Positions 1 through 64,000 of a DNA stretch of 64,000 nucleotides are shown here, one piece after another; position 1 is the stretch's first letter; each line of letters begins with the position of its first letter. This DNA comes from Oscillospiraceae bacterium (GTDB lineage Bacteria > Bacillota > Clostridia > Oscillospirales > Ruminococcaceae). The DNA is taken from positions 330,353-394,352 of the forward strand of contig JAJQGB010000009.1 in the NCBI GenBank assembly GCA_021200775.1. The letters run 5' to 3'. The notes below the pieces were generated by a model. The model did not search any database, was not told where the DNA came from, and worked only from the letters and a program-made list of their open reading frames with translations. Made by a program: the position numbers and the translations under genes.

Positions 1-878
1 ATACCTGCGAAATCGCTGAAAGATGTGCAGAACTGGGTCTTACTCTGTATGTCGACTTCCACTATTCTGATTTCTGGAGCGACCCGAGCCGCTCTTATGC
101 TCCGAAAGCCTGGGAGAATTATTCTCTTGAAGAGAAAGAGGCAGCTGTTGCTGAATTTACAACCGAAGCACTGGAGCAAATTGCAGCAACCGGAGTTGAA
201 ATCGGTATCGTTTCTGTGGGAAATGAAACAAATTCATACCTTGCCGGCGAAAGTGGAAATGAGAATATAGCAAAGCTCATCGCATCGGGCTGCGAAGCTG
301 TGAGAGAGTTCGATGACAGCATCCTTATCGCTGTTCACTTCACAAGTCCTGACCCGACAACCTACTATGGTTATGCAAATATGCTTGCAGCAGTGGGTGC
401 AGATTATGATATCTTTGCATCGTCCTACTATCCCTTCTGGCATGGAACGCTTGAGAATCTGACTGAAAGCCTTAATGCAGTAGCTCAGTCCTTCGGAAAG
501 CTCACTATGATTGCAGAGTATTCCTACGGAACAAGCGGAGCTTATGGCGAAGAGGTTGAGGATGTTTTTGGAACTCCGAGTGAAGACGGTCAGGTTCAGG
601 CAATAACCGTTCTTAACGAGGCTGCTGCGCAGATAGATAACTGCATCGGGACTTTTTATTGGGAGCCGGCATGGCTACTGACATCATCCGATACCTGGTC
701 AAGCGAAGGCTCCGGCTGGTTTAACACTCCTGCCGCTGAATACGACCTTTCAAATTCAAACATAACTGAAGCCCAAGGCAGTGCCTGCTACAACGAAGCC
801 CTCTTTGACAGTACTGGTCATCCCTACAAAGCCATAACCGAAGAAATCTTCAATGAAATCTGGACGGATGGGGAATAA
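1..878 (+). CDS. GH53 arabinogalactan endo-beta-1,4-galactanase, C-terminal part
   Basis: The gene enters from the left edge; frame 3 is open from base 3 and stops at 876-878, so only about 291 residues are present and the start is missing. GH53 enzymes cut beta-1,4-galactan side chains of pectin. Visible family marks are LYVDFHYSDFWSDP, the acid/base region GIVSVGNETN, a TIM-barrel strand FASSYYPFWHG and the nucleophile region MIAEYSYG, then a tryptophan-rich end (FYWEPAWL). Identification rests on these motifs and their order. No anchor or carbohydrate-binding module follows the domain, so the protein ends soon after the barrel. A stem-loop terminator lies 21 bases downstream. Localisation cannot be judged because the N-terminus is outside the window. 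Confidence 0.88.
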   Translation, partial: TCEIAERCAELGLTLYVDFHYSDFWSDPSRSYAPKAWENYSLEEKEAAVAEFTTEALEQIAATGVEIGIVSVGNETNSYLAGESGNENIAKLIASGCEAVREFDDSILIAVHFTSPDPTTYYGYANMLAAVGADYDIFASSYYPFWHGTLENLTESLNAVAQSFGKLTMIAEYSYGTSGAYGEEVEDVFGTPSEDGQVQAITVLNEAAAQIDNCIGTFYWEPAWLLTSSDTWSSEGSGWFNTPAAEYDLSNSNITEAQGSACYNEALFDSTGHPYKAITEEIFNEIWTDGE

Positions 879-899
879 GGAAATAAAACAAGTGTAAAT

Positions 900-935
900 A
901 AAAATCCCGCATCCGAAACCGGTTGCGGGATTTTT
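900..935. terminator. Rho-independent terminator, probably bidirectional
   Basis: A 12-bp perfect stem, AAAAATCCCGCA (900-911) with its complement at 924-935, and a 12-nt loop. T-runs occur on both strands, so it can end the galactanase transcript and the leftward small gene at 967-1326. Confidence 0.85.
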
Positions 936-966
936 GATACAAAACTTTGAAAATCGAGCTGTTTCG

Positions 967-1326
967 TCATTCGCACAATTTTGCCAGTTGAGAAAGAGCA
1001 ATCACAAACCACTGATAGTCCCTTTCCTCCATCGGTGACATCGACCAGTGATTGAAGTATCGCCATTGAGAATAGATAGCGTTTCCCAAAGTCTGGATAT
1101 CGAACTGGTCTATTACACGTTGCAATGCCTCATTGTCATTAAGCACGTCTGAGCCCGGAAATGCTTTTTCAACTGATTCGCCACAGTCCATGACAAAGCC
1201 CAGCTCAGAAAGACTTTCTCCCATGAACTCAATATCTTCAAAAAAGTATCCGGGAATAGTAGCATGATGCTTATACATTTCGCACCATATCAAAGCAAAA
1301 CGCCGGATTTTCTTTTTATCTTCCAT
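967..1326 (-). CDS. Hypothetical protein, 119 aa
   Basis: I do not recognise a family. The protein is soluble, mixed alpha/beta in appearance, with a basic start (MEDKKKIRR) and an aromatic C-terminal half (SQWRYFNHWSMSPMEERDYQWF). A good ribosome-binding site (AGGGAGG, 9 nt spacing) precedes ATG at 1326, and a consensus promoter lies immediately upstream, so it is a real single-gene unit. In the chromosome before island insertion it would have stood directly downstream of the rplM-rpsI terminator on the same strand. It shares a terminator with the converging galactanase gene. Confidence 0.7.
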   Translation of the reverse strand: MEDKKKIRRFALIWCEMYKHHATIPGYFFEDIEFMGESLSELGFVMDCGESVEKAFPGSDVLNDNEALQRVIDQFDIQTLGNAIYSQWRYFNHWSMSPMEERDYQWFVIALSQLAKLCE

Positions 1327-1348
1327 ATCGCCAGCCTCCCTTGAATTT

Positions 1349-1377
1349 ATTATATACTATTGGCTGTGAATGGTCAA
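1349..1377 (-). promoter_or_regulatory. SigA-type promoter of the 119-aa gene
   Basis: On the minus strand TTGACC (1372-1377) and TATAAT (1349-1354) are separated by 17 nt, upstream of the ribosome-binding site of the leftward gene ending at 967. Confidence 0.8.
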
Positions 1378-1380
1378 GAT

Positions 1381-1415
1381 AAAAATAAACCCCAGGCAAA
1401 ATGTCTGAGGTTTAT
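1381..1415 (-). terminator. Displaced terminator of the rplM-rpsI operon
   Basis: Inverted repeat 1385-1395/1405-1415, 11 bp with one G-U pair on the minus strand and a mismatch on the plus strand, followed on the minus strand by TTTT. It lies just beyond the left copy of the rpsI tail (1430-1445). The inference is that it ended rpsI transcription before the island inserted. Confidence 0.75.
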
Positions 1416-1429
1416 GTTCGTAGGAAAAA

Positions 1430-1445
1430 TTATCTCTTCGAGAAC
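1430..1445. repeat. attL: 16-bp copy of the rpsI 3' end
   Basis: TTATCTCTTCGAGAAC is identical to 11241-11256, which are the stop codon and last codons of rpsI on the minus strand. Bases on either side differ between the copies, so the repeat is exactly 16 bp. It marks the island's left boundary. Confidence 0.9.
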
Positions 1446-1697
1446 CCCGAATCCCTTAAAATAAAGGCTTTTCGCCTGTTTGTGTCATTCGGGTGCAATG
1501 TTCAAAGTTATCTGAAATGTTGGGAGAGTTCAACGCTTCCAGAAGCAATTATCTGCGATATAGCTTTAATCATCGCCAAAATTGCCTCTGAGAGCTAATA
1601 TAACGCTTTCTAAGGCGTTTTACCGGCTCACACGATAAACTTCACTTGTAACGGGAAAGTCGCTTAAAAAGCCGGAAATTGGGCTGTATGTGTGCCT

Positions 1698-1874
1698 TTA
1701 AAGCTTAATTCCATTATGTTCTAATTCCATATCCCTGTTGAACTCTTCTTTTACCTCTTCGGGTGCATCATCTCGTAACCCCTTGATTTCGCCATCATGA
1801 ATACCATCATAATCCGGCTCATCATCATAAGGATAGAAGATTGCATAATCCCACCAAATAGGCTTCTCCATCAT
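1698..1874 (-). CDS. Small acidic hypothetical protein, 58 aa
   Basis: An unbroken frame from ATG at 1874 to TAA at 1698-1700, with AAGGGG 9 nt upstream of the start. The product begins MMEKPIWWDYAIFYPYDD and is rich in Asp, Glu and aromatic residues. I know no family. It is transcribed leftward towards attL, downstream of the terminator at 1962-2001, so it would need its own promoter. The good ribosome-binding site and non-random composition support it; its function is unknown. Confidence 0.55.
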   Translation of the reverse strand: MMEKPIWWDYAIFYPYDDEPDYDGIHDGEIKGLRDDAPEEVKEEFNRDMELEHNGIKL

Positions 1875-1961
1875 GATTAAATACCCCTTAATTTCAGTTT
1901 CTATAAGTATTATATCGCTGTATGTTGATTATTGCAAGCGTTTCTGACTAAGTAAATAAGA

Positions 1962-2001
1962 AATCAGGCTATATAAGCCCGTAAGCCTGTATAGCCTGAT
2001 T
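1962..2001 (-). terminator. Terminator of the leftward late-like operon
   Basis: A 12-bp perfect inverted repeat, AATCAGGCTATA (1962-1973) with its complement at 1990-2001, follows the stop codon at 2054 in the direction of transcription and is followed by TTTCTTATTT on the minus strand. Confidence 0.7.
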
Positions 2002-2053
2002 AAGAAAGGGAAAAAGGCGGTATCATGACACCCACACCGCCGGAGCGGTTTAA

Positions 2054-2797
2054 TTAGATCTTATTGCCCGTTGTAAATGCCCTCATTATATCTCCAGAGG
2101 GTGTATATATGCTTCCCTCTTCCAGAATGGGGAGCATTTCGATCTGCTTTTTACTTGCTACAATGTTTCCGGTGTAGTAGTCGCCAGAATAGAACGGGTC
2201 GAGATAGTCTCTGAAAATCTTACAGATACGATTCTTTTCGTTTCCGTCATCGTCTGTATTGATTGCCATTTTTGCGGTTATGTCGCCGGTAGGCTGTCCA
2301 TATCCATTGAAGAAATTGCTTATAATACTTACGCATTCATCAACGTATTTTTTGAAGCTGTCAATAAAACGTAGGTACAACCCTTCACACTTTTTGTTGG
2401 TCTTTGCAATGTTAAGAATAGATCTAATGCAAGGATAGGAAGTTGCATACTTTTCAAGATAAAGCAGATACTCTAATTCTGTCATTCTATCCTGTCCCGC
2501 CGTAATCAAGGCAATATCAGTATTGAAGCTTTCCGGGACATCACCGCAAGCAATCTTTTTCAGTTCGCTATATGCCTCTCTCATAACGTCAACGCAAGCG
2601 TTAAGATGTTCCTTGTAGGACGGGGCAACGGCTTCGTGAAACTGCTTCATTATCTTGTTGTACTGGTCTGTATACTGCTTGCTTTCCTTAATCCAATGCT
2701 TGATTTTCTCCATTTCGCTTTTACGGGTCTTTTCTGCCTTATCCCAATCTGAAGCATATGCTCTCATATGAGACATCAATTTCTGTGAATAATTCAT
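2054..2797 (-). CDS. Island protein of unknown function, 247 aa
   Basis: I do not recognise the family. The first 90 residues are highly charged and probably coiled-coil or long helices (KAEKTRKSEMEKIKHWIKE and following). The middle is helical, and the C-terminal third is less regular, with a Gly/Tyr patch (FYSGDYYTGN). AAAGGA lies 9 nt before ATG. It is last in the leftward operon after terS, the 65-aa gene and the sigma factor, separated by a 95-bp gap. Its place in a satellite's late module suggests a role in helper interaction or particle formation, but this is position-based inference only. Confidence 0.6.
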   Translation of the reverse strand: MNYSQKLMSHMRAYASDWDKAEKTRKSEMEKIKHWIKESKQYTDQYNKIMKQFHEAVAPSYKEHLNACVDVMREAYSELKKIACGDVPESFNTDIALITAGQDRMTELEYLLYLEKYATSYPCIRSILNIAKTNKKCEGLYLRFIDSFKKYVDECVSIISNFFNGYGQPTGDITAKMAINTDDDGNEKNRICKIFRDYLDPFYSGDYYTGNIVASKKQIEMLPILEEGSIYTPSGDIMRAFTTGNKI

Positions 2798-2892
2798 TTT
2801 TGTTTGTCCTTTCTGTATTAAGTATTTGTAATGGCTTTTACCTTTACATTTTCATCCGTCCGGCTTCCATATCATAAAATCCTCCCTCTTTC

Positions 2893-3840
2893 TTAATTTG
2901 TTGCAAGGCTCATAATATCATCAAACAGTTTATCAATGCTTTCCCGCTCTGATTGCTCCCGTTCGGAGCGTTCAATGTTTCGGAGTGCCAGAAATTCAAC
3001 GATTGAGCTTCTATGATTTTTGAAATTCTGAAAACTGCCGTGATAAGCCTTGCTTCCTTCCAGATAACCACAATAACCGTAATTCTCAGCAATGGTTTTA
3101 AGGCTTTCTTTTTGGTGCAATATCTCTAAGGCTTTCGCCTCTATTTGCCGGACACGCTCAGAGGTCAGATTCATCCGCTTTCCGACCTCTTCCAGCGTTC
3201 TTGAATAGTGGTATCTCTCAGAAATTACTTCTCCCTGTTTACCGTCCAATTCATCAACGATTTTCCAAAGTTGAGCGGAAAGCTGTTGTTTCGCAATCGT
3301 TTCTGTAATTTCGTCTTCCATGTCTACTGGATCAGCAAGGCATTCTTCTATTGTGAAGTCATCCGTCCCGGCTACAATGTCACTTAAGCTTATGCACTCT
3401 GATTCCTGCATTGCTTTCCGCAAATTAGAAAGCTGTTTATCGTTGATTCCTAACGCTTCACATATTTCGGAATCGGCGGGATCTCTACCGTTTGCAGAAC
3501 ATTCCGAAACAAACTTCTTGTATTTCGCTATCCGTATCTGTAGATATTTCGGTATACGCCTTGTACTTTTGGTATCGGTTATATAGTGTTGCAAGGCGTG
3601 ATTCAGACACGGGGATAGGAAGGTTATAAATTTGTTTCCCATTTCCGGCTCAAAGGCTTCAACTGCTTTCAGCAAGCCAAAATATGATTCCTGCATTAAG
3701 TCATCAATTTCTGCATAGGCGGTATATCTTTTTGCAATCCCGTATATAAAGCGTTGATTCTGGAGAAAAAGCTGTTGCATAGCCTCTTTTGGATTGTCCC
3801 CGGTTTTGACCTGCAAAACCAACGCTTCATTGTCCACCAT
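2893..3840 (-). CDS. Sigma-70 family RNA polymerase sigma factor of the island, 315 aa
   Basis: Regions 2, 3 and 4 of a sigma-70 factor are visible. Region 2 runs about residues 27-105 (IYGIAKRYTAYAEIDDLMQE, then FEPEMGNKFITFLSPCLNHA), with a region-3-like helix pair around 105-150 and region 4 near 210-250 (SRTLEEVGKRMNLTSERVRQ, a clear HTH). The last 65 residues are an unusual polar extension. ATG at 3840 has AAGGCGGTG upstream, and the start overlaps the preceding gene by 14 bp, so the two are translationally coupled. Lying behind terS, it may direct RNA polymerase to satellite or helper late promoters. It is not a housekeeping RpoD because region 1 is short. Confidence 0.85.
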   Translation of the reverse strand: MVDNEALVLQVKTGDNPKEAMQQLFLQNQRFIYGIAKRYTAYAEIDDLMQESYFGLLKAVEAFEPEMGNKFITFLSPCLNHALQHYITDTKSTRRIPKYLQIRIAKYKKFVSECSANGRDPADSEICEALGINDKQLSNLRKAMQESECISLSDIVAGTDDFTIEECLADPVDMEDEITETIAKQQLSAQLWKIVDELDGKQGEVISERYHYSRTLEEVGKRMNLTSERVRQIEAKALEILHQKESLKTIAENYGYCGYLEGSKAYHGSFQNFKNHRSSIVEFLALRNIERSEREQSERESIDKLFDDIMSLATN

Positions 3841-4024
3841 CCAGCACCGCCTTTTTCAAGTCATCATAATAGGATTTGTGGATAGAAAACATTGCAATCA
3901 TTTTGTTTAAGGCATCCTGCCCGATTCCGGCTTCTTTTGCCATAAGGATATATTTCGCTTCTTCCTGTAGCTGTTTTTCGGATTCCTGCAAGCCGGTATT
4001 TTTCAAATATGCTGTTTTCTCCAT
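3827..4024 (-). CDS. Small helical island protein, 65 aa
   Basis: Unknown family. It begins MEKTAYLKNTGLQESEKQLQ and is predicted mostly helical and charged. A GGCGGGAG ribosome-binding site is 2-3 nt from ATG, and its stop overlaps the sigma gene start by 14 bp. It sits between terS and the sigma factor in one operon, so it may be a cofactor or anti-sigma partner; there is no sequence proof. Confidence 0.6.
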   Translation of the reverse strand: MEKTAYLKNTGLQESEKQLQEEAKYILMAKEAGIGQDALNKMIAMFSIHKSYYDDLKKAVLDGGQ

Positions 4025-4055
4025 GCTCCCGCCTCAATTCAAAGTGGTTTGCAAA

Positions 4056-4478
4056 CTATTCTTCTATATCACCAATGATTATAACGGGTTTGATTTCCGT
4101 GTCTATATTCTTTCTGAAAATCCCGTATCTCTTCCCAAGTAATTCTGCACACCTGATTCTGTCTTTTGCCGAAGTCTGGATCTCGATAACTTCCTGAATA
4201 CCCTTACCAACGAATATCAAAACCTGCTCTGTCTGCTCGCCTCTCATTACAGAGGTCAGATACTCCATAATCTCTTGTATCTCAGCTACTTTTTCAGTAT
4301 GGATTTTTTCAAGTTCACTGTTGATATAATCGGCTATCTTTTGATTATCAAGCAATTTCGCACCCTGTTCATTCGCTGTTTTTGGAGAATACCCCGCTCT
4401 GATTGCGGCTTTCGTTGCATTGCAATCAATCAGATATTCATCTGCAAAACGCTTCTGCTTCACTGTCAGCAAATTCAT
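4056..4478 (-). CDS. terS: Phage terminase small subunit
   Basis: About 140 aa and a clear Terminase_2 family N-terminus: LTVKQKRFADEYLIDCNATK followed by AAIRAGYSPKTANEQGAKLL, the DNA-binding HTH. The middle (residues 50-100) is the helical oligomerisation part, and the acidic tail ends IIIGDIEE. TerS selects the DNA to be packaged and recruits TerL. No TerL gene is present, so the island must borrow one; satellites use their own TerS to divert helper packaging to their own pac site. The start is the ATG at 4478 (AAAGAGG just upstream); a TTG one codon earlier is too close to the ribosome-binding site. First gene of the leftward operon, behind a strong promoter. Confidence 0.88.
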   Translation of the reverse strand: MNLLTVKQKRFADEYLIDCNATKAAIRAGYSPKTANEQGAKLLDNQKIADYINSELEKIHTEKVAEIQEIMEYLTSVMRGEQTEQVLIFVGKGIQEVIEIQTSAKDRIRCAELLGKRYGIFRKNIDTEIKPVIIIGDIEE

Positions 4479-4514
4479 CAACCCTCTTTCTATTCTGAAA
4501 TATTTGTTACTTCT

Positions 4515-4542
4515 ATTATACCATATATTGTGCTAAAGTCAA
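4515..4542 (-). promoter_or_regulatory. Strong promoter of the leftward terS operon
   Basis: On the minus strand TTGACT (4537-4542) and TATAAT (4515-4520) with 16-nt spacing. A 12-bp palindrome ACTATATATAGT (4552-4563) sits just upstream and could be a regulator site. Confidence 0.75.
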
Positions 4543-4574
4543 CAATAAAATACTATATATAGTGGTTTTACACA

Positions 4575-4606
4575 AAAAAATAGGGGGCATACAACCCCTT
4601 ATTTTT
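4575..4606. terminator. Terminator between repressor and terS operon
   Basis: Stem GGGG/CCCC extended by A/T pairs, flanked by a run of seven A on one side and TTATTTTT on the other. It can stop leftward repressor transcription before the terS promoter. Confidence 0.6.
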
Positions 4607-4736
4607 GAAAGTTTATCTTCAATTCTGAATCTGGATTATTACACCCACATGACACAAGAGTCGCCGTGAAGGCTTAATTCACGGCGATTTGTAGTTATCT
4701 AAGGCATAACATCGCTTCCGCTACACTGGGAGCGAT

Positions 4737-5411
4737 TTATTTTTGTTGCTTTTTCCAAATTTGATACTCAACTGATTCCTTAATACGTTCCCGAAAATCG
4801 TCAAATTCTTTTTCAGTAAAATCTACTGTATTTCCGTCTTTGGACAGCTCCAATAAACAGTCTTCACCATCGCTGGAAGTGAGAACCTCAAAAGTGTAAC
4901 CTATTGATTTTAGATACACTTCGATAGCCTCTATTTCTTTAACCTCTTTTGCAAGTGCTTCAGAATCAATGATTTCATTAAATTTACTCCAAGGATTTGT
5001 TTTTAAATCCCGAAGATGAACGCCCAACGTCCTTGCGATCTTAATCAAAATAGGCTGTGGAGCTATGCGCTCTCCCGACTCATAGCGTCTTATGCTCATT
5101 GTGGACAAGCCGGTCATCTTAGCAAGCTCTTCTTGTGTTAGTCCTCTTAATTTTCGGTATTTACGAATCCGTTTACCATCGGATTCCGCTTCTGTGTGAT
5201 CAGTTTCCAAAAGGTCAGAAGTAGTTACGCCTAACGCAGTAGCGATTTCGTCTAACACATTTAAGGGAATCGTTACAAGACCTTTTTCGTATTTACATAC
5301 AGAACTTTCAGTTTTACCGATTTTATCAGCAAGTTCCTTTTGTGTCATCTTTCCTTTTCGGTACTGTTTAATTTTTAACCCGATTTCTTGGTCACGTTCA
5401 CTTAAATCCAT
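4737..5411 (-). CDS. Tandem-HTH (XRE/CI-like) repressor, 224 aa
   Basis: Two complete Cro/CI-type HTH domains follow one another: residues 10-65 (IKQYRKGKMTQKELADKIGK) and 78-132 (RKYRKLRGLTQEELAKMTGL). A C-terminal mixed region of about 80 residues has no recognisable peptidase or LexA catalytic Ser/Lys signature. The start is ATG at 5411, preceded by GAGGTGATT; a longer reading to 5498 would add a hydrophobic stretch without a ribosome-binding site. It is transcribed away from the replication genes, with a consensus rightward promoter in the 178-bp gap. This is the layout of a satellite or phage master repressor; lacking a cleavage domain, it may be lifted by a helper-phage antirepressor, as for SaPI Stl. 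Confidence 0.82.
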   Translation of the reverse strand: MDLSERDQEIGLKIKQYRKGKMTQKELADKIGKTESSVCKYEKGLVTIPLNVLDEIATALGVTTSDLLETDHTEAESDGKRIRKYRKLRGLTQEELAKMTGLSTMSIRRYESGERIAPQPILIKIARTLGVHLRDLKTNPWSKFNEIIDSEALAKEVKEIEAIEVYLKSIGYTFEVLTSSDGEDCLLELSKDGNTVDFTEKEFDDFRERIKESVEYQIWKKQQK

Positions 5412-5491
5412 GCAATCACCTCTATTTACGTTCAGTTTATCACAAACGACTATAAAAATCAAGGCAATTTTAATTTTTGTGAAAATTCCTA

Positions 5492-5520
5492 TTGACAACG
5501 CTAACGAAAATCATTATAAT
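5492..5520 (+). promoter_or_regulatory. Perfect-consensus rightward early promoter
   Basis: TTGACA (5492-5497), 17-nt spacer, TATAAT (5515-5520). It drives the genes from 5590 to at least the primase and faces away from the repressor gene, so it is the likely repressor target. The leftward repressor promoter is less clear; a possible -10 lies near 5440. Confidence 0.88.
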
Positions 5521-5589
5521 AGAACTATCAGCAACCATATTGTAATAATCGGTTATATTTCGGAATGATACGAGAAAGGAAGGGCTATA

Positions 5590-5817
5590 ATGTGCGAAAT
5601 AATAGATTTGGTTTCTTGCAGATTAAAAAAAGAGGACATTGAAGAATGGGAGATAATAATCTCTAACGATTACAGCGAACGAATCAGTATAAGACGGAAT
5701 CCAGAAAGTCATAAACTTATGATTTTTATCTTCACGGATTCATTTGAACGGATTGATTTATTGAAAAATCAGGCACTCATAGACGCAAAAGAATTAGTTA
5801 TGAAGAATAAGGTTTAA
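5590..5817 (+). CDS. Small island protein, 75 aa
   Basis: Unknown family. AAGGAAGGGC precedes ATG. It starts MCEIIDLVSCRLKKEDIEEW and then has alternating strand-like stretches (ISIRRNPESHKLMIFIFTD). It is the first gene behind the consensus early promoter, the place where many satellites and phages keep small regulators. Function not known. Confidence 0.65.
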   Translation: MCEIIDLVSCRLKKEDIEEWEIIISNDYSERISIRRNPESHKLMIFIFTDSFERIDLLKNQALIDAKELVMKNKV

Positions 5818-5862
5818 AACCTTTTCGGGCAGTACTGTAAGTAATCAGAAAGGATTGAAGCC

Positions 5863-6102
5863 ATGTACAAAATATCATCTACTCCAGAATCCAGTAATCC
5901 GCCGGAAGAACTAAGTCCGCTCGCACAAATTCAAGCTACCTATGGGTTGAAAACACGGGAAGCAGTCGAAATGTTTACTCAACTTGATTCCGAAGATAGA
6001 GCGGAAATTTGCGGGGAAATGAAGCAAATGCTCAAAAACAAAAGAATTATCAAGGAAGAAGGCAATGTAATCTATATCAGGTTTCATTCAGTACAAAATT
6101 AA
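5863..6102 (+). CDS. Small island protein, 79 aa
   Basis: Unknown family. AGAAAGGA lies 8 nt before ATG. The first 25 residues are Pro/Ser-rich and probably disordered. The rest looks like three short helices (YGLKTREAVEMFTQLDSEDR, EICGEMKQMLKNKRIIKEE) and a strand. Second gene of the rightward operon. Confidence 0.6.
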   Translation: MYKISSTPESSNPPEELSPLAQIQATYGLKTREAVEMFTQLDSEDRAEICGEMKQMLKNKRIIKEEGNVIYIRFHSVQN

Positions 6103-6201
6103 GTAGATAAAAGAAGTTCCGCCGGTACTGCAATACTGGCACAGGGCTAAATAGGATAAAGTGATTTGGTGTAATATTCCAAACAGAAAGAAGGTGAAAG
6201 C

Positions 6202-6399
6202 ATGAAAATCAACTCTCAGAAATTGCAGATTGCAATGGCAAATGCAGCTTATTCCGCAAAAGAGCTTTCTGAAAAGTGTGGTATTTCTCAGGTTACTATC
6301 ACACGAATCAGCAAGGGCTTTCAAGAAGCAAGACCGCAAACCATCGGCAAAATTGCAAAGGCTCTTAATGTCCCGGTTACGGATATTATCGAAGAGTAG
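6202..6399 (+). CDS. Single-domain HTH (XRE) DNA-binding protein, 65 aa
   Basis: The whole protein is one Cro/CI HTH: LQIAMANAAYSAKELSEKCG then the recognition helix around ISQVTITRISKGF and a closing segment KIAKALNVPVTDIIEE. AAGGTGAAAGC precedes ATG. It is encoded in the early operon opposite the tandem-HTH repressor, so it is the natural Cro-like or excisionase-type counterpart (compare Str of SaPIs). Binding sites are not evident by eye. Confidence 0.8.
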   Translation: MKINSQKLQIAMANAAYSAKELSEKCGISQVTITRISKGFQEARPQTIGKIAKALNVPVTDIIEE

Positions 6400-6401
6400 A
6401 G

Positions 6402-6430
6402 ATTCCGAAGCAAACCAAATTATCAAGAAA
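6402..6430 (+). repeat. Imperfect direct repeat, copy 1
   Basis: ATTCCGAAGCAAACCAAAT and the following TATCAAGAAA closely match 9517-9541 (ATTCCGAAGCAACCAAATCA). Both lie in leader regions, before the primase and before the integrase. Confidence 0.55.
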
Positions 6431-6484
6431 GGCAGGTTAAATCATGTTGTACAAATTTAGAAATGAGAAAGGGGTGGGGAATAG

Positions 6485-8455
6485 ATGGAACCTAAATATA
6501 TTAGATTCCTCGGCGGTAAATATCCGGGAGTAAAAAAGGAAGACCGTGTATATACCGACAATCCGCAAAGTGATTGGAATAGTTACGGTGCTTCATATAG
6601 TTCAGAATTCTTTAAACTGGATATTGACGATTACAGTCACAAAACAGGTGAGCTTGAAGAGCCTATACACGGTAAACCTCGCAGTGAAGCTATTGTTGCA
6701 ATACTGGATTCTTTGGGTATACGCTACAACGGTATAGCTACGGAGCATGGAAAACACCTATTTTTCCGTGTACCCGCTGTCCTTGAAAAGAAGAATAAGA
6801 CCGATTGGTATTGCCCTTTAGGTGTGAAGTGTGAGTGGAAATTCCCTGATTCAGATGACCATATACCACTGAAAATTAACGGAGTAGAGCGACAATTTTT
6901 TAAGGGTTCAATTACCGATGAGGATATAGACGAATTACCGCCATTTCTATACCCGCTACAGGGATATAGGCACAAACCATTTGACCTCGATTTTCCCGAA
7001 GGTGACAGAACACAGAAATTAGGTGCGTATCTATTCTATTTAGTCAATAAGGGATTTACGGCGGAGCAGGCATTTCAGGCTATAGACTTGATGAACGCAT
7101 ATATCTTTGAAGTACCTATTCCAGAAAACTTACTCAAAAGCCAAATACTCAATGAAAGCACACTGAAGAAGGCTATGGATCAGCAACAGGACAAAGCCGA
7201 AAAGTCAATACTACATTCGGATTTGGCAAAAGAGATTATAGAGCGTTTCGGAATAATCACAGTAAACGGCGATTTTTATGCATACGAAAACGGGGTATAT
7301 AAACCGTTTTCAGACGGGAGAATCACCAATTACTTAACAGTGTATCACCCTAAATTGAATAGCAATTATGAGCGGGAAGTTATAAGGCATATCAAGGGAT
7401 TAACATATACCGAATATCCAAAAGACGATGGAACGGTAAATGTTAAAAACGGGATTTTGAATTTCTCGCCGGATGGTACGGTTGAGCTTTTACCACATAC
7501 GGATGAACACATAAGTTTCAGACAATTTAACGCCGTCTATAATCCAGCTATCCAAAGTAAGAAGCTTGATGATACTTTGTTGCAATGGTTCAACGGAAGT
7601 TCAAAGCAGATTGAACTATTCGATCAGTTGATGGGATATCTGCTTATGAATCATGTGCGTTATCAGAAGGTATTTTTCTTTGTGGGTGCGCCGTCAACAG
7701 GAAAAAGCACTCTGTTAAAGCTGATAACCCACTTTTGCGGAAGTGAAAATGTTTCTGCATTACAGCTTGACGATTTAGGAAAGCCTTTTGGACTTGCTCC
7801 ACTGGTGAATAAGGTAGCAAATATATTTTCAGACATACGAAAGACGAAAGTCTTATCTTCCGAAACCTTTAAAATGCTGTCAGACGGTGGACAATTAACA
7901 ATCAATCAGAAGTACAGACAACCTTTTAACTACGTTTTTACAGGAAAGCTTCTTTTTGGTATGAACAATTACCCGGATTTCTCACAGGATTTTGACGGAA
8001 TAGAAAGGCGTATTGTAATCTTTGAGTTCAAACACGTTTTCCAAAAGAACGATCCGCAATTTGATTCTGCGATTATTACAGCCTTAACTTCCGCCGATTG
8101 TATGTCTGCATTGCTTAACCACGCAATCAGAGGCTATAAAACCCTGATTCAGAATGACGGCTTTATTACAACGGAAGAAAGCGAAAACGCACTATCCGAT
8201 TTTGTCAGCGAAAATGACAATGTTATAAGGTGGTTACGGGAAGCAGAAATTACCGAAGATTATTTATTGCGTGAGCCAATAAAAATGGACGGCTACAAAG
8301 GCTTATACCCGCAATACACGGCGTTTTGTATTAGTGCCGGAGAGGAAGCCAAAGCACAAAAGGACTTTTCAAAGCTAATATGCAACAAATACGGTTTTGT
8401 CACTCGCACAAAACGCATTAACGGGCAAAGACCGCAGGTATTCTTAAAAAAGTAA
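6485..8455 (+). CDS. Prim-Pol / SF3 (D5-like) primase-helicase, 656 aa
   Basis: Replication initiator of the island. The N-terminal 200 residues resemble the bifunctional primase-polymerase fold, with an acidic pair in FFKLDIDDY and a downstream GKHLFFRVP (His/Arg of the active site). The C-terminal half is a D5/P4-type SF3 helicase: Walker A GAPSTGKST at residues 401-409, a following VANIFSDIRKTK, and an arginine-finger region IERRIVIFEF. A DUF5906-like winged end closes the protein. Strong ribosome-binding site AAAGGGGTGGGG. It is the largest island gene and is followed 2 bp later by the iteron-like inverted repeat, matching the pri-rep/ori arrangement of PICIs. Confidence 0.85.
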   Translation: MEPKYIRFLGGKYPGVKKEDRVYTDNPQSDWNSYGASYSSEFFKLDIDDYSHKTGELEEPIHGKPRSEAIVAILDSLGIRYNGIATEHGKHLFFRVPAVLEKKNKTDWYCPLGVKCEWKFPDSDDHIPLKINGVERQFFKGSITDEDIDELPPFLYPLQGYRHKPFDLDFPEGDRTQKLGAYLFYLVNKGFTAEQAFQAIDLMNAYIFEVPIPENLLKSQILNESTLKKAMDQQQDKAEKSILHSDLAKEIIERFGIITVNGDFYAYENGVYKPFSDGRITNYLTVYHPKLNSNYEREVIRHIKGLTYTEYPKDDGTVNVKNGILNFSPDGTVELLPHTDEHISFRQFNAVYNPAIQSKKLDDTLLQWFNGSSKQIELFDQLMGYLLMNHVRYQKVFFFVGAPSTGKSTLLKLITHFCGSENVSALQLDDLGKPFGLAPLVNKVANIFSDIRKTKVLSSETFKMLSDGGQLTINQKYRQPFNYVFTGKLLFGMNNYPDFSQDFDGIERRIVIFEFKHVFQKNDPQFDSAIITALTSADCMSALLNHAIRGYKTLIQNDGFITTEESENALSDFVSENDNVIRWLREAEITEDYLLREPIKMDGYKGLYPQYTAFCISAGEEAKAQKDFSKLICNKYGFVTRTKRINGQRPQVFLKK

Positions 8456-8457
8456 AG

Positions 8458-8580
8458 TGTCAACCTGTCAATCTGAAACGGCGATTTTATCCCTTTCGTG
8501 AAGAAAAAAAGAAAGTGAAAACACTTTGTTTTATCATAGGGAAAAGTATAAAATATAATAATTAGATTGACAGGTTGACA
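8458..8580. other. Candidate replication origin: iteron pairs around an AT-rich core
   Basis: A 17-bp perfect inverted repeat, TGTCAACCTGTCAATCT (8458-8474) with its complement at 8564-8580, encloses 89 bp of AT-rich DNA. Each arm holds two copies of TGTCAA in direct orientation 8 bp apart, so there are four six-base iterons. The core has a small hairpin (AAAGTGAAAACACTTT, 8511-8526). SaPI origins are described as short iteron sets flanking an AT-rich stretch next to rep; the match in position and design is the reason for this call. Confidence 0.65.
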
Positions 8581-8598
8581 GAAAGGAAAGTAAACTAA

Positions 8599-8943
8599 AT
8601 GAGATTCACAGAATTTAAACGGTCGATTCCTCAGTTGGAATCCGGGCGGGTCTTGATAGACCTTGACAGTCTGGAAAAGTACCCTTCCGATAACAATAAA
8701 CTTACCGTATTGGTGCGTGACCGCCGGTCTTTCCAGAAGGGTGGAGTATGGCACGTTTATCCGATAGCGTTATCAGAATCACAGGTATATATCGTATGTC
8801 CCTATTGTGGTGAGATTCACGTCCACGGAAACGACAGGGGAGACTATAAAGGATTTAGATCTGTACACTGTCACACATCCACATATGAGTATAGAAAAGA
8901 TTACTGCATAGATAATCTTCCAGAAGAGAAAGGCGGTGAATAA
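8599..8943 (+). CDS. Zinc-binding-like island protein, 114 aa
   Basis: Unknown family. Residues about 75-98 contain a Cys/His cluster (VCPYCGEIHVHG, then SVHCHTSTYEY) that could be a zinc ribbon. The N-terminal half looks like strands (RVLIDLDSL, KLTVLVRDRR). A ribosome-binding site GAAAGGAAAG is present 18 bp after the origin-like repeat. It overlaps nothing and is followed after 2 bp by the 63-aa gene. Probably a nucleic-acid-linked accessory protein, by inference. Confidence 0.62.
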   Translation: MRFTEFKRSIPQLESGRVLIDLDSLEKYPSDNNKLTVLVRDRRSFQKGGVWHVYPIALSESQVYIVCPYCGEIHVHGNDRGDYKGFRSVHCHTSTYEYRKDYCIDNLPEEKGGE

Positions 8944-8945
8944 TT

Positions 8946-9137
8946 ATGACAGTAAAACTCACAGAGCAACAGATTCAAGAGGTAATCGACAGAGAGGATA
9001 AGGTAAGGGCTATTCTCGAATGTCTCAGGTATGGACTCAAACTGGACGGCAAAGACGATCTCGATGTCCTTGATTTGGTGGAAGCTGTACTTGACTATCT
9101 GAATGAGAATTACAAACTCTTCATGCCCGGTCTCTGA
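8946..9137 (+). CDS. Small acidic island protein, paralogue A, 63 aa
   Basis: Unknown family; helical and acidic. It shares with the next gene the pattern LTE, DRE-K-R-IL, DVLDLVE, LDYLNEN, K-F, GL at the end. Even the bases after the stop are alike (TCTCTGATTCCGGG). AAAGGCGGTGAATAATT precedes ATG. Tandem duplication suggests a dosage or interaction role; function unknown. Confidence 0.6.
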   Translation: MTVKLTEQQIQEVIDREDKVRAILECLRYGLKLDGKDDLDVLDLVEAVLDYLNENYKLFMPGL

Positions 9138-9181
9138 TTCCGGGAGCAATGGACACTGAAAAAGAAAGGTGGTGAAACGAT

Positions 9182-9367
9182 ATGACACTTACAGAGCGGG
9201 AAATGCGTGAGATAAGCGATAGAGAGAAGAAAGCAAGGTCAATTCTTAAAGGTATCACGGAAATTTTTGCAATGGGTAGCGGAGAGAATATTGATGTCCT
9301 TGATTTGGTAGAATCGGCTCTTGACTATCTCAACGAAAACGAAAAGTACTTCTCAGCCGGTCTCTGA
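9182..9367 (+). CDS. Small acidic island protein, paralogue B, 61 aa
   Basis: A divergent duplicate of the preceding gene: it keeps DREKKARSIL, IDVLDLVESALDYLNENEK and the GL terminus, while residues 20-35 differ. Ribosome-binding site AAAGGTGGTG 8-10 nt before ATG. Different codons at conserved positions show the duplication is not recent. Function unknown. Confidence 0.6.
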   Translation: MTLTEREMREISDREKKARSILKGITEIFAMGSGENIDVLDLVESALDYLNENEKYFSAGL

Positions 9368-9377
9368 TTCCGGGCGG

Positions 9378-9431
9378 GGTGTGTGCATAGTTGCAAAAAA
9401 CTAAGTTTTACTAACCAATTATGCACACACC
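9378..9431 (+). terminator. 12-bp inverted repeat after the paralogue pair
   Basis: GGTGTGTGCATA (9378-9389) and its perfect complement at 9420-9431 enclose 30 nt. It could end the early operon, although there is no T-run; a protein-binding or excision role is also possible. Confidence 0.4.
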
Positions 9432-9489
9432 AGCTACTTTGATAAATTTGGATTTATCGGGGTAACGCCTGCACAAAATCTAAAAAAGA

Positions 9490-9519
9490 AATTCCTATCT
9501 ACTGCAATAGATAGGAATT
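9490..9519. terminator. 12-bp perfect hairpin before the integrase gene
   Basis: AATTCCTATCTA (9490-9501) with its complement (9508-9519) and a 6-nt loop, preceded by an A-run. It is an efficient-looking hairpin in the integrase leader; the A-run would act as a T-run only on the minus strand. Confidence 0.5.
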
Positions 9520-9541
9520 CCGAAGCAACCAAATCAAGAAA
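9517..9541 (+). repeat. Imperfect direct repeat, copy 2
   Basis: ATTCCGAAGCAACCAAATCA and the following bases match 6402-6430 apart from a few inserted bases. It follows the hairpin at 9490-9519 and precedes the integrase. Confidence 0.5.
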
Positions 9542-9620
9542 CCTGCAAGAATCACGAAGTGGTTATATCTTATTATACCATTCCGTGATTCAAAAGTCAA
9601 CGAAAGGAATGGTATTTAAT

Positions 9621-10673
9621 ATGCGTTTACCTAACGGATTTGGCAATGTGTCGAAGCTCCCCGGAAATCGGCGGAAGCCGTACCGGGCGAGGATAACTGT
9701 TAGTTGGGAAGTGGACGAAAGCACCGGGAAGGTGAGACAACAATTCAAAACTATAGGCTATTACGAAACCAAAGAAGAAGGTCTGATTGCTCTTTCACTC
9801 TATCATCAAAACCCGTATGATATGGATAGCACCAAAATCACGTTTAAGGAAGTCTTTGAAAAATGGTCTGCTGAAAAGTATCACAAAATATCAGATTCCA
9901 ATATCAAGGGCTACAATGCCGCTTATCGCTCATGTGAGATTTTGGAGAATATGCGATTTGTGGATATAAAGAGAGCGCACCTGCAAGGCGTGATTGACAA
10001 TTCCGGGAAGAATTATCCCACAATGAAGAAAATAAAAAGCCTTTTCAATCAGCTTTACAAGTTCGCAATGCAGAATGATTTATGCAGTAAGGATTATTCA
10101 AAGTATGTGGATATAGAGCAATACCGGGATAAGAATCCAAACGCACTAAACCGAAAGCCATTCAGCAAAGCAGAAGTTCAAACGGTCTGGAACTGGAAAG
10201 ACACAAACGAATATTTTTCTGTTATCCTCATGTTGATTTATTCCGGGCTTCATATTGGTGAACTGCTTAATCTGAAGAAAGAAGATGTGAACCTTTCGGA
10301 AAGGTGGTTTGACGTGACCGCTTCCAAAACAGAAGCCGGAATCCGTAAAGTCCCGATTGCAGAAAAGATTGTACCGTTCTTTGAGTACTGGATGAACAAA
10401 AACGACTGCGAATATGTTCTTTCAACCCCGGAGGGAAAGCGTTTTGAATATCGCAATTTTTACGATTCTTATTGGTTACCACTCATTGAACAAATGGGAA
10501 TGCAACACTATCCACATGATACCCGTCACACCTGCATTTCTCTTTTGACCGTTGCCGGAGTGCAAGATAAAATCATCAAAAAGATTGTAGGGCATAAAGG
10601 GCAATCAGTCACGGAAGTTGTATATACCCATTTTGAAATTCAGGAACTTATCGAAGCCATCAATAAGATTTAA
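9621..10673 (+). CDS. int: Tyrosine recombinase / phage integrase, 350 aa, with Arg-to-His at catalytic position I
   Basis: N-terminal arm-binding AP2-like domain (residues 1-60), SAM-like core-binding domain (about 65-160) and catalytic domain (180-350). Catalytic residues visible: Lys236 (TASKTEAG), His299 and Arg302 (PHDTRHTC), His325 (VGHKG), Tyr335 (VVYTHF). The box I arginine is replaced: YSGLHIGELL has His211 (CAT, 10251-10253) where the family has Arg. Start: ATG at 9621 after AAAGGA; an upstream GTG at 9585 has no ribosome-binding site. It lies next to attR and acts on the rpsI 3' end. With the substitution, activity is doubtful. Confidence 0.9.
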   Translation: MRLPNGFGNVSKLPGNRRKPYRARITVSWEVDESTGKVRQQFKTIGYYETKEEGLIALSLYHQNPYDMDSTKITFKEVFEKWSAEKYHKISDSNIKGYNAAYRSCEILENMRFVDIKRAHLQGVIDNSGKNYPTMKKIKSLFNQLYKFAMQNDLCSKDYSKYVDIEQYRDKNPNALNRKPFSKAEVQTVWNWKDTNEYFSVILMLIYSGLHIGELLNLKKEDVNLSERWFDVTASKTEAGIRKVPIAEKIVPFFEYWMNKNDCEYVLSTPEGKRFEYRNFYDSYWLPLIEQMGMQHYPHDTRHTCISLLTVAGVQDKIIKKIVGHKGQSVTEVVYTHFEIQELIEAINKI

Positions 10674-10687
10674 GGCGGTGCTTCTTC

Positions 10688-11026
10688 TTGGATAGAACGG
10701 AATACAAGAACAAACACAAAGCAAAACACTATGACCGAATAGAATTAGCTGTACCAAAAGGCATGAAAGCTATTATAAAAAGCCTTGCTTCAGATAAGGG
10801 GCTTTCCGTCAACTCATACATTCAGGACTTGATAACCAAAGATCAGGATGGGATGTTTGATACAATGCAGATTGCAGAAAAGAACCGTGAAATGCTATCA
10901 GGTATTCAAGGAAATATGCACGATGGGTATAACGTGGTTTTCAAAGATGGTTACATAGTACATTGTAAAACCAAAAAGGAAGTCAGAACTGCGATAATCG
11001 AATACTGCAAGGAAAAGAGCGTTTAA
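10688..11026 (+). CDS. Ribbon-helix-helix-like / Arc-type DNA-binding protein, 112 aa
   Basis: The N-terminal half resembles an Arc/MetJ ribbon-helix-helix: a basic start, RIELAVPKGMKAIIKSLASD, then KGLSVNSYIQDLITKD. The C-terminal half (residues 60-112) holds a strand-rich segment (YNVVFKDGYIVHCKTKKEV) and is not recognised. The start is TTG at 10688, 7 nt after AAGGCGGTG, which overlaps the integrase stop region, so it is probably coupled to int. It could be an excision factor or regulator of integration; an antitoxin role is possible but no toxin partner is seen. Confidence 0.6.
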   Translation: MDRTEYKNKHKAKHYDRIELAVPKGMKAIIKSLASDKGLSVNSYIQDLITKDQDGMFDTMQIAEKNREMLSGIQGNMHDGYNVVFKDGYIVHCKTKKEVRTAIIEYCKEKSV

Positions 11027-11039
11027 ATGCGCTCTTTTC
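11012..11039 (+). terminator. Terminator of the int operon
   Basis: GAAAAGAGCG (11012-11021) pairs perfectly with 11030-11039, overlapping the stop codon of the 112-aa gene, and is followed by TTT. Confidence 0.7.
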
Positions 11040-11051
11040 TTTGGTTTTCGT

Positions 11052-11164
11052 GTCTTACGGAAGATTGCAAAAGTCTTACGGAAGACACCTATTCTCATGT
11101 GTCATACCCGTGTCATATGTGTGTCATACCTCACACCGTTTCACATCGTCTCACGCCGTCTCAC
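11052..11164. repeat. Cluster of short iterated repeats between int and attR
   Basis: Three families in 113 bp. GTCTTACGGAAGA occurs twice (11052-11064, 11073-11085). GTGTCATA occurs three times (11099, 11110, 11121). A 10-bp unit TCACRYCGTY occurs three times in tandem plus a partial (11131-11164). Spacing of one helical turn suggests protein-binding sites, such as integrase arm sites or directionality-factor sites. Confidence 0.65.
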
Positions 11165-11181
11165 AGGTTGAACAACATTGA

Positions 11182-11216
11182 AAAACCCTCGAAAAAAAGG
11201 CTTTTTCGAGGGTTTT
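11182..11216. terminator. Bidirectional terminator beside attR
   Basis: A 15-bp perfect stem (11182-11196 with 11202-11216) around CCCTCG, loop AAGGC, A/T tracts on both sides. It closes the island operon on the plus strand and replaces the displaced rpsI terminator on the minus strand. Confidence 0.85.
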
Positions 11217-11240
11217 GACAGTTTGCAATATTCGATTTTC

Positions 11241-11256
11241 TTATCTCTTCGAGAAC
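11241..11256. repeat. attR: 3' end of rpsI
   Basis: TTATCTCTTCGAGAAC, identical to 1430-1445. It includes the rpsI stop codon, so the island leaves the S9 C-terminus (FSKR) intact. Confidence 0.9.
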
Positions 11257-11642
11257 TGCGGTGCTCTTCTTGCAGCCTTTAAGCCGTACTTCTTTCTTTC
11301 CTTCATACGAGGGTCTCTCGTGAGGAAGCCTGCGGCTTTGAGCTGAGGACGGAGGTCGTTGTTATACTGGAGCAAAGCTCTTGAAATACCATGTCTGATA
11401 GCGCCTGCCTGACCGGTAACTCCACCGCCGGAGACGGTGCAGACTACGTCGAAGGTTCCTTCTGCTCCAACGAGCTTCAGAGGCTGACGGACGATGAGCT
11501 TCAGGGTTTCAAGACCGAAGTAATCGTCGATGTCTCTGTCATTGATGGTAACCTTGCCGGTTCCCTGATAAAGTCTTACTCTTGCGACAGAGCTCTTTCT
11601 TCTGCCGGTTCCATAGAAATAAGCTGATTTAGATTCGTACAT
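11241..11642 (-). CDS. rpsI: 30S ribosomal protein S9
   Basis: 133 aa with the S9 hallmarks: [20 protein letters not shown], the [15 protein letters not shown] loop and the C-terminal [10 protein letters not shown] tail that reaches the P-site tRNA. Co-transcribed behind rplM with 15 bp between them. Its last codons are the attachment site of the adjacent island. The island restores the reading frame exactly. Confidence 0.98.
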
Positions 11643-11657
11643 GATTCATCCTCCTTC

Positions 11658-12086
11658 TTAAAGCTCGATGGTTTCGGGCTGCTGAGCGGCATGAGGATGC
11701 TCCGAACCCTTGTAAACGCGAAGTCTCTTGGCGGAGTTGGCGCCGATGGTGTTGTGGGGAAGCATACCCTCGACAGCTATCTTCATAGCTCTCTCCGGCT
11801 CCTTCTCCATCATGTCGGAATACTTGTATTCCTTCAGGTGTCCAATCCAGCCGGTGTGCCATCTGAGAACCTTCTTGTTAATCTTGTTTCCTGTGAGAAC
11901 TGCCTGTGCGCAGTTGATGATGATAACGTGGTCTCCGCAATCAACGTGAGGAGTGTAGGTGGGCTTATGCTTGCCATTGAGAATGGTAGCGGCTGCGGCG
12001 GCGACTCTTCCGAGAGGCTTGCCAGCGGCGTCGATAACATACCACTTGCGCTCAACATTCTGCGGCTTTTCCATAAATGTTGACAT
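11658..12086 (-). CDS. rplM: 50S ribosomal protein L13
   Basis: 142 aa, typical length. Family motifs: [20 protein letters not shown], the [17 protein letters not shown] segment, [13 protein letters not shown] and the end [22 protein letters not shown] follows AGGAGGAAATTAA. First gene of the rplM-rpsI operon, with a consensus promoter about 80 bp upstream and a leader hairpin that probably allows feedback control by L13. Confidence 0.98.
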
Positions 12087-12114
12087 TTAATTTCCTCCTA
12101 TTGGAATTAATAAA

Positions 12115-12160
12115 CCTTGCGCCTTGAAATAGGGCACAAAGCCTTGCTTTTCAAGCGACG
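12115..12160 (-). promoter_or_regulatory. L13-leader-like RNA structure
   Basis: In the rplM 5' leader a 9-bp stem (12133-12141 with 12115-12123, including G-U pairs) and a second CTTG/CAAG hairpin (12143-12155) lie between the promoter and the ribosome-binding site. Firmicutes are known to carry an autoregulatory L13 leader here; the fold is seen, the identity inferred. Confidence 0.5.
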
Positions 12161-12166
12161 TTTCGT

Positions 12167-12195
12167 ATTATAAACCTCAAATTTCCGGTTGTCAA
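12167..12195 (-). promoter_or_regulatory. rplM-rpsI promoter
   Basis: Minus strand TTGACA (12190-12195), 17-nt spacer, TATAAT (12167-12172): a full consensus promoter, fitting a ribosomal protein operon. Confidence 0.9.
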
Positions 12196-12408
12196 GCCCT
12201 TTTGAAAACTTTTTTTAAATATATCCCGTTTTCTTTCGATTTCTCTTGATTTCTTTCGATTTTTCTTCGATTCTCGGTTTTCATTTCAATTTTTGAGCCG
12301 ACATCCGGTCTATTCCGAAAAAAGCTTGATTCAGCCGTAGCAACAGCTAAGTTTATTGATGTTTCCTGATATGGACTTGATAAATTCTGAGGAATTTAGT
12401 ATAACCAC

Positions 12409-12437
12409 TTGAAAACTTGCGATATATGCTTTATAAT
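12409..12437 (+). promoter_or_regulatory. Promoter of the PDTG surface-protein gene
   Basis: TTGAAA (12409-12414), 17-nt spacer, TATAAT (12432-12437). A second, weaker pair (TTGATA 12377, TATAAC 12400) lies just upstream, so there may be tandem promoters. Confidence 0.75.
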
Positions 12438-12491
12438 AAAGCTACTGAATCTCCGAATGGAGTTTGGAATTATACTATGGAGGAAACAACA

Positions 12492-13169
12492 ATGAAGAAA
12501 ATTTTGGCAATCGCAGTTGCACTTCTTATGCTCTGCACACTTTCTCTGAGCGTTTTTGCTGACGATATCTATGTTCTTGAAGAAGCAAGTTCATCAGTAA
12601 TCGGCAGTTTTGCTGATGGCGTAGCAGTATCGGGATGGTATCCGTCGCTTATCACTGAGTACCTGTTCCCTGAGGTTATGGATGAATTCCTTGAAGCTAT
12701 CCAGACTGAGGGCGCACAGATTGAAATTACATCCGACGTAGCCGCTACCGGTGCACTGCTCCAGGCTTATGCAGATGGCGCTTACTCCTGGTCTAACATT
12801 ACCGATATCGTAAGCTCCACCACCGACGCTGACGGACATGCTGTCGTAGTTTTCGATGCCGCAACTCTTATCGCCGCTTATACCGACGCTGGTCTTTCTC
12901 TTGACGACGTCCTCAACTTTGGCGTAGACTTCAATAGCGGTGATGCTACAGTTTATGGCGTCAGAGTTGTAACCGGCACTGCCGCTGACACATCTGCTGA
13001 TGCTACAGACGACACTTCCGCTGACAACGAAGCTGACGCTTCCACCGAAGAATCCACCGACAGCTCTGCCGCTGAGGAAACCGCTTCTTCTCCCGACACC
13101 GGTATCGTTCTGGCAGTTCTTCCTATGGCAATGGCAACCGCCGCTGTAGTTGTTTCAAAGAAGAGATAA
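12492..13169 (+). CDS. Secreted protein with C-terminal PDTG-type cell-wall sorting signal, 225 aa
   Basis: A signal peptide (MKKILAIAVALLMLCTLSLS, cut near VFA-DD) is followed by an acidic domain of about 140 residues with no known family. Then comes a Thr/Asp/Ser/Glu-rich linker, and the end SSPDTGIVLAVLPMA...KKR, a sortase-like signal with PDTG in place of LPXTG, a hydrophobic span and a basic tail. Such PxTG variants are common in clostridia. The start is ATG at 12492 behind GGAGGAAACAACA. Probably a sortase substrate on the cell surface; no sortase gene lies in the window. A possible terminator hairpin follows. Confidence 0.78.
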   Translation: MKKILAIAVALLMLCTLSLSVFADDIYVLEEASSSVIGSFADGVAVSGWYPSLITEYLFPEVMDEFLEAIQTEGAQIEITSDVAATGALLQAYADGAYSWSNITDIVSSTTDADGHAVVVFDAATLIAAYTDAGLSLDDVLNFGVDFNSGDATVYGVRVVTGTAADTSADATDDTSADNEADASTEESTDSSAAEETASSPDTGIVLAVLPMAMATAAVVVSKKR

Positions 13170-13208
13170 TTTAAAACGACTGATAAGAATCAATCTTCAT
13201 TTGATTTG

Positions 13209-13238
13209 GGAGCGCTTTCCGTATTCGGAGGGCGCTCT
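13209..13238 (+). terminator. Hairpin after the surface-protein gene
   Basis: GGAGCGC/GCGCTC(T) with an inner CCG/CGG pairing, stem 13209-13215 and 13232-13238. It lacks a long T-run, so termination is only likely. Confidence 0.5.
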
Positions 13239-13252
13239 TCCTATATAAGTAG

Positions 13253-13281
13253 TTGATTTTTCCGCTCGGTTGTGGTAAAAT
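13253..13281 (+). promoter_or_regulatory. Promoter of the pepF operon
   Basis: TTGATT (13253-13258), 17-nt spacer, TAAAAT (13276-13281), 58 bp before the pepF start codon. Confidence 0.65.
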
Positions 13282-13339
13282 AATCTCCGGACATTAACCG
13301 CCATCAGGCGAAATAAATATTTATCAGGAGGAATACACC

Positions 13340-15142
13340 ATGGCAGAAGTAAGAACCGTGCCGAAAAGAAGCGAGGTTCCACAGGAATACACCTGGAATC
13401 TCTGTGATTTGTTTGAGTCGGACGACAAGTGGCTCGAAGCTCTCGAAGAAGCAAAAGCTATCCCCAAAAAAATCGCCTCATACGAGGGCAAAATCTCTCA
13501 AAGTGCTGAATCACTTTTGGAGTACTTCAAGCTCGACGACGAAATCACTCTCGAATTAAACCAGCTCGCCAACTACGCAATGCGCAAGTACGACCAGGAC
13601 ACCGCCGAGCCGAAGTATCAGGACTTCTACTCGAAGATTATGATGCTCTATCAGGACATCGCCGCTTCTGCCGCATTCTCAGTTCCTGAGATTATCTCGA
13701 TTCCGGACGAGACTCTTGAAGGCTTCTACAAGACTTGCCCGGATTTGGAGCTCTACAGAATCTCGATTAACAGAATCAGAATTGAGAAGGATCATGTTCT
13801 CTCCGCCGCTGAAGAAGCAATTTTGGCGATGAGTCAGCAGGTAAGAGGTGTCCCCGACGACGTTTACGGCACTCTCGAAAGCACCGACCTGAAATTCCCG
13901 TCCGCAATAGATAGTGAAGGCAACGAGCATCCGCTTACAAACGGCTCCTATGTAGCAATAGTTGAGAGCCCCGACAGAGAGCTCCGCAAAGACGCTTTCC
14001 AGAAGCTCTACGGCACCTATGAGCAGTTCAAGAACACCTTTGCTTCTCTCTACTTCGGCGAAGTCAAGCAGTCGATGTTCATGTGCCGGGCGAAGAAGTA
14101 CAACTCCACCCTTGAAATGGCTCTTGCCGGAAATGAGGTTCCGACCTCCGTTTATCATAATCTTATCGACGCCGTCCACTCGAACATGGGCTATATGCAC
14201 AAGTATATGAAGCTCCGCAAGAAGCTGATGGGCGTAGACGAGCTCCACATGTATGACTTGTACACAACTTTAGTTCCAGATGCGGATTCAAAAGTCACCT
14301 ATGAGGACTCGAAGAGGGATATTCTCGACGCAATGCAAATCTTAGGCGACGATTACGTCTCGATGCTCAAAGAAGGATTTGATAACCGCTGGGTTGACGT
14401 ATATGAAAACGAAGGCAAGCGCTCGGGTGCATATTCCGCTGGCGCAAGACCTCATCCTTACGTCCTCATGAACCACAAGGAGAACCTCGACAGCGAGTTC
14501 ACCCTTGTTCACGAGATGGGACATTCTCTCCACTCCTACCTTTCCCAGAAGAACCAGCCCGTCTGCTACAGCGACTATGTCATTTTCGTAGCCGAGGTCG
14601 CCTCCACCTGCAACGAAGCGCTCCTCATGCAGTACCTTCTCTCGAAGACGACCGACAAAAAAGAGCGTGCATATCTGATTAACTACTTCCTGGAGCAGTT
14701 CAGAACCACTCTTTATCGCCAGACGATGTTCGCTGAGTTCGAGCTTCTGACGAAGGAAGCCGCCGAGCGTGGCGAAACCCTCAACGCCGACTATCTCTGC
14801 GACCTCTACTACAAGCTCAACAAGCAGTACTACGGCGACGACATCACCGTCGACCCCGAAATCGCCTTCGAGTGGGAGAGAATCCCTCACTTCTACTACA
14901 ATTATTACGTCTATCAGTACGCAACCGGCTTCTCCGCCGCAATCGCTCTTTCGCAGAAGATAATCAAGGAAGGCGAGCCTGCCGTGAAGAACTACCTGAA
15001 GTTCTTATCCAGCGGTTCGATAACCGACCCGATTTCACTTCTAAAAATCGCCGGAGTCGACATGAACTCTCCCGAGCCGATTAACGAGGCTTTAAAGATG
15101 TTTGGCGACCTGATTGACGAGCTCGACGAGCTTCTCGGATAA
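13340..15142 (+). CDS. pepF: Oligoendopeptidase F (M3 metallopeptidase)
   Basis: 600 aa, the usual PepF length. The zinc site is HEMGHSLHSYL (about residue 391), with the third ligand Glu downstream in the VAEVASTCNEALL segment. The YNYYVYQYATGFSAA stretch near the end is typical of the family. The enzyme cleaves short peptides in the cytosol and takes part in peptide turnover. Strong ribosome-binding site CAGGAGG. First gene of a five-gene operon with only short gaps. Confidence 0.95.
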   Translation: MAEVRTVPKRSEVPQEYTWNLCDLFESDDKWLEALEEAKAIPKKIASYEGKISQSAESLLEYFKLDDEITLELNQLANYAMRKYDQDTAEPKYQDFYSKIMMLYQDIAASAAFSVPEIISIPDETLEGFYKTCPDLELYRISINRIRIEKDHVLSAAEEAILAMSQQVRGVPDDVYGTLESTDLKFPSAIDSEGNEHPLTNGSYVAIVESPDRELRKDAFQKLYGTYEQFKNTFASLYFGEVKQSMFMCRAKKYNSTLEMALAGNEVPTSVYHNLIDAVHSNMGYMHKYMKLRKKLMGVDELHMYDLYTTLVPDADSKVTYEDSKRDILDAMQILGDDYVSMLKEGFDNRWVDVYENEGKRSGAYSAGARPHPYVLMNHKENLDSEFTLVHEMGHSLHSYLSQKNQPVCYSDYVIFVAEVASTCNEALLMQYLLSKTTDKKERAYLINYFLEQFRTTLYRQTMFAEFELLTKEAAERGETLNADYLCDLYYKLNKQYYGDDITVDPEIAFEWERIPHFYYNYYVYQYATGFSAAIALSQKIIKEGEPAVKNYLKFLSSGSITDPISLLKIAGVDMNSPEPINEALKMFGDLIDELDELLG

Positions 15143-15175
15143 AACCATACGCATTTGAACAGGAGTAACCTAAGA

Positions 15176-16126
15176 ATGAAATACTATATTGGAATCGACC
15201 TTGGCGGCACCAACATCGTCGCCGGCGTCGTCAACGAAAACTACGAAATAATCGCCCGTGCCACCACCCGCACCAACTGCCCACGTCCCGCAGATGAGAT
15301 TATAAAAGACATGGCAAAAGTCTCCCGCAAGGCAGTCGAGAACGCCGGTCTTTCGATGGACGGCATCGAGTCTGTAGGTCTCGGTTCCCCCGGAACCATC
15401 GACAGTGGCAGGGGAGTAATCGAGTATTCAAACAACCTTGACTTCTACGACATTCCCGTCGGCGAGCTTCTTTATAACGAGCTCGGGAAGCCAATCTATG
15501 CCGAGAACGACGCCAATGCGGCGGCATACGGCGAGTATGTCGCCGGAAGCGCAAAGAACGCCAACAGCGCAGTCTGCATAACTCTCGGAACGGGTGTCGG
15601 CGGAGGAGTCGTTATCGACGGCAAAATTTATTCCGGCTTCAACTATGCCGGTGCCGAGCTCGGTCACACCGTTATCGAGGTCGACGGACCTCTTTGCACC
15701 TGCGGCAGGCACGGTTGCTTTGAAGTATACTCGTCCGCAACGGGTCTAATCAGAATGACGAAAGAGGCTATGGCTGAGCACCCGGAATCCAAAATGCACG
15801 AAATGATGGGCGACCACGTCTCCGGGCGCCTTGCCTTCAACGCAATGAGAGCGGGCGACGAAGCGGCAAAGGAAGTCGTCGACAAGTATATCAAGTACCT
15901 TGCCACCGGCATTGCAAACGTAATCAACGTCTTCCAGCCGGAAGTCCTCTGCATCGGCGGAGGCGTCTGCAACGAGGGCGACGCACTTTTAGTTCCGCTT
16001 AAAGAGAGAGTCGCAAACGAGGTCTACACCAAGCGTGGCTCCCGCAATACCGAAATTGTCCGTGCATCTCTCGGCAACGACGCCGGAATCATCGGTGCGG
16101 CGTTCTTAGGCAGAAGCAGAAAGTAG
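15176..16126 (+). CDS. glcK: ROK-family glucokinase
   Basis: 316 aa. N-terminal phosphate-binding loop YYIGIDLGGTNIVAGVV; substrate and catalytic region ENDANAAAYGEY (catalytic Asp); ROK zinc motif CTCGRHGCFE near residue 180. No N-terminal HTH, so it is a sugar kinase rather than a NagC/XylR regulator. It phosphorylates glucose or a related hexose with ATP. The start is ATG at 15176, 9 nt after AGGAGT; the frame is open to 15155 but without a suitable site. Second gene of the pepF operon. The exact sugar is inferred from family. Confidence 0.85.
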   Translation: MKYYIGIDLGGTNIVAGVVNENYEIIARATTRTNCPRPADEIIKDMAKVSRKAVENAGLSMDGIESVGLGSPGTIDSGRGVIEYSNNLDFYDIPVGELLYNELGKPIYAENDANAAAYGEYVAGSAKNANSAVCITLGTGVGGGVVIDGKIYSGFNYAGAELGHTVIEVDGPLCTCGRHGCFEVYSSATGLIRMTKEAMAEHPESKMHEMMGDHVSGRLAFNAMRAGDEAAKEVVDKYIKYLATGIANVINVFQPEVLCIGGGVCNEGDALLVPLKERVANEVYTKRGSRNTEIVRASLGNDAGIIGAAFLGRSRK

Positions 16127-16137
16127 GGCTTAGGAGT

Positions 16138-16566
16138 ATGAATATTCTCGCCGTTGACTATGGAGACGCAAGGACCGGTCTTGCCTCCTGCGACAAAAGC
16201 GAATCGATTGCTTCTCCCGTCGGGACAATCTCAGAATGGAACCGTGAGAAGCTTCTTCAGAAGATTTCCGACAAGGCGCACGAGCTTGGCTCTGAATTAA
16301 TCGTCGTCGGTCTCCCAAAAAATATGGACGGCTCGGAGGGCGAGCGTGCGGAGAAGTGTAAGGAGTTTGCAACACAGCTTTCCGAACTTTCCGGCATCGA
16401 AACCACCATGTGGGACGAGCGCATCACGACTGTCGAAGCCATCGGCATCTTAAATGAAACCAATGTCCGCGGCAAAAAGCGCAGAAATGTCATCGATACC
16501 GTTGCCGCCACCCTCATCTTAGAAAACTATCTTGAGTATAGGAAGAAGAAAGGATTAACACCATGA
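16138..16566 (+). CDS. ruvX: Putative pre-16S rRNA nuclease / Holliday junction resolvase-like RuvX (YqgF)
   Basis: 142 aa with the RNase H-like fold: MNILAVDYGDARTGLASCD, VVGLPKNMDGSEG, WDERITTVEA and the final IDTVAATLILENYLE with its acidic residue. YqgF proteins process 16S rRNA 5' ends and are essential in some bacteria. ATG follows the previous stop by 11 bp, and the stop overlaps the next gene by 4 bp. Confidence 0.93.
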   Translation: MNILAVDYGDARTGLASCDKSESIASPVGTISEWNREKLLQKISDKAHELGSELIVVGLPKNMDGSEGERAEKCKEFATQLSELSGIETTMWDERITTVEAIGILNETNVRGKKRRNVIDTVAATLILENYLEYRKKKGLTP

Positions 16567-17510
16567 ACGACAAAACCCTAACCACCAATCAGGGCGCAGT
16601 TATTGAGCTGTCAAGCCTTGAACACAGAACTGAATCGCCTGACGCTCCGGTTGTCTATTTCACTCCCGAAATCTCGCCCGAAGCGATGGTCGAGATGTAT
16701 AAGAAGCTCGACTGGACGCCCACCGGCAAGGTTGCCGTGAAGCTTTCTACAGGAGAACCTCCGGCAAGCAATTACCTCAGCCCAAGCCTTATCAAGGACG
16801 TTGTGAAGCTTGTAGACGGCACCATCGTCGAGTGTAACACCGCCTATGGCGGCTCCCGTGTTGCAACCGAGGAGCACTATCAGGTCGCAAAGGGCCACGG
16901 CTTCACAGACATCGCCCCGTTCCAGATTCAGGACGAGGAGGGTTCTCTTATCATCCCAATTGAAGGCGGCACCCGTCTCAAAGAGAACTACGTCGGCAAG
17001 GATTTCCCCGATTACGATTCCTATCTTATTCTCTCCCACTTCAAGGGACATGTGATGGCAGGCTTCGGCGGAGCGATAAAGAACATCTCCATCGGTCTTG
17101 CTTCAAGTGAGGGCAAGTGTCTTCTCCATACCGGTGGACTTAGCCACACCACCATGCAGGGCGGCGAGCAGATTGCTTTCTTAGAGTCTATGGGTGATGC
17201 CGCAAAGTCGGTTTCCGACTATCTCGGACACGGCGAACGGATTGTCTATATCAACGTCATGAACCGTCTTTCGATAGATTGCGACTGCGACGGTCATCCC
17301 GCCGAGCCGGAAATTGGGGACGTCGGAATCCTCGCTTCCCACGACCCCGTAGCACTCGACCAGGCTTGCTTAGATCTCGTCTGGGTTTCTGAGGGCAACA
17401 AGACCTTCGTTGACAGAGTGAACCAGAGACAGGGCATCAAGACAATCGAAAATGCCGAAGCAATCGGTCTCGGTGTGAGAAAATATCAGCTTGTAAATAT
17501 CAGTAAATAG
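16563..17510 (+). CDS. DUF362 domain-containing protein, 315 aa
   Basis: The DUF362 core is visible: GKVAVKLSTGEPPASNYLSP, VECNTAYGGSR, LILSHFKGHVMAGFGGAIKN, then HDPVALDQACLDLV. Some DUF362 proteins carry a ferredoxin tail with two CxxCxxC sets; this one has none. The biochemical role is not established. It overlaps ruvX by 4 bp (ATGA) and precedes the ECF component by 11 bp, so it is translationally coupled in the pepF operon. Confidence 0.85.
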   Translation: MNDKTLTTNQGAVIELSSLEHRTESPDAPVVYFTPEISPEAMVEMYKKLDWTPTGKVAVKLSTGEPPASNYLSPSLIKDVVKLVDGTIVECNTAYGGSRVATEEHYQVAKGHGFTDIAPFQIQDEEGSLIIPIEGGTRLKENYVGKDFPDYDSYLILSHFKGHVMAGFGGAIKNISIGLASSEGKCLLHTGGLSHTTMQGGEQIAFLESMGDAAKSVSDYLGHGERIVYINVMNRLSIDCDCDGHPAEPEIGDVGILASHDPVALDQACLDLVWVSEGNKTFVDRVNQRQGIKTIENAEAIGLGVRKYQLVNISK

Positions 17511-17521
17511 GAGTAATCATC

Positions 17522-18094
17522 GTGACAAAATACCGCAAAAGCCTCATCAACCTCACCTTATCCGCAATGTTCTTAGCCATCGGGCTTCTTCTCCCGTTCC
17601 TAACCGGACAAATCCCGGAGATTGGCAACATGCTTCTCCCAATGCACATCCCGGTTCTTCTCTGTGGACTCATCTGCGACTGGAAGCACGGACTCGCCGT
17701 CGGCTTTATAACCCCACTTCTCCGAAGCCTGCTTTTCGGCAGACCGGTGCTCTATCCATCAGCCATAGCAATGGCGTTCGAGCTCGCAACCTACGGCGCA
17801 GTAATTGGTATTCTCTATGCCGCATCCAAATGGAAGTGCATAGTTTCGCTCTATCGTAGTCTGATAGCCGCCATGATTGCCGGAAGACTTGTCTGGGGCG
17901 TCGCTGAGATAATTCTTCTCGGCATCAGGGGCAACAGCTTCACATGGAGTGCCTTTATTTCAGGCGCAGTCCTCGAAGCGATTCCAGGCATAATAATCCA
18001 GCTTATACTAATCCCCGCCATCATGGTTGCCCTGAACCGAACAGGCCTCGTCAAATTCACCAAGAAGGCGAATAAAGTCAAAACTGCGGACTGA
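17522..18094 (+). CDS. ECF transporter S component (substrate unknown), 190 aa
   Basis: Five to six membrane spans with the S-component style start (LTLSAMFLAIGLLLPFLTGQ) and MHIPVLLCGLICDWKHGLAVG followed by LLRSLLFG. S components bind a vitamin or metal and need an EcfAAT module, which is not in this window. The sequence belongs to the group often labelled generic ECF S component; riboflavin or another cofactor cannot be chosen from sequence. GTG start at 17522, 8 nt after AGGAG. Last gene of the operon, followed by a terminator. Confidence 0.8.
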   Translation: MTKYRKSLINLTLSAMFLAIGLLLPFLTGQIPEIGNMLLPMHIPVLLCGLICDWKHGLAVGFITPLLRSLLFGRPVLYPSAIAMAFELATYGAVIGILYAASKWKCIVSLYRSLIAAMIAGRLVWGVAEIILLGIRGNSFTWSAFISGAVLEAIPGIIIQLILIPAIMVALNRTGLVKFTKKANKVKTAD

Positions 18095-18113
18095 CAGACA
18101 TCAAGAATTAACG

Positions 18114-18149
18114 AATAACACGGCATTTCTCGCTTTATGTCGTGTTATT
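18114..18149 (+). terminator. Terminator of the pepF operon
   Basis: AATAACACG (18114-18122) pairs with CGTGTTATT (18141-18149), then TTTTC. Confidence 0.85.
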
Positions 18150-18195
18150 TTTCTGCCCGAAGTGCTATTCTTGAGGGCAGGAAAGGAGGGAAAAC

Positions 18196-18774
18196 ATGAA
18201 TCAGAAGAAAATAGGCGAATTCTTAAAAGAGCTCCGAAAAGAAAAGGAGCTCACCCAAGAACAGCTTGCCGAGAAGTTTTATGTTTCAAACAGGACGGTT
18301 TCCCGTTGGGAGACTGGCAGCAATCTGCCGGACATAAGCACCCTTGTCGAGCTTGCGGACTTTTATAACTGCGACATCCGTGAAATCATCAACGGAGAAA
18401 GGAAAAGCGAGAACATGAATGAAGAAGAGAAAAAGACATTAAAGGCAGTTGCCGAATATGCCGAAGAGGACAAGGCGACACTCTTAAAACGTGTCAGAAC
18501 AACGAGTATAGTGGGCATTATTGCGGTTGTTCTGTGCTTTATAGTTATGGTGACTGACGACTCAGACCATCTTCCGGTCGTAGACTTCATTATGGGAGCT
18601 TCGATGGGCTTGGCATTCAGCGCTCTGCTGGTATCGTTCCTCTACACAATAGATATTCTTTCAAAAGCGAAGCAAAGCGGCAAGCTCACGAAGAAGATGG
18701 CGGCAATCATCATCACAATCAGCGCTGTTATTGCCCTTGGATGCTTCATAGCGGCGATATTCGCATCCATTTAA
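18196..18774 (+). CDS. Membrane-anchored XRE-family transcriptional regulator, 192 aa
   Basis: Residues 6-60 form a Cro/CI HTH (LRKEKELTQEQLAEKFYVSN, then RTVSRWETGSNLPD). A charged helix follows, and then three hydrophobic spans (VGIIAVVLCFIVMV; GLAFSALLVSFLYTI; AIIITISAVIALGCFIAAIF). HTH-plus-membrane regulators of this design are frequent in clostridia and often sense envelope signals; the signal here is unknown. Ribosome-binding site AAAGGAGGGAAAAC. Single-gene unit with its own terminator. Confidence 0.85.
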   Translation: MNQKKIGEFLKELRKEKELTQEQLAEKFYVSNRTVSRWETGSNLPDISTLVELADFYNCDIREIINGERKSENMNEEEKKTLKAVAEYAEEDKATLLKRVRTTSIVGIIAVVLCFIVMVTDDSDHLPVVDFIMGASMGLAFSALLVSFLYTIDILSKAKQSGKLTKKMAAIIITISAVIALGCFIAAIFASI

Positions 18775-18786
18775 AAAGCATAACAA

Positions 18787-18823
18787 AACGGCTGATACCG
18801 CTAAAGTATCAGCCGTTAATTTT
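18787..18823. terminator. Bidirectional terminator
   Basis: A 12-bp perfect stem AACGGCTGATAC (18787-18798) / 18806-18817, AATTTTTG on the right and TTTTGTT on the minus strand. It ends the regulator gene and, leftward, the ncRNA candidate. Confidence 0.85.
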
Positions 18824-19006
18824 TGGGGGTTCCGCCTTGCCGCCACATGACGTATAAAACCCGCACGAAGCAGGTGGGTATCAGCCCTGACGTTTCGTGC
18901 TCCCTTCGTCCTCAGTACTTGAACAGGGAAGCCGTGGAGGTGGCAACCGTGCGTACTTTGGGAGGTCTGCATCCCCGCGCCCGGAGCGAGATTCCCGAAT
19001 TATATG
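18787..19006 (-). ncRNA. Structured small RNA, possibly 6S RNA
   Basis: About 185 nt plus terminator without an ORF, more GC-rich than the intergenic DNA around it. On the minus strand it runs from a promoter at 19013-19040 to the terminator at 18787-18817. Helices include GCACGAA/TTCGTGC and a long-range TTGCC.CC/GG.GGCAA pairing. The length, single hairpin-rich rod and isolated position fit 6S RNA (ssrS), which binds SigA RNA polymerase. Two long-range helices have G-T pairs on the plus strand but A-C on the minus strand, so the strand is not certain; other RNA families cannot be excluded. Confidence 0.45.
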
Positions 19007-19012
19007 TGTTGG

Positions 19013-19040
19013 ATTATAAAAACCATGCTTAATCGAACAA
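19013..19040 (-). promoter_or_regulatory. Promoter of the leftward small RNA
   Basis: Minus strand TTGTTC (19035-19040), 16-nt spacer, TATAAT (19013-19018), with no ORF downstream before the terminator. Confidence 0.55.
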
Positions 19041-19091
19041 GGCAGAAAGTGATTCTGGTTTCAGAGAGTAGTATAACTCTTTCTGACTACA

Positions 19092-19448
19092 TTATTCCTC
19101 GTGATGATGGCAATGGCAATCTTCGTCATCGCAATCGCAGTCGTCATCTTCGCAGTCGCACTCATCATCCCAGTTGTCGAACCTGTCGATGAAGATTTGT
19201 CCCAGTCTGTCATACTCCTCTTCGCTTTCGATGGAAACAAGAGTAATCTCGTCGCCAGTGTCTTCAACTTTCAAAATGATGAACTCGCCGTTGTCGTTCA
19301 CGAGATCCTCGGGGTTCTCATAGTAGGGAGCAAGAGCGTAATAGGTGTTGTCGCCTTCGTCGTAAATGTCGATGAGTTCATATTCTCCGACATTGCCCTC
19401 TTCGTCTTCGAGAGTATAGATTTCAGGCATATATTCATTTTCATCCAT
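19092..19448 (-). CDS. DUF1292 domain protein with Cys/His-rich acidic tail, 118 aa
   Basis: Residues 1-85 are a DUF1292 domain (IYTLEDEEGNVGEYELIDIY, YYALAPYYENPEDL, FIILKVED). The last 25 residues are almost only Asp, Glu, Cys and His (DECDCEDDDCDC and following, ending HCHHHEE), a probable metal-binding tail not typical of the domain. The start is ATG at 19448 with GGAGA upstream; the frame is open further but without a ribosome-binding site. A consensus promoter precedes it. DUF1292 genes often lie near yrzL and ruvX in Firmicutes; here the gene stands alone. Confidence 0.85.
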   Translation of the reverse strand: MDENEYMPEIYTLEDEEGNVGEYELIDIYDEGDNTYYALAPYYENPEDLVNDNGEFIILKVEDTGDEITLVSIESEEEYDRLGQIFIDRFDNWDDECDCEDDDCDCDDEDCHCHHHEE

Positions 19449-19482
19449 AGCGATAATCTCCTTTATAAATAAGTTTGATTCT

Positions 19483-19511
19483 ATTATAGTGAAAACTTGC
19501 GGGTTTGTCAA
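19483..19511 (-). promoter_or_regulatory. DUF1292 gene promoter
   Basis: Minus strand TTGACA (19506-19511), 17-nt spacer, TATAAT (19483-19488). Confidence 0.88.
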
Positions 19512-19613
19512 TGGTACTTTTGTGTAGAAATCGCTCAAATTTATATTCAAAAGATAACACGAGCTCTTCAGAAAAATTCCACAAAAAAATTTGAAAAAAG
19601 TTTGAAAAACCTA

Positions 19614-19642
19614 TTGACATTTCAATCCGGGTGTGTTATAAT
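19614..19642 (+). promoter_or_regulatory. Perfect-consensus promoter of the large non-coding transcript
   Basis: TTGACA (19614-19619), 17-nt spacer, TATAAT (19637-19642). The predicted start is near 19649, and no ORF of useful length follows for 820 nt. Confidence 0.9.
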
Positions 19643-19648
19643 ACAATC

Positions 19649-20469
19649 ATAGAAGAGAGATAAATAAAAAAAGTCACTGAAAACTAAAAGGGAGAGGGTT
19701 CCGATGAAGAGGTAAGAAAACCTCAGGATAACTTCTAAAGCGAGGCGGCACTTGTGAAACAATACTTGTAAAACAAGTAAGCAATCTGCTAAGCAAGAAC
19801 TGAGGGAGCTATCAGAAACCACAAAAGGCAAAATAACAATTCGTCTTAAGAAAGTAAAGGAGCGATTGTTATGAAAGTATTAGCAGTAGCAAGAAACGGA
19901 ACTTGCGGGTAAAATAAACTGAAAGAGGTGAGTCCAGCAATCTATGCATAACTTTCTTGACTCACAGAATCTAATACGAAGCTAATCTTTAAGCTTGACA
20001 CATTACGAGATGTTCTCTTAGGTACGAAACCAATTTCTCAAGATAAAGAAAAAGCTCTGAAATTGATTCTGTAACCTATCTGAAATAAGAATAGGTAAAA
20101 CTTAATAGCAAGTATATCTTGCCCATAAAAATCAAGAAAATCCAATCAAAAAAGGTTTAAAGCCCGAAAGGATTTGATGCACCATGAAACTGTCTTACAA
20201 AAAGGAAATCAAAATTCAGCAGTGAGAGGGTGAGTCCAACAAAGACTTTAAATTGGCTGTAGTCGCATCAGTGATACGTAGTATCTGAAAATGATATGAT
20301 ACCAAGCTTTGACGATAACATAGTTCATGCGTAAGGTTTATTTGAAGACCATAATGTGATGAAGTAAGCTAAGTTAAAACCTGATACCAAAAGCGACAAC
20401 GAATCGAAAGGTTCACAGCATATGGTGATAAATTGATATAATGAGGGAGTGGTTATCCGCTCCCTTTTT
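19649..20469 (+). ncRNA. Large structured non-coding RNA, about 820 nt (ROOL/GOLLD-like by design)
   Basis: Delimited by a perfect promoter and an intrinsic terminator (GGGAGTGG..CC.CTCCC then TTTTT, 20445-20469). No frame holds a plausible protein on either strand. Many hairpins can be seen: GAGGT/ACCTC near 19710, ACTTGT/ACAAGT near 19765, AACAAT/ATTGTT (about 19837-19872), GCAAG/CTTGC near 19892, GTGAGTC/GACTCAC (19928-19934/19959-19965), CAATTTC/GAAATTG near 20030-20065, GCAAG/CTTGC near 20110, GATAC/GTATC near 20272. A GGTGAGTCCANCAA motif occurs at 19927 and 20229. Known bacterial RNAs of this size class are OLE, ROOL and GOLLD; membership is inference, not recognised sequence. Very short ATG frames with ribosome-binding sites (for example 13 codons at 19871) also exist. 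Confidence 0.65.
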
Positions 20470-20524
20470 GGTGCCTGAAATTTCCCATTAACATTTCGGA
20501 CGACTCCCGAATAATATAGATTAA

Positions 20525-20617
20525 CGGCAGGGCGACTCACAGATTAGTTTTAACAGGGGAGAAAAGAGCCGGAAATCCCTGCCGATTATATAACAGCCGC
20601 CGGAAATGGCGGCTTTT
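20525..20617 (+). ncRNA. Second hairpin RNA element with terminator
   Basis: CGGCAGGG (20525-20532) pairs perfectly with CCCTGCCG (20577-20584) around 44 nt, followed by an intrinsic terminator GCCGCC/GGCGGC (20596-20613) and TTTT. No ORF. It could be a small RNA, a backup terminator for the large RNA, or the remnant of a riboregulator. The strongest -10-like sequence is weak (TAATAT near 20512). Confidence 0.45.
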
Positions 20618-20701
20618 CGGGTTTGTCAATTTCACTGAGTCGGGGATGAAATAGTCGGAAATATTTTGCTTTTTAGTAACCGTTTTGTAACCAAAGATTG
20701 T

Positions 20702-20731
20702 TTGACAACTGCCGTGCTGTTGCGGTATAAT
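20702..20731 (+). promoter_or_regulatory. Promoter of the rpe-rnf-like operon
   Basis: TTGACA (20702-20707), 18-nt spacer, TATAAT (20726-20731), 36 bp before the rpe start codon. Confidence 0.85.
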
Positions 20732-20767
20732 GATGGTGGATAGTCAGGCATTATTCGGAGGGAAGAA

Positions 20768-21403
20768 ATGGAAACCAAAATTTCAGCATCAATTCTTTCA
20801 GCAGATTTCGGCAATCTTGCGGACGAGCTTACTCGTGCGGAGAAAGCCGGCTGTGATATGATACATTTCGACGTCATGGACGGTCATTTTGTCCCGAACA
20901 TCAGCTATGGTGTCCCGGTTTTGAAGTCAATCAGGAAATATTCTGAGTTGCCGTTCGACGTTCATCTCATGATAAGCGACCCGGGAGCATACCTGGAGCC
21001 TTTTGCAAAAGCCGGCGCCGACGGAATCACATTTCATCTTGAAGCAACTGCAAATCCCGTTATGATTATCGAAAAGATACATGCTTTGGGGCTTCGTGCC
21101 GGCGTTTCAATCAAGCCGAAAACCGATGTGAGCCTTCTGTACCCACTGGTCGGACTTATGGACATGGCACTCATAATGACTGTTGAACCCGGCTTCGGCG
21201 GTCAGGGCTTCATTACCGAGACTTTAGGGAAAATCAAAGCTCTTCGTGAATATTCTTCGGATATCGATATCGAGGTCGACGGCGGAATTTCCGACAAGAC
21301 GGCGCACCTGGTTAAGGAAGCAGGAGCCAATATTCTGGTTTCCGGCTCCTATCTGTTCCGAGCCGCCGATATGGCTTCAAATTGTAACCTTCTCAAAAAC
21401 TAA
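20768..21403 (+). CDS. rpe: Ribulose-phosphate 3-epimerase
   Basis: 211 aa TIM barrel. Motifs: ISASILSADFGNLADEL, the metal and catalytic segment MIHFDVMDGHFVPNISYG (His, Asp), DVHLMI, MTVEPGFGGQGF and EVDGGISDKTA with the second catalytic Asp. It interconverts ribulose-5-phosphate and xylulose-5-phosphate. Strong ribosome-binding site CGGAGGGAAG. In many Firmicutes it sits with rsgA and thiN; here it leads an operon with Rnf-like membrane proteins, which is unusual. Confidence 0.96.
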   Translation: METKISASILSADFGNLADELTRAEKAGCDMIHFDVMDGHFVPNISYGVPVLKSIRKYSELPFDVHLMISDPGAYLEPFAKAGADGITFHLEATANPVMIIEKIHALGLRAGVSIKPKTDVSLLYPLVGLMDMALIMTVEPGFGGQGFITETLGKIKALREYSSDIDIEVDGGISDKTAHLVKEAGANILVSGSYLFRAADMASNCNLLKN

Positions 21404-21427
21404 AACATATAAGGACGGTACACCACC

Positions 21428-22513
21428 ATTTCAGACGTAGTTACAACATCAATCGGAAAAACTGAACGGCACAGATACTCAAGGCTCTGTTGCTTCTTAC
21501 TCGCACTTTGCGTCCTGCCCTACTACTATTATGGGCTGAGGGCTTTGATTGTTGTTGCCATTTCCGTCGTAACCAGCGTTCTGGCGGAGTATATCTGCAC
21601 GTCATTAATGCGCCGGAAGTACGACTGGCGGGATCCGTCACCCATAGCAAACGGAATCATGCTTGCCCTTTTAATGCCCGCATCCGTCCCATATGGCGTT
21701 ATGATTTTCGCAAGCGCTTTTATGGGCTCCGTCATGAAATATGCCTTCGGAGGGCACAATAATCGCATATTCCATCCGGTAGCTACTGCGTACTTGTTCT
21801 CCGCACTCTGCTGGCCGTCAAGCGTTTTAAGATACCCGACGCCATCGATATTCGGCAGTCTCTCGCTCTCGTCAAGCCTGACCGACGCACTCGACCGTTC
21901 TTTCACCCATTACGTCGACGTCTCACTCAGCTCGTCAAGCTGGCTTGATATCGTCTGGGGAAGGCTCGCAGGACCGATGGGCACGAGCTGTGTTATCCTC
22001 ATTCTTATCATCACAGTCGCACTCTATTGCTTCAGAGACATCCCGGCACCGGTTCTCTTCTCAGCAGTTGCAACCGAGGTACTCCTCTTCATCTGCTTCC
22101 CAATTTCCGCAACCGGCTGGCAGGCGGCACTCTACTCGATAGTTACCGGTTCGTTCATGTATGTTCTCACATTCATGGTCTGCGACCCTTGCTTCACGCC
22201 GTCAAACGGATTCGGGCAGACTCTTTATGGCATCGCATACGCATTGATTGCGTTCCTCCTTCGGAAGTTCTCCGGCTATGAGGACAGCTCCGTTCTGGCA
22301 CTCATGATAGTTTCAATCTTCCCGACCGAATTTGACCGCTTCGCAATCTTCGTAATCGACAGTCTTTCACGTTTCAGAGATTTTACGGAGACAAAAATCC
22401 GAGAGCGTCAGATTTACCGCAGGTTCAAGAAGTATGAGAACCTTCCGGACGGCACTGAATCCGAAGTCACAGAAGAGACTCAGGAAAAGGACGGTGACCA
22501 GGATGAAACTTAA
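21428..22513 (+). CDS. RnfD/NqrB-like membrane protein, likely ATT start, 361 aa
   Basis: Homology to RnfD begins before the first conventional start: KTERHRYSRLCCFLLALCVL and YYYYGLRALIVVAISVVTSV read without a break. The only in-frame TTG (21545) would cut off the first membrane span. The frame upstream has no ATG, GTG or TTG; ATT at 21428, 12 nt after AAGGA, is the best start. Eight or more spans; PSPIANGIMLALLMPASVP matches the RnfD loop. The region where RnfD carries covalent FMN (SGATPLA-type) reads FGSLSLSSSLTDALDRS, so the flavin-binding Thr motif is not preserved. The acidic C-terminal tail is longer than usual. It overlaps the next gene by 11 bp. Confidence 0.75.
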   Translation: MSDVVTTSIGKTERHRYSRLCCFLLALCVLPYYYYGLRALIVVAISVVTSVLAEYICTSLMRRKYDWRDPSPIANGIMLALLMPASVPYGVMIFASAFMGSVMKYAFGGHNNRIFHPVATAYLFSALCWPSSVLRYPTPSIFGSLSLSSSLTDALDRSFTHYVDVSLSSSSWLDIVWGRLAGPMGTSCVILILIITVALYCFRDIPAPVLFSAVATEVLLFICFPISATGWQAALYSIVTGSFMYVLTFMVCDPCFTPSNGFGQTLYGIAYALIAFLLRKFSGYEDSSVLALMIVSIFPTEFDRFAIFVIDSLSRFRDFTETKIRERQIYRRFKKYENLPDGTESEVTEETQEKDGDQDET

Positions 22514-23189
22514 AGGCTTCAGATTCTCCGAGAGAAAGCCGGTGTCCGTCTCAGACATAACCGAGCTTCACGGTTTGGTTCCGTCGCAGGCAAGCACCGC
22601 CGGCAGGGAAGCAGTCCTGACATCAAATGCACTCCTTTCAAGCGGCTCAATAATCGCCCCGGCAGTAGTCGTCGCAACCAGCTTCCAGAGTGCACTTGCT
22701 CTCAGCATTGTATTTAGCCTCGTGACGTTCATAACCGTTTTAATCTGCTCATTCGTCCCGAGAAAGCTCGTCTATACAGTCAGAATCATAATCTATACTT
22801 TTGTTGCGTCTTTGGTTTACGTTCCGGTCGCAATCCTCATGGAGAATATAATGCCGGCACAGTTTGCGGCGCTCGGAATCTATGCGCCACTGTTAATCAC
22901 AAACTCATTCATCACGATGAAGACCGAATCGAAGTTCTACCGCTTCAAACGTGGCTTCATGGCGGAGCTTTGCGGATTCTATATCATCGGCTACGACCTG
23001 GCTCTCATGTTCTTCGGCTTCATGCGAGAACTTTTAACAAACGGCGGACTTTTCGGAGTCCAGTTCCTGCCGCTAAGTATTCCGGCTGTCGGAACAGTTT
23101 ATGGCGGATTCATACTTCTGGCGCTCACTGCGGCTACATTCAGATGGCTACTCACATTTCCAGCAAGAAAGCGCCAGAGTGAAGACTAA
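22503..23189 (+). CDS. RnfE/NqrD-like membrane protein without cluster cysteines, 228 aa
   Basis: Six-span RnfA/E fold: ELHGLVPSQASTAGREAVLT, then SGSIIAPAVVVATSFQSALA where RnfE normally has LCPxLA, and IYAPLLITNSFITMKTESKF where it has ITNCxxxGRAEAFA. Both cysteines that hold the RnfA/E iron-sulfur site are therefore absent (Ala/Pro and Ser). The later DGxGMGxGF-like part is also changed (NGGLFGVQFLPLS). ATG at 22503, overlapping the previous gene. Probably an Rnf relative that no longer carries electrons, or a remodelled one. Confidence 0.72.
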   Translation: MKLKGFRFSERKPVSVSDITELHGLVPSQASTAGREAVLTSNALLSSGSIIAPAVVVATSFQSALALSIVFSLVTFITVLICSFVPRKLVYTVRIIIYTFVASLVYVPVAILMENIMPAQFAALGIYAPLLITNSFITMKTESKFYRFKRGFMAELCGFYIIGYDLALMFFGFMRELLTNGGLFGVQFLPLSIPAVGTVYGGFILLALTAATFRWLLTFPARKRQSED

Positions 23190-23213
23190 ATTCAAGGGAA
23201 AGGATGTGCGTAA

Positions 23214-23792
23214 ATGGCTGTATTCTTCGAGACAATCGGAGCCGCAATGCTCGCCATTATCGTCGAAAACGTAATATTCACGACTGCGTTTGGAACGAGC
23301 ACGCTTATCAGCCTTTCCAAGCACGACGGTCAGATTTTCTTCTGCGGACTTTTCATAACCGAATTTTCCGTCCTATCCAGCATGATAGCATACGCCTTTG
23401 AGGGACTTATGTTAAAAAGCGAGGTTTCGGCAAGATTCATGCCGACTTTGTATATAATATCTCTTGGGCTCGTATACATCGCAACACTTTTAGTTATCTG
23501 GTTCGCATCCAAAAAGGCGTTCAAACGCTTCAAAAGATATATTCATCTTTCGGCATTCAACTGCACCGTTTTAAGTGTTCTGTTCAATAACACTCTTAAT
23601 GCCGGCACTTTTGGCGAGAGAGTCCTATTTGCTCTCGAAGTGGGCTTAGGCTTCACGCTCGCCGCATACATTCTTTCTGTCAATTACGAAAAGCTCAATT
23701 CGGATGAGGTTCCCGCCTCGTTCTCGGGCTTTCCGATATACGTTCTATATATAGGTATCGTCTCCATGGTGGTCTACGCACTGGGAAGATAG
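23214..23792 (+). CDS. RnfA/NqrE-like membrane protein, one cluster cysteine lost, 192 aa
   Basis: RnfA length and topology. The first half-site, normally FLGICPFLGVSK, reads FTTAFGTSTLISLSKH (no Cys). The second half keeps the Asn-Cys pair in LSAFNCTVLSVLFNN. The C-terminal region EVGLGFTLAAYIL and IPVYVLYIGIVSM-like end match RnfA. AAAGGATGTGCGTAA precedes ATG. Third member of the D-E-A trio; RnfB, RnfC and RnfG are absent from the operon. Confidence 0.75.
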   Translation: MAVFFETIGAAMLAIIVENVIFTTAFGTSTLISLSKHDGQIFFCGLFITEFSVLSSMIAYAFEGLMLKSEVSARFMPTLYIISLGLVYIATLLVIWFASKKAFKRFKRYIHLSAFNCTVLSVLFNNTLNAGTFGERVLFALEVGLGFTLAAYILSVNYEKLNSDEVPASFSGFPIYVLYIGIVSMVVYALGR

Positions 23793-23801
23793 GAGAAACT
23801 C

Positions 23802-25037
23802 ATGGCAAATTCCCGAAAATACAAAGTCAAGCACAAGTCAAAGCCGATGTTCAAGCAGAAGCGCAAAAAGGGCAATTCGGTATTAGGCATAATATTCATG
23901 GTTATAATTCTTGCGGCACTCGTTTTCGTAGGATACAGTGTTGGCAAGCCGATTGTCGAGTTCTTCTCGGGAGAAAGAAGCTCCCCGACTGCTACCACAA
24001 CCGAAGCCTCAACATCTGATGCTACCGAAACAGAGTCAACGACAACCGCCGCCACATCCGAAACAACTGAAGCCACAACCTCTGCACCCGAGCCTGCTGT
24101 CGCAACGAACAGCAATATATACTATATTTCATACAGGAGCGACATCGCAGATTATGAGAGTTATGTCTACTCAGCCGTTGACTATGCCGCTTCTAACGGC
24201 TACAGCGAAGTCTGCGTCGAACTGATAGCAGAAGGCGGAACGGTAACCTATTCGTCTGCCAATACAACTGCAACAGAGTCTGGAGCAGTAATTTCCGGTG
24301 GAATTTCCGATTTATCCGATTTGGTCTCGACTATCACAGACTCAGGGCTCACGGCATATGCCCGGATTTCGACTCTAAGTGACAACATCGCCTCGACCTA
24401 CGACAAGACCCTTGCCTACATGATTTCCGGCACCGATACCCGTTGGTACGACGACAACACTGCAAACGGCGGTAAGCCGTGGATTTCTCCGTATAGCTCG
24501 TCAGCCAACGAGTACATCACAGACCTTGTCTCAGAAATTTCCGATGCCGGCTTCGCCGGACTCATAGCCGGTGAAATCGAGTTCCCACCGTTCAGAAATT
24601 CGGATATCCGAAACTACTTCGCAGGCACTGATGTGGCGTCTTCGACGAGATACGAAACCCTTATCTCGTTCGCAGAGACAGTCTACAACAGCTTCGGCTC
24701 TGCTAAAGAGTTTTATATCGAGGTCAATGCCGAGGACATCATCTCCGGCGACGCTGAAATCCTCACCGACCCGGATTCTCTCTGCACAAGCGTAATCTAC
24801 GTCAACTTCAACCCCGATAATATCGGAACCAGAATCTCGAAAGCCGATGGCACCGAAGTGTCCTTTGAAGGGCTCAACACCGCCTATCTGTTCCGAACCG
24901 TTTTCAACCTCGTTGAAGAGTCTCTTGAAGGAACGGGAGTAACCATCATCCCGAAGATAACCGGCTGTGAGATAACCGACGATTTACTCTCCGCAATCGA
25001 GCTCATGGGCTACGAAACTGCGATGATAGAAGGATAA
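23802..25037 (+). CDS. Membrane-anchored putative glycoside hydrolase-like protein (DUF4015-type), 411 aa
   Basis: Basic cytoplasmic N-terminus, one membrane span (VLGIIFMVIILAALVFVGYS), a Thr/Ser/Glu-rich linker to about residue 105, then a TIM-barrel-like domain. AYARISTLSDNIAS, WYDDNTANGGKPWISPY and AGFAGLIAGEIEFPP fit the DUF4015 putative glycosyl hydrolase pattern, in which the family FDYVRFP segment is here GEIEFPPF. The enzyme activity is unproven in the family. It faces the outside. Ends at a terminator shared with spoIVA; 9 bp behind the Rnf-like trio, so in the same operon. Confidence 0.7.
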   Translation: MANSRKYKVKHKSKPMFKQKRKKGNSVLGIIFMVIILAALVFVGYSVGKPIVEFFSGERSSPTATTTEASTSDATETESTTTAATSETTEATTSAPEPAVATNSNIYYISYRSDIADYESYVYSAVDYAASNGYSEVCVELIAEGGTVTYSSANTTATESGAVISGGISDLSDLVSTITDSGLTAYARISTLSDNIASTYDKTLAYMISGTDTRWYDDNTANGGKPWISPYSSSANEYITDLVSEISDAGFAGLIAGEIEFPPFRNSDIRNYFAGTDVASSTRYETLISFAETVYNSFGSAKEFYIEVNAEDIISGDAEILTDPDSLCTSVIYVNFNPDNIGTRISKADGTEVSFEGLNTAYLFRTVFNLVEESLEGTGVTIIPKITGCEITDDLLSAIELMGYETAMIEG

Positions 25038-25044
25038 AACAATA

Positions 25045-25072
25045 CCCATCGATTTTATTCGATGGGCATTTT
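25045..25072. terminator. Bidirectional terminator between converging operons
   Basis: CCCATCGA (25045-25052) / TCGATGGG (25059-25066), then CATTTTTATAA; A-rich on the other side. Confidence 0.85.
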
Positions 25073-25077
25073 TATAA

Positions 25078-26556
25078 CTATACGAGCAGGCAAATCAGCC
25101 CCGAACAGCCTTCGTTTACGATTCTCTCGACAGCTTCTCTGAGCTTTTCTCTCGCATCGTCCGGAAGCCTTGCCAGCTTCTGCTCCAAGCCTTCCTCGAC
25201 AAGCTCCGAAACCGATTTCCCGAAGATGTTTGTCTCCCAGATTTTAAGTGGGTCGGTCTCGTAGTCGGTCATGAGATACTGTATCAGCTCCTCCGACTGC
25301 TTCTCCGTCCCGACAATCGGAGCCACTTCTGCGGCGATGTCCGCCTTGATGAGGTGAATCGACGGCGCACTCGCCGTGAACCGGACGCCATATTTTCCGC
25401 CTTGCCTGATTATCTCCGGCTCAAAGGCGGTGAGTTCACTTTCAGTCGGCATCACGATTCCATACCCGGTCTGCTCGACATCAGTCAGCGCCTCCGAGAA
25501 CTTTTCAAGCCGGTTTTTGAAGTTTACAAGCTCTAAGATTTTGGGCATCAGTTCGTCTTCAGATGTGAGCTCCAGTCCCGTTTCTTCACTGAGAATCCGA
25601 TAGAACAGCCGGTTATCGAGAGTAACACCGAGCCGGGCGGTGCCGTTTCCCAAATCAACCTTCGTAATCTCAGCTGTCAATACATCTTCACAACACCCGA
25701 CAGCCTCAGAAAGCTTCTTCACATCCCTGATGTATCTTAGCTCCGGCGCGGCTTTTCTTATTGAGTCGTAGAGCTCCGCTTTGAGCCAATGTCCTTTTTT
25801 GAGGGAACTGACCCACTTCGGCATCACAACATTAATTTCCTTGACGGGGAAGGCATATAAAAGCTCGGTGAGAATACTCTCGATATCCTCTTTCGTCATC
25901 GTGAGTACATTTATCGGCATAACCGGCACGCCGTACTTCTCACTCATCTCCGAGCAAAGCGAAATTGCATCTTCGCTCGCTTCGTTCTGCGTGTTCATGA
26001 GAACCACAAACGGCTTCCCGAGGTCTTTAAGCTCGCTTATAACTCTCTCTTCGCACTCTTCGTATTCGTCCCTCGGAAGTTCTGTTACACTTCCGTCGGA
26101 AGTGATTACAATCCCTACGGTTGAATGTTCCGTAATTACCTTCTGCGTCCCTATTTCCGCCGCCATGTTAAAAGGGATTTCTGACTCAAACCACGGCGTC
26201 CGAACCATCCGTGGCGAATCGTTTTCAATATACCCGACAGCACTCGGAATCACATATCCGACGCAGTCAATCATCCGTAAACTCACGCTTGCGACGTCGC
26301 CTAACGTCACCTGCACAGCTTCTTCCGGAATGAATTTCGGCTCGGTAGTCATAATCATCTTTCCGGCAGAAGCCTGCGGGAGCTCGTCGATGGTGCGGTC
26401 TTTTAAGTATCCTTCTTTGATGTTCGGGATAACGAGGTTCTCCATGAACCGTCTGATGAAAGTCGATTTCCCGCTTCTCACGGGACCCACGACACCGATG
26501 TAGATGTCGCCGTTTGTTCTCTCTGCCATACTTTGATAAAGTTTATCGGTAGTCAT
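25078..26556 (-). CDS. spoIVA: Stage IV sporulation protein A
   Basis: 492 aa, the standard length. N-terminal TRAFAC-like ATPase with Walker A GPVRSGKST (about residues 24-32); the family's first segment SMAERTNGDIYIGVVGPVR is clear; the acidic C-terminus ends RIVNEGCSGLICLLV. SpoIVA polymerises with ATP hydrolysis on the outer forespore membrane and is the base of the spore coat. ATG at 26556 is 6 nt after AGGAG; a second ATG one codon upstream is too close. Nine bases separate it from the sipL-like gene, with which it forms an operon. Confidence 0.96.
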   Translation of the reverse strand: MTTDKLYQSMAERTNGDIYIGVVGPVRSGKSTFIRRFMENLVIPNIKEGYLKDRTIDELPQASAGKMIMTTEPKFIPEEAVQVTLGDVASVSLRMIDCVGYVIPSAVGYIENDSPRMVRTPWFESEIPFNMAAEIGTQKVITEHSTVGIVITSDGSVTELPRDEYEECEERVISELKDLGKPFVVLMNTQNEASEDAISLCSEMSEKYGVPVMPINVLTMTKEDIESILTELLYAFPVKEINVVMPKWVSSLKKGHWLKAELYDSIRKAAPELRYIRDVKKLSEAVGCCEDVLTAEITKVDLGNGTARLGVTLDNRLFYRILSEETGLELTSEDELMPKILELVNFKNRLEKFSEALTDVEQTGYGIVMPTESELTAFEPEIIRQGGKYGVRFTASAPSIHLIKADIAAEVAPIVGTEKQSEELIQYLMTDYETDPLKIWETNIFGKSVSELVEEGLEQKLARLPDDAREKLREAVERIVNEGCSGLICLLV

Positions 26557-26565
26557 CATATTCTC

Positions 26566-28098
26566 CTAATCTACAATCGGTATGAGTATCATTTTGGGCT
26601 CCTGCAAGACCTCTTCGCCCAGGTCGTTCTCTTCGGTAATAGCCGTGAGCGTTGTGTGCGTTCTCTTAGCAATGTCCCACGGCTCCTCGCCCTTTTCGGC
26701 GTAGTAGAGCTTCATTGCAATGTCGGAGTCCCTGTCAAGCGGGTTTGCCTCGTCAACCGTTATTCCACTTATGAATCTGTGTGACTTGCACCCGAAAAGA
26801 TATCCTTTCAGTCTTATATCTGCGGTAATCTCCATCGCATTTGACGAAGTCAGTTTATATGCCGACTGAGCGACCGTCGCATGAGCATCTATAGAACAGC
26901 TCGAAGCCTCATCAGGAAGCTTCTTTTCAAATTCGTCCGTCTCTTCAAGATAAATCGGCTTGCCCGATTCATTCTCGGCGTAGGCAAAATACGTGATTCT
27001 TCCTCTGACGGAAACGCTCCCGTCCGAGCTGGTAATCGCATCTAGCTTTCCGACTTCAGCGCCGGCGCACATAACGGAAACTATTTCGCCGTCGTAATAT
27101 GTCAGCGAAGCCTTTGTTTTACAACTCTCCGAAATCTCTGTCGGCACGCACTCGATATCTTCATCACTCACTTCAAGGCTGGATTCATACATGGTCGAAT
27201 AGGCGTCGGTGGCGATAAGAACGCTCTCAAACCTCATCGCAAGACAGTTTATCTCGATGTTGAGCTCGCAACTGACCGAGTTAGAGCCGCTCTTTCCCGA
27301 CGGCTTAATCTCGCAATCCGAGACATTCGCCAAAATCATCACATCAAATCTCTCATCCAGTCCCTCAACGTCCGAAATCTGCGAGAAGGGAATTGCAAAC
27401 CGGATATTTTCCGCCCTGCTTGAACCGTCCTCCGGAACATAGAGAAGCGAGACCTCCGCTTCGCCTTTTGTTAAAAGCTTCCCCGAAAGAATCTTCTTGT
27501 CGGCTGAGATGACTGCGGCGTCAGCCCTGATAACCGTCTTTACTGCCGGCTTCGACTGCCTCAGGTCCACGTCGTCAACAACCGTGATTCTCTTTGTAAC
27601 GGCGATTCTCTTCGACGGATATGTGACGAGCGACTTCCTCAGCTGTAATCCGTCGCCCGAAGCCTCCGAAACCGCCTGTCTTACTTCGTCGGCAGTAGCT
27701 ACGACCGAAACGGATATAATTCCTCTGATGTCGGCTCGTCTCTTGCCCGAAACCCGACAGCTTGCACTCTCGGTATAGGGAAGTATGCTTATCTTCGGCG
27801 ATTTTGCGGAAGCTGAAAGCTCCGTCGAGCGATTGTAAGTGAGAATCTGCTCCGCCGCACACATCTCTCCCGACTCGGAAACATAGTTTAGTCGGATTTT
27901 CGCCGAAAGCTCGTATTCAAGCCTTGTGCCGTTCAGACTTCTTGCCGAAATGCTCGGCAGGATTCTGACGTTTAGAACCTTGAAAATCTCGGGATAGTAG
28001 TCGGGCAGTATGTAGTCAAGCTCCACCGACTGTTGCGTGATTCCGCCACCCAGATTTTGCGGTACGGTGAAGTTTTCTTTTGTAACTTTGTAATCCAT
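26566..28098 (-). CDS. sipL: SPOCS (DUF3794) and LysM domain protein, SipL-like
   Basis: 510 aa. N-terminal DUF3794/SPOCS repeats (ELDYILPDYYPEIFKVLNVR; a second about residues 160-260; a third near 320-410), and a C-terminal LysM (KLYYAEKGEEPWDIAKRTHT, then ITEENDLGEEVLQEPKMILI). This architecture and length match SipL of Clostridioides difficile, which binds SpoIVA through its LysM domain and anchors the coat on the forespore. Direct adjacency to spoIVA supports the call. Ribosome-binding site AGGAGGAG before ATG. Expression in the mother cell (SigE) is expected; the promoter was not securely found. Confidence 0.88.
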   Translation of the reverse strand: MDYKVTKENFTVPQNLGGGITQQSVELDYILPDYYPEIFKVLNVRILPSISARSLNGTRLEYELSAKIRLNYVSESGEMCAAEQILTYNRSTELSASAKSPKISILPYTESASCRVSGKRRADIRGIISVSVVATADEVRQAVSEASGDGLQLRKSLVTYPSKRIAVTKRITVVDDVDLRQSKPAVKTVIRADAAVISADKKILSGKLLTKGEAEVSLLYVPEDGSSRAENIRFAIPFSQISDVEGLDERFDVMILANVSDCEIKPSGKSGSNSVSCELNIEINCLAMRFESVLIATDAYSTMYESSLEVSDEDIECVPTEISESCKTKASLTYYDGEIVSVMCAGAEVGKLDAITSSDGSVSVRGRITYFAYAENESGKPIYLEETDEFEKKLPDEASSCSIDAHATVAQSAYKLTSSNAMEITADIRLKGYLFGCKSHRFISGITVDEANPLDRDSDIAMKLYYAEKGEEPWDIAKRTHTTLTAITEENDLGEEVLQEPKMILIPIVD

Positions 28099-28292
28099 AA
28101 TCTCCTCCTGAGCGGCGTAACCCGCATTTTGAAAAGTTTATCGTAACGCTGTACGTTTGCTATATCATATTCAGCTTGTTTCGGTTTAATGCCCGCCGCA
28201 AAATTTCTCAAAAATTTTTTTGGAGCAGTGCAATAATTGGAACTCTCAATGTGTTTTATAAGTAGAAAATGCTTTTTCAAGGAGGAATCATA

Positions 28293-29474
28293 ATGAAGAA
28301 ATTACTAGCAATTATCTTATCCGCACTGATGCTCGTTTCGGTTATGTCGGTGGCGGCTCTTGCGCTTGAAGACCCGGCAGAGCTCAGATACTCCGTTTCC
28401 GACGGCACGGTCACTCTATCGTGGGACAAAACCAAAGACGATACCCACACCGTTTACTGGAAGCGTTCGTCTTCCGATGAATGGAAAATAGCCGGAACAA
28501 CCGCCAAGCACAAAGTCAACATCACCGGACTCAAAAATGGCGTAAGCTATGACTTCAAGGTCGAAATTCTTGGGTCTGATTCCGAAATCGTGACAGCCAC
28601 ACCGGTAGAGCCCACCTATCTCTACGCCATCAGCGAGGTCAGTATCCGCTCGAAGCCTTCGTATGAAGGCAGCAGGTGGGGTACCTATTCCTGCGGAGAC
28701 AAGGTCGAGGTAATCGGGTATACTGATGGCTGGTACGAAATCAACTATCCATATAGTGAAACATCCAAATACGTCAACGCCGCATATCTCTCAGAAGAAA
28801 TCCCCGACGGAACCGCCGAGGATGAGCCTGTTCTAGATGTATACACATGGGACTACGGCACTTTCACAGTCACCAGTGATGCAGACATATATTCCGACAT
28901 TCTGAATGGCGAGGTTCTGGGAACGCTTGAAGCCGGCGGAACGGTCGAGGCTACAGGAAAAGTCTATATAGACGATTCGAGCCTTTATGCCTATAAGATA
29001 AGCTATAACGGCGAAGATGCTTATGTCGACAAGGACGCACTAACAGATCCCGATTTCAATGTAGAGCCGAACGAAATCGATTATGAAGACCTGGCGGACA
29101 GAAAATACTCCACCTATGACAACATCGGAGGAATTGAAATCTGTGTCGTTCCCGACTCTGTTACAAGCACAAGCGCAACCTTCAAAATCCGCAATTCGAG
29201 CAATTATATGGTTACTCATGGCGAGGATTTCCGCCTTCAGGTCTATTCTGACGATGGATGGTCGGATGTTGAGTTTATAGTCGATTCGTATGATGTAAAC
29301 GACATAGCGTATATTGTCTATGGAGGCGGCAATATTTCGGGATTTAAAGCGAACTGGTCGTATTTCTACGGAGAACTCCCTGCGGGACACTATCGCCTTG
29401 TTCTTGTCTATACTTATCAGACCGACGATGGCGCTGTCAATGTTTATGGCGTTTGCGGTTTCGATATAGAATAA
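28293..29474 (+). CDS. Secreted protein with fibronectin-III-like and SH3-like domains, 393 aa
   Basis: A signal peptide (MKKLLAIILSALMLVSVMSV, cut near ALA-LE) precedes a FN3-like domain (residues 30-105: VTLSWDKTKDDTHTVYWKRS). A bacterial SH3 domain follows (SEVSIRSKPSYEGSRWGTYS and DGWYEINYPY), then a degenerate second SH3-like unit (ADIYSDILNGEVLGTLEAGG). The last 120 residues form an immunoglobulin-like fold of unknown family (SATFKIRNSSNYMVTHGEDF). SH3b domains bind cell-wall peptides, so it probably sits at the wall. No sorting signal or enzyme domain. ATG at 28293 after AAGGAGGAATCATA; a start at 28269 would precede this site. Confidence 0.8.
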   Translation: MKKLLAIILSALMLVSVMSVAALALEDPAELRYSVSDGTVTLSWDKTKDDTHTVYWKRSSSDEWKIAGTTAKHKVNITGLKNGVSYDFKVEILGSDSEIVTATPVEPTYLYAISEVSIRSKPSYEGSRWGTYSCGDKVEVIGYTDGWYEINYPYSETSKYVNAAYLSEEIPDGTAEDEPVLDVYTWDYGTFTVTSDADIYSDILNGEVLGTLEAGGTVEATGKVYIDDSSLYAYKISYNGEDAYVDKDALTDPDFNVEPNEIDYEDLADRKYSTYDNIGGIEICVVPDSVTSTSATFKIRNSSNYMVTHGEDFRLQVYSDDGWSDVEFIVDSYDVNDIAYIVYGGGNISGFKANWSYFYGELPAGHYRLVLVYTYQTDDGAVNVYGVCGFDIE

Positions 29475-29506
29475 GTCAGACAGAAGGAGAAATACCTTAT
29501 ACATCA

Positions 29507-29539
29507 CCCTCCGGCGCAAGCCCTTCCATAGCCGGAGGG
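29507..29539 (+). terminator. Hairpin after the secreted-protein gene
   Basis: CCCTCCGGC (29507-29515) pairs perfectly with 29531-29539; no clear T-run, so possibly a weak or factor-dependent terminator. Confidence 0.5.
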
Positions 29540-29571
29540 CGAGCTATATCACAAAAACGGGTTTATGAGTA

Positions 29572-29600
29572 TTGACAGAATCCTGATTTAAGGGTATAAT
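29572..29600 (+). promoter_or_regulatory. Consensus promoter of the zinc-ribbon gene
   Basis: TTGACA (29572-29577), 17-nt spacer, TATAAT (29595-29600). Confidence 0.88.
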
Positions 29601-29654
29601 AAATTAAGAATCGTCATCGGCATTTGAATTTCACAATAAAGGAGATTGAGATAA

Positions 29655-30077
29655 ATGAAATGTACAAATTGCGGAAATGAAATCCCTGAGGGAGCGTCCT
29701 TCTGCTCGGCTTGCGGAGCAAAGGTTCATAATGAATATGTAGTTCAGGACGATGAACCGAATAACCAGAATAATAATGGCGGCTACCGCCCGAATCCTCC
29801 GATGGATGACATGTTTGGCGCTGGTAACGGCTTGGCTATCGCCTCAATGGTAACCGGTATTTGCTCGCTGGTTCTTTCCTGCTGTGCAACAACTCTTTCG
29901 TTTGTTCTGGCACTTGTAAGCGTTGCTCTCGGCATTTATGTCCTCATCAAGCACAAGGGAAGCAGAGGAATGGCAATCGCCGGAATCGCTTGCTCTGCTG
30001 TGGCACTGCTCGCATCCGTTGTAATTTCCATTTTGTACGGACTCTTTGCATTATTTGAATACGGCTATTGGTATTAA
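29655..30077 (+). CDS. Zinc-ribbon and DUF4190 membrane protein, 140 aa
   Basis: Residues 1-24 are a double-CxxC zinc ribbon (CTNCGNEIPEGASFCSACG). An Asn/Pro-rich linker follows, then two membrane spans of the DUF4190 type (GLAIASMVTGICSLVLSCCA and a second span ending GIYVLIKHKGSRGMAIAGIA). This architecture is common in clostridia and has no established function. AAGGAGATTGAGATAA precedes ATG. The next gene begins 2 bp after its stop. Confidence 0.85.
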   Translation: MKCTNCGNEIPEGASFCSACGAKVHNEYVVQDDEPNNQNNNGGYRPNPPMDDMFGAGNGLAIASMVTGICSLVLSCCATTLSFVLALVSVALGIYVLIKHKGSRGMAIAGIACSAVALLASVVISILYGLFALFEYGYWY

Positions 30078-30079
30078 AG

Positions 30080-30502
30080 ATGACACCGTTCGCCCATAAA
30101 TATCAGAAGATATTTTACATTCTGTCGCTGGCAGTGATTTTGCTGTCTGCGGCAGTCTGTTTAGTGTGCTATTTTCTGGGAGTAAACCCCACAGACTTCA
30201 TCCGTCCCTGCCTCTTTAACCAGCTCACCGGCTACTATTGCCCCGGCTGTGGAGGAACAAGAGCCGTAATCAGCCTCCTCCACCTGAACTTAATCCAGAG
30301 TTTCATCTACCATCCCTTCGTCCCATACGTCGCCATAATTGCCGTGATATTCATAGTGAGCTATACCGTCTCAATAATCTCAAAAGGCAAAATCGGCTAC
30401 TTCAAACTCCGCCCAATCTACTTCTATATCTCAATCGCATTGATACTGATAAACTTCGTAGTAAAGAATATCCTGATATATAATGGAATTTGGATAGAAT
30501 AA
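30080..30502 (+). CDS. DUF2752 membrane protein, 140 aa
   Basis: The DUF2752 signature TGYYCPGCGGTRAVISLLHL is at about residues 50-70, among four membrane spans. The function of the family is unknown. The start is ATG at 30080, two bases after the previous stop, so it is probably translated by re-initiation; an upstream TTG is less likely. Ends at a dispersed repeat that supplies hairpins. Confidence 0.85.
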   Translation: MTPFAHKYQKIFYILSLAVILLSAAVCLVCYFLGVNPTDFIRPCLFNQLTGYYCPGCGGTRAVISLLHLNLIQSFIYHPFVPYVAIIAVIFIVSYTVSIISKGKIGYFKLRPIYFYISIALILINFVVKNILIYNGIWIE

Positions 30503-30506
30503 AAAA

Positions 30507-30568
30507 GGCTCCCCTGTCAAGGGGAGCTGTCAGCGAAGCTGACTGAGAGGTGCCGTGCGGAGCACGGC
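30507..30568. repeat. Dispersed modular hairpin repeat, copy 1
   Basis: Hairpin 1 GGCTCCCCT/AGGGGAGC, hairpin 2 GTCAGC/GCTGAC, then TGAGAGGTGCC and hairpin 3 GCCGTGC/GCACGGC. The first two modules match the copy at 57184-57270. It sits between converging genes and likely serves as a terminator. Confidence 0.8.
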
Positions 30569-30570
30569 TT

Positions 30571-30912
30571 TTATTCCCAAGTTGCCCACACATCCGGCTG
30601 ATACCCAACCGTTGCAAGCTTCCCGTTTCTCACAACGGGACTTTTTATTAGGCTTGGATTCTCAAGCAATTTCTCAATCTTGTCTTCATCCCGAGCTAAG
30701 TACTTCAGAAGCACCGCATCCTGCGATTTGCTCTTGTCGTCGATGAGGGCATCCAGAGACCCGACAGCCTTCAGGACATTCGTCAGCTCGCCCCGGCTCA
30801 TGCCTTTTTGGCTCAAATCAATCATCTGTGCTTTGATGCCACGCTCTTTGAACCATCGTTCCGCTTTTTTAGAATCAAAGCACTTCGATTTGTAGAAAAT
30901 CTGAATATTCAT
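30571..30912 (-). CDS. ArsC/Spx-family thioredoxin-fold protein, 113 aa
   Basis: ArsC-like fold: KSKCFDSKKAERWFKERGIK at the start (Cys10, with Ser in the CxxS pattern), then SQKGMSRGELTNVLKAVGSL and LIKSPVVRNGKLATVGYQPD. Family members are arsenate reductases or Spx regulators; only one N-terminal Cys is present and no other ars genes are nearby, so a general redox role is as likely. It ends 12 bp before dtd's reading frame begins on the same strand downstream of dtd, so the two form an operon. Confidence 0.75.
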   Translation of the reverse strand: MNIQIFYKSKCFDSKKAERWFKERGIKAQMIDLSQKGMSRGELTNVLKAVGSLDALIDDKSKSQDAVLLKYLARDEDKIEKLLENPSLIKSPVVRNGKLATVGYQPDVWATWE

Positions 30913-30924
30913 CCGGAAGCCTCC

Positions 30925-31356
30925 CTATAACACAATTGTGAACGGTCCGTCGTTTTCAAGATTAACAATCATGTGCGCCCCGAAAACTCCGGTTTCTACT
31001 TTAATTCCACGAGCTCTGAGCTCTTCGTTGAACTTCTCATAAAGCCGGTTCGCATCGTCCGGCTTGGCGGCTCCGATAAAGCTCGGTCGGTTTCCATGTG
31101 AACAATCCGCAAGAAGCGTAAATTGCGACACCGAAAGAATATCTCCTCCGACATCTTTGATGGAAAGATTCGTCTTCCCGTTCTCATCCTCAAAAATCCG
31201 AAGCTTTGAGATTTTCTCTGCCAATTTCGCACAGCCTTCGTCACTATCCTCCGGCTCCGCCCCGAAAAGAATAAGAAATCCTCTTCCAATGCTCCCGACG
31301 ACTTCGCCTTCAACCGTGACCGAAGCCCGGTTGACTCTCTGAATAACCACTTTCAT
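30925..31356 (-). CDS. dtd: D-aminoacyl-tRNA deacylase
   Basis: 143 aa. Motifs: [37 protein letters not shown] (SQFTL motif) and the C-terminal NDGPFTIVL (GPxT cis-Pro motif); both contribute to the active site that removes D-amino acids and Gly from mischarged tRNA. The start is ATG at 31356, 7 nt after GGAGG; the frame stays open to 31416 without a site. First gene of the dtd-arsC-like pair. Confidence 0.96.
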
Positions 31357-31441
31357 GCCATAACCTCCACCCAATTTGCTAGGATGATTATAGCATGGAT
31401 TTGGCGGGGAAGTCAACTGCTAAGAATATCTGAAATAGGAC

Positions 31442-31470
31442 TTGAATGTCGAACGATTTTGTGATACAAT
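31442..31470 (+). promoter_or_regulatory. Promoter overlapping the annotated start of the nuclease gene
   Basis: TTGAAT (31442-31447), 17-nt spacer, TACAAT (31465-31470). It decides the start of the next gene, because an ATG at 31446 would lie inside the -35 element. Confidence 0.6.
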
Positions 31471-31493
31471 GTAAGTACAGGATAGCTGGGGAC

Positions 31494-32342
31494 GTGATTA
31501 ACATAAATCGTGAAGAAAAAGCAAGATTATATCGTAAAAAGTACGAGGAGATAACTAGCAAGTTCCGCCTGATGGACGACGACTTCATGACATTAGTCTT
31601 CGGTGGAAATATAGAGACGACACAGTTATTGCTCAGGATTATCTTAGATGATTCAGACATTGCGGTTATCGAAACGGTTGGGCAGTATGAAATCAAGAAT
31701 CCTAACGGTCGCTCGGTGAGATTAGACATTCATGCGGTTGACGCAAACGGTCAGCATTTCGACGTTGAGGTTCAACGTGCGAATATCGGTGCAGGCGCAG
31801 AGCGTGCAAGGCTCAATAGCAGTATGCTTGATACGAAGATGGCAAATATTGGTGACAAAGTTCCAAGCCTGAAACCGACTTATGTAATTTTCATCACCGA
31901 GAATGATGTTCTTGGTGGCGGATTCCCACTCTATCACATCGACCGTAGGATTGAGGAGCTTGATTACGAATCATTTGGCGATGGCTCTCATATAATATAT
32001 GTCAACGGCGAATACAAAAATGATTCCACCCCAATAGGAAAGCTAATTCATGATTTTCACTGTACGTCGGCAGATGATATGCATTACGAAATCCTGGCTG
32101 ACAGGGTCAGGTATTTTAAAGAAACTGAAGGAGGACAAGAGAATATGTGCAAATTAATGGAAGATTTCAGAGATGAAATTGCTAAGGAAGCGGCTTTAGA
32201 GGCATCAATCTTTGCCACAATTAAGACGTGTAGGAAACATCATATTCCTGAAAGCGAAATCTTTGTTGAAATTAAAGAAGAATATAGCTTGACAGACACT
32301 GAGGCGGAGGATTATCTCAGAAATAGCAGAGAAAGTGCATAG
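31494..32342 (+). CDS. Rpn-family PD-(D/E)XK nuclease (putative transposase family), 282 aa
   Basis: The N-terminal half carries the PD-(D/E)XK pattern of Rpn proteins: FMTLVFGGNIETTQLLLRII, NPNGRSVRLDIHAVDANGQH (Asp), FDVEVQRAN (Glu-x-Gln), then YVIFITENDVLGGGFPLYHI. The C-terminal 80 residues are helical and end in a RAYT-like short motif region seen in the family. Rpn proteins nick DNA and promote RecA-independent recombination; they multiply in genomes by gene conversion. Start taken as GTG 31494, since a promoter covers the earlier ATG; no strong ribosome-binding site, so the start is uncertain. Confidence 0.75.
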   Translation: MININREEKARLYRKKYEEITSKFRLMDDDFMTLVFGGNIETTQLLLRIILDDSDIAVIETVGQYEIKNPNGRSVRLDIHAVDANGQHFDVEVQRANIGAGAERARLNSSMLDTKMANIGDKVPSLKPTYVIFITENDVLGGGFPLYHIDRRIEELDYESFGDGSHIIYVNGEYKNDSTPIGKLIHDFHCTSADDMHYEILADRVRYFKETEGGQENMCKLMEDFRDEIAKEAALEASIFATIKTCRKHHIPESEIFVEIKEEYSLTDTEAEDYLRNSRESA

Positions 32343-32389
32343 CGTTCTAAAGCACTTCAGCGATGAGGTGATTTCATATCCAATTATAA

Positions 32390-32425
32390 AAAGGCAGTCC
32401 CACCCAAATGGAACCGCCTTTAAGT
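32390..32425. terminator. Hairpin between Rpn and SDR genes
   Basis: AAAAGGC and GCCTTT with inner GG/CC pairs around 32390-32425, between converging genes. Confidence 0.45.
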
Positions 32426-32452
32426 TTTAATACAGCCTTTACAAGCCAGCCG

Positions 32453-33292
32453 TCACTTGCCTGCTGCGGCACGCTGTGCCATCATTTCTTCAAAAGCACA
32501 GACTGCTCCTCCATCGTAGAGGATGTCCACGCCATCGAGATAGCTGCACTCGTCGCTTACCATGAAAGCCATCATCTTTGCAATTTCTTCCGGCTCACCG
32601 AGTCTTCCCATTGCACCGGCTTTTGCGAATGAAGCGGCTTCTTCTCCTTCAACTTCTCCCATCGGAGTGTTGAAGGTTCCGGGAGAGATGGAAACAACAC
32701 GGATTCCTTTCTTTCCATAGCGGAGAGCCATCTTCTTTGTATACCACTGAACGAAGTTCTTTGAAACGGTATAGCCCATTCCAGTTTGCTGTTCTGCCGG
32801 AATAGAATCAATCATCTGATTTGCGGCAGCCTTGAAAGCGTCCTCATTGGAGAGACTCAGCTGATAAATCTGATAAGGAGCTCTGTCTGCGGGAAGCATG
32901 TAGCCGGACATAGAAGATACATTCAGAATACAGCTACCTGCCTCCATGACCTCAGCCATTTCCTCGTCGACGTTGATAGTGCCGCAAGCGTTGATTTCAA
33001 AAATCTTCTTGCCATCTGCCATATGAGGAGAAACTCCGGCAGAGTGGATGACAGCCTTTACAGTGCCCAGAGACTTAGCGTATTCTGCCAATGCCTTTAC
33101 CGACTCACGATTTCCTGCATCAGCCGGATATGCTTCAGCATCGATTCCCAAAGTCTTAAGTTCCTGAATCGCATTTTCGAGCTTTGAGACAGTACGTCCG
33201 ACGAGAATTACTTTTCCGTTTTTTCCGACAATTTTTGCGGTTTCCAGACCCATTCCGCTACCGCCGCCGGTGATTACATAAACATTGCTCAT
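32453..33292 (-). CDS. SDR-family NAD(P)-dependent oxidoreductase, 279 aa
   Basis: Rossmann start VYVITGGGSGMGLETAKIVG (TGxxxGxG), an adenine-site segment and the catalytic set Ser in LNVSSMSGY and YTVSKNFVQW (Tyr-x3-Lys). SPGTFNTPMG and DGVDILYDGG match the family end. The typical NNAG is changed to HSAG (VIHSAGVSP). Substrate unknown; steroid or sugar dehydrogenases look alike. The start is ATG at 33292, 8 nt after AGAGG. Monocistronic between two terminators. Confidence 0.88.
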   Translation of the reverse strand: MSNVYVITGGGSGMGLETAKIVGKNGKVILVGRTVSKLENAIQELKTLGIDAEAYPADAGNRESVKALAEYAKSLGTVKAVIHSAGVSPHMADGKKIFEINACGTINVDEEMAEVMEAGSCILNVSSMSGYMLPADRAPYQIYQLSLSNEDAFKAAANQMIDSIPAEQQTGMGYTVSKNFVQWYTKKMALRYGKKGIRVVSISPGTFNTPMGEVEGEEAASFAKAGAMGRLGEPEEIAKMMAFMVSDECSYLDGVDILYDGGAVCAFEEMMAQRAAAGK

Positions 33293-33380
33293 AAGAGACA
33301 CCTCTTTCTTTTATTTGATAGCCGAAGCTAACGTAACGCCCTCATTATAGCATTAAGTAATATGCAAGTCAACAACAAAG

Positions 33381-33409
33381 AAAGGCGATTTTGTATCAAA
33401 ACCGCCTTT
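33381..33409 (-). terminator. Terminator of gdhA
   Basis: AAAGGCGATTTT (33381-33392) with AAAACCGCCTTT (33398-33409), one mismatch, followed on the minus strand by TTTCTTTGTT. Confidence 0.75.
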
Positions 33410-33432
33410 TTATTATTTCTGTTTAGCTCAGT

Positions 33433-34806
<1,374 letters not shown>

Positions 34807-34825
34807 TTAGATTTGCACAAGATAC

Positions 34826-34853
34826 AGTATACCACATTATGCGGAATTTGCAA
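34826..34853 (-). promoter_or_regulatory. gdhA promoter
   Basis: Minus strand TTGCAA (34848-34853), 16-nt spacer, TATACT (34826-34831). Confidence 0.7.
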
Positions 34854-34938
34854 GTCCAGATTTCAGAAATTTCAAAATAAATCATCACAGCCCCAATTTT
34901 TGAGGAATCTTTTAGAGGATTTGACTAAACCGCAGGGC

Positions 34939-34967
34939 TTGAAATTTCAAGGGTGAAAGAGTATAAT
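34939..34967 (+). promoter_or_regulatory. ABC exporter promoter
   Basis: TTGAAA (34939-34944), 17-nt spacer, TATAAT (34962-34967). Confidence 0.8.
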
Positions 34968-34996
34968 ATAAAGTGAGTATTGGAAAGGAGAAATTT

Positions 34997-36778
34997 ATGA
35001 AAAATCTGAAATCCACTCTAAGTAACATCGTCTGGATTTGCAAGCCGTTCTGGAAATATGGAAAGCTCTATATCATCCTTTCGGTCTGCATTTCAGCCAT
35101 CTACACGCCGATTGACGACCTGATTTATGTCCGGTTTCCTGAGATTATCATCAATATGCTGAACGCCGGGCGGGCATTTTCGGCTATTGCGGTTGTTGCC
35201 GCTCTTATCTGTGGGGCGTCTTTTCTGAATAACGCCATCAGAAAGCTTGCGAGGGCTTACTTCAACAAGAGAAAAGCAGGAGTTGAAGTTGAAGCCAATC
35301 AGGAAATCTATCGCAAGGCGATGAAGCTTGACTACCGCTATATCGACTCACCTGAGTATTACGACAACTACGCTTGGGCAGTCGACGAGTATTCAAACCA
35401 GATGGAAGCCGCACGCCAGCTTCTTATCGACTTCTTCCAGTGCGTTCTCAGCCTTGTGGTTCTTGTTTCGATAATCGCAACTCTGGGACCTTGGATTCTC
35501 CTCGCTGAAATCCTGGAGATGTTCCTTATTTCAAGAATCAATGTCCTGGCGAACAAAATGCAGATTCGTGAGAAGGACGAACTTATCCCCGTTGAGCGCA
35601 GGCTCGGCTATTTCCACAGGCTTTTCTATATGAAGGACTATGCCGCCGATGTCAAGTCAACTCCTCTTGGAGAAAAAGTCCTTGCCGAGCATCGCAAAAC
35701 AGGCAAGAAGAAGGTTAAGATTGTCGGCTCCTACGCCTGGAAAATCGAGATGCTCTATAACTGTCAGGAGCTTGTTTTCTCTGTCACCGAGCTTATAGTC
35801 GTTCTTTATATCGTCAGAAGCATCATCTCCGGCAGAATCGCTGAGGTCGGAATGTATATGACCCTGATGCTCTCGTTCTATCGCCTTGACACCCGAATCC
35901 ACAACCTCACGTTTGTTTTAAGCGATGCCAATGTCCTTTCGATGAACGTTGAGAAAATCCGTAACTTCTTCAATATGAAATCGGAAATAGAGGTTCAGGA
36001 CGAAGCGAAAGCAAAGCCTGCAACAGGCAATTTCTCTGTCGAGCTCAAAAATGCCGGCTTTTCATACGAGAATTCGGAGTTTGCGCTTTCCGGCTTGAAT
36101 CTTAAGATTAACCCTGGCGAGAAGATAGCCATAGTCGGCGAAAACGGAGCGGGGAAGTCCACCTTTGTAAAGCTTCTTCTGAGGCTCTATGACGTTAAGG
36201 ACGGCGAAATTCTCATCAATGGCAAGCCAATCAAGGACTACGACATCCACGCTCTCCGCCAACAGATAGGCGTTGCATTCCAGAACACCAATATCTATGC
36301 CATGAGCCTTGCCGATAATATCTCGCTTTACGGGAATATTTCCGAGAAGTCGATGATTGAGACTGCCGAAAAGCTTGGGCTTGACGAGGTCACAAAGAAG
36401 AACAAGACAGACTATAACGCCGAGCTCACCCGTGAGTTTTATGAGGACGGAATCCTCCTTTCCGGTGGTGAAGCCCAGAAGGTTGCCCTTGCCAGAGTCA
36501 TGAGCCGTGATTTCAGCCTGCTTCTTTTGGACGAACCATCCTCCGCACTCGACCCGATTGCCGAGTACAAGATGAGCGAAGCAATCCTCAGTGCCGCCAA
36601 CAAAGCGACCACAATCATCATCGCCCACCGTCTCTCGACCATCCGTGATGCCGACAAGATATACGTCTTCGACCACGGCAAAATAGTCGAATCCGGCACC
36701 CACGACGAACTGATGGCAAAGAACGGTCACTACTGCGAAATGTTCACCAAACAGGCGGAGAATTATGTCAGAGAGTGA
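34997..36778 (+). CDS. ABC transporter, fused permease-ATPase (type IV exporter), 593 aa
   Basis: An N-terminal six-span domain (about residues 20-320) and a C-terminal ATPase with Walker A VGENGAGKSTFVKLLLRLYD, Q-loop FQNTNIYAM, signature LSGGEAQKVALARV, Walker B LLLLDEPSSALDP and H-loop IIAHRLSTIRDAD. The signature reads LSGGEAQ, a normal variant. Such half-transporters dimerise and export lipids, peptides or drugs; the substrate is not predictable and no partner half-transporter is adjacent. Start ATG 34997 after GGAAAGGAG. Monocistronic. Confidence 0.93.
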   Translation: MKNLKSTLSNIVWICKPFWKYGKLYIILSVCISAIYTPIDDLIYVRFPEIIINMLNAGRAFSAIAVVAALICGASFLNNAIRKLARAYFNKRKAGVEVEANQEIYRKAMKLDYRYIDSPEYYDNYAWAVDEYSNQMEAARQLLIDFFQCVLSLVVLVSIIATLGPWILLAEILEMFLISRINVLANKMQIREKDELIPVERRLGYFHRLFYMKDYAADVKSTPLGEKVLAEHRKTGKKKVKIVGSYAWKIEMLYNCQELVFSVTELIVVLYIVRSIISGRIAEVGMYMTLMLSFYRLDTRIHNLTFVLSDANVLSMNVEKIRNFFNMKSEIEVQDEAKAKPATGNFSVELKNAGFSYENSEFALSGLNLKINPGEKIAIVGENGAGKSTFVKLLLRLYDVKDGEILINGKPIKDYDIHALRQQIGVAFQNTNIYAMSLADNISLYGNISEKSMIETAEKLGLDEVTKKNKTDYNAELTREFYEDGILLSGGEAQKVALARVMSRDFSLLLLDEPSSALDPIAEYKMSEAILSAANKATTIIIAHRLSTIRDADKIYVFDHGKIVESGTHDELMAKNGHYCEMFTKQAENYVRE

Positions 36779-36796
36779 TTACATATAGATATAACA

Positions 36797-36821
36797 AGAG
36801 CGACCCGTCAAAGGTCGCTCT
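36797..36821. terminator. Terminator, GAGCGACC type
   Basis: AGAGCGACC (36797-36805) pairs with 36813-36821, between converging genes. Similar GCGACC hairpins recur at 37365 and 39280. Confidence 0.75.
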
Positions 36822-36835
36822 CGGATACTACTATG

Positions 36836-37291
36836 TTAAGCTCGGCATTCCATTCTCAGTAGCCGCTCTGTTGTTCCTTCTTCATACTGCCATGTGTTTG
36901 TTAGTTCAAAGCCGTGACGACTGTAGAAAGCAATCGCTCGCTTATTTTTCTCCAAGACCCACAAATATCGGACATCAAATTTTTCTATTGCAAAATCTAA
37001 AAGCTTTCCGCCTATTCCCTCATTTGTGAAGAAGCTGTCTACATATAGTGTTTTAACCTCTTGACCGCAGATTTGGATAAACCCTTTAACAAAGCCATCC
37101 TCATACACCCACGTTTCTTCAAGAGGATTTTTATTTGCAAGATATTCATTTGCAACAGATAACACTTGCAATTCGCCAAACGAGTAGCTGTCATCCTGAA
37201 AAATTGGACGGAAATTTAGTCTTTTGGAATAAACAAGGATTTCTGCAATTCTTGATACATCCTTTTTCTTTGCCTGTCTTATTTCAGCCAT
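36836..37291 (-). CDS. GNAT-family N-acetyltransferase, 151 aa
   Basis: GNAT elements: IRQAKKKDVSRIAEILVYSK at the start; VKTLYVDSFFTNEGIGGKLL (acetyl-CoA loop Q/R-x2-G-x-G/A as NEGIGGKL); then VLEKNKRAIAFYSRHGFELT. Substrate unknown. Weak ribosome-binding site (GAAGAG). Ends at a terminator shared with the ABC gene. Confidence 0.88.
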   Translation of the reverse strand: MAEIRQAKKKDVSRIAEILVYSKRLNFRPIFQDDSYSFGELQVLSVANEYLANKNPLEETWVYEDGFVKGFIQICGQEVKTLYVDSFFTNEGIGGKLLDFAIEKFDVRYLWVLEKNKRAIAFYSRHGFELTNTWQYEEGTTERLLRMECRA

Positions 37292-37364
37292 TGCAACTCT
37301 TCACGCCCTTTCAAGAGACAGTATATCATTTCAGAACAAGAAAAGCAAGCACCCAGCTAAAAAA

Positions 37365-37385
37365 AGCGACCCTCACCCGGTCGCT
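37365..37385 (-). terminator. Terminator, GCGACC type
   Basis: AGCGACC (37365-37371) / GGTCGCT (37379-37385), followed on the minus strand by TTTTTTAGC. Ends the three-gene leftward operon. Confidence 0.8.
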
Positions 37386-37391
37386 CTCATT

Positions 37392-37787
37392 TCATCCCAC
37401 CTCAAAATCCATTTCCAGATATCTCTTTTTCATTTCCCAATGGTCTTCAAACAGTCGGGCAAGAGAGACAACCCAATCGTGATTCTGATAGTATCGGCTT
37501 TCATCCTCCGGCAAATCCTCTTCGTCTATCAGCCCTTGGGCAAGGCACAATGCGTTCAATATTCCTTCTATCTCATGGAAGTAGAGCATGCGGTTTTGAA
37601 TTTCTTGCTTCGGCATCTCATCCATAACCATGTTTAACGCTTCATATATTTTGCATCCTCTGTTGATAATCGCAACATTATCTTCAAGCTTTTGTGAGCG
37701 TCTATAGTACCGAATTGCCTCTTCTGCTCCATGCAATGCTGTTTTCATTCGATTTTCTGCCTGAATGTAGTCTTCTTCATTTGTCAT
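37392..37787 (-). CDS. Hypothetical protein, 131 aa
   Basis: Unknown family. Mostly helical and acidic: NRMKTALHGAEEAIRYYRRS, MPKQEIQNRMLYFHEIEGIL, LPEDESRYYQNHDWVVSLAR. A strong ribosome-binding site (AGGAGGGAATTCAAA) supports it. Third gene of an operon with a putative regulator and a UDG-fold-like protein. Confidence 0.65.
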   Translation of the reverse strand: MTNEEDYIQAENRMKTALHGAEEAIRYYRRSQKLEDNVAIINRGCKIYEALNMVMDEMPKQEIQNRMLYFHEIEGILNALCLAQGLIDEEDLPEDESRYYQNHDWVVSLARLFEDHWEMKKRYLEMDFEVG

Positions 37788-37808
37788 TTTGAATTCCCTC
37801 CTTTTGTG

Positions 37809-38396
37809 TCACCAGTCGCCCCAGAGCATCGATTTCCCGTATGTCAGTTTCCAGCCCTTTATAGAGTTATCGTATTCTATCCACTCACCAGCAACCCGCA
37901 GAGTTTCTATATATCTTTGCACTGACCGAAGAGAAATCTCCAACTTATCGGCAAGTTGAGCTGATGTCACGCCAGGGTGCTTGCGGATTTCGCTCAGTAT
38001 CACAATGGCATTGGAAAGGGTAGTGCTGAAGCTCTCGTTCTTTTTATTCCGTTGGTAAGCTTTCAGGAGCAGATATTTAAGGTCAACCATCAGAGAATCA
38101 AAGGTATCATAGAGATGTATGCTCTTTTTCAGATTCTTCGGAATATCCACATCTCCCACGATAATCAGTATTTCAGAAAAGTAGCCAACTTCCGTGTAAA
38201 ACTCGAAAAACAATTCAAGGTTGTTCTTTGCAGTATTTGAAACGTTCAGGAGTATGGCATAAGAACGGGTCGCCAATATATCCGTGAAGCACCCTATGTT
38301 AATAACTTCTGCCTTCTTGTTTGGCAAAACGGTTTCTGCACGCTTCACTTCATCATCCGTAAATCCGTACATCATAATCGCATCAGTATGTGTCAC
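37809..38396 (-). CDS. Putative HTH regulator with C-terminal winged helix, 195 aa
   Basis: The C-terminal third has an HTH_11/DeoR-like winged helix (LSEIRKHPGVTSAQLADKLE then ISLRSVQRYIETLRVAGEWI). The N-terminal two thirds look like an alpha/beta domain (VINIGCFTDILATRSYAILL, ILIIVGDVDIPKN) of unknown family, so the usual order (HTH first) is reversed. The start is placed at GTG 38396 because GGAGG lies 8 nt upstream; ATGs at 38411 and 38420 are alternatives. It overlaps the upstream gene by 14 bp. Confidence 0.65.
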   Translation of the reverse strand: MTHTDAIMMYGFTDDEVKRAETVLPNKKAEVINIGCFTDILATRSYAILLNVSNTAKNNLELFFEFYTEVGYFSEILIIVGDVDIPKNLKKSIHLYDTFDSLMVDLKYLLLKAYQRNKKNESFSTTLSNAIVILSEIRKHPGVTSAQLADKLEISLRSVQRYIETLRVAGEWIEYDNSIKGWKLTYGKSMLWGDW

Positions 38397-39162
38397 CTTC
38401 TCCACCTCCATCTTTCTCATCAAGCGTTCCCAGAAACACCTTCATAACTTCCTCCTCATACCCTTTCGGCTTTTTCCACCAGCCGGGATGATAGGTGAAT
38501 AGATAATGAATTCCATCCACTTTTCTGTATGCAATCTCGTGTTCGCTGTTGACATACCATGCATCACCATTCTGGGGATAAAGTGCATAGTATAATTCCG
38601 GCAGTTCTTCTCTTATCGAGGTGTGATACCAGCCTGTCACAACGACATGAGTAGGCTTGAGCGCGTTAATTTCTTCTGCAAGCAATTTTGTTTTAGTAGA
38701 ATGTAGCCTGGTTCTTTCCTCTGGTTTAAGCGCACATCTGCGCTCCTTCCTCAGATGAATAGTATCTTGGTTCGTCCAGGCACAAACGCCATATTCACTC
38801 AGCTTTCTCACCCTATCCCAGAATTTACTGCGGTACTTTTCGTATCTGCTCTGAATAGGGTACAGTTCATAATCCAGCTCATAGCCTAAATTGCTGACCA
38901 GGCTACACCAGCAGAGTTCCTGAATCTTTTGAATCTCGTCAGTCTTAACTCCATCAGATTTCCCGTGCCCACTGACTCCATAACCCTCTTCGCCTACAAC
39001 GAGAATCCTGATGGCTGAATCGCACCAGCCCTTCGGCACACAGGTGAAATAAGGGTTCGAGTATTTATTATCGTTCAAAAGCTCCGGAGCGACTTCATTA
39101 ATCTCATCTAGCCACAGCGAATAGACTATTTTCAGCCTTGCGTCAATTTCTCTTTCAGTCAT
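38383..39162 (-). CDS. Hypothetical protein with uracil-DNA-glycosylase-like features, 259 aa
   Basis: RILVVGEEGYGVSGHGKSDG resembles motif 1 of the UDG superfamily (GxxPG region), LKPTHVVVTGWYHTS the central strand, and YLFTYHPGWWKKP the His-containing last motif (HPS-like). Other parts do not match known subfamilies, and the catalytic Asp/Asn is not certain. This is a fold-level guess. ATG at 39162 follows GGAGGTCGATAAAA. First gene of a three-gene operon with a transcription factor. Confidence 0.5.
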   Translation of the reverse strand: MTEREIDARLKIVYSLWLDEINEVAPELLNDNKYSNPYFTCVPKGWCDSAIRILVVGEEGYGVSGHGKSDGVKTDEIQKIQELCWCSLVSNLGYELDYELYPIQSRYEKYRSKFWDRVRKLSEYGVCAWTNQDTIHLRKERRCALKPEERTRLHSTKTKLLAEEINALKPTHVVVTGWYHTSIREELPELYYALYPQNGDAWYVNSEHEIAYRKVDGIHYLFTYHPGWWKKPKGYEEEVMKVFLGTLDEKDGGGEGDTY

Positions 39163-39279
39163 TTTTATCGACCTCCGATTATATTATATCACCCTTCTGC
39201 GACAGCAGTATGGGTGACACTCAATAACATTTTTAGCATATCATATTGCAGTAATAAAAGCAAGCAATCAGCTAAAAAA

Positions 39280-39300
39280 AGCGACCCTCACCCGGTCGCT
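39280..39300 (-). terminator. Terminator, GCGACC type
   Basis: AGCGACC (39280-39286) / GGTCGCT (39294-39300), then TTTTTTTAGC on the minus strand; nearly the same sequence as 37365-37385. Confidence 0.8.
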
Positions 39301-39306
39301 CTTACA

Positions 39307-39750
39307 TTATTTCTTCATCTCAAGATACGGCAATTCGCCATATCCCTTTTTCCTATACAGATGCACAGCCGCCTCATTCTCTTTCTCCACCTCCAGCCGG
39401 AAGATGACGTCTTGGTTTTCATACTGCTCTTCGAGATAGTCAAAGAACCGACTGCCGATGCCCAAGCCTCTTTGGGGTTCTTTCAGGTACAAATCCTCCA
39501 CCCAGATGCACGGCTTGCCGAATTCGGTTGAAAAGCTCTTCGCTAGCATGGAATAGCCGCAGACTTCTCCGTCCGACAAAAAGATGTAGCCTTCCAAGTA
39601 TGGGCAGTCGCCGATGCAGTTGTCGAAGTCGTTTGCGAAAATCTCCTCCGAGCCGTTTGTATAGACAGCCGCCGAGCGGTAAAACACCCGCATCATCCCG
39701 AGCACTTCATCCCTGTCGCCAAGTTCCATTTTTCTGAAAAGAATGTCCAT
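39307..39750 (-). CDS. GNAT-family N-acetyltransferase, 147 aa
   Basis: MDILFRKMELGDRDEVLGMM starts the fold; WVEDLYLKEPQRGLGIGSRF contains the acetyl-CoA loop (QRGLGIG); EAAVHLYRKKGYGELPYLEM ends it. Substrate unknown. Starts 7 bp after the cls stop on the same strand, with GAGG upstream, so it is co-transcribed with cls. Confidence 0.9.
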   Translation of the reverse strand: MDILFRKMELGDRDEVLGMMRVFYRSAAVYTNGSEEIFANDFDNCIGDCPYLEGYIFLSDGEVCGYSMLAKSFSTEFGKPCIWVEDLYLKEPQRGLGIGSRFFDYLEEQYENQDVIFRLEVEKENEAAVHLYRKKGYGELPYLEMKK

Positions 39751-39757
39751 ATATACC

Positions 39758-41284
39758 TCACATTAGTGGTGAAAATACCTTCAGTACTGCTTGCAGAAGC
39801 TTGTACGGCGCTCCACGCTTGTTGAGCCACTCGACGGTGACCTCTTCGCTTTTGTTCATCGTCTCGATGAAGTCCGCCTCGGCGTCTTTGACACAGCTTG
39901 ACTTGTAAGTAAGAACGCAGTTCTCAAAGTGGAGATAGAAGCTTCTGAAGTCGAAGTTGGCGGTGCCTACAACGCACATCTTGCCGTCGGCACAGACGGT
40001 TTTGGCGTGGATGAAGCCGGGAGTGTATTCGTAGATTCTGACGCCGGAGTCAAGAAGTGTTCTGTAATTGGAACGGGTGACGGCAAAGACGGGCTTCTTG
40101 TCGGGAATCTTTGGTGTTATGATTCTCACGTCGACTCCGCTCTTTGCGGCGTGGCACAACGCCGTCATCATCTCGCCGTCAAGGATGAGATATGGCGTCA
40201 TTACATAGAGATTCTTCGTGGCACAGTTAATCATACCCATGTAGCAGAGCTCGACCGTCAGGTCGTCCGACGAAGGTCCGTCCGCAAAAGGCTGGACATA
40301 GCCGTCCGACTCGCACTTCTGGGTGCTTTGATAATCGGCATAGTCGACAGTCGATTCGCCACGGGAGTAGTGCCAGAGCTGAAGAAACGTCTCTGTCATT
40401 TTCGTGACGGCGTCGCCCTTTATCATGATGCCGGTGTCCTTCCAGTGCCCGAAGCGCTGGACTTCATTTATATATTCGTCCGCAAGGTTTATGCCGCCGG
40501 TGAAGGCAGTGTTCCCGTCGATAACGACAATCTTTCGGTGGTCTCTGTAGTTGAGGAACGTGTCCGGCGACGGTCGGATTCTATTGAATACCGACACGCT
40601 GAACCCGAGCGATTGAAGGTACTTCTCATAGTCCTTCGGAATCTTTGAAGCCGAGCCGAGGTCGTCATACATGAATCTCACTTCGACGCCTTCGGAGACC
40701 TTTTCTTTGAGGATATCGATAACCGAATCGAGCATCTTTCCGGGTTCGACGATGAAGTATTCTATGAATATGAATTTTTCAGCCCGGTTGAGCTCCCTCA
40801 GAAGCTGGGCATAGTACTCTTCACCGACGGAAAAGTATTTCGTGGAAGTATTTTTATAGACTGGAGCAAAAGCCGTCTCCTCGATGTATTTCATATTTTT
40901 CGCAATCTCCGGGTCTTCTTCGGCGATTTCTGAGATGTTATTTTCATCGGATGGCATTGTGTGCCGCATCATTTCCCGATAGTTCTTGAATCGTTTTCCA
41001 ATCCGACGGCTGTTTCTCGACTTTGAGAATATGAGATAAAGCGGTGTCCCGAAGATAGGGAAGATAAGCACTGTTATCGTCCATGCAAGCTTAAACGACG
41101 TGTTCATGTTTGAATTTGTGATATCAAGAGCTGCTATGATTGCAATCACAACTGACAGCGCATAGTACCATACAAACTTATTTGCAAGGTAGTTTACGAA
41201 GAAGAGAATAACTGCAAGTTGCAAGATAACCAGGAATCCTGCAACGAATATCTTTGACTGAAATAGTTTTGCGAACTTCCGCAT
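39758..41284 (-). CDS. cls: Cardiolipin synthase
   Basis: 508 aa. Two N-terminal spans after ILQLAVILFFVNYLANKFVW, a PLDc_N-like loop, and two HKD motifs: NYRDHRKIVVIDGNTAFTGG (about 230) and FIHAKTVCADGKMCVVGTAN (about 425). It joins two phosphatidylglycerol molecules to cardiolipin in the membrane. Ribosome-binding site AAAGGGGTGAACTC. The promoter overlaps a hairpin (41339-41394). Confidence 0.95.
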   Translation of the reverse strand: MRKFAKLFQSKIFVAGFLVILQLAVILFFVNYLANKFVWYYALSVVIAIIAALDITNSNMNTSFKLAWTITVLIFPIFGTPLYLIFSKSRNSRRIGKRFKNYREMMRHTMPSDENNISEIAEEDPEIAKNMKYIEETAFAPVYKNTSTKYFSVGEEYYAQLLRELNRAEKFIFIEYFIVEPGKMLDSVIDILKEKVSEGVEVRFMYDDLGSASKIPKDYEKYLQSLGFSVSVFNRIRPSPDTFLNYRDHRKIVVIDGNTAFTGGINLADEYINEVQRFGHWKDTGIMIKGDAVTKMTETFLQLWHYSRGESTVDYADYQSTQKCESDGYVQPFADGPSSDDLTVELCYMGMINCATKNLYVMTPYLILDGEMMTALCHAAKSGVDVRIITPKIPDKKPVFAVTRSNYRTLLDSGVRIYEYTPGFIHAKTVCADGKMCVVGTANFDFRSFYLHFENCVLTYKSSCVKDAEADFIETMNKSEEVTVEWLNKRGAPYKLLQAVLKVFSPLM

Positions 41285-41316
41285 GAGTTCACCCCTTTGA
41301 AAAAAGCTTTCCCATC

Positions 41317-41345
41317 ATTATACACCAAAATATTATTAATTTCAA
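41317..41345 (-). promoter_or_regulatory. cls promoter
   Basis: Minus strand TTGAAA (41340-41345), 17-nt spacer, TATAAT (41317-41322). The -35 hexamer lies in one arm of the inverted repeat 41339-41346/41387-41394. Confidence 0.8.
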
Positions 41346-41394
41346 CCCCCGACATTGGGACAATAACTCCTATCAGTCCTGTGGGTGTTGAAAT
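41339..41394. repeat. Inverted repeat over the cls -35 region
   Basis: ATTTCAAC (41339-41346) and GTTGAAAT (41387-41394), extended by CCC/GGG after one mismatch. A DNA-level operator or a relic element; no ORF. Confidence 0.5.
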
Positions 41395-41438
41395 AGTTAC
41401 AACTCGGTTACAACTGGGTGACAGTTTTAAAAACCTCA

Positions 41439-41467
41439 TTGACAACTTGGAGTTCTGTTGGTAAAAT
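41439..41467 (+). promoter_or_regulatory. Promoter of the PASTA pseudokinase gene
   Basis: TTGACA (41439-41444), 17-nt spacer, TAAAAT (41462-41467). Confidence 0.8.
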
Positions 41468-41522
41468 AATATCATGTATCATGATGGACTCGTATAGGAG
41501 CCTGAAAGGAACGAATCAGTTA

Positions 41523-43295
41523 ATGAGTGAGTATAAAATGCTGTGCATGGGCTGTATGGAGCCTTTGATGGAGGGTCAGGATGTCTGCCCGAATTGCGGA
41601 CTGAGCGTGACCGCCGGAAATCTGCCTTCCTATCTTCAGCCCAAGACAGTTTTGGATTCGAGATATATTGTAGGGAAGCTTATAAAGAGTAACGGCGAGT
41701 CAGCTTCCTATATAGGATACGACAACACAGAATCCGTTAAAGTTACTATAAAAGAATATATGCCCGACGTCATCTGCAAGAGAGCGCCCGGCGGGACAGA
41801 GCTCATCGTCGACCAGAACTATGTCGTCCAGTATAAGAACTACATGTCCGAGTTCGCCGAGCTCAACAAGTCTCTGGCAAGACTCAGGACGATGTCCCAT
41901 ATCGTTGCACCGACCGATATGTTCACAGCGAATAACACCGTCTATGCGGTTTTCCCGCATGTTGAGGGAATAACCCTCCGGCAATACTTGCAGGATAACG
42001 CAGGCGAATTAAGCTGGGACCAGGTCAAAAAGCTCTTCCCACCATTACTTACAACTCTGGCGTGCATACATAACGCCGGAATTTTGCACAGAGGAATCTG
42101 CCTCGACAACATCATCGTCACCGACCATAATGAGCTCATGCTCACCGGCTTCGCAATCCCCGAGATACGTACTGTCAATACCGATTTGGCGCCCGAGCTT
42201 TATGACGGCTTCTCCGCTCCCGAGCAGTATTCTGCAAGCGAGTGGGAAGGAACGTGGACGGATGTCTATGCCGTGGCGGCAGTAATGTATCGGCTATTGA
42301 CCGGCTGTATGCCTCCAGAGCCGATGTCCCGAATCGGCAACGACTCCCTTATGGAGCCAAATAAGATTAATCCTCATGTTCCTGCCAATGTCTCAAAGGT
42401 AATAACTCAGGCTATGCGCCTTTCCTGCGAGCAGAGAATCCAGACGATAACCGACTTTGTAACCAAGCTTTTCGACCAGCCGAGCTACATGACTCAGCTT
42501 CCCCGTGGCGCTACCCAGACAATCCCGATTCAGGATACGAATAAAGACAGGCGTCAGGACACCAAAAAGAAGAAAAAGAAGAAGGGTAATGGCGGCAATA
42601 TCGCAATGATAATCGGTGCGATACTTCTCGTCGCAATCGTCGTAGCGGCGTTTCTGGCACTGATTTCGATGCTTCTTCCCGAAAGTTCGAGCGACACCGA
42701 AACCACAACCGCTTCAACCTCCGCAACCACAACAGCGGCATCGGTGACAACTGCGGCAACCTCCGAGACAGAGGTAACCGACGTCACAACCGTATCCGAA
42801 GAAACTACAACCACAACCGCAACAAGCGGAACTCTCTTCGTAATGCCCAACCTCGTAGGCAAGAAATACACCTCCGTTGCCGAGAGCGACACATGGAAGG
42901 GAAGACTCGAATTTGAAGTAATCTATGATTACTCGGACGAGTACGAGCGCGGATATATCTATGACCAGGATATCCCCGAAGGCACCGACCTCTATCCAGT
43001 GACAACCGTCAAGCTCTATGTCAGCCAGGGTCTCGCAGTTGTTGAAATCCCCGACTACATGAATGAATATGGCGCCAGAATGACGAAGGAAGAGTACGTC
43101 GCACTCCTCGACGAGCTCAACATCAAGTATGAGTGCAGAGACGTCGAAACTCCCGACACGCTTTCCGGCTACGTTATGGATGTTTACTGTGCACAGACCG
43201 GCGATGGTGTCGGCGGCGAGATAAATGTCAAGGACGGCAACACACTTTATGTCGACATATCGGTATTTTCACCTATGGTTGATGCGGTAGGATAG
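41523..43295 (+). CDS. Zinc ribbon - pseudokinase - membrane span - PASTA protein, 590 aa
   Basis: In order: an N-terminal zinc ribbon (CMGCMEPLMEGQDVCPNCG, residues 8-26); a Ser/Thr kinase-like domain (45-320); a Lys-rich stretch; a membrane span (MIIGAILLVAIVVAAFLALI, about 360-385); a Thr/Ser linker; and PASTA-like domains at 440-505 (MPNLVGKKYTS) and 510-580. The ATP lysine is kept (VTIKEYMP), but the HRD box reads HRG (189-191, no catalytic Asp) and the DFG box reads TGF (208-210, no metal Asp). It should be catalytically dead and may sense muropeptides and signal by binding. Start ATG 41523; an earlier frame extension lies inside the promoter. Confidence 0.85.
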   Translation: MSEYKMLCMGCMEPLMEGQDVCPNCGLSVTAGNLPSYLQPKTVLDSRYIVGKLIKSNGESASYIGYDNTESVKVTIKEYMPDVICKRAPGGTELIVDQNYVVQYKNYMSEFAELNKSLARLRTMSHIVAPTDMFTANNTVYAVFPHVEGITLRQYLQDNAGELSWDQVKKLFPPLLTTLACIHNAGILHRGICLDNIIVTDHNELMLTGFAIPEIRTVNTDLAPELYDGFSAPEQYSASEWEGTWTDVYAVAAVMYRLLTGCMPPEPMSRIGNDSLMEPNKINPHVPANVSKVITQAMRLSCEQRIQTITDFVTKLFDQPSYMTQLPRGATQTIPIQDTNKDRRQDTKKKKKKKGNGGNIAMIIGAILLVAIVVAAFLALISMLLPESSSDTETTTASTSATTTAASVTTAATSETEVTDVTTVSEETTTTTATSGTLFVMPNLVGKKYTSVAESDTWKGRLEFEVIYDYSDEYERGYIYDQDIPEGTDLYPVTTVKLYVSQGLAVVEIPDYMNEYGARMTKEEYVALLDELNIKYECRDVETPDTLSGYVMDVYCAQTGDGVGGEINVKDGNTLYVDISVFSPMVDAVG

Positions 43296-43390
43296 TGCCA
43301 GAAATTACTCACAGTATAGTTTGAAACTGCGGACAAAAAGCTAAAATAATCCCGCAGGAAATATGATTTTGTACAGAATATCGGCTTGAT

Positions 43391-43415
43391 ACGCACCTTT
43401 TTTTGGTGCGTATTT
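43391..43415 (+). terminator. Terminator after the pseudokinase gene
   Basis: ACGCACC (43391-43397) / GGTGCGT (43405-43411) then ATTTT; the loop is a T-run. Confidence 0.75.
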
Positions 43416-43428
43416 TGGCGCAAAATGA

Positions 43429-43457
43429 TTGACATCTCGCTCGTAAAATGGTATTCT
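43429..43457 (+). promoter_or_regulatory. pfkA promoter
   Basis: TTGACA (43429-43434), 17-nt spacer, TATTCT (43452-43457). It leaves a 5' leader of about 165 nt, which contains a GAAGCG/CGCTTC hairpin. Confidence 0.7.
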
Positions 43458-43629
43458 ATAAAGTGATAATACGTCTGTGAAGCGGCTTTATCGCTTCGAG
43501 ATTGTCACATGCCCGGATGAATATTTCCAAAAATATTGTGATGATATAAATATTTTCACCGATTTTGGAGAGACTCAGTCTGCGCAATACAATATTAAAT
43601 TTGCTTTGAATTGTTTTGGAGGTACTTGT

Positions 43630-44592
43630 ATGTCAAGAACAATCGGAATACTTACAAGCGGAGGAGACGCTCCCGGAATGAACGCCGCAATAAGAGCGGT
43701 AGTAAGAGCTTCTATAGCCAAGGGCTTCAAAGCCGTCGGCATCAGAAGAGGATATCAGGGTCTTATCGACGGCGATATGTACGAAATGAACGCAAGAGAC
43801 GTTTCGGATATCGTCCAGAGAGGCGGCACGATTCTCTACACTGCAAGAAGCAAGAAGTTCATGACTGAGGAAGGTCTGGATATAGCTAAGGAGAACTGCG
43901 ACAAGTTCGGAATCGACAGCCTTGTCTGCATCGGTGGTGACGGAACCTTCAGAGGTGCATTGGACCTTTCAAAGAAGGGTGTAAAGTGCATCGGAATTCC
44001 CGGCACAATCGACAACGATATCGCCTGCACCGATTACACAATCGGCTTCGATACCGCACTCAACACCGCACTCGGTATGATTGATAAAATCAAGGACACC
44101 GAGATGTCCCACAGCCGTTGCTCAGTAGTTGAGGTTATGGGTAGACGTGCCGGTCATATCGCCGTAAACGTCGGCGTTGCAACCGGAGCTACCGAAGTAA
44201 TCACCGTCGAAAAGGAATTCAACCTTGCTGAAACCTGCGCTAAGATGTTAGAGCAGAAGAAGACCGGCAAGCGCCACTTCGAAATAGTTGTCGCCGAAGG
44301 CGTCGGACATTCCGATGACATCGGTTCTTACATCCAGGAGCACACCGGAATCGAGACAAGAGTCACAATTTTGGGACATGTTCAGAGAGGCGGAGCACCG
44401 ACTTGCACCGACAGAGTAATGGCTGCAAGAATGGGTTGCTATGCCGTTGACCTTCTCGCAAACGGTCTTTCAAACAGAGTCGTCGCCTTAAAGAACGGTC
44501 ACCTCGTCGATTACGATATTGTCGAGGCTCTCGGAATGAGAAAGAACTACGACGAGCACTTACATATGCTCCTCAGCGACCTTTCTCTTTAA
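43630..44592 (+). CDS. pfkA: 6-phosphofructokinase (ATP-dependent)
   Basis: 320 aa, group A bacterial PFK. IGILTSGGDAPGMNAAIRAV, CIGGDGTFRGALDLSKKG (ATP site, GGDGT), the catalytic PGTIDNDIACTDYTIGFDTA (Asp of TIDND), VEVMGRRAGHIAV and LGHVQRGGAPTCTDRVMAAR. Committed step of glycolysis. Start ATG 43630, 9 nt after GGAGG; upstream frame to 43477 is leader. Downstream is a repeat-filled gap. Confidence 0.97.
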   Translation: MSRTIGILTSGGDAPGMNAAIRAVVRASIAKGFKAVGIRRGYQGLIDGDMYEMNARDVSDIVQRGGTILYTARSKKFMTEEGLDIAKENCDKFGIDSLVCIGGDGTFRGALDLSKKGVKCIGIPGTIDNDIACTDYTIGFDTALNTALGMIDKIKDTEMSHSRCSVVEVMGRRAGHIAVNVGVATGATEVITVEKEFNLAETCAKMLEQKKTGKRHFEIVVAEGVGHSDDIGSYIQEHTGIETRVTILGHVQRGGAPTCTDRVMAARMGCYAVDLLANGLSNRVVALKNGHLVDYDIVEALGMRKNYDEHLHMLLSDLSL

Positions 44593-44614
44593 TCCCATCA
44601 ACCCCAAAAGAGTA

Positions 44615-44693
44615 GAAAACCGAGCGTTATAGTGCCACAGGAACGGGGAGTTGTCCTGCGGACGAAATGGTTTAGCCCTGCGGTTCGGTTTTC
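44615..44693. other. Large hairpin-forming intergenic element after pfkA
   Basis: GAAAACCGA (44615-44623) pairs perfectly with TCGGTTTTC (44685-44693) around 61 nt that hold two direct CCTGCGG copies and a CAGG/CCTG hairpin. No ORF. It may be a terminator region, a dispersed repeat or a small RNA; only the pairing is certain. Confidence 0.45.
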
Positions 44694-44715
44694 GCATCCC
44701 GCTTATTTGTGCACA

Positions 44716-44796
44716 CAGTTCGTAAACGAACTGACAAGTTTGCAAGCAAACTTGACGGTTTAGTAAACAGAGCTGACAGATTCACAAGCGAATCTG
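44716..44796. repeat. Tandem array of four mini-hairpins
   Basis: Perfect short hairpins follow each other with TGAC or CTGA between: CAGTTCGT/ACGAACTG (44716-44733), AAGTTTGC/GCAAACTT (44736-44753), GTTTA/TAAAC (44758-44768), CAGATTC/GAATCTG (44777-44796). Stem sequences differ; architecture repeats. Confidence 0.75.
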
Positions 44797-44816
44797 AGGA
44801 CTGGCAAATACAAAAT

Positions 44817-44858
44817 AATCCTTCTGCACTTGTAAGTCATTAAAAGTGTAGGAGGATT
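44817..44858 (+). promoter_or_regulatory. Hairpin that buries the ribosome-binding site of the FolT-like gene
   Basis: A 15-bp stem without mismatch (two G-U pairs), 44817-44831 with 44844-44858, loop of 12 nt. The 3' arm contains AGGAGG, the ribosome-binding site 8 nt before ATG 44864. It should block translation unless opened, as in riboswitch or thermosensor expression platforms. Confidence 0.7.
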
Positions 44859-44863
44859 TTATT

Positions 44864-45646
44864 ATGAAAGGATTTTTCAACTTATTCGTCCGCTCTGCAA
44901 AAGAGCTTAAAAGTGTCCGCAATCTGTGCGTCATCGCAATGCTGATTGCTTTAGACCTTGTTCTGAAGCTTACAATCAGCATCAAAATCTCGAATTACAT
45001 GACAATCTCGTTCGCCTTCATCGCAATGGCGGCGATAGGAATGTTATACGGACCAACAGTCGGATTCACCGCTGGAATGATAACCGATATCTTAGGCTAC
45101 ATCATCAAGCCGGACGGTGCATTTGACATCCGCTTCACACTCATTGAAGCCCTAGGCGGACTTCTTTACGGACTGTTCCTCTATAACGCTAAAAACGACA
45201 AGTGGCTTATAGTCAGAATCGTCTCCGCCAAAGCAACGGTAATCGTAATCTGCAACCTGCTACTTACAAACTGGGCAATCTCAGCCCTCTACGGAAGTGG
45301 CTTCATGGCAATCTTGCCGGCAAGAATCATAAAGAATCTGGCGCAGTTCCCAGTTGACGTAATTCTCCTTTCAATCTTCCTGCCACTTGTCCTGAAAGCG
45401 TATAACAGTGCGTTCAAGGGCGCTAGAACGATTGACGAGAACCTGATTTTCAGCGACGAGAATTTCATCCACGGAATGACCTATGTCGTCTGCCTTCTCA
45501 TTCTCCTCATCGGTTGCACCGGAATCGTCGCACAGTACTTAAAGAACAAGAACGACGACCAGAGCGATTTGATAGAAGCCCAGCAGGAGGAAATCGATTA
45601 TCTCTACGATATCTTGGAGATAGAAAAGCCAGTTTCGGCTGAATAA
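44864..45646 (+). CDS. folT: ECF transporter S component, folate type (FolT-like), 260 aa
   Basis: Starts with the family-typical FVRSAAELKS-like FVRSAKELKSVRNLCVIAML, then six spans including GMLYGPTVGFTAGMITDILG and FDIRFTLIEALGGLLYGLFL. A C-terminal cytoplasmic helix region and a seventh span (VCLLILLIGCTGIVAQYL) extend it to 260 residues, longer than the usual 170-230. It would deliver folate with a shared EcfAAT module elsewhere. Translation is probably controlled by the hairpin that covers its ribosome-binding site. The substrate is inferred from family likeness only. Confidence 0.75.
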   Translation: MKGFFNLFVRSAKELKSVRNLCVIAMLIALDLVLKLTISIKISNYMTISFAFIAMAAIGMLYGPTVGFTAGMITDILGYIIKPDGAFDIRFTLIEALGGLLYGLFLYNAKNDKWLIVRIVSAKATVIVICNLLLTNWAISALYGSGFMAILPARIIKNLAQFPVDVILLSIFLPLVLKAYNSAFKGARTIDENLIFSDENFIHGMTYVVCLLILLIGCTGIVAQYLKNKNDDQSDLIEAQQEEIDYLYDILEIEKPVSAE

Positions 45647-45650
45647 AAAA

Positions 45651-45682
45651 ATCGTCGGGTTCATCGCCCGACGATATTTTTT
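45651..45682. terminator. Bidirectional terminator
   Basis: ATCGTCGGG (45651-45659) / CCCGACGAT (45667-45675), T-run on the right and A-run on the left; serves two converging genes. Confidence 0.9.
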
Positions 45683-45685
45683 TAT

Positions 45686-46219
45686 TCAGAATTCATCAAC
45701 CTCATACGCATATTCGCCGTTCTCAAACTTGTGAAGATAAATCCTCCTCGCAATAACGTATGTGAGAATACAGAGCGCAACCCAGAAGATTGTTCCAAGC
45801 AGTGCATACACTTCAAGCTGTTCGCTTACAAACGACAGCCAGTAGCTCGTGAAGTAAAGCTGAGTAATGGCTTCAATTGCCAGCTCTTCTTTCAGGTATC
45901 CCGCCACTATTGCCGGAATGTAGTAGATAATCCCGGTGGCGAGCATGACGATTGTCACGAACAGCGGTCTGTAATCTCTGTAAGCCGTGTGCCTCTTGGC
46001 GTCGTCAGCAAAAAGTGCTATTAACATAATTGCAGGAATGATGCAGGACAAAAGGCTCAGAAGCTCCTCGTTGTCATAAAGCCGAAGTCTCGGAATCAGC
46101 GTCCCGACAACGCCTAAAACAGCCGTCCTTCCAATGATTACTCCGAAAATGGTTATTGCCCAGAACAACCCAAACCGTGCAAGCGAATATAGTAAATCCT
46201 TCAAGGAATCTCTTTCCAT
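45686..46219 (-). CDS. Membrane protein of unknown family, 177 aa
   Basis: About five spans (FGLFWAITIFGVIIGRTAVL, LLSCIIPAIMLIALFA, FVTIVMLATGIIYYIPAIVA, then YALLGTIFWVALCILTYVIA), with a charged tail ending YAYEVDEF. Strong ribosome-binding site GGAGG 7 nt before ATG. No motif known to me; single-gene unit. Confidence 0.75.
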   Translation of the reverse strand: MERDSLKDLLYSLARFGLFWAITIFGVIIGRTAVLGVVGTLIPRLRLYDNEELLSLLSCIIPAIMLIALFADDAKRHTAYRDYRPLFVTIVMLATGIIYYIPAIVAGYLKEELAIEAITQLYFTSYWLSFVSEQLEVYALLGTIFWVALCILTYVIARRIYLHKFENGEYAYEVDEF

Positions 46220-46306
46220 ATAACATCCTCCAAAAATAAGAGCCGAAGTTTTTGCTTCTTATATTATCGCCTATTTTGAGTCTTTTGTCAAGAGAATTTG
46301 AGTATC

Positions 46307-46340
46307 AAAAACGCCCCGCTGTTTCTGAGCGAGGCGTTTT
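46307..46340 (-). terminator. Terminator of the cysteine-rich peptide gene
   Basis: On the minus strand AAAACGCC.CGCT/AGCG.GGCGTTTT with a short loop, followed by TTTTTGATAC. Confidence 0.8.
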
Positions 46341-46371
46341 TTGTTCAGTTCATCCATCGGACGAACTGTTG

Positions 46372-46506
46372 TCAGCATCCACAGCTGTTGCAGCTATTGC
46401 AGCTGTCACAACTATTGCATCCGCAGTTGCCGCCCACGGCAAAGAGGATGATGAGGATGAGGATTATAATCCACCAGTATCCGCTAAAGCAAGATGAGCA
46501 ATTCAT
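46372..46506 (-). CDS. Cysteine-rich single-span peptide (YjcZ-like topology), 44 aa
   Basis: ATG at 46506 follows AAAGGAGACATACTA. The peptide is MNCSSCFSGYWW, a pure hydrophobic span (IIILILIILFAVGG), then a tail NCGCNSCDSCNSCNSCGC: ten Cys in 44 residues, eight of them in an N-S-C repeat. A GY start and one hydrophobic span recall YjcZ-type sporulation peptides; the Cys tail is different and could bind metal or cross-link. It ends in a good terminator. No signal peptide cleavage site is evident. Confidence 0.7.
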   Translation of the reverse strand: MNCSSCFSGYWWIIILILIILFAVGGNCGCNSCDSCNSCNSCGC

Positions 46507-46738
46507 TAGTATGTCTCCTTTAAGAAGTATTAAAGCAATCGACTTGCTTATAGTTCAGTGTATTCGGGACTCAGAAATGTGTTACTGTTTATTGTCCCAG
46601 AGGCATATCTTTAAAATGTCGGTTCTGTATTCGCGGCGTAAGACTTATAGCGCCGTGAATCGCCGACGGCGAATGAATAACAGAGCGGAAATCTGCCAAA
46701 GCTTGTATAGAATAAAAGCGATAGTGAGGCTAATTACA

Positions 46739-49054
46739 GTGAATGATTTTGATAGAGTATACCCCGGCTCCGACTATACCGACGAAGCAATTGATTCGAT
46801 AAAGCAGGCGATGAAGTGCGCAATGGACTTAGGGCACACCTACGTCGGCACCGAGCACCTGATTCTGGCACTTCTTAAAGACCCGACCCACCCGGCAGGC
46901 GAAATCCTTTCAAGCTATGGCGTAGGATACCAGTCCGTTCAGAGGAAAATCTGCGAGCTCGCCGGCAAGGGTTCAAAGAAGACAAATCTCTCGGTTGACG
47001 CCTTTACACCAGCGGCTAAGAGATGCCTGAAATTTGCAAGGAAGGCAGCCCTGGACCATGGCGCCCAAAAAGCCGGCACCGAGCACATCTTATATGCCAT
47101 CCTGGGTCAGCAGAACTCGACTGCCGGCTGTATTTTGGGTGAACTCACCGGCAACTCTTCCCGGATTTTTGCCGCAACAGCCGAAATCATCGAGCGTGAC
47201 AGCCACATCGAGTCCCCGTATCGCCCTAAGTCGAAAGCTCCGAACCTCGAAAAATTCGGCTTTGATATGGTCAGAAAAGCTAGCTCAGGCGAGTTCGACC
47301 CGTGCGCCATGAGAGAATCGGAAATCGAGCGAATAATCGGGATTTTACTTCGCCGCCAGAAGAACAATCCCTGCCTTGTAGGCGAAGCCGGAGTCGGAAA
47401 GACCGCCGTTGTCGAAGCTTTGGCAGGCAAAATCGCCGAAGGAAACGTCCCCGAACAGCTTGTGGGCACACGGATATATTCCCTCAGCCTTACGCAACTG
47501 CTAGCCGGTGCCAAATATCGTGGCGACTTCGAGGAACGCCTCAAATACTGCATCGACGAAGCCGCAACCATCGACGGAATAATTCTCTTCATCGACGAAA
47601 TCCACATGTTGATTGGAGCCGGTGCGGCGGAGGGAGCAATCGACGCCGCAAACATCTTAAAGCCGATGCTAGCCCGTGGCGAAATCCGTGTAATCGGAGC
47701 AACCACTTATGATGAGTACCAAAAAACCATCGAAAAAGACAAAGCCCTCGATCGCCGCTTCTCAATCGTCCGAATAAACGAGCCGGACGAAGCGACTGCA
47801 ATCACCATGCTGACACGTCTGAAGCCGAAATACGAATCCCACCACCATGTCAGAATCACCGACGAAGCGATAAGAAAGGCTGTCGAGCTCTCGAACCGTT
47901 CTATTCCCGACAGATACCTCCCCGACAAGGCAATCGATATCTTAGACGAGACCTGTTCTTCCGTCAAGCTGAAAAGCTTTACGAAGCGGCAAAGCATAAG
48001 TAAACTTGCAGGCAGTTTGACCGCAGAGGGACTCACAGAGCGGTATCTCAGCGAACTCACCAGTCGAGTAATAACTCCAACCGTCACAGGAGAGGATATC
48101 GCAAGTTGCATAGCTTTACAGACCTCCGTCCCCGATGAGCACGAGCTTATCCGGAATATTCCACAAATCGAAACCACCTTGAAGTCCCGCGTAATCGGTC
48201 AGGATGAAGCGATTTCGGATGTCATAAATGCCATTCGCCGTTCCGGCTCCGGACTCCGTGACGAAAACCGCCCGATTGCGACTTTACTATTCTCGGGACC
48301 CACCGGTGTCGGCAAGACTTCTCTTGCCAAAGCGGTCTCAGAAGCGATTTTCGGCAGTGACGACAAGCTCATCCGTTTCGATATGTCCGAATTTTCTGAG
48401 AAGTACTCACTTTCCCGCCTTATCGGTTCGCCTCCCGGCTATATTGGAAGCGAAAACGGCGGCGAGCTCACCGAGCGTGTGAGAAAGTCGCCCTACAGCG
48501 TCGTCCTCTTCGATGAGCTCGAAAAAGCGGATAGGGACGTAATCTCAATATTGCTTCAAATCTGCGACAACGGCTTTCTCACCGATTCGCAGGGCAGACA
48601 TGTCTCATTCAGAAACACCGTCGTCATCATGACAACCAACATCGTCAGTTCAAAATCCACATCCTGCGGCTTTATTTCTGCCGAAAGTTCTGACAGAAGT
48701 ACTTTATCAAGGCAGTTTTCAAGCGAGCTATTGAACCGGATTGACGCTATCTGCAATTTCAATCGCCTGTCGGGAGAATCCTGTCGTGAACTGACAAGGC
48801 AACTGCTTTCACAGCTTTCAAAGCGTGCCGCAACCGCCGGTGTCCGTCTTTGCTATTCAGACGGAATCGAGGACTACATTCTCTCGAAGTCGAACACATC
48901 CGAATTCGGGGCTCGTGAGATTAAGCGAGTGATAGCTTCAGAAATCGAAAACCCTCTTGCCTATGAACTGTCAATCGGCAGAAGAGGAGAGCTCATGTGC
49001 GAAATAAAAGACGGCAAGGCTCTTTTCAGAAGAAGCCTCACCGTCTCTGCATAA
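46739..49054 (+). CDS. clpC: Clp protease ATP-binding subunit (ClpC/ClpA-like), 771 aa
   Basis: N-terminal double Clp_N repeat (IDSIKQAMKCAMDLGHTYVG; TPAAKRCLKFARKAALDHGA), AAA-1 with Walker A GEAGVGKTAVVEAL and arginine DRRFSIVRI, then a short linker without the long coiled-coil M domain, and AAA-2 with GPTGVGKTSLAKAV, Walker B VVLFDELEKAD, GYIGSE and the C-terminal D2-small domain. Unfolds proteins for ClpP; no ClpP gene here. The UVR/M region present in true ClpC is shortened, so the adaptor use may differ. The start is GTG at 46739, 9 nt after GAGG; the frame runs far upstream but only over intergenic DNA. Confidence 0.9.
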   Translation: MNDFDRVYPGSDYTDEAIDSIKQAMKCAMDLGHTYVGTEHLILALLKDPTHPAGEILSSYGVGYQSVQRKICELAGKGSKKTNLSVDAFTPAAKRCLKFARKAALDHGAQKAGTEHILYAILGQQNSTAGCILGELTGNSSRIFAATAEIIERDSHIESPYRPKSKAPNLEKFGFDMVRKASSGEFDPCAMRESEIERIIGILLRRQKNNPCLVGEAGVGKTAVVEALAGKIAEGNVPEQLVGTRIYSLSLTQLLAGAKYRGDFEERLKYCIDEAATIDGIILFIDEIHMLIGAGAAEGAIDAANILKPMLARGEIRVIGATTYDEYQKTIEKDKALDRRFSIVRINEPDEATAITMLTRLKPKYESHHHVRITDEAIRKAVELSNRSIPDRYLPDKAIDILDETCSSVKLKSFTKRQSISKLAGSLTAEGLTERYLSELTSRVITPTVTGEDIASCIALQTSVPDEHELIRNIPQIETTLKSRVIGQDEAISDVINAIRRSGSGLRDENRPIATLLFSGPTGVGKTSLAKAVSEAIFGSDDKLIRFDMSEFSEKYSLSRLIGSPPGYIGSENGGELTERVRKSPYSVVLFDELEKADRDVISILLQICDNGFLTDSQGRHVSFRNTVVIMTTNIVSSKSTSCGFISAESSDRSTLSRQFSSELLNRIDAICNFNRLSGESCRELTRQLLSQLSKRAATAGVRLCYSDGIEDYILSKSNTSEFGAREIKRVIASEIENPLAYELSIGRRGELMCEIKDGKALFRRSLTVSA

Positions 49055-49059
49055 TTTTT

Positions 49060-50439
49060 TTAGTCCAAAGCCGCATTAAATGCCTGCCGAAGGTTTGAAA
49101 CGGGGACAATCTGAATCTTGTGTCCCGACTGAATCGCAGACATTCCGCTTCTCGGGACAATGCATTTCTCGAACCCGAGCCTTTCGGCTTCTTTGATTCT
49201 CTGCTCCAAATGCGACACGCTTCTAAGCTCACCGCCCAGCCCAATTTCACCGAATGCGATAACGTCGTCCCCGATGGGCTTGTCTTTGAGCGAAGAATAG
49301 AGTGCCAATGCTACCGGCAAATCCGCCGCAGGCTCGTTAATCCTGAGCCCACCAACAATGTTGACGTAGATATCGAGGTTTCCGAAATAGAACCCGACCC
49401 GTTTTTCAAGCACAGCCGTAATCAGCCACACACGGTTATAATCAAATCCAGATGCTGACCGCCTCGGAACCTGTAGCCCCGATTTCGTGACAAGAGCCTG
49501 AACCTCAGCGAGTATGGGACGTGAACCCTCCATAACGCATGCAACACAGCATCCGGAAACTCCGGTCGGTCGCCCTTCAAGAAGCATCTGCGAAGGATTC
49601 TTGACCTCGACGAGCCCCGAATTCTGCATGTCGAACATGCCGATTTCGTTCGTAGAGCCGAATCTGTTTTTAGCCGCCCTGAGAATTCTGTATGACAACG
49701 TCCGTTCTCCCTCAAAATAGAGAACCGCATCGACAATGTGCTCCATGACCTTAGGACCGGCAATCGCACCGTCCTTGTTGACGTGCCCGACGATGAAGAA
49801 GGGAATCTCCTCATTTTTCGCCGTCCTCATGAATAGCGACGTGCACTCCCTGACCTGTGTTATTGACCCAGCCGACGAGTTCAAATCATTAATCGACATC
49901 GTCTGAATTGAGTCTATGATAACGATATCCGGCTTGTTTTTTGAAATAGTCTCGCAGATGGAGCGTGCATCTGACTCCGCCAGAAGATAGAGATTCTCAG
50001 TAGTAACTCCAAGCCTCGAAGCTCTCAGCTTAATTTGCCTTACCGACTCTTCTCCAGAGACGTACAAAATCTCTTTGTCTCGTCCCATGTATTCGCAAAT
50101 CTGCAAAAGCAAAGTTGACTTTCCGATTCCCGGTTCTCCCCCGATAAGGACTACCGAGCCCTTGACAAGCCCGCCTCCCAATACTCTGTCGAGCTCGGAA
50201 ATGCCGGTGTGGTATCTCGTCTCGTTTTCCTTGTCGATGGGGTCAGAAAGGTTCACAATCTTGTCGGCTAAGTCCACTCCGCCGGAATTCTTGCCTGAAA
50301 AGCTTGATGCCTTTACAGCAGGCTGGAGCGCCACCTCTTCAAGTGAGTTCCAAGCCCCGCAGTTCGGGCATTTTCCGTTCCATTTCGGAGTAGTCGCACC
50401 ACATTCGCGGCAGACATAAGCTGAGCTCGCCTTTGCCAT
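49060..50439 (-). CDS. radA: DNA repair protein RadA
   Basis: 459 aa. Zinc finger CRECGATTPKWNGKCPNCG, RecA-like core with Walker A GGEPGIGKSTLLL, the RadA-specific KNRFGSTNEIGMFDM motif and a Lon-like C-terminal domain (SGFDYNRVWLITAVLEKRVG). RadA helps branch migration in recombination and transformation. ATG 50439 is 9 nt after AAAGGA; an ATG three codons upstream overlaps that site. Faces cwlD on the same strand; convergent with clp, 5 bp apart. Confidence 0.97.
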   Translation of the reverse strand: MAKASSAYVCRECGATTPKWNGKCPNCGAWNSLEEVALQPAVKASSFSGKNSGGVDLADKIVNLSDPIDKENETRYHTGISELDRVLGGGLVKGSVVLIGGEPGIGKSTLLLQICEYMGRDKEILYVSGEESVRQIKLRASRLGVTTENLYLLAESDARSICETISKNKPDIVIIDSIQTMSINDLNSSAGSITQVRECTSLFMRTAKNEEIPFFIVGHVNKDGAIAGPKVMEHIVDAVLYFEGERTLSYRILRAAKNRFGSTNEIGMFDMQNSGLVEVKNPSQMLLEGRPTGVSGCCVACVMEGSRPILAEVQALVTKSGLQVPRRSASGFDYNRVWLITAVLEKRVGFYFGNLDIYVNIVGGLRINEPAADLPVALALYSSLKDKPIGDDVIAFGEIGLGGELRSVSHLEQRIKEAERLGFEKCIVPRSGMSAIQSGHKIQIVPVSNLRQAFNAALD

Positions 50440-50460
50440 TTCGTACATTCCTTTCAGTTC

Positions 50461-51198
50461 TCAGACTCCATAGTCCGAGAAGATGTATTCTAAAATACCC
50501 GAGAAGAGCGTAAATGCAACTTCACTCTGGTATTCTTCCGTTTCCAGTTTATCCGCTTCCTCCTGATTTGAGAGGAACCCACATTCCGCCATCACAGCAG
50601 GGCACTCAGCAAAATGGAGTAAGTAAATTTCGCTTCCGACCGGCTTTGTCTCACGTTCGTTGTCCGGTTGAAGATATTTCACGAAACTGTTTTGGAGAAT
50701 CCCCGCCAGCTTCGCACTTTCCAAGCTTTCGGCGGTGTAAAACATCTGAGCACCCGAGTATCTCGAATCGGTATAGGTGTTCTGATGAATCGAGACGAAA
50801 ATCGCATTGTCGACGGAATTCACAATCGCAAGCCGGTTTTCCATGTCCGACTTCTTCTGATTTCCGAGTCCTGTAACTCCCGGGTCGTGAATGGAAGTAT
50901 CGGTAGATCTCGTGACTATAGTATCAAATCCCACCGCTTCAAGCATTCCCTGAAGCTTCAGCATAATACTGAGGTTAATATCTTTTTCCTCGACGCCGTT
51001 TATGCTGACACATCCGCTATCGATTCCGCCGTGACCGGCGTCTAAGATTATGGTTGGATAAACGCTGTCCGTCTCCGCGTCCACGGGGATAACCGCAATC
51101 GGCTCGTCAGCCGTATTCACAAATCCAAAAACCAGTAAGAATGCGCATAGCATCACTATAAGCGCACCAACCCGGTTAGTCCAAAGCTTCTTCAACAT
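50461..51198 (-). CDS. cwlD: N-acetylmuramoyl-L-alanine amidase, CwlD-like
   Basis: 245 aa. N-terminal signal/anchor (VGALIVMLCAFLLVFGFV), then an Amidase_3 fold with zinc ligands in IILDAGHGGIDSGCVS (His), NGVEEKDINLSIM (Glu), FVSIHQNTY (His) and the catalytic Glu in CPAVMAECGFLSN. CwlD makes muramic-delta-lactam in spore cortex with PdaA. Length and anchor match CwlD. 21 bp from radA on the same strand. Confidence 0.9.
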   Translation of the reverse strand: MLKKLWTNRVGALIVMLCAFLLVFGFVNTADEPIAVIPVDAETDSVYPTIILDAGHGGIDSGCVSINGVEEKDINLSIMLKLQGMLEAVGFDTIVTRSTDTSIHDPGVTGLGNQKKSDMENRLAIVNSVDNAIFVSIHQNTYTDSRYSGAQMFYTAESLESAKLAGILQNSFVKYLQPDNERETKPVGSEIYLLHFAECPAVMAECGFLSNQEEADKLETEEYQSEVAFTLFSGILEYIFSDYGV

Positions 51199-51262
51199 AA
51201 GAAAACCTCCGAAAGTAAACTTGTTTTGTACAAACTTATGAGGTTGTCTTATGTTTTATGCT

Positions 51263-51829
51263 TTATTTCCCGTAAACAACCTTCGCCCTCATATCGTAGT
51301 TCTTGTATCCGATATAGAACGAAATATAACAGGTAACGAGGAAAACAAGCGGCAGAATCGTTATAATGAGAAGCCCATACCACGGCAAATCCACAGCCGC
51401 CATAGTGGTACTAACCCCGTCGACCATCGAATTAGGAGCAAACAGGTATGTCCACGGCATGAAGTAGAATGTCAGTGTCTTGTACAAAGGATAGAAGTCA
51501 TACGAAACAACTCTGAACTTCGAGAGATAAACGAGTATCACAAAGATGTAGTTGATTCCGGTCGGAACAAGTCCCATCATAAATCCGAAGTAGGAGTTGT
51601 CGACTCCATCAAGTCTTGCGTCCTTGACTCCGGCTTTTTTTCCGGCTTTCCATGCGAAATCCCCATAGAGGCATACGCACGCACCGGTTGAGCATATTCC
51701 GAATACAACACTCATTCCGACTCCGATATTCTGATACGCCAACGGGAAGAACATAACGATTACAAATGCGGCAAGCTCGCACACGATAAGATAGAGTGCC
51801 GACTGAGCTAAAAGTTTTGGTTTATTCAT
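51263..51829 (-). CDS. Membrane protein of unknown family, 188 aa
   Basis: Five spans (LAQSALYLIVCELAAFVIVM; VGMSVVFGICSTGACVCLYG; FGFMMGLVPTGINYIFVILV; one more; LIITILPLVFLVTCYISFYI). The last span is followed by IGYKNYDMRAKVVYGK. Start ATG 51829 with GGGTG about 10 nt upstream; an earlier frame opening at 51868 is less likely. Unknown role; single gene. Confidence 0.7.
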   Translation of the reverse strand: MNKPKLLAQSALYLIVCELAAFVIVMFFPLAYQNIGVGMSVVFGICSTGACVCLYGDFAWKAGKKAGVKDARLDGVDNSYFGFMMGLVPTGINYIFVILVYLSKFRVVSYDFYPLYKTLTFYFMPWTYLFAPNSMVDGVSTTMAAVDLPWYGLLIITILPLVFLVTCYISFYIGYKNYDMRAKVVYGK

Positions 51830-51957
51830 AGTGGTATCATCACCCTTGATAGAAATTCGTACAACCATTATATATCATTTTCGGGGAAAGTACAATCCAC
51901 AAATAGAATTTTTCTGTCCGTTTCGGGCAAAATAGCATAAGAAATGGAGGCTATATC

Positions 51958-52137
51958 ATGAAGAAAATCAAAAAAGGCGAGAAAATAAGAATCTATAAAC
52001 CAAAAGGCGAGGTAATCCCCGTGTTCAAGGAAAACACGATAGTTGATAACTACACCGCCGAAAACGGCAGAGTGTATAATCGTTCCGAAGAGAATATACT
52101 TCTTGCCAGAGACGAAGTCGACGCAAACAAAAAGTGA
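51958..52137 (+). CDS. Small basic hypothetical protein, 59 aa
   Basis: ATG at 51958 is 7 nt after GGAGG. Begins MKKIKKGEKIRIYKPKGEVI and looks like a small beta-barrel with a charged helix (NRSEENILLARDEVDANKK). No family recognised. A clear ribosome-binding site and normal codon use support it. Faces right towards the recD2 gene group. Confidence 0.65.
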   Translation: MKKIKKGEKIRIYKPKGEVIPVFKENTIVDNYTAENGRVYNRSEENILLARDEVDANKK

Positions 52138-52231
52138 TTGCAAACCCGGACGCAAAGTAGTATAATTTCAGTAACGCCTTCTGACAAATCCGAATACTAT
52201 AGCAGTAGAAAAGCTATCAGGAGGAGTCAGG

Positions 52232-52534
52232 ATGGTACTTATAAAACTGGCAATAGGACTACTGTTTGTATTGGCAGTATTTCTGGCGGTGGAGCTTATA
52301 AACGAGCACTATTGCCGCAAAGAGACAGAATTAAGACCGCAGGCTGAGATAAGAATATACTACGAATCGGACTGCGAGTGTTTCGAGTGGCTGGTTTGCC
52401 GGATGAAGGAGTCGAAAGCCGTCCGGGACTGCAAGGCTCGGCTCATAGTCGTGGACTCAGTCAGGACGGAAGAAAGCCGCAAGTGGCTCGAAAGCTTGCA
52501 GAAAAAGATGGGAAACGCATTTGATATCGAATAG
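52232..52534 (+). CDS. Small membrane-anchored hypothetical protein, 100 aa
   Basis: One N-terminal span (IKLAIGLLFVLAVFLAVELI), then a cytoplasmic or extracellular domain with strand-helix alternation (EIRIYYESDCECFEWLVCRM; KARLIVVDSVRTEESRKWLE). Ribosome-binding site CAGGAGGAGTCAGG. Often seen near recD2 in clostridial genomes as an unnamed gene, by my recollection; function unknown. 12 bp from recD2. Confidence 0.72.
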   Translation: MVLIKLAIGLLFVLAVFLAVELINEHYCRKETELRPQAEIRIYYESDCECFEWLVCRMKESKAVRDCKARLIVVDSVRTEESRKWLESLQKKMGNAFDIE

Positions 52535-52546
52535 GGAAGTGACAAC

Positions 52547-54784
52547 ATGGCGAAGACTGAAGAAGTGAAAATTTCCGGAACCGTCGACAGCGTAACATAC
52601 CGCAACGACGATAACGGCTTTGCCGTCATAACCCTCGATTTGGGCGACGAGCTCCTGACAGTCGTCGGCGACCTAGGAAACGTGGATGAAGGAGAAGAGC
52701 TGGAACTCACCGGCACCTTCTCCGAGCATCCGAAGTTCGGTCACCAGTTCAAGGCGGCAAGCTGTGTCAGGTCTCTTCCTGTCGAAGTCTCCCAGATTCA
52801 GCGTTATCTTGCCAGCGGCGTTGTAAAGGGCATAGGACCGGTCACCGCAAAAGCTTTGGTCAAGAAATTCGGAGAAGAGACCCTAGATATTTTAGAGAAC
52901 CACCCCGAGCGCTTAACTGAAGTAAATGGCGTAACCGAAGCGAAGGCGAAAAAGTATTCGGAAGAGTTTTTGAAAGTTATCGGTTTCCGCAACGTAATCG
53001 GCTATTTCTCGAAGCTCGGGACTCCGACCATCTACGGCGTCAAAGCCTGGAAGCGCTACGGCGACAAGACAATCTCCCTTATTGAGCATAATCCGTATAT
53101 TCTTTGCGGAAACAGTGTCGAGCTCCCGTTTATGACTGCCGAAGAAATTGCCCGTGACAAGGGAATAGCTCCCGACAACTATCTCCGGCTTTCCGCCGGA
53201 ATCAAGTATATCTTAAACGAAAACGCCCAGTCCGGGCACACCTGCCTTCCAAAGGACAAGCTGATAGAAACCGCATCGAGCTTCTTAAACTGCGACAAGG
53301 AACTCATAAACAAGACAATCGCCTCCGAGGCAGAAGACGAATATCTCTACATATACATAAAAAACGGCAAGCAGTACGTCATGCTTAAAGAGTACTTCAC
53401 CGCTGAGGACTATATCTCCAGGCGTCTATCCATCATGAATTCCCTTGCATTCGACACCGGAATCAACTATGATGAGGTAATAGACCTAGCTGAAGAGGAA
53501 TTCAATATTACATACGAAGAAAAACAGCGCCTTGCAATCAACACAGCACTTTCAAAAGGCTTCATGATTTTAACAGGCGGACCCGGAACCGGCAAGACGA
53601 CAACTCTTAACGCAATAATTTCGCTTCTCGAACAGCAGGGACAGGAGGTCTATATCTGCGCCCCGACAGGCAGAGCCGCAAAGCGTGCTTCTGAACTAAC
53701 CGGCAGGGACGCAAAGACTATCCACCGCCTTTTGGGAGTAATCCCGTCGGTGGACGACCAGTTCAGGTTTGAGCACGACGAGGAGAACCTTCTCGACTGC
53801 GACGCATTGGTTGTCGATGAAATGTCGATGGTCGATGTCCTTCTCTTCGAGTCGCTTTTGAGAGCTACCAAAATCAATTGCAAACTGATAATGGTCGGCG
53901 ACAGCGACCAGCTTCCGAGCGTGGGAGCAGGAAACTTACTTCACGACATAATCAAGAGTGGCACCGTCCCGGTAATCGCATTGACCGAGATTTTCCGTCA
54001 GGCAAGCGAAAGCGCAATTGTCACCAATGCCCATAAAATAGTCCGTGGCGAAATGCCCGATTTAAGCCGCAACAACAGCGACTTCTTCTTCATGCAACGC
54101 CTTGACTTCGAGTCCTGCGCCGAGTTGACAGTCGACTTGTGCCTGAACCGCCTTCCGAAAACTTATGGTTTCTCGCCGATAGACGATATCCAGGTCTTGA
54201 CTCCCACAAGAAAAGGACCTTTAGGAACAGTAGAGCTCAACAAGCTCCTTCAGCGTGAACTGAATCCCCCATCATATGAAAAGTCGGAAATCAAAACTCC
54301 GTTATATACCTTCCGCCTCGGCGACAAGGTTATGCAGGTTAAAAACGACTACGATTTGGAGTGGAAAAAGGGCAAGGAGGAAGGCTCCGGCATTTTCAAC
54401 GGCGACATCGGCGTAATAACAAAGCTGAACGGCATTTTGGGCGTCATGGAAATCGATTTCGACGGCAGAGTCTGCAAGTATGACACGAAAAATCTCGGCA
54501 ATCTCGAACTATCATACGCCGCAACGGTGCATAAGAGCCAGGGCTGTGAGTTCGACGCCGTAATAATCCCGATTTTGGGCGGATATGACCGGCTCTATTT
54601 CCGAAATCTTCTCTACACGGCTGTCACGAGAGCAAAAAAGCTCCTTGTAATAGTCGGCTCAGCAAAGAGGCTTGAATTTATGATAAATAACAATAGAAGA
54701 ATGAACAGATATACCTGTCTTGAAGACATGCTCCGTAAAGACAGCTACAAGGGCGACAAGGAAGAGGCTTCAGAGGATGAATAA
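52547..54784 (+). CDS. recD2: ATP-dependent RecD2-type DNA helicase
   Basis: 745 aa. N-terminal RecD2 extension with OB-like and tandem HhH (ASGVVKGIGPVTAKALVKKF), Walker A LTGGPGTGKTTTLNAI (about 342-352), DEMSMVD (Walker B), GDSDQLPSVGAGNLL, TEIFRQA and the C-terminal YAATVHKSQGCEFDAVIIP. A 5'-3' SF1B helicase in repair. No RecB/RecC is present, in line with RecD2 acting apart from RecBCD. Overlaps comF by 8 bp. Confidence 0.96.
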   Translation: MAKTEEVKISGTVDSVTYRNDDNGFAVITLDLGDELLTVVGDLGNVDEGEELELTGTFSEHPKFGHQFKAASCVRSLPVEVSQIQRYLASGVVKGIGPVTAKALVKKFGEETLDILENHPERLTEVNGVTEAKAKKYSEEFLKVIGFRNVIGYFSKLGTPTIYGVKAWKRYGDKTISLIEHNPYILCGNSVELPFMTAEEIARDKGIAPDNYLRLSAGIKYILNENAQSGHTCLPKDKLIETASSFLNCDKELINKTIASEAEDEYLYIYIKNGKQYVMLKEYFTAEDYISRRLSIMNSLAFDTGINYDEVIDLAEEEFNITYEEKQRLAINTALSKGFMILTGGPGTGKTTTLNAIISLLEQQGQEVYICAPTGRAAKRASELTGRDAKTIHRLLGVIPSVDDQFRFEHDEENLLDCDALVVDEMSMVDVLLFESLLRATKINCKLIMVGDSDQLPSVGAGNLLHDIIKSGTVPVIALTEIFRQASESAIVTNAHKIVRGEMPDLSRNNSDFFFMQRLDFESCAELTVDLCLNRLPKTYGFSPIDDIQVLTPTRKGPLGTVELNKLLQRELNPPSYEKSEIKTPLYTFRLGDKVMQVKNDYDLEWKKGKEEGSGIFNGDIGVITKLNGILGVMEIDFDGRVCKYDTKNLGNLELSYAATVHKSQGCEFDAVIIPILGGYDRLYFRNLLYTAVTRAKKLLVIVGSAKRLEFMINNNRRMNRYTCLEDMLRKDSYKGDKEEASEDE

Positions 54785-55460
54785 ACCAGCCAGCAGGCTC
54801 TTAAGTGTCGTTTATCCGAATCGATGTGGCTTCTGCGGAGCAGTTATTGAGCACGACAAGCTCGTCTGTGCAAGATGCGCAGGAAGAGTGGAGCGTGAAA
54901 TCGAGCGCTCGAAAACCCAGTTTCCGCTTTATCTCAGCGTCGGTGAAGTCGTCTTTTCCGGTTGCTCGGCGGCAGGAAGCTACGACGGGACAATCCGTGA
55001 CGGAGTTTTACGGCTCAAATACCACTACGGCGAGAACGCCGCAAAGTATCTTGTCCCGGAGCTTCGGGACAACCTGTATCGGGCAGGCGTCGTCTCCCAG
55101 TGCGATATGATTACATATGTCCCGATGTCGAGAATCCGAAAGAATAAATACGGCTACAATCAGGCGGAGATAATCGCCCGGCTTCTTTCAAAAGAGCTCG
55201 GAATCCCGGTTGTTAAGAATCTCATCAGAAAGAAGCACACCCGCAAGGCTCAGCACGAGCAGTCGCTTGAACAACGTCAGATTCTTGCATCGAAGGTGTA
55301 CAAACCCGGAATAAACAAAACAGATATAACCGGCAAAACGGTTCTTCTCTGCGACGACATAATCACCAGCGGAAGCACTCTAAACGAGTGTGCAAAAGTC
55401 CTGAAAAGTCGTGGAGCCGAAAAGGTCTACTGTGCAGTACTGGCACAGTTAGCAGATTAA
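54777..55460 (+). CDS. comF: ComF-family protein
   Basis: 227 aa. N-terminal zinc finger (CGFCGAVIEHDKLVCARC), DGVLRLKYHYGENAAKYLV, and a phosphoribosyltransferase motif VLLCDDIITSGSTLNECAKV near the end. ComF helps process single-stranded DNA in competence. Start ATG 54777 overlaps the recD2 stop (ATGA type, 8 bp), so it is coupled. Confidence 0.92.
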   Translation: MNKPASRLLSVVYPNRCGFCGAVIEHDKLVCARCAGRVEREIERSKTQFPLYLSVGEVVFSGCSAAGSYDGTIRDGVLRLKYHYGENAAKYLVPELRDNLYRAGVVSQCDMITYVPMSRIRKNKYGYNQAEIIARLLSKELGIPVVKNLIRKKHTRKAQHEQSLEQRQILASKVYKPGINKTDITGKTVLLCDDIITSGSTLNECAKVLKSRGAEKVYCAVLAQLAD

Positions 55461-55478
55461 GAAAAAGGAGGTGCCCCG

Positions 55479-56486
55479 GTGTCAAGGCTTGATTTGGGAA
55501 TCGACTTAGGAACGGCAAACATAATAATCATGACCGGCGGCAGGGCAGTCCTCAATGAACCGACGGTAATCGCCTTCAATCGAAATACAGAGGAAGTAGT
55601 CGCTTTTGGTGAAGAAGCCTACAAAATGATTGGGCGTAATCCTCCGCATATCGCCGTAATCCGTCCTCTTAAAGACGGTGTAATCTCGAATAACGACATG
55701 GCGCAGGAGCTAATCCGCCTCTGCATCTTAAAAGTCATCGGGCATCGCCTCATCAATCCCAGAATCGTAATGTGCGTTCCGTCCGGAATAACGACCGTCG
55801 AGCGTAAGGCGGTCGTCGAAAGCGCGGTCTCAGCCGGTGCCCGAACCGTCTATCTCATCGAAGAACCGGTTGCGGCGCTTCTTGGAGCAGGCGCCGATAT
55901 CCTGAAGCCATATGGGCAGATGGTAGTGGATATCGGAGGCGGCACCACCGATATAGCCGTGACTTCTCTTGGAGGAGTAGTAGCCTCCGCTTCAGTGAAA
56001 TGTGCCGGAAACGTATTGGATAAATCAATCGCTAAATACATTGCCGACAAATATCGCCTTCTTATAGGTGAAAAAGCCGCCGAGGAGCTGAAAATCAGCA
56101 CAGCAAACGTCTTCTGGTCTTCGGATGAGCCTTCAGCCACCGTCACCGGCAGAAGCCTTATAAACGGACTCCCGGCATCGGTAAAAGTCAGCGAGCTTGA
56201 CCTGACAACTGCGATTCAGGAGAACATCGACACGATAATCTCTGCAATAATGTCGGTATTTGAGAAAACCCCGCCCGAACTCGCCGGAGACATAATAGAG
56301 TCGGGAATCATCCTGACCGGCGGGGGAGCCCTTATCAAAGGTTTGGACCTCTACATAACCCGGGAAACGGGAGTCAAGTGCCGGATAGCCGAAGACCCAC
56401 TCGGCTGTGTCGCCCGGGGAACATATCGTGTCTTCTCCATCCAGGACAAACTCCGCAACGGCTTTGAAAAAGTTTCAGTTTACTGA
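55479..56486 (+). CDS. MreB-family actin-like protein (Mbl/MreBH type)
   Basis: 335 aa. IDLGTANIIIMTGGRAVLNE (phosphate 1), VVDIGGGTTDIAVTSLGG (phosphate 2), GIILTGGGALIKGLDLYI (adenosine). It is an MreB paralogue, not next to mreCD, so closer to Mbl or MreBH in role: membrane-bound filaments guiding cell-wall synthesis, possibly during sporulation given spoIIR downstream. GTG start, 8 nt after GGAGG. Ends with two hairpins. Confidence 0.92.
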   Translation: MSRLDLGIDLGTANIIIMTGGRAVLNEPTVIAFNRNTEEVVAFGEEAYKMIGRNPPHIAVIRPLKDGVISNNDMAQELIRLCILKVIGHRLINPRIVMCVPSGITTVERKAVVESAVSAGARTVYLIEEPVAALLGAGADILKPYGQMVVDIGGGTTDIAVTSLGGVVASASVKCAGNVLDKSIAKYIADKYRLLIGEKAAEELKISTANVFWSSDEPSATVTGRSLINGLPASVKVSELDLTTAIQENIDTIISAIMSVFEKTPPELAGDIIESGIILTGGGALIKGLDLYITRETGVKCRIAEDPLGCVARGTYRVFSIQDKLRNGFEKVSVY

Positions 56487-56530
56487 AAGTAAACTGTGTT
56501 TTTCTGACCTGCTGACCGGCAGGTCTTTTT
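56476..56530 (+). terminator. Double hairpin and terminator after mreB-like gene
   Basis: CAGTTTAC/GTAAACTG (56476-56496, over the stop codon) and GACCTGC/GCAGGTC (56506-56525) followed by TTTTTCG. Confidence 0.85.
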
Positions 56531-56583
56531 CGTGAATAATAATTCCAATTCCTGCCAATAATCATCCCGAAAGGCGGGATAAC

Positions 56584-57180
56584 ATGCAAAAAATCACTAT
56601 AAGCATACTTTTAGCACTGATACTAAGTCTGATAACCCGAGGAGTAACCGGCGCCGTTGAAGTAGGTAACACCACCTCAAAGCTGATTCGTCTCCACGTT
56701 GTCGCAAATTCTAATAGCGAGGAAGACCAGGCTGAGAAGCTCGAAGTCCGTGACGCCGTTTTGGGTTATGTCAGCGACCTGACATCAGGTTGCGACTCCA
56801 AATCCGAAGCCGTCGACCTGATAACCACTCACATATCCGAAATCACCTCCGTCGCCGAAGGAATAACCGACCAGCCAGTCACAGTCTCCTACGAGACCGT
56901 TTTAGTCGACAGGCGGGAATACGACGATTTCACCCTCCCCGAAGGCTACTACGACGCCCTTTGTGTTCTGATAGGAGACGGAGCCGGCAAAAACTGGTGG
57001 TGCGTCCTCTATCCGTCCCTCTGCGTCTCAGGAGCAATCTCGATTGATGAGACTTTAGAAGACTCCGACCTGGTAATCATCCAGCACCCCGAAAAAGTCC
57101 AGTACAAACTCTTCTGCTATGAACTCTGGCAGAAAGTCAGAAGCATATTTATCAATAGCAGAACTCTTACAGAGAACTAA
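56584..57180 (+). CDS. spoIIR: Stage II sporulation protein R
   Basis: 198 aa. Signal/anchor (ITISILLALILSLITRGVTG), the SpoIIR core KLIRLHVVANSNSEEDQAEK (Glu-rich) and LPEGYYDALCVLIGDGAGKN followed by WWCVLYPSLCV. Made in the forespore, secreted, it triggers SpoIIGA to process pro-SigE. Ribosome-binding site AAAGGCGGGATAAC. Single gene followed by a dispersed repeat. Confidence 0.93.
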   Translation: MQKITISILLALILSLITRGVTGAVEVGNTTSKLIRLHVVANSNSEEDQAEKLEVRDAVLGYVSDLTSGCDSKSEAVDLITTHISEITSVAEGITDQPVTVSYETVLVDRREYDDFTLPEGYYDALCVLIGDGAGKNWWCVLYPSLCVSGAISIDETLEDSDLVIIQHPEKVQYKLFCYELWQKVRSIFINSRTLTEN

Positions 57181-57183
57181 AAT

Positions 57184-57270
57184 GGCTCCCCTGACAAGGG
57201 GAGCTGTCAGCCGTAAGGCTGACTGAGGGGTGCGCGAGCGAAGCGAGCGCACAGTTTGCGAAGCAAACTG
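57184..57270. repeat. Dispersed modular hairpin repeat, copy 2
   Basis: Same modules as 30507-30568 (GGCTCCCCT/AGGGGAGC; GTCAGCC/GGCTGAC; TGAGGGGTGC), followed by two variable hairpins: GTGCGC/GCGCAC and AGTTTGC/GCAAACT. The last stem equals one in the array at 44736. Confidence 0.8.
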
Positions 57271-57272
57271 CA

Positions 57273-57301
57273 TTGACTTTCTTCACTATCTGCTGTAAAA
57301 T
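57273..57301 (+). promoter_or_regulatory. addBA promoter
   Basis: TTGACT (57273-57278), 17-nt spacer, TAAAAT (57296-57301), starting 3 bp after the hairpin repeat. Confidence 0.75.
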
Positions 57302-57329
57302 ATAATCATTATGAAAGGAGCCGAGCTCA

Positions 57330-60300
57330 ATGTTAAGAATAGTAACCGGAGGATACCCCGACGAAAAAATTGAGATGTACGCAAGAGAAATCAAGTCGTC
57401 GCTAGAGGACGGCAAGGACGTCCTGTGCGTCATCCCCGACCAATTCTCCTTCGAGTTCGACAAGAAGCTCTATAACGAGCTTGGCGCCAAAGCCTTCAAC
57501 AAAGTAGAAGTCAAGAGCTTCCGCAGACTTTCGGACGAGATATTGTCGAGAACCCCGCAAAACGGTGGCTCACTCATGCGAAACGAAGAGAAAATCCCGA
57601 TAATCTATCTCACTCTTAAAGAAGTCCGCCGCAAAAAAATTCTCAAAGCTCTTACCCGTTTCCTTGACAAACCAGCCTTCATCGCCGAAATCGGCACGGT
57701 TATCGAATCTCTCATCCGTTCAGAAACCACCGTCGAACAGCTCTATCAGGGATCCGAAAGAATAGAAGGCACCGCCGGCGACAAACTTTTTGACATCGCA
57801 GTTATCTATGAGGAATATCTGAACAAGCTCGCTGAGCGTGGACTCCGTGACGAAAGCTCCGTAATCTCCGCCGGAGCCGTTTCGGCAGATATTTCGGAGA
57901 CGTTCAAAGACAAATACATCTATATCGACCGGTTCAATAACTTCTCCCAGGACGAACTTTCGATGATTCGCTCGATGGTTCGTGACTCAACCGAAGTCAG
58001 CGTTTCGGTGACACTTCCCGTCGGGGAGAAGCGCACTCCGACTTCCGTCTACTCCCAGTCTTTTGAGACCGAGGACAGCCTTATAAGCCTTTCAAAGAGC
58101 ATTAACAGAACTTATCGCTATGCCGCCTGCACAAGTATGCCTGTAAAGCAGAAGGGCATTACAGACCTTGCAGACTGCATTGCCGGCAAAAATCGAACTT
58201 TCTCCGACCCAGACGGTAGTGTCAGAATCTACTCCTGCCGCTCAATCTACGACGAAGCGGATTTCGTCGCCGCAAGCATACGGGAGCTCGTATCTAGCGG
58301 CAAATATACATATAACGACATTTCGGTAATCGCAAGCGACATTTCGACCTATGAAGACGCAGTCGAAGCGTCTTTTGAGAAATACGACATCCCGTACTTT
58401 TTAGACCTGAAGCACAAGGCTTCGGATATGTCTGTAATGCTTTTCGCCTTTGCACTTATCGATGCCGCATCTACAAGAAAGCCGGATACCGACAGGATAA
58501 TGAAGTATGTCCGTTCGCCTTTTTCCGAGTTCGACGAGCTCGAAACCTCCCTTATTGAGGACTACACCGTCCGCTGGAACGTCGACGGCGAGATGTGGCT
58601 TTCGGACTTCACCGTCGGTGAAGTGAGTGAGCTTAAGGCACTCAATTCCCTCAGACAGAGAATAATCGAGCCGCTTCGGAAGCTTCACGACGCTTGCAAA
58701 TCTGCTGACGCAAGAACGGTGGCAACAGCCTTCAGCGATTGTCTCGAAGAAAGTCGGATTACAAGGCGTGCCCGGGACATTGTCGACAGCTACTACGACG
58801 AGGACGAAAAGCTCGAAGCCGCTAGGCAGTTCAAACAGCTCTGGAACGCACTTATGAGCTCTGTCGTCGCAGTCTACAACACCATCGGCGACGACAAGCT
58901 CACACTAAAGGAATTCGGCGAGCTACTGAAGCTTTCCCTTTCCGACAGCGGAATCTCAAATCCTCCGCAAAAGCTCTCCTGCGTGGTAATTTCGGACTTA
59001 TCACGTTCAGTTATCACTTCTCCTAAAGTAGCATTCACAATGGGCGCAAACGACGGCATTTTCCCGAACGACTCGAAGAAAACCGGCATTTTTAGCGGAC
59101 GTGACGTCGAGCTTCTTATGCGTGAAGGGCTCAATTTCGAGATTAGCGACGACCGCCGTCTTTCCGGCGGCAGATTTGACTGCTTCTCAGTTTTAACCTG
59201 CCCGAGTGAGCTTCAGATAATTTCCTACACCGTCTCCGATACCACCGGAAGACATCTCCGTCCGTCTATTACTGTAACCCGAGCCATCAAACGCCTCGGA
59301 ATCGAGCCTGTAAAGGCTGACAGCTTGCCACCTTCATTCTACTGTTCTGCACCAGAAGCGGCGTTCTATCGCTTCTGCGTCGGCGATAATGGTGACGAAA
59401 AGGAGCTTGCGGCTGTCGGAGATTCTCTTAAATCTCTCCCCGAATTCAGAGAACGACTCAGTCGTCTCGAAAATTCCAGAAACGCCCAGCGGCACAGCCT
59501 TTCGCCGACAGTTGCAAAGTCGGTCTTCGCTTCGCACGACATCAACGTCACTGCCAGCCGCATTGATACATATAATCACTGCCCGTTCAGCTATTTCATC
59601 CGCTATGGCTTGGGAATCGAGCCGGTTGAGCCAATGACCGTGAACCCAGCCAACCGTGGCTCGGTTATGCACTTCGTCTTCGAGAATATTCTGGAACGCT
59701 TCGGCGACGCCTTCGATACGGCATCCGATGACGAAATCAAATCCGCAGTCGATGAGCTTCTAGTCGTCTATGAAAAAGAGAACTTAGGCGGCGATTTCGG
59801 CAAGAATTATAAGTTCAAAGCCGACTATGACCGCCTTGCTTCCGCCTGCTGTGAAATTCTCTTCAACATCCGGGAAGAGTACCAAGTGTCAAGGTTCCGA
59901 CCTGTACGCTTCGAGTATGACCTTTCCCGTGAAAACGGCGAGAGCGTTCTCTCAATACCCATAAATCAGAATCTGAAAATCAACATCCGTGGCATAGTTG
60001 ACCGAATCGACGTTTACGAGTCGGAGGACGGAAAGAAGTATATCCGTGTCGTCGACTACAAAACCGGCAGTAAGGCGTTCAGATTCGAGGACATCTACAA
60101 CGGACTCAACCTTCAGCTTCTTCTCTATATGGTCGCACTGACTGAGGGCACGGATGAGAGCTTCCGTGACTGCACTCCCGCCGGAATCTTCTATATGAAA
60201 GCTGGATTCTTAGAGTGCGAGGACGACTATTCTCCGCTTTCAGACAGCGCCGAGGAGAGACTCAAACGCCGTGCCGAACAGCTCAAACGCTCGGGACTTA

Positions 60301-60665
60301 TCTTAGAGAACGATGAGGCGGTTTCCGCAATGGACGAAAATATTTCCGGGAAATACGTCCCCGTCAAAAAGAAGCGTGACGGAAGCTACACCAAGCAGTC
60401 AAGCGTTATTTCGGAGGAGAGCTTTAAACTCCTCAGAGATTTCGCCAAAAACAAAACCGTGCAGTTCGGAAACGACCTGCTAAATGGCAAGATTGACGCA
60501 GTCCCGGCAGGAACTGACGCCATCCATGTCAGGTGCTCGAACTGCGGCTACCAGTCGGTCTGCGCACGTGCGGGATATATCTATAAACCTGTGACCGCTG
60601 AAGACGGCGAAGCACTCAAAAAAGCGATAAACTACGGAGGTGAGCAAGATGCCGAACTGGACTGA
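57330..60665 (+). CDS. addB: ATP-dependent helicase/nuclease subunit B
   Basis: 1111 aa. N-terminal segment VLCVIPDQFSFEFDKKLYNE is typical, but the usual Walker A (GRAGSGKT) is replaced by TGGYPDEKIEM, so ATP binding there is doubtful. Nuclease domain: RGIVDRIDVYES and IRVVDYKTGSKAF (PD-(D/E)XK). Iron-sulfur cysteines: one in YNHCPFSYFIRYGLG and three in VRCSNCGYQSVCARAG. With AddA it resects double-strand breaks and recognises Chi. ATG follows GAAAGGAG. Overlaps addA by 17 bp. Confidence 0.93.
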   Translation: MLRIVTGGYPDEKIEMYAREIKSSLEDGKDVLCVIPDQFSFEFDKKLYNELGAKAFNKVEVKSFRRLSDEILSRTPQNGGSLMRNEEKIPIIYLTLKEVRRKKILKALTRFLDKPAFIAEIGTVIESLIRSETTVEQLYQGSERIEGTAGDKLFDIAVIYEEYLNKLAERGLRDESSVISAGAVSADISETFKDKYIYIDRFNNFSQDELSMIRSMVRDSTEVSVSVTLPVGEKRTPTSVYSQSFETEDSLISLSKSINRTYRYAACTSMPVKQKGITDLADCIAGKNRTFSDPDGSVRIYSCRSIYDEADFVAASIRELVSSGKYTYNDISVIASDISTYEDAVEASFEKYDIPYFLDLKHKASDMSVMLFAFALIDAASTRKPDTDRIMKYVRSPFSEFDELETSLIEDYTVRWNVDGEMWLSDFTVGEVSELKALNSLRQRIIEPLRKLHDACKSADARTVATAFSDCLEESRITRRARDIVDSYYDEDEKLEAARQFKQLWNALMSSVVAVYNTIGDDKLTLKEFGELLKLSLSDSGISNPPQKLSCVVISDLSRSVITSPKVAFTMGANDGIFPNDSKKTGIFSGRDVELLMREGLNFEISDDRRLSGGRFDCFSVLTCPSELQIISYTVSDTTGRHLRPSITVTRAIKRLGIEPVKADSLPPSFYCSAPEAAFYRFCVGDNGDEKELAAVGDSLKSLPEFRERLSRLENSRNAQRHSLSPTVAKSVFASHDINVTASRIDTYNHCPFSYFIRYGLGIEPVEPMTVNPANRGSVMHFVFENILERFGDAFDTASDDEIKSAVDELLVVYEKENLGGDFGKNYKFKADYDRLASACCEILFNIREEYQVSRFRPVRFEYDLSRENGESVLSIPINQNLKINIRGIVDRIDVYESEDGKKYIRVVDYKTGSKAFRFEDIYNGLNLQLLLYMVALTEGTDESFRDCTPAGIFYMKAGFLECEDDYSPLSDSAEERLKRRAEQLKRSGLILENDEAVSAMDENISGKYVPVKKKRDGSYTKQSSVISEESFKLLRDFAKNKTVQFGNDLLNGKIDAVPAGTDAIHVRCSNCGYQSVCARAGYIYKPVTAEDGEALKKAINYGGEQDAELD

Positions 60666-63600
60666 CGAACAGCTTGAAGCGATAAACGCAATAGACGAGC
60701 CAATAATTGTCTCTGCGGCGGCAGGATCTGGCAAGACAGCTGTACTTGTCGAGCGCACCATCCGCCTTCTTTGTGATGAAGAAAAGCGAATCCCAGCAGA
60801 TAAGCTTCTTGCGGTTACATTTACGAACGACGCCGCCTCCCAGATGCGTGAAAAGCTTTCCGACGCTCTCGAAAAGAAAGCGACTGAAGAACCCGACAAC
60901 TCATGGATTCAGAAACAGCAGTCGCTTCTCAAACTCGCCGACATCTGCACCATCAACTCGTTTTGTTTTGATATGGTGCGCAATCGCCTCGAAGAAACCG
61001 ACTTCCAGAGCGGTGTTAGGATAATGGAAGAAAATGAGTCGGGGATGCTGGCTGAACGTGCCCTGACAGCTGTTTTAGAAAATGCTTACCGTGACCGCCC
61101 CGAAGAAACCGAGCGCCTTATCTCGCTTTTCTGCAAGGAAAACGACTCGACACTCCGAGCGATGATTTTAAAGCTCTACGACTTTCTGCGGACACTCCCG
61201 TTCAAAGACGTCTGGGCAGACAAAATCCTGACTTCATTCAAGGATGGAACTGCACTTGAAAGCGTTATCAATGGCAGAACCGCCGACGCTGTAAATCTCT
61301 GCAAAAATTTAAGAACCGTCAGCCTTCGTCTTCGCAATTTAGCAGAGAGCTTAGAATACCACAAATCCGCTCAGGACATTTTCATAGCCTCCTGTGACCA
61401 AGCTGAATCGCTCTGCGACATTCCCAAAAATCACGACTGGGACGAGTGCCGGGAAATTCTTTCGGACATTTCGTGGAAGGGCTTGCAATCCGCACGCCAG
61501 TCCAAAGCCGAAAAAGCCAAGTCCACAGCCGCCGAGGACGAGCTCTATGAGTCCGCAAAGGATTGCTATAATCGTCTCAAAGAGGTAGCCGCCGAAATCT
61601 CGGGAATCTATTTCTGCACAGTCGCTGACGCCGAAAAGGACGCCGAGCTTTCCGCTGACTGCTTCTCATCGCTTATGAAGCTCACAAACGAGCTCTGGGA
61701 TGAGGTTATGCGCCTAAAAGTTGAAAAAAACGCCGTCGACTTCGCAGATACGGAGCTAATCACCGTCCGGCTTCTTGCAGAATGTGACCCGGACGGCAAA
61801 ATCCACAGAACCAAACTCTCCGAAGAAATCAGAAACAGCGGCATGTACAGCCTTATCCTCATCGACGAGTTTCAGGATGTCAACAACCTTCAGGAAGTCA
61901 TCTTCAAATCGATTTCCGACACCAACAACTTGGGCGAAATCGGCTCAAATGTCTTTGCCGTCGGCGATGTCAAGCAGGCTATTTACCGCTTCCGCCAGGC
62001 AAACCCGATGATTTTTATGAACACCCGACTTCAGGGAAAATCCCCCGACAGCCCGGTTCGTGAAATAATACTATCCAAAAACTTCCGGAGTCGTAACGCC
62101 GTTCTCGACTTCTCGAACTATATCTTCTCTTCTCTGATGACCACCGATTTGGGTGAGGTCGAATATACGAAGGAGGAAGAGCTCGTCTGCGGAGCTCAGT
62201 ACGAAGGCGTAGACCAGCCCTGCACCATCATAGAAGTCGACTGCGAGGGCAAAAACTCCGCAGAAACCGAAGAGCTCGAATATACCGCAATTGCCCGTCG
62301 AATCCGCAAGATGATTAACGACGGCGTAACCGTAACCGACGGGGGAGTCAGGCGTCCCTGCCGTGCAGGTGACTTCTGTGTGCTTTCAAGAAACAACCCC
62401 GACGGCGAGCTTGCGGTAGAGTGCTTTGAAGCGGAAGGCTTGAAAATCGCATCGACAAGCGTCTCAGGGTACTTGGGCTCCCGTGAAATCTCACTTCTTA
62501 TAAATCTGTTGTCAATCACCGTCAGCCCCATGCGGGATATCCCGATGTCAAGCATTATGCTTTCCCCGATAATGGGCTTCACTGACGACGAGCTCGCACG
62601 TGTCAAGCTTTTTGACAAGAAGCACCGCCTTTACCGTAACATGCTGGACATCTCGGAGGACAGCTCCGACCCGGTTTTACAGGCAAAATGTTCGCAAGCG
62701 GTAGCTCTCATAAAAAAGCTTCGCCTTTATTCGTCGAGCATGACCTTGACACGTCTTATAAAGAAAATCTACGACATCACCGACTTAATCAGCCTTGCCG
62801 CATCATATGAGGATGGCGACAAGAAGACCGCAAACCTGTATCTTATGCTTGAATATGCCAGAAGCTATGAGGAGTCCTCAAAGGACGGCTTGAACGGATT
62901 TTTGCGATACATAGATTATATCTCCCAGAATGGCGGCGACTTCAACGAAGCTGTCACCGTTACGGAATCTCAGGATGCCGTCAGCTTCAAGACCATCCAC
63001 AAATCAAAGGGTCTTGAATACCCGTTTGTCTTCATCTGCCGCCTTTCAAAGAAGTTCAATAAAAAGGACCTCTACGGCAGACTCATCTTAAACACCGACG
63101 CCGGCGTCGGTATGAGCTTCCTTGACTACGGAAGCCTCACCAAGCGCAAGACAATCTTCTCCGAGTACGTCGAGTCTAAAAATCTCTCTGAGATGCTATC
63201 GGAGGAGCTCCGCCTTCTCTATGTCGCAATGACACGTGCAAAAGAACAGCTTTTCATCGTCTACGACATCGACGAGAAGACCGCCGAGCGTGCAGTAGGC
63301 TTCTCATATGAGATTGCGGGCTCGAAAATTCCGTCCTCACTTTCCAGCCGGGCGCAGTGTATGCAGGACTGGGTTACTATGGCTATGTGCAAGCACCCGG
63401 GCTTCAAGCTTCTTCGTGAAGCCCTGCCGGACGACGCTTACGCCGACACATCCCGCGTCCCCGATATTTCCGAGGAAATGCCATTGGAAGTAAGCCAGCT
63501 TGACGATGCTAAAAGTATTATTAGTGAAGTTAAGCCGGACGAGGATTTGAAATCTAAAATTCTTCAATCTTTCAAGTTCAGGAACGACCCTGTTCTCACC

Positions 63601-64000
63601 TCAACCGAGGCGAAAGTCACCGTTTCCGAGCTCGCTTCCGACGACCCTGTCAACTTCTTCCCGAAGGTTCCGAAACTGAAAGAAACGGTAACGGAGCTCA
63701 CAGCCGCACAGAAGGGAACACTCATGCATCGTTTCATGCAGTGCGCAGACTATTCCCTTGCCGCAAAAGACGTCGAGACGGAAATCCGCCGCCTCACCGA
63801 CTCGGGAATCTTCAGCGAGCACGAAGCTAAATCCCTTGACAGAGAATCACTTTCAAAATTCTTTGGAAGCGACATCTACCGACGGATGAGCAAAAGCCCG
63901 AATGTCAGCCGTGAGCGAAGCTTTATCGTAAAATTCACCGACATCGAAGCCAGTTACGACATCACCTCAGCATACGGCGGCACGGACGGCATGATGCAGG
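60649..64000 (+). CDS. addA: ATP-dependent helicase/nuclease subunit A, C-terminal end outside window
   Basis: The frame is open from ATG 60649 (GGAGGTGAGCAAG upstream) to the window end, at least 1117 residues. UvrD-like helicase: MPNWTDEQLEAINAIDE, Walker A SAAAGSGKTAVLVERTIR, VTFTNDAASQMREKL, Walker B LILIDEFQDVNNLQE, SKNFRSRNAVLDFSN, TIHKSKGLEYPFVFICRL and LLYVAMTRAKEQLFIVYD. The window stops as the C-terminal nuclease domain begins. A 17-bp overlap couples it to addB. No frameshift seen. Confidence 0.96.
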   Translation, partial: MPNWTDEQLEAINAIDEPIIVSAAAGSGKTAVLVERTIRLLCDEEKRIPADKLLAVTFTNDAASQMREKLSDALEKKATEEPDNSWIQKQQSLLKLADICTINSFCFDMVRNRLEETDFQSGVRIMEENESGMLAERALTAVLENAYRDRPEETERLISLFCKENDSTLRAMILKLYDFLRTLPFKDVWADKILTSFKDGTALESVINGRTADAVNLCKNLRTVSLRLRNLAESLEYHKSAQDIFIASCDQAESLCDIPKNHDWDECREILSDISWKGLQSARQSKAEKAKSTAAEDELYESAKDCYNRLKEVAAEISGIYFCTVADAEKDAELSADCFSSLMKLTNELWDEVMRLKVEKNAVDFADTELITVRLLAECDPDGKIHRTKLSEEIRNSGMYSLILIDEFQDVNNLQEVIFKSISDTNNLGEIGSNVFAVGDVKQAIYRFRQANPMIFMNTRLQGKSPDSPVREIILSKNFRSRNAVLDFSNYIFSSLMTTDLGEVEYTKEEELVCGAQYEGVDQPCTIIEVDCEGKNSAETEELEYTAIARRIRKMINDGVTVTDGGVRRPCRAGDFCVLSRNNPDGELAVECFEAEGLKIASTSVSGYLGSREISLLINLLSITVSPMRDIPMSSIMLSPIMGFTDDELARVKLFDKKHRLYRNMLDISEDSSDPVLQAKCSQAVALIKKLRLYSSSMTLTRLIKKIYDITDLISLAASYEDGDKKTANLYLMLEYARSYEESSKDGLNGFLRYIDYISQNGGDFNEAVTVTESQDAVSFKTIHKSKGLEYPFVFICRLSKKFNKKDLYGRLILNTDAGVGMSFLDYGSLTKRKTIFSEYVESKNLSEMLSEELRLLYVAMTRAKEQLFIVYDIDEKTAERAVGFSYEIAGSKIPSSLSSRAQCMQDWVTMAMCKHPGFKLLREALPDDAYADTSRVPDISEEMPLEVSQLDDAKSIISEVKPDEDLKSKILQSFKFRNDPVLTSTEAKVTVSELASDDPVNFFPKVPKLKETVTELTAAQKGTLMHRFMQCADYSLAAKDVETEIRRLTDSGIFSEHEAKSLDRESLSKFFGSDIYRRMSKSPNVSRERSFIVKFTDIEASYDITSAYGGTDGMMQ

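Follow-up and report, generated by a model that had tools for sequence, protein, structure and literature searches.

A PICI-like island of a Ruminococcus-like bacterium with a sigma-70 family factor in its terS operon

An integrated element of 9.8 kb (9,827 bp) occupies positions 1430-11256 of the window, the whole stretch of 64,000 nucleotides analysed, in a Ruminococcus-like bacterium. From its sequence the island is well supported as an integrated phage satellite of the PICI-like type and, on a slender balance of probability, its sigma-70 family factor would be the satellite's own late-transcription factor. The satellite identity, suggested in a preliminary description, has been strengthened by copies at the same site, att counts, a divergence unlike that of the host, the exchange of its replication module and the large number of relatives with a sigma gene.

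Insertion site and copies in related genomes

The element is flanked by perfect 16-bp repeats, TTATCTCTTCGAGAAC (Table 1), which give the longest exact match when the two end stretches are compared. The 2,064,343-base assembly contains these two copies and no others, bearing out the att repeats of the preliminary description. The right copy forms the 3' end of rpsI (minus strand, 11241-11642); the island had been described as inserted in that gene and does lie at its 3' end, but rpsI is undisrupted and its 133-aa frame is whole. The integrase is likewise adjoined by rpsI in L055, L056, L057 (approximately 12.6 kb), L064, L065 and L093, as in the window, and by a 30-aa end piece of it in L071; in L064 and L065 the compared end stretches share no repeat of at least 12 bases.

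A search for syntenic islands in relatives had been proposed, and two related genomes hold the element at the same site, in sister islands of 9,727 and 8,956 bp, with the sigma clade as a whole present at 15 loci. Among 31 genomes of the genus, the source genome included, three carry the sigma factor and the same three have two att copies, and 15 have one copy and are read as empty sites from copy count alone. Between islands, dS was 0.06-0.20 for the sigma, u247, integrase, arc and primase genes and 0.51-0.87 for host pepF, host genes beside the island also falling below pepF (rplM 0.11-0.27, rpsI 0.18-0.50). The wider range for terS (0.04-0.35) shows the operon to be a mosaic.

Gene content and comparison with known satellites

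Scans covered all 15 island genes, 10 of the 15 with Pfam and all 15 with PHROGs. They bear out the integrase (a tyrosine integrase, Pfam 2.3e-17), the repressor with divergent operons (a Cro/CI-type repressor on the minus strand against a plus-strand operon) and the small terminase (a Terminase_2 TerS, Pfam 1.3e-33, phrog_51 3e-41) that had been described. No match of weight to packaging (TerS aside), structural or relaxase-like genes was obtained among the 15 genes, nor any match between 12 phiC2 packaging and structural proteins and window positions 1-13000, in agreement with the earlier report that structural, TerL and relaxase genes are absent. The one strong TerL of the host genome belongs to a short cluster of head genes on contig C14.

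Table 1. Features of the island (window coordinates)
Feature	Position	Strand	Basis or remark
attL, 16-bp repeat	1430..1445	.	repeat search
58-aa gene, last before attL	1698..1874	-	in both sister islands, 88% and 81% identity
u247, 247-aa protein	2054..2797	-	98% and 96% in sister islands
sigma-70 family factor, C-terminal extension ~residues 246-315	2893..3840	-	Pfam, alignment
u65, small gene overlapping sigma start	3827..4024	-	homologues before sigma in many related islands
terS, Terminase_2	4056..4475	-	Pfam, PHROGs
terS-operon promoter region	4513..4563	-	TTGACT 4537-4542, 16-bp spacer, TATAAT 4515-4520
Cro/CI-type repressor, two HTH_3 stretches	4737..5411	-	Pfam, PHROGs
75-aa early gene	5590..5817	+	no family matched
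79-aa early gene	5863..6102	+	no significant family
Cro-like regulator	6202..6399	+	Pfam, PHROGs
P4-family primase/helicase	6485..8455	+	Pfam, PHROGs, TIGRFAM
candidate replication origin, inverted 17-bp arms around AT-rich stretch	8458..8580	.	
114-aa gene	8599..8943	+	96% in L023
63-aa gene, paralogue of next gene (9182..9367)	8946..9137	+	repeat D1; no family
61-aa gene, cluster c9	9182..9367	+	no family
tyrosine integrase	9621..10673	+	99% in both sister islands, 83% in L093
Arc-like small DNA-binding protein, adjoins integrase	10688..11026	+	phrog_13890 9.4e-26; Arc-like match weak
attR = rpsI 3' end	11241..11256	.	repeat search

Of the Prim-Pol/SF3 helicase described earlier, the C-terminal helicase/primase part stands (P4-family domain TIGR01613, 153.8 bits against a cut-off of 108.7, and DUF5906), but an N-terminal Prim-Pol domain found no Pfam match (E up to 0.1); the same protein gave an insignificant match to a TerS profile (E 0.07). 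The supposed iteron-like origin remains a candidate origin, in form a perfect 17-bp inverted pair (8458-8474 and 8564-8580) that can also be seen by eye in L055. A 586-aa gene of another cluster occupies the primase position in L025/L056. Integrative mobilizable elements can have an integrase and a replication module of this size, yet a conjugation-moved element of that kind is scarcely credible here, as a relaxase-like match is absent among the 15 genes scanned and neither terS nor the tape-measure genes of relatives fit conjugation.

The integrase, replication module and master regulator that make up PICI organisation in the consulted extract of PMC6092414 are all present. At 9,827 bp the island fits the PICI size range, for which an average of 9.5 kb has been published (PMC10803314), and falls below the 12-15 kb given in that extract of PMC6092414. 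PICIs are further characterised by att sites of their own that prophages never use, a trait on which the rpsI site described above bears. The island carries terS, as some PICIs do, and fits the PICI trait of having no structural or lytic genes, to which several relatives, with tape measure, TerL or major head protein, do not conform. In common with Gram-positive PICIs of the SaPI type it combines an integrase, a divergent repressor, a primase/replication module and terS in about 10 kb, with no TerL, capsid or lysis genes; it differs from them in the analysed sigma-70 factor of its late operon, in having relatives with tape measures and in the hosts of its family, which are Oscillospirales/Lachnospirales-type Clostridia. 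Own capsid genes, the mark of cf-PICIs, are absent from the window island, whereas L067, L181 and L173 resemble cf-PICIs in having a major head protein alongside a sigma of this family.

The sigma factor had been held to fall outside PICI descriptions, but the accessible portion of PMC8407400 lists an RNA polymerase sigma factor gene, named and unanalysed, in one staphylococcal PICI, SscPIC2865 of S. sciuri. According to the same portion this SaPI4-type element also bears TerS and lies at the 3' end of a ribosomal gene (rpsR) between 15-bp repeats, with the sigma gene in its 3' region, a gene likened to ours by annotation name only. Satellite tape measures have also been published: in the part of PMC12987554 consulted, the PLE of Vibrio cholerae builds chimeric tails with a satellite tape measure, chaperone and hub, and tmp genes are reported in some cf-PICIs. 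Relatives of the island resemble PLE, as far as the tail-gene strategy alone is compared, in encoding a tape measure preceded by small genes, whereas the window island has a sigma factor and no tape measure. The novelty of the present findings is reduced by these two sources, to the extent of the text available from them.

The sigma factor, its operon and its relatives

The sigma factor (315 aa) exceeds the Pfam cut-off in each of sigma-70 regions 2, 3 and 4 and scores 88.8 bits (cut-off 42.9) against the sigma-70 superfamily TIGR02937. It is not the housekeeping RpoD/SigA, since it falls outside the RpoD clade and below the cut-offs of the RpoD equivalogs among the best 25 of 60 families. The factor resembles SigA closely in region 4.2 and does not in region 2.3; its loss of the SigA-type Trp-Trp motif could make promoter opening poor and would speak against a late-transcription role. 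The structure model is moderate (pLDDT 66.4), with the C-terminal stretch mostly one helix. The factor is 95-98% identical in congeners and under purifying selection (dN/dS 0.16-0.19); judged from such comparisons it is real, conserved and selected. It matched 51 records of named phages, with none covering 80% of its length. Single-sequence scans of viral contigs with sigma and u247 gave no confirmed match; later viral-contig scans recovered sigma loci. Defence models run on 10 proteins left nine without a match, LeoB matching the c72 protein of L060 marginally (E 0.001).

The placing of sigma directly behind terS needs a small correction: it is close behind, as the second gene, with u65 (65 aa) between and overlapping its start. 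In the sister island L056 u65 is missing, with only a chance-level 10-residue match. In L180 the 218-aa gene immediately preceding sigma matches u247 distantly (22% over 190 aa; E 1.6e-9, from a comparison of 10 sequences); no profile similarity was found among u247, c24 and c72, three proteins of about 250 aa near sigma, and the structure model of u247 (pLDDT 38.6) is not usable.

The island sigma clade, separate from host RpoD, is found at 15 loci, and in the tree 13 satellite sigmas group with that of L173 (99/96) and are split from eight host RpoD sequences (100/100). L075 is not in this tree; from the 18-locus set L072 was dropped as unrelated and L069 and L071 lie outside the alignment and tree, and in the 14-locus set L182-L184 were set aside, annotation does not extend to L175 and L179, and L179 is outside the tree. 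An intact TerS or TerS-like gene lies upstream of sigma at nine of the 15 main-clade loci, six belonging to the Terminase_2 cluster and three to a second type that matches TerS only weakly, and sigma is retained in L062, where terS was not detected, and in L075, where it is truncated. At ten of the 15 the sigma operon continues into a tape-measure gene; reaching tail-assembly genes in this way, sigma would there head a virion-remodelling module. L027/L063 additionally has a DUF2577 gene, and L073 a gene matching the 'putative LysM' of phiC2, from a family called endolysin in PHROGs. Satellite tape measures run to 860-908 aa (1044 aa in L058; that of L075 is cut by the contig end), those of six phage contigs to 701-884 aa (with short frames in L085, 530 aa, and L089, 453 aa), that of phiC2 to 762 aa and those of unassigned contigs to 650-1166 aa, and on these frame lengths the idea that satellites have shorter tape measures than helpers was rejected; L089 (<500 aa) was left out of the tape-measure tree.

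Capsid or TerL genes in relatives had been named as the finding that would indicate a decayed prophage, and they were found in part: a major head protein in L173 of the main clade and in the distant L067 and L181, and TerL with an HK97-gp10-like gene in L093, the contig of which ends 55 bases past the last gene, so that further genes are possible. Together with the ten tape-measure operons these genes speak for a prophage that has lost its virion genes. That history is nevertheless very improbable, as no full virion set appears at any main-clade locus in the available sequence, several genera show the same reduced layout and the frames are under selection; the lack of a full set points to piecemeal pick-up.

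The sister island L093 (integrase 83%, TerS 62% identical to the window island) has no sigma, and in the sigma region, behind c72, carries a phrog_36 'transcriptional regulator' (2.6e-15). Over 142 bp the gene for this regulator shows 100% identity with its counterpart on viral contig L095, and between the TerL proteins of the two the identity is 99%; L094, a 99.98% copy of L093, is not independent. We take phrog_36 to be of the RinA/ArpU kind. The satellite sigmas match its profile weakly (1.6e-5; 2.3e-8) and resemble phage late regulators (phrog_36 by position) in adjoining packaging genes, as RinA/Ltr regulators do in the part of PMC13123087 consulted, where Ltr is put at approximately 130 aa, against 315 aa for the island's sigma-70 factor. 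The phage-type regulator in the sigma region of L093, taken with the tape-measure operons, leads us to infer that sigma may be the satellite's own late-transcription factor. Its absence from L093 would also suit a passenger, a moron or the remnant of a phage late regulator with no role in the cycle, as would viral contigs L176 and L177, read as prophages, in which a distant sigma is placed some 6 kb ahead of TerS and the large gene that follows; the arrangement in these two contigs counts for the late-factor reading as well. Such a passenger is improbable, however, given purifying selection and the persistence of one sigma clade while replication module, TerS type and tail genes were exchanged.

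The terS-operon promoter, with a conserved spacer motif and an upstream dyad (4552-4563), looks sigma-A-like. Promoter regions were compared by eye before terS, u247, the last small genes, g967 and c12. The motif ACAATATATnGTATAATTA (at most 3 mismatches) precedes the late operon in nine loci compared and recurs at 2-3 mismatches in L062, L073 and L075, none of which was used in deriving it; first-order resamples (3 per locus, first 20 kb) gave 0 matches. L063 and L064 each have one additional 3-mismatch match elsewhere in the locus, and none was found in L059 and L066-L071. None of 7 phage contigs has the motif, nor have 11 of 12 other viral contigs (L111 has one 3-mismatch match), and these scans give no sign of promoters shared with a helper. 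As a sigma-dependent promoter the motif was rejected because L093 carries it; since this sigma-less island keeps the terS promoter, the operon does not require sigma for its own transcription.

Neither inspection by eye of the upstream regions of island and loci nor the motif scan brought out a sigma-specific promoter. The lack of a target inside the island and the diverged region 2.3 would both suit a satellite whose sigma is an interference factor, diverting RNA polymerase from helper late promoters or competing with the helper regulator and so curbing helper yield, interference with helpers being a PICI trait in the extract of PMC6092414 consulted. We consider this rather unlikely: at ten of the 15 loci sigma stands ahead of tail-assembly genes in one operon, where co-expression with virion parts is expected, and L093 has a phage-type late regulator in the sigma region.

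Proposed life cycle and implications

In the life cycle proposed, a helper phage would lift repression by the island repressor, the integrase would excise the island and the primase/helicase replicate its DNA. The conserved promoter would then drive the late operon of terS, u65, sigma, u247 and small genes; TerS would steer helper TerL and capsids to island DNA, and sigma would bind host RNA polymerase and support transcription for particle production, most likely at the late promoters on which the late regulator of the helper usually acts. We infer in this sense that the island may reprogramme late transcription. More tentatively, there could be a Clostridia satellite lineage with its own late programme, in which sigma derives from phage late regulators takes RNA polymerase to late promoters, and shares its operon with TerS and, in the majority of members, with a tape measure and adjacent tail parts for chimeric tails.

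The clade is a satellite family in which sigma is conserved while the terminase, capsid and tail genes near it are gained and lost. Its members include records titled as cultured strains (Acetatifactor muris DSM 23669, Faecalibacterium gallinarum JCM 17207 and Pseudoflavonifractor sp. An85), and for that reason the late-timing role is testable. Satellites are generally thought to depend on the helper for late timing. The keeping of sigma by related elements in other bacteria suggests that satellites may control their own late expression; if so, they would set the timing and parts of their particles with no wait for the helper's late regulator, and a satellite-encoded sigma would be a separate handle on late timing.

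The island at rpsI and its probable movement

The window island (9,827 bp) ends in a perfect 16-bp repeat with exactly two copies in the 2.06-Mb assembly, the right copy being the final 16 bases of rpsI, the frame of which is intact. Outward from a central switch, the plus strand carries two small genes, a Cro-like regulator, a P4-family primase/helicase, an AT-rich stretch with inverted arms, three small genes, the integrase and an Arc-like protein; the minus strand carries, in order, the repressor, terS, u65 (65 aa), sigma, u247 (247 aa) and a 58-aa gene. The earlier claim that structural genes are lacking stood for the island itself, in scans covering 15 of its 15 genes with PHROGs and 10 of 15 with Pfam, but failed for the wider family, since relatives carry virion genes. 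The neighbouring gene beyond attL (see table) is homologous to g967, a 187-aa satellite gene which in related islands sits after the tape measure and matches phrog_2329 at its N-terminus. The homologue lacks the N-terminal domain in frame, retains a promoter-like sequence (by eye) and may be left over from a satellite that once occupied this site.

A search for syntenic islands in related genomes, suggested as a check in the preliminary description, revealed two sister islands at rpsI in congeners, L023/L055 and L025/L056, each pair being two handles for one DNA (100% identical over the overlap). In L025/L056 a 586-aa gene of another cluster stands where the primase is, and no primase match was found. 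Sigma is present in 3 of the 31 genomes of the genus, own included; the att pattern, searched with one base left free and with single copies counted by pattern alone, whatever their gene, occurs in 18 (two copies in the three sigma carriers, one in 15) and is missing from 13. Between window and sisters dS was 0.06-0.13 for sigma (dN/dS 0.16-0.19), 0.08-0.16 for u247, 0.12-0.17 for arc, 0.13-0.20 for integrase, 0.19 for primase and 0.04-0.35 for terS, against 0.51-0.87 for the host gene pepF, 0.18-0.50 for rpsI and 0.11-0.27 for rplM. By pepF the island is far younger than the host split; the contrast is weaker against the constrained ribosomal genes rpsI and rplM. The pattern is read as movement between species.

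Features by locus and position
Locus	Position	Strand	Feature
Window	1430-11256		Window island
Window	967-1326	minus	g967 homologue, 119 aa, just beyond attL
L057, related island	1470-1571; 14048-14149		Pair of imperfect ~100-bp repeats, 12.6 kb apart, in register at rpsI
L058	4746-5000		Mor-type activator gene directly ahead of terS promoter
L063	7536-7787		As above
L093	6060-6314		As above
L058	12347-14050		c12, ~560 aa; with homologues, towards end of many tape-measure islands
L067	7794-9231		Scaffold and/or major head protein shortly 5' of satellite-family sigma
L181	1305-2668		As above
L173	335-1183		As above
L091, own contig C14	201-7687		TerL, portal, scaffold, major head protein, head protein, tail protein, endolysin (PHROGs)

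The sigma family

Among 149 relatives' genomes, sigma was strongly matched in only three besides the own, at 98%, 95% and 44% identity, and all other matches scored as ordinary sigma factors do; u247 was found in three. A four-sequence profile run against 396 family genomes (limit E 1e-40) yielded four matches above 500 bits and seven at 140-165 bits. Scanning a species-genome collection gave 18 loci, and viral contigs brought in L073, L075, L173 and more distant loci. The main clade, defined by sigma identity of at least 40%, comprises 15 loci (window, L055-L065, L073, L075, L173). In a 33-row tree 13 main-clade sigmas and that of L173 cluster at 99/96, and satellite sigmas split from eight host RpoD at 100/100.

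Residues 20-243 of the window sigma align (E 4.4e-25) with a SigA whose structure has been solved; in that comparison nothing significant matched the C-terminal stretch. Region 4.2 is close to SigA, and region 2.3 reads FSTYATWWIRQAITR in SigA versus FITFLSPCLNHALQHYI in the window sigma. Opening and recognition of the -10 element fall to the SigA-type Trp pair and the residues that follow, and from this difference we infer that the window sigma would use -10 elements differently.

Terminase, virion genes and a possible helper

An intact TerS or TerS-like gene lies upstream of sigma in 9 of the 15 main-clade loci, of the Terminase_2 cluster in the window, L055-L058 and L060, and in L063-L065 of a second type that resembles TerS profiles only weakly (phrog_2538, E 3e-6 and 6e-7). 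It is truncated in L075 and was not detected upstream of sigma in L062; in L059, L061, L073 and L173 the contig ends nearby, with the terS region out of sight. A tape measure with full frame occurs in 8 of the 15 (L058, L059, L060, L062-L065, L073); in L075 the contig end truncates it, in L173 it is broken into two frames, L057 and L061 keep a remnant, and neither the window island nor either of its sisters has one. In a tree with phage tape measures, nine satellite copies and that of L074, counted here apart from the satellites, cluster at 97/97. The gene was likely acquired once, but L058 sits on a long branch and the tool warns of long-branch joins. L027/L063 also carries DUF2577, L073 has a gene matching the 'putative LysM' of phage phiC2 (54% of 123 aa), and the phiC2 tail sheath was matched in 8 of 14 tested viral contigs bearing a satellite-type tape measure, of which L077 and L081 look alike. 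The c12 protein has, by eye, a signal-like start, a low-complexity linker and a C-terminal membrane anchor, and no Pfam or PHROG match. L067, L181 and L173 are, on gene content, predicted capsid-encoding relatives.

The host genome holds two TerL (phrog_2) matches, one strong in the C14 head-gene cluster and one marginal (E 5e-5), and a helper may be absent from the source assembly. The head protein of the C14 cluster occurs in 16 of 31 genus genomes, the 15 carriers besides the own genome having one copy each at 65-83% identity; the cluster resembles, by the description in the available part of PMC12946183, a Faecalibacterium gene transfer agent operon.

A proposed late regulator and its standing

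Viral contig L093, which bears a sister island, combines rpsI with an integrase of 83% identity, a TerS of 62%, a Mor-type activator and the motif of the terS promoter; sigma gave no match there at E 1e-8. After terS follow TerL (Terminase_3), a homologue of c72 of the sigma islands, the 160-aa phrog_36 regulator, one small gene and a protein resembling HK97 gp10. Between L093 and viral contig L095, which come from different metagenomes, the TerL proteins share 99% identity and a 142-bp stretch of the regulator gene is 100% identical. The region after terS/c72 can carry either a phage-type regulator or sigma, and it is mainly on this ground that sigma is read as a late regulator. Since L093 has the terS promoter motif without sigma, the motif does not need it; a sigma-specific promoter was not found. 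Mor-type activators were matched in L057, L058, L060, L063-L065 and L093, and not in the window island or its two sisters.

In the parts available, PMC6092414, source of the PICI criteria, has 'sigma' solely as a supplier name, and PMC12987554 describes PLE tape measures, chimeric tails and tmp genes in some cf-PICIs; further background was taken from portions of PMC10803314, PMC11389934, PMC11364771, PMC4936722 and PMC13123087. Sigma had been called foreign to standard PICI descriptions, which must be narrowed: PMC8407400, in the part available, names a gene for an RNA polymerase sigma factor on a PICI of staphylococci, its authors supposing a possible role in replication, so that such a gene is already in print, unanalysed. 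No further satellite with a sigma factor emerged from the literature searched, a scope without preprints and most subscription papers. The window island is very probably a satellite; that sigma is its own late factor is slightly favoured. Judged by sequence comparison, the island would be a satellite of PICI-like type; its sigma is conserved and under selection, and is the mark of a wider family.
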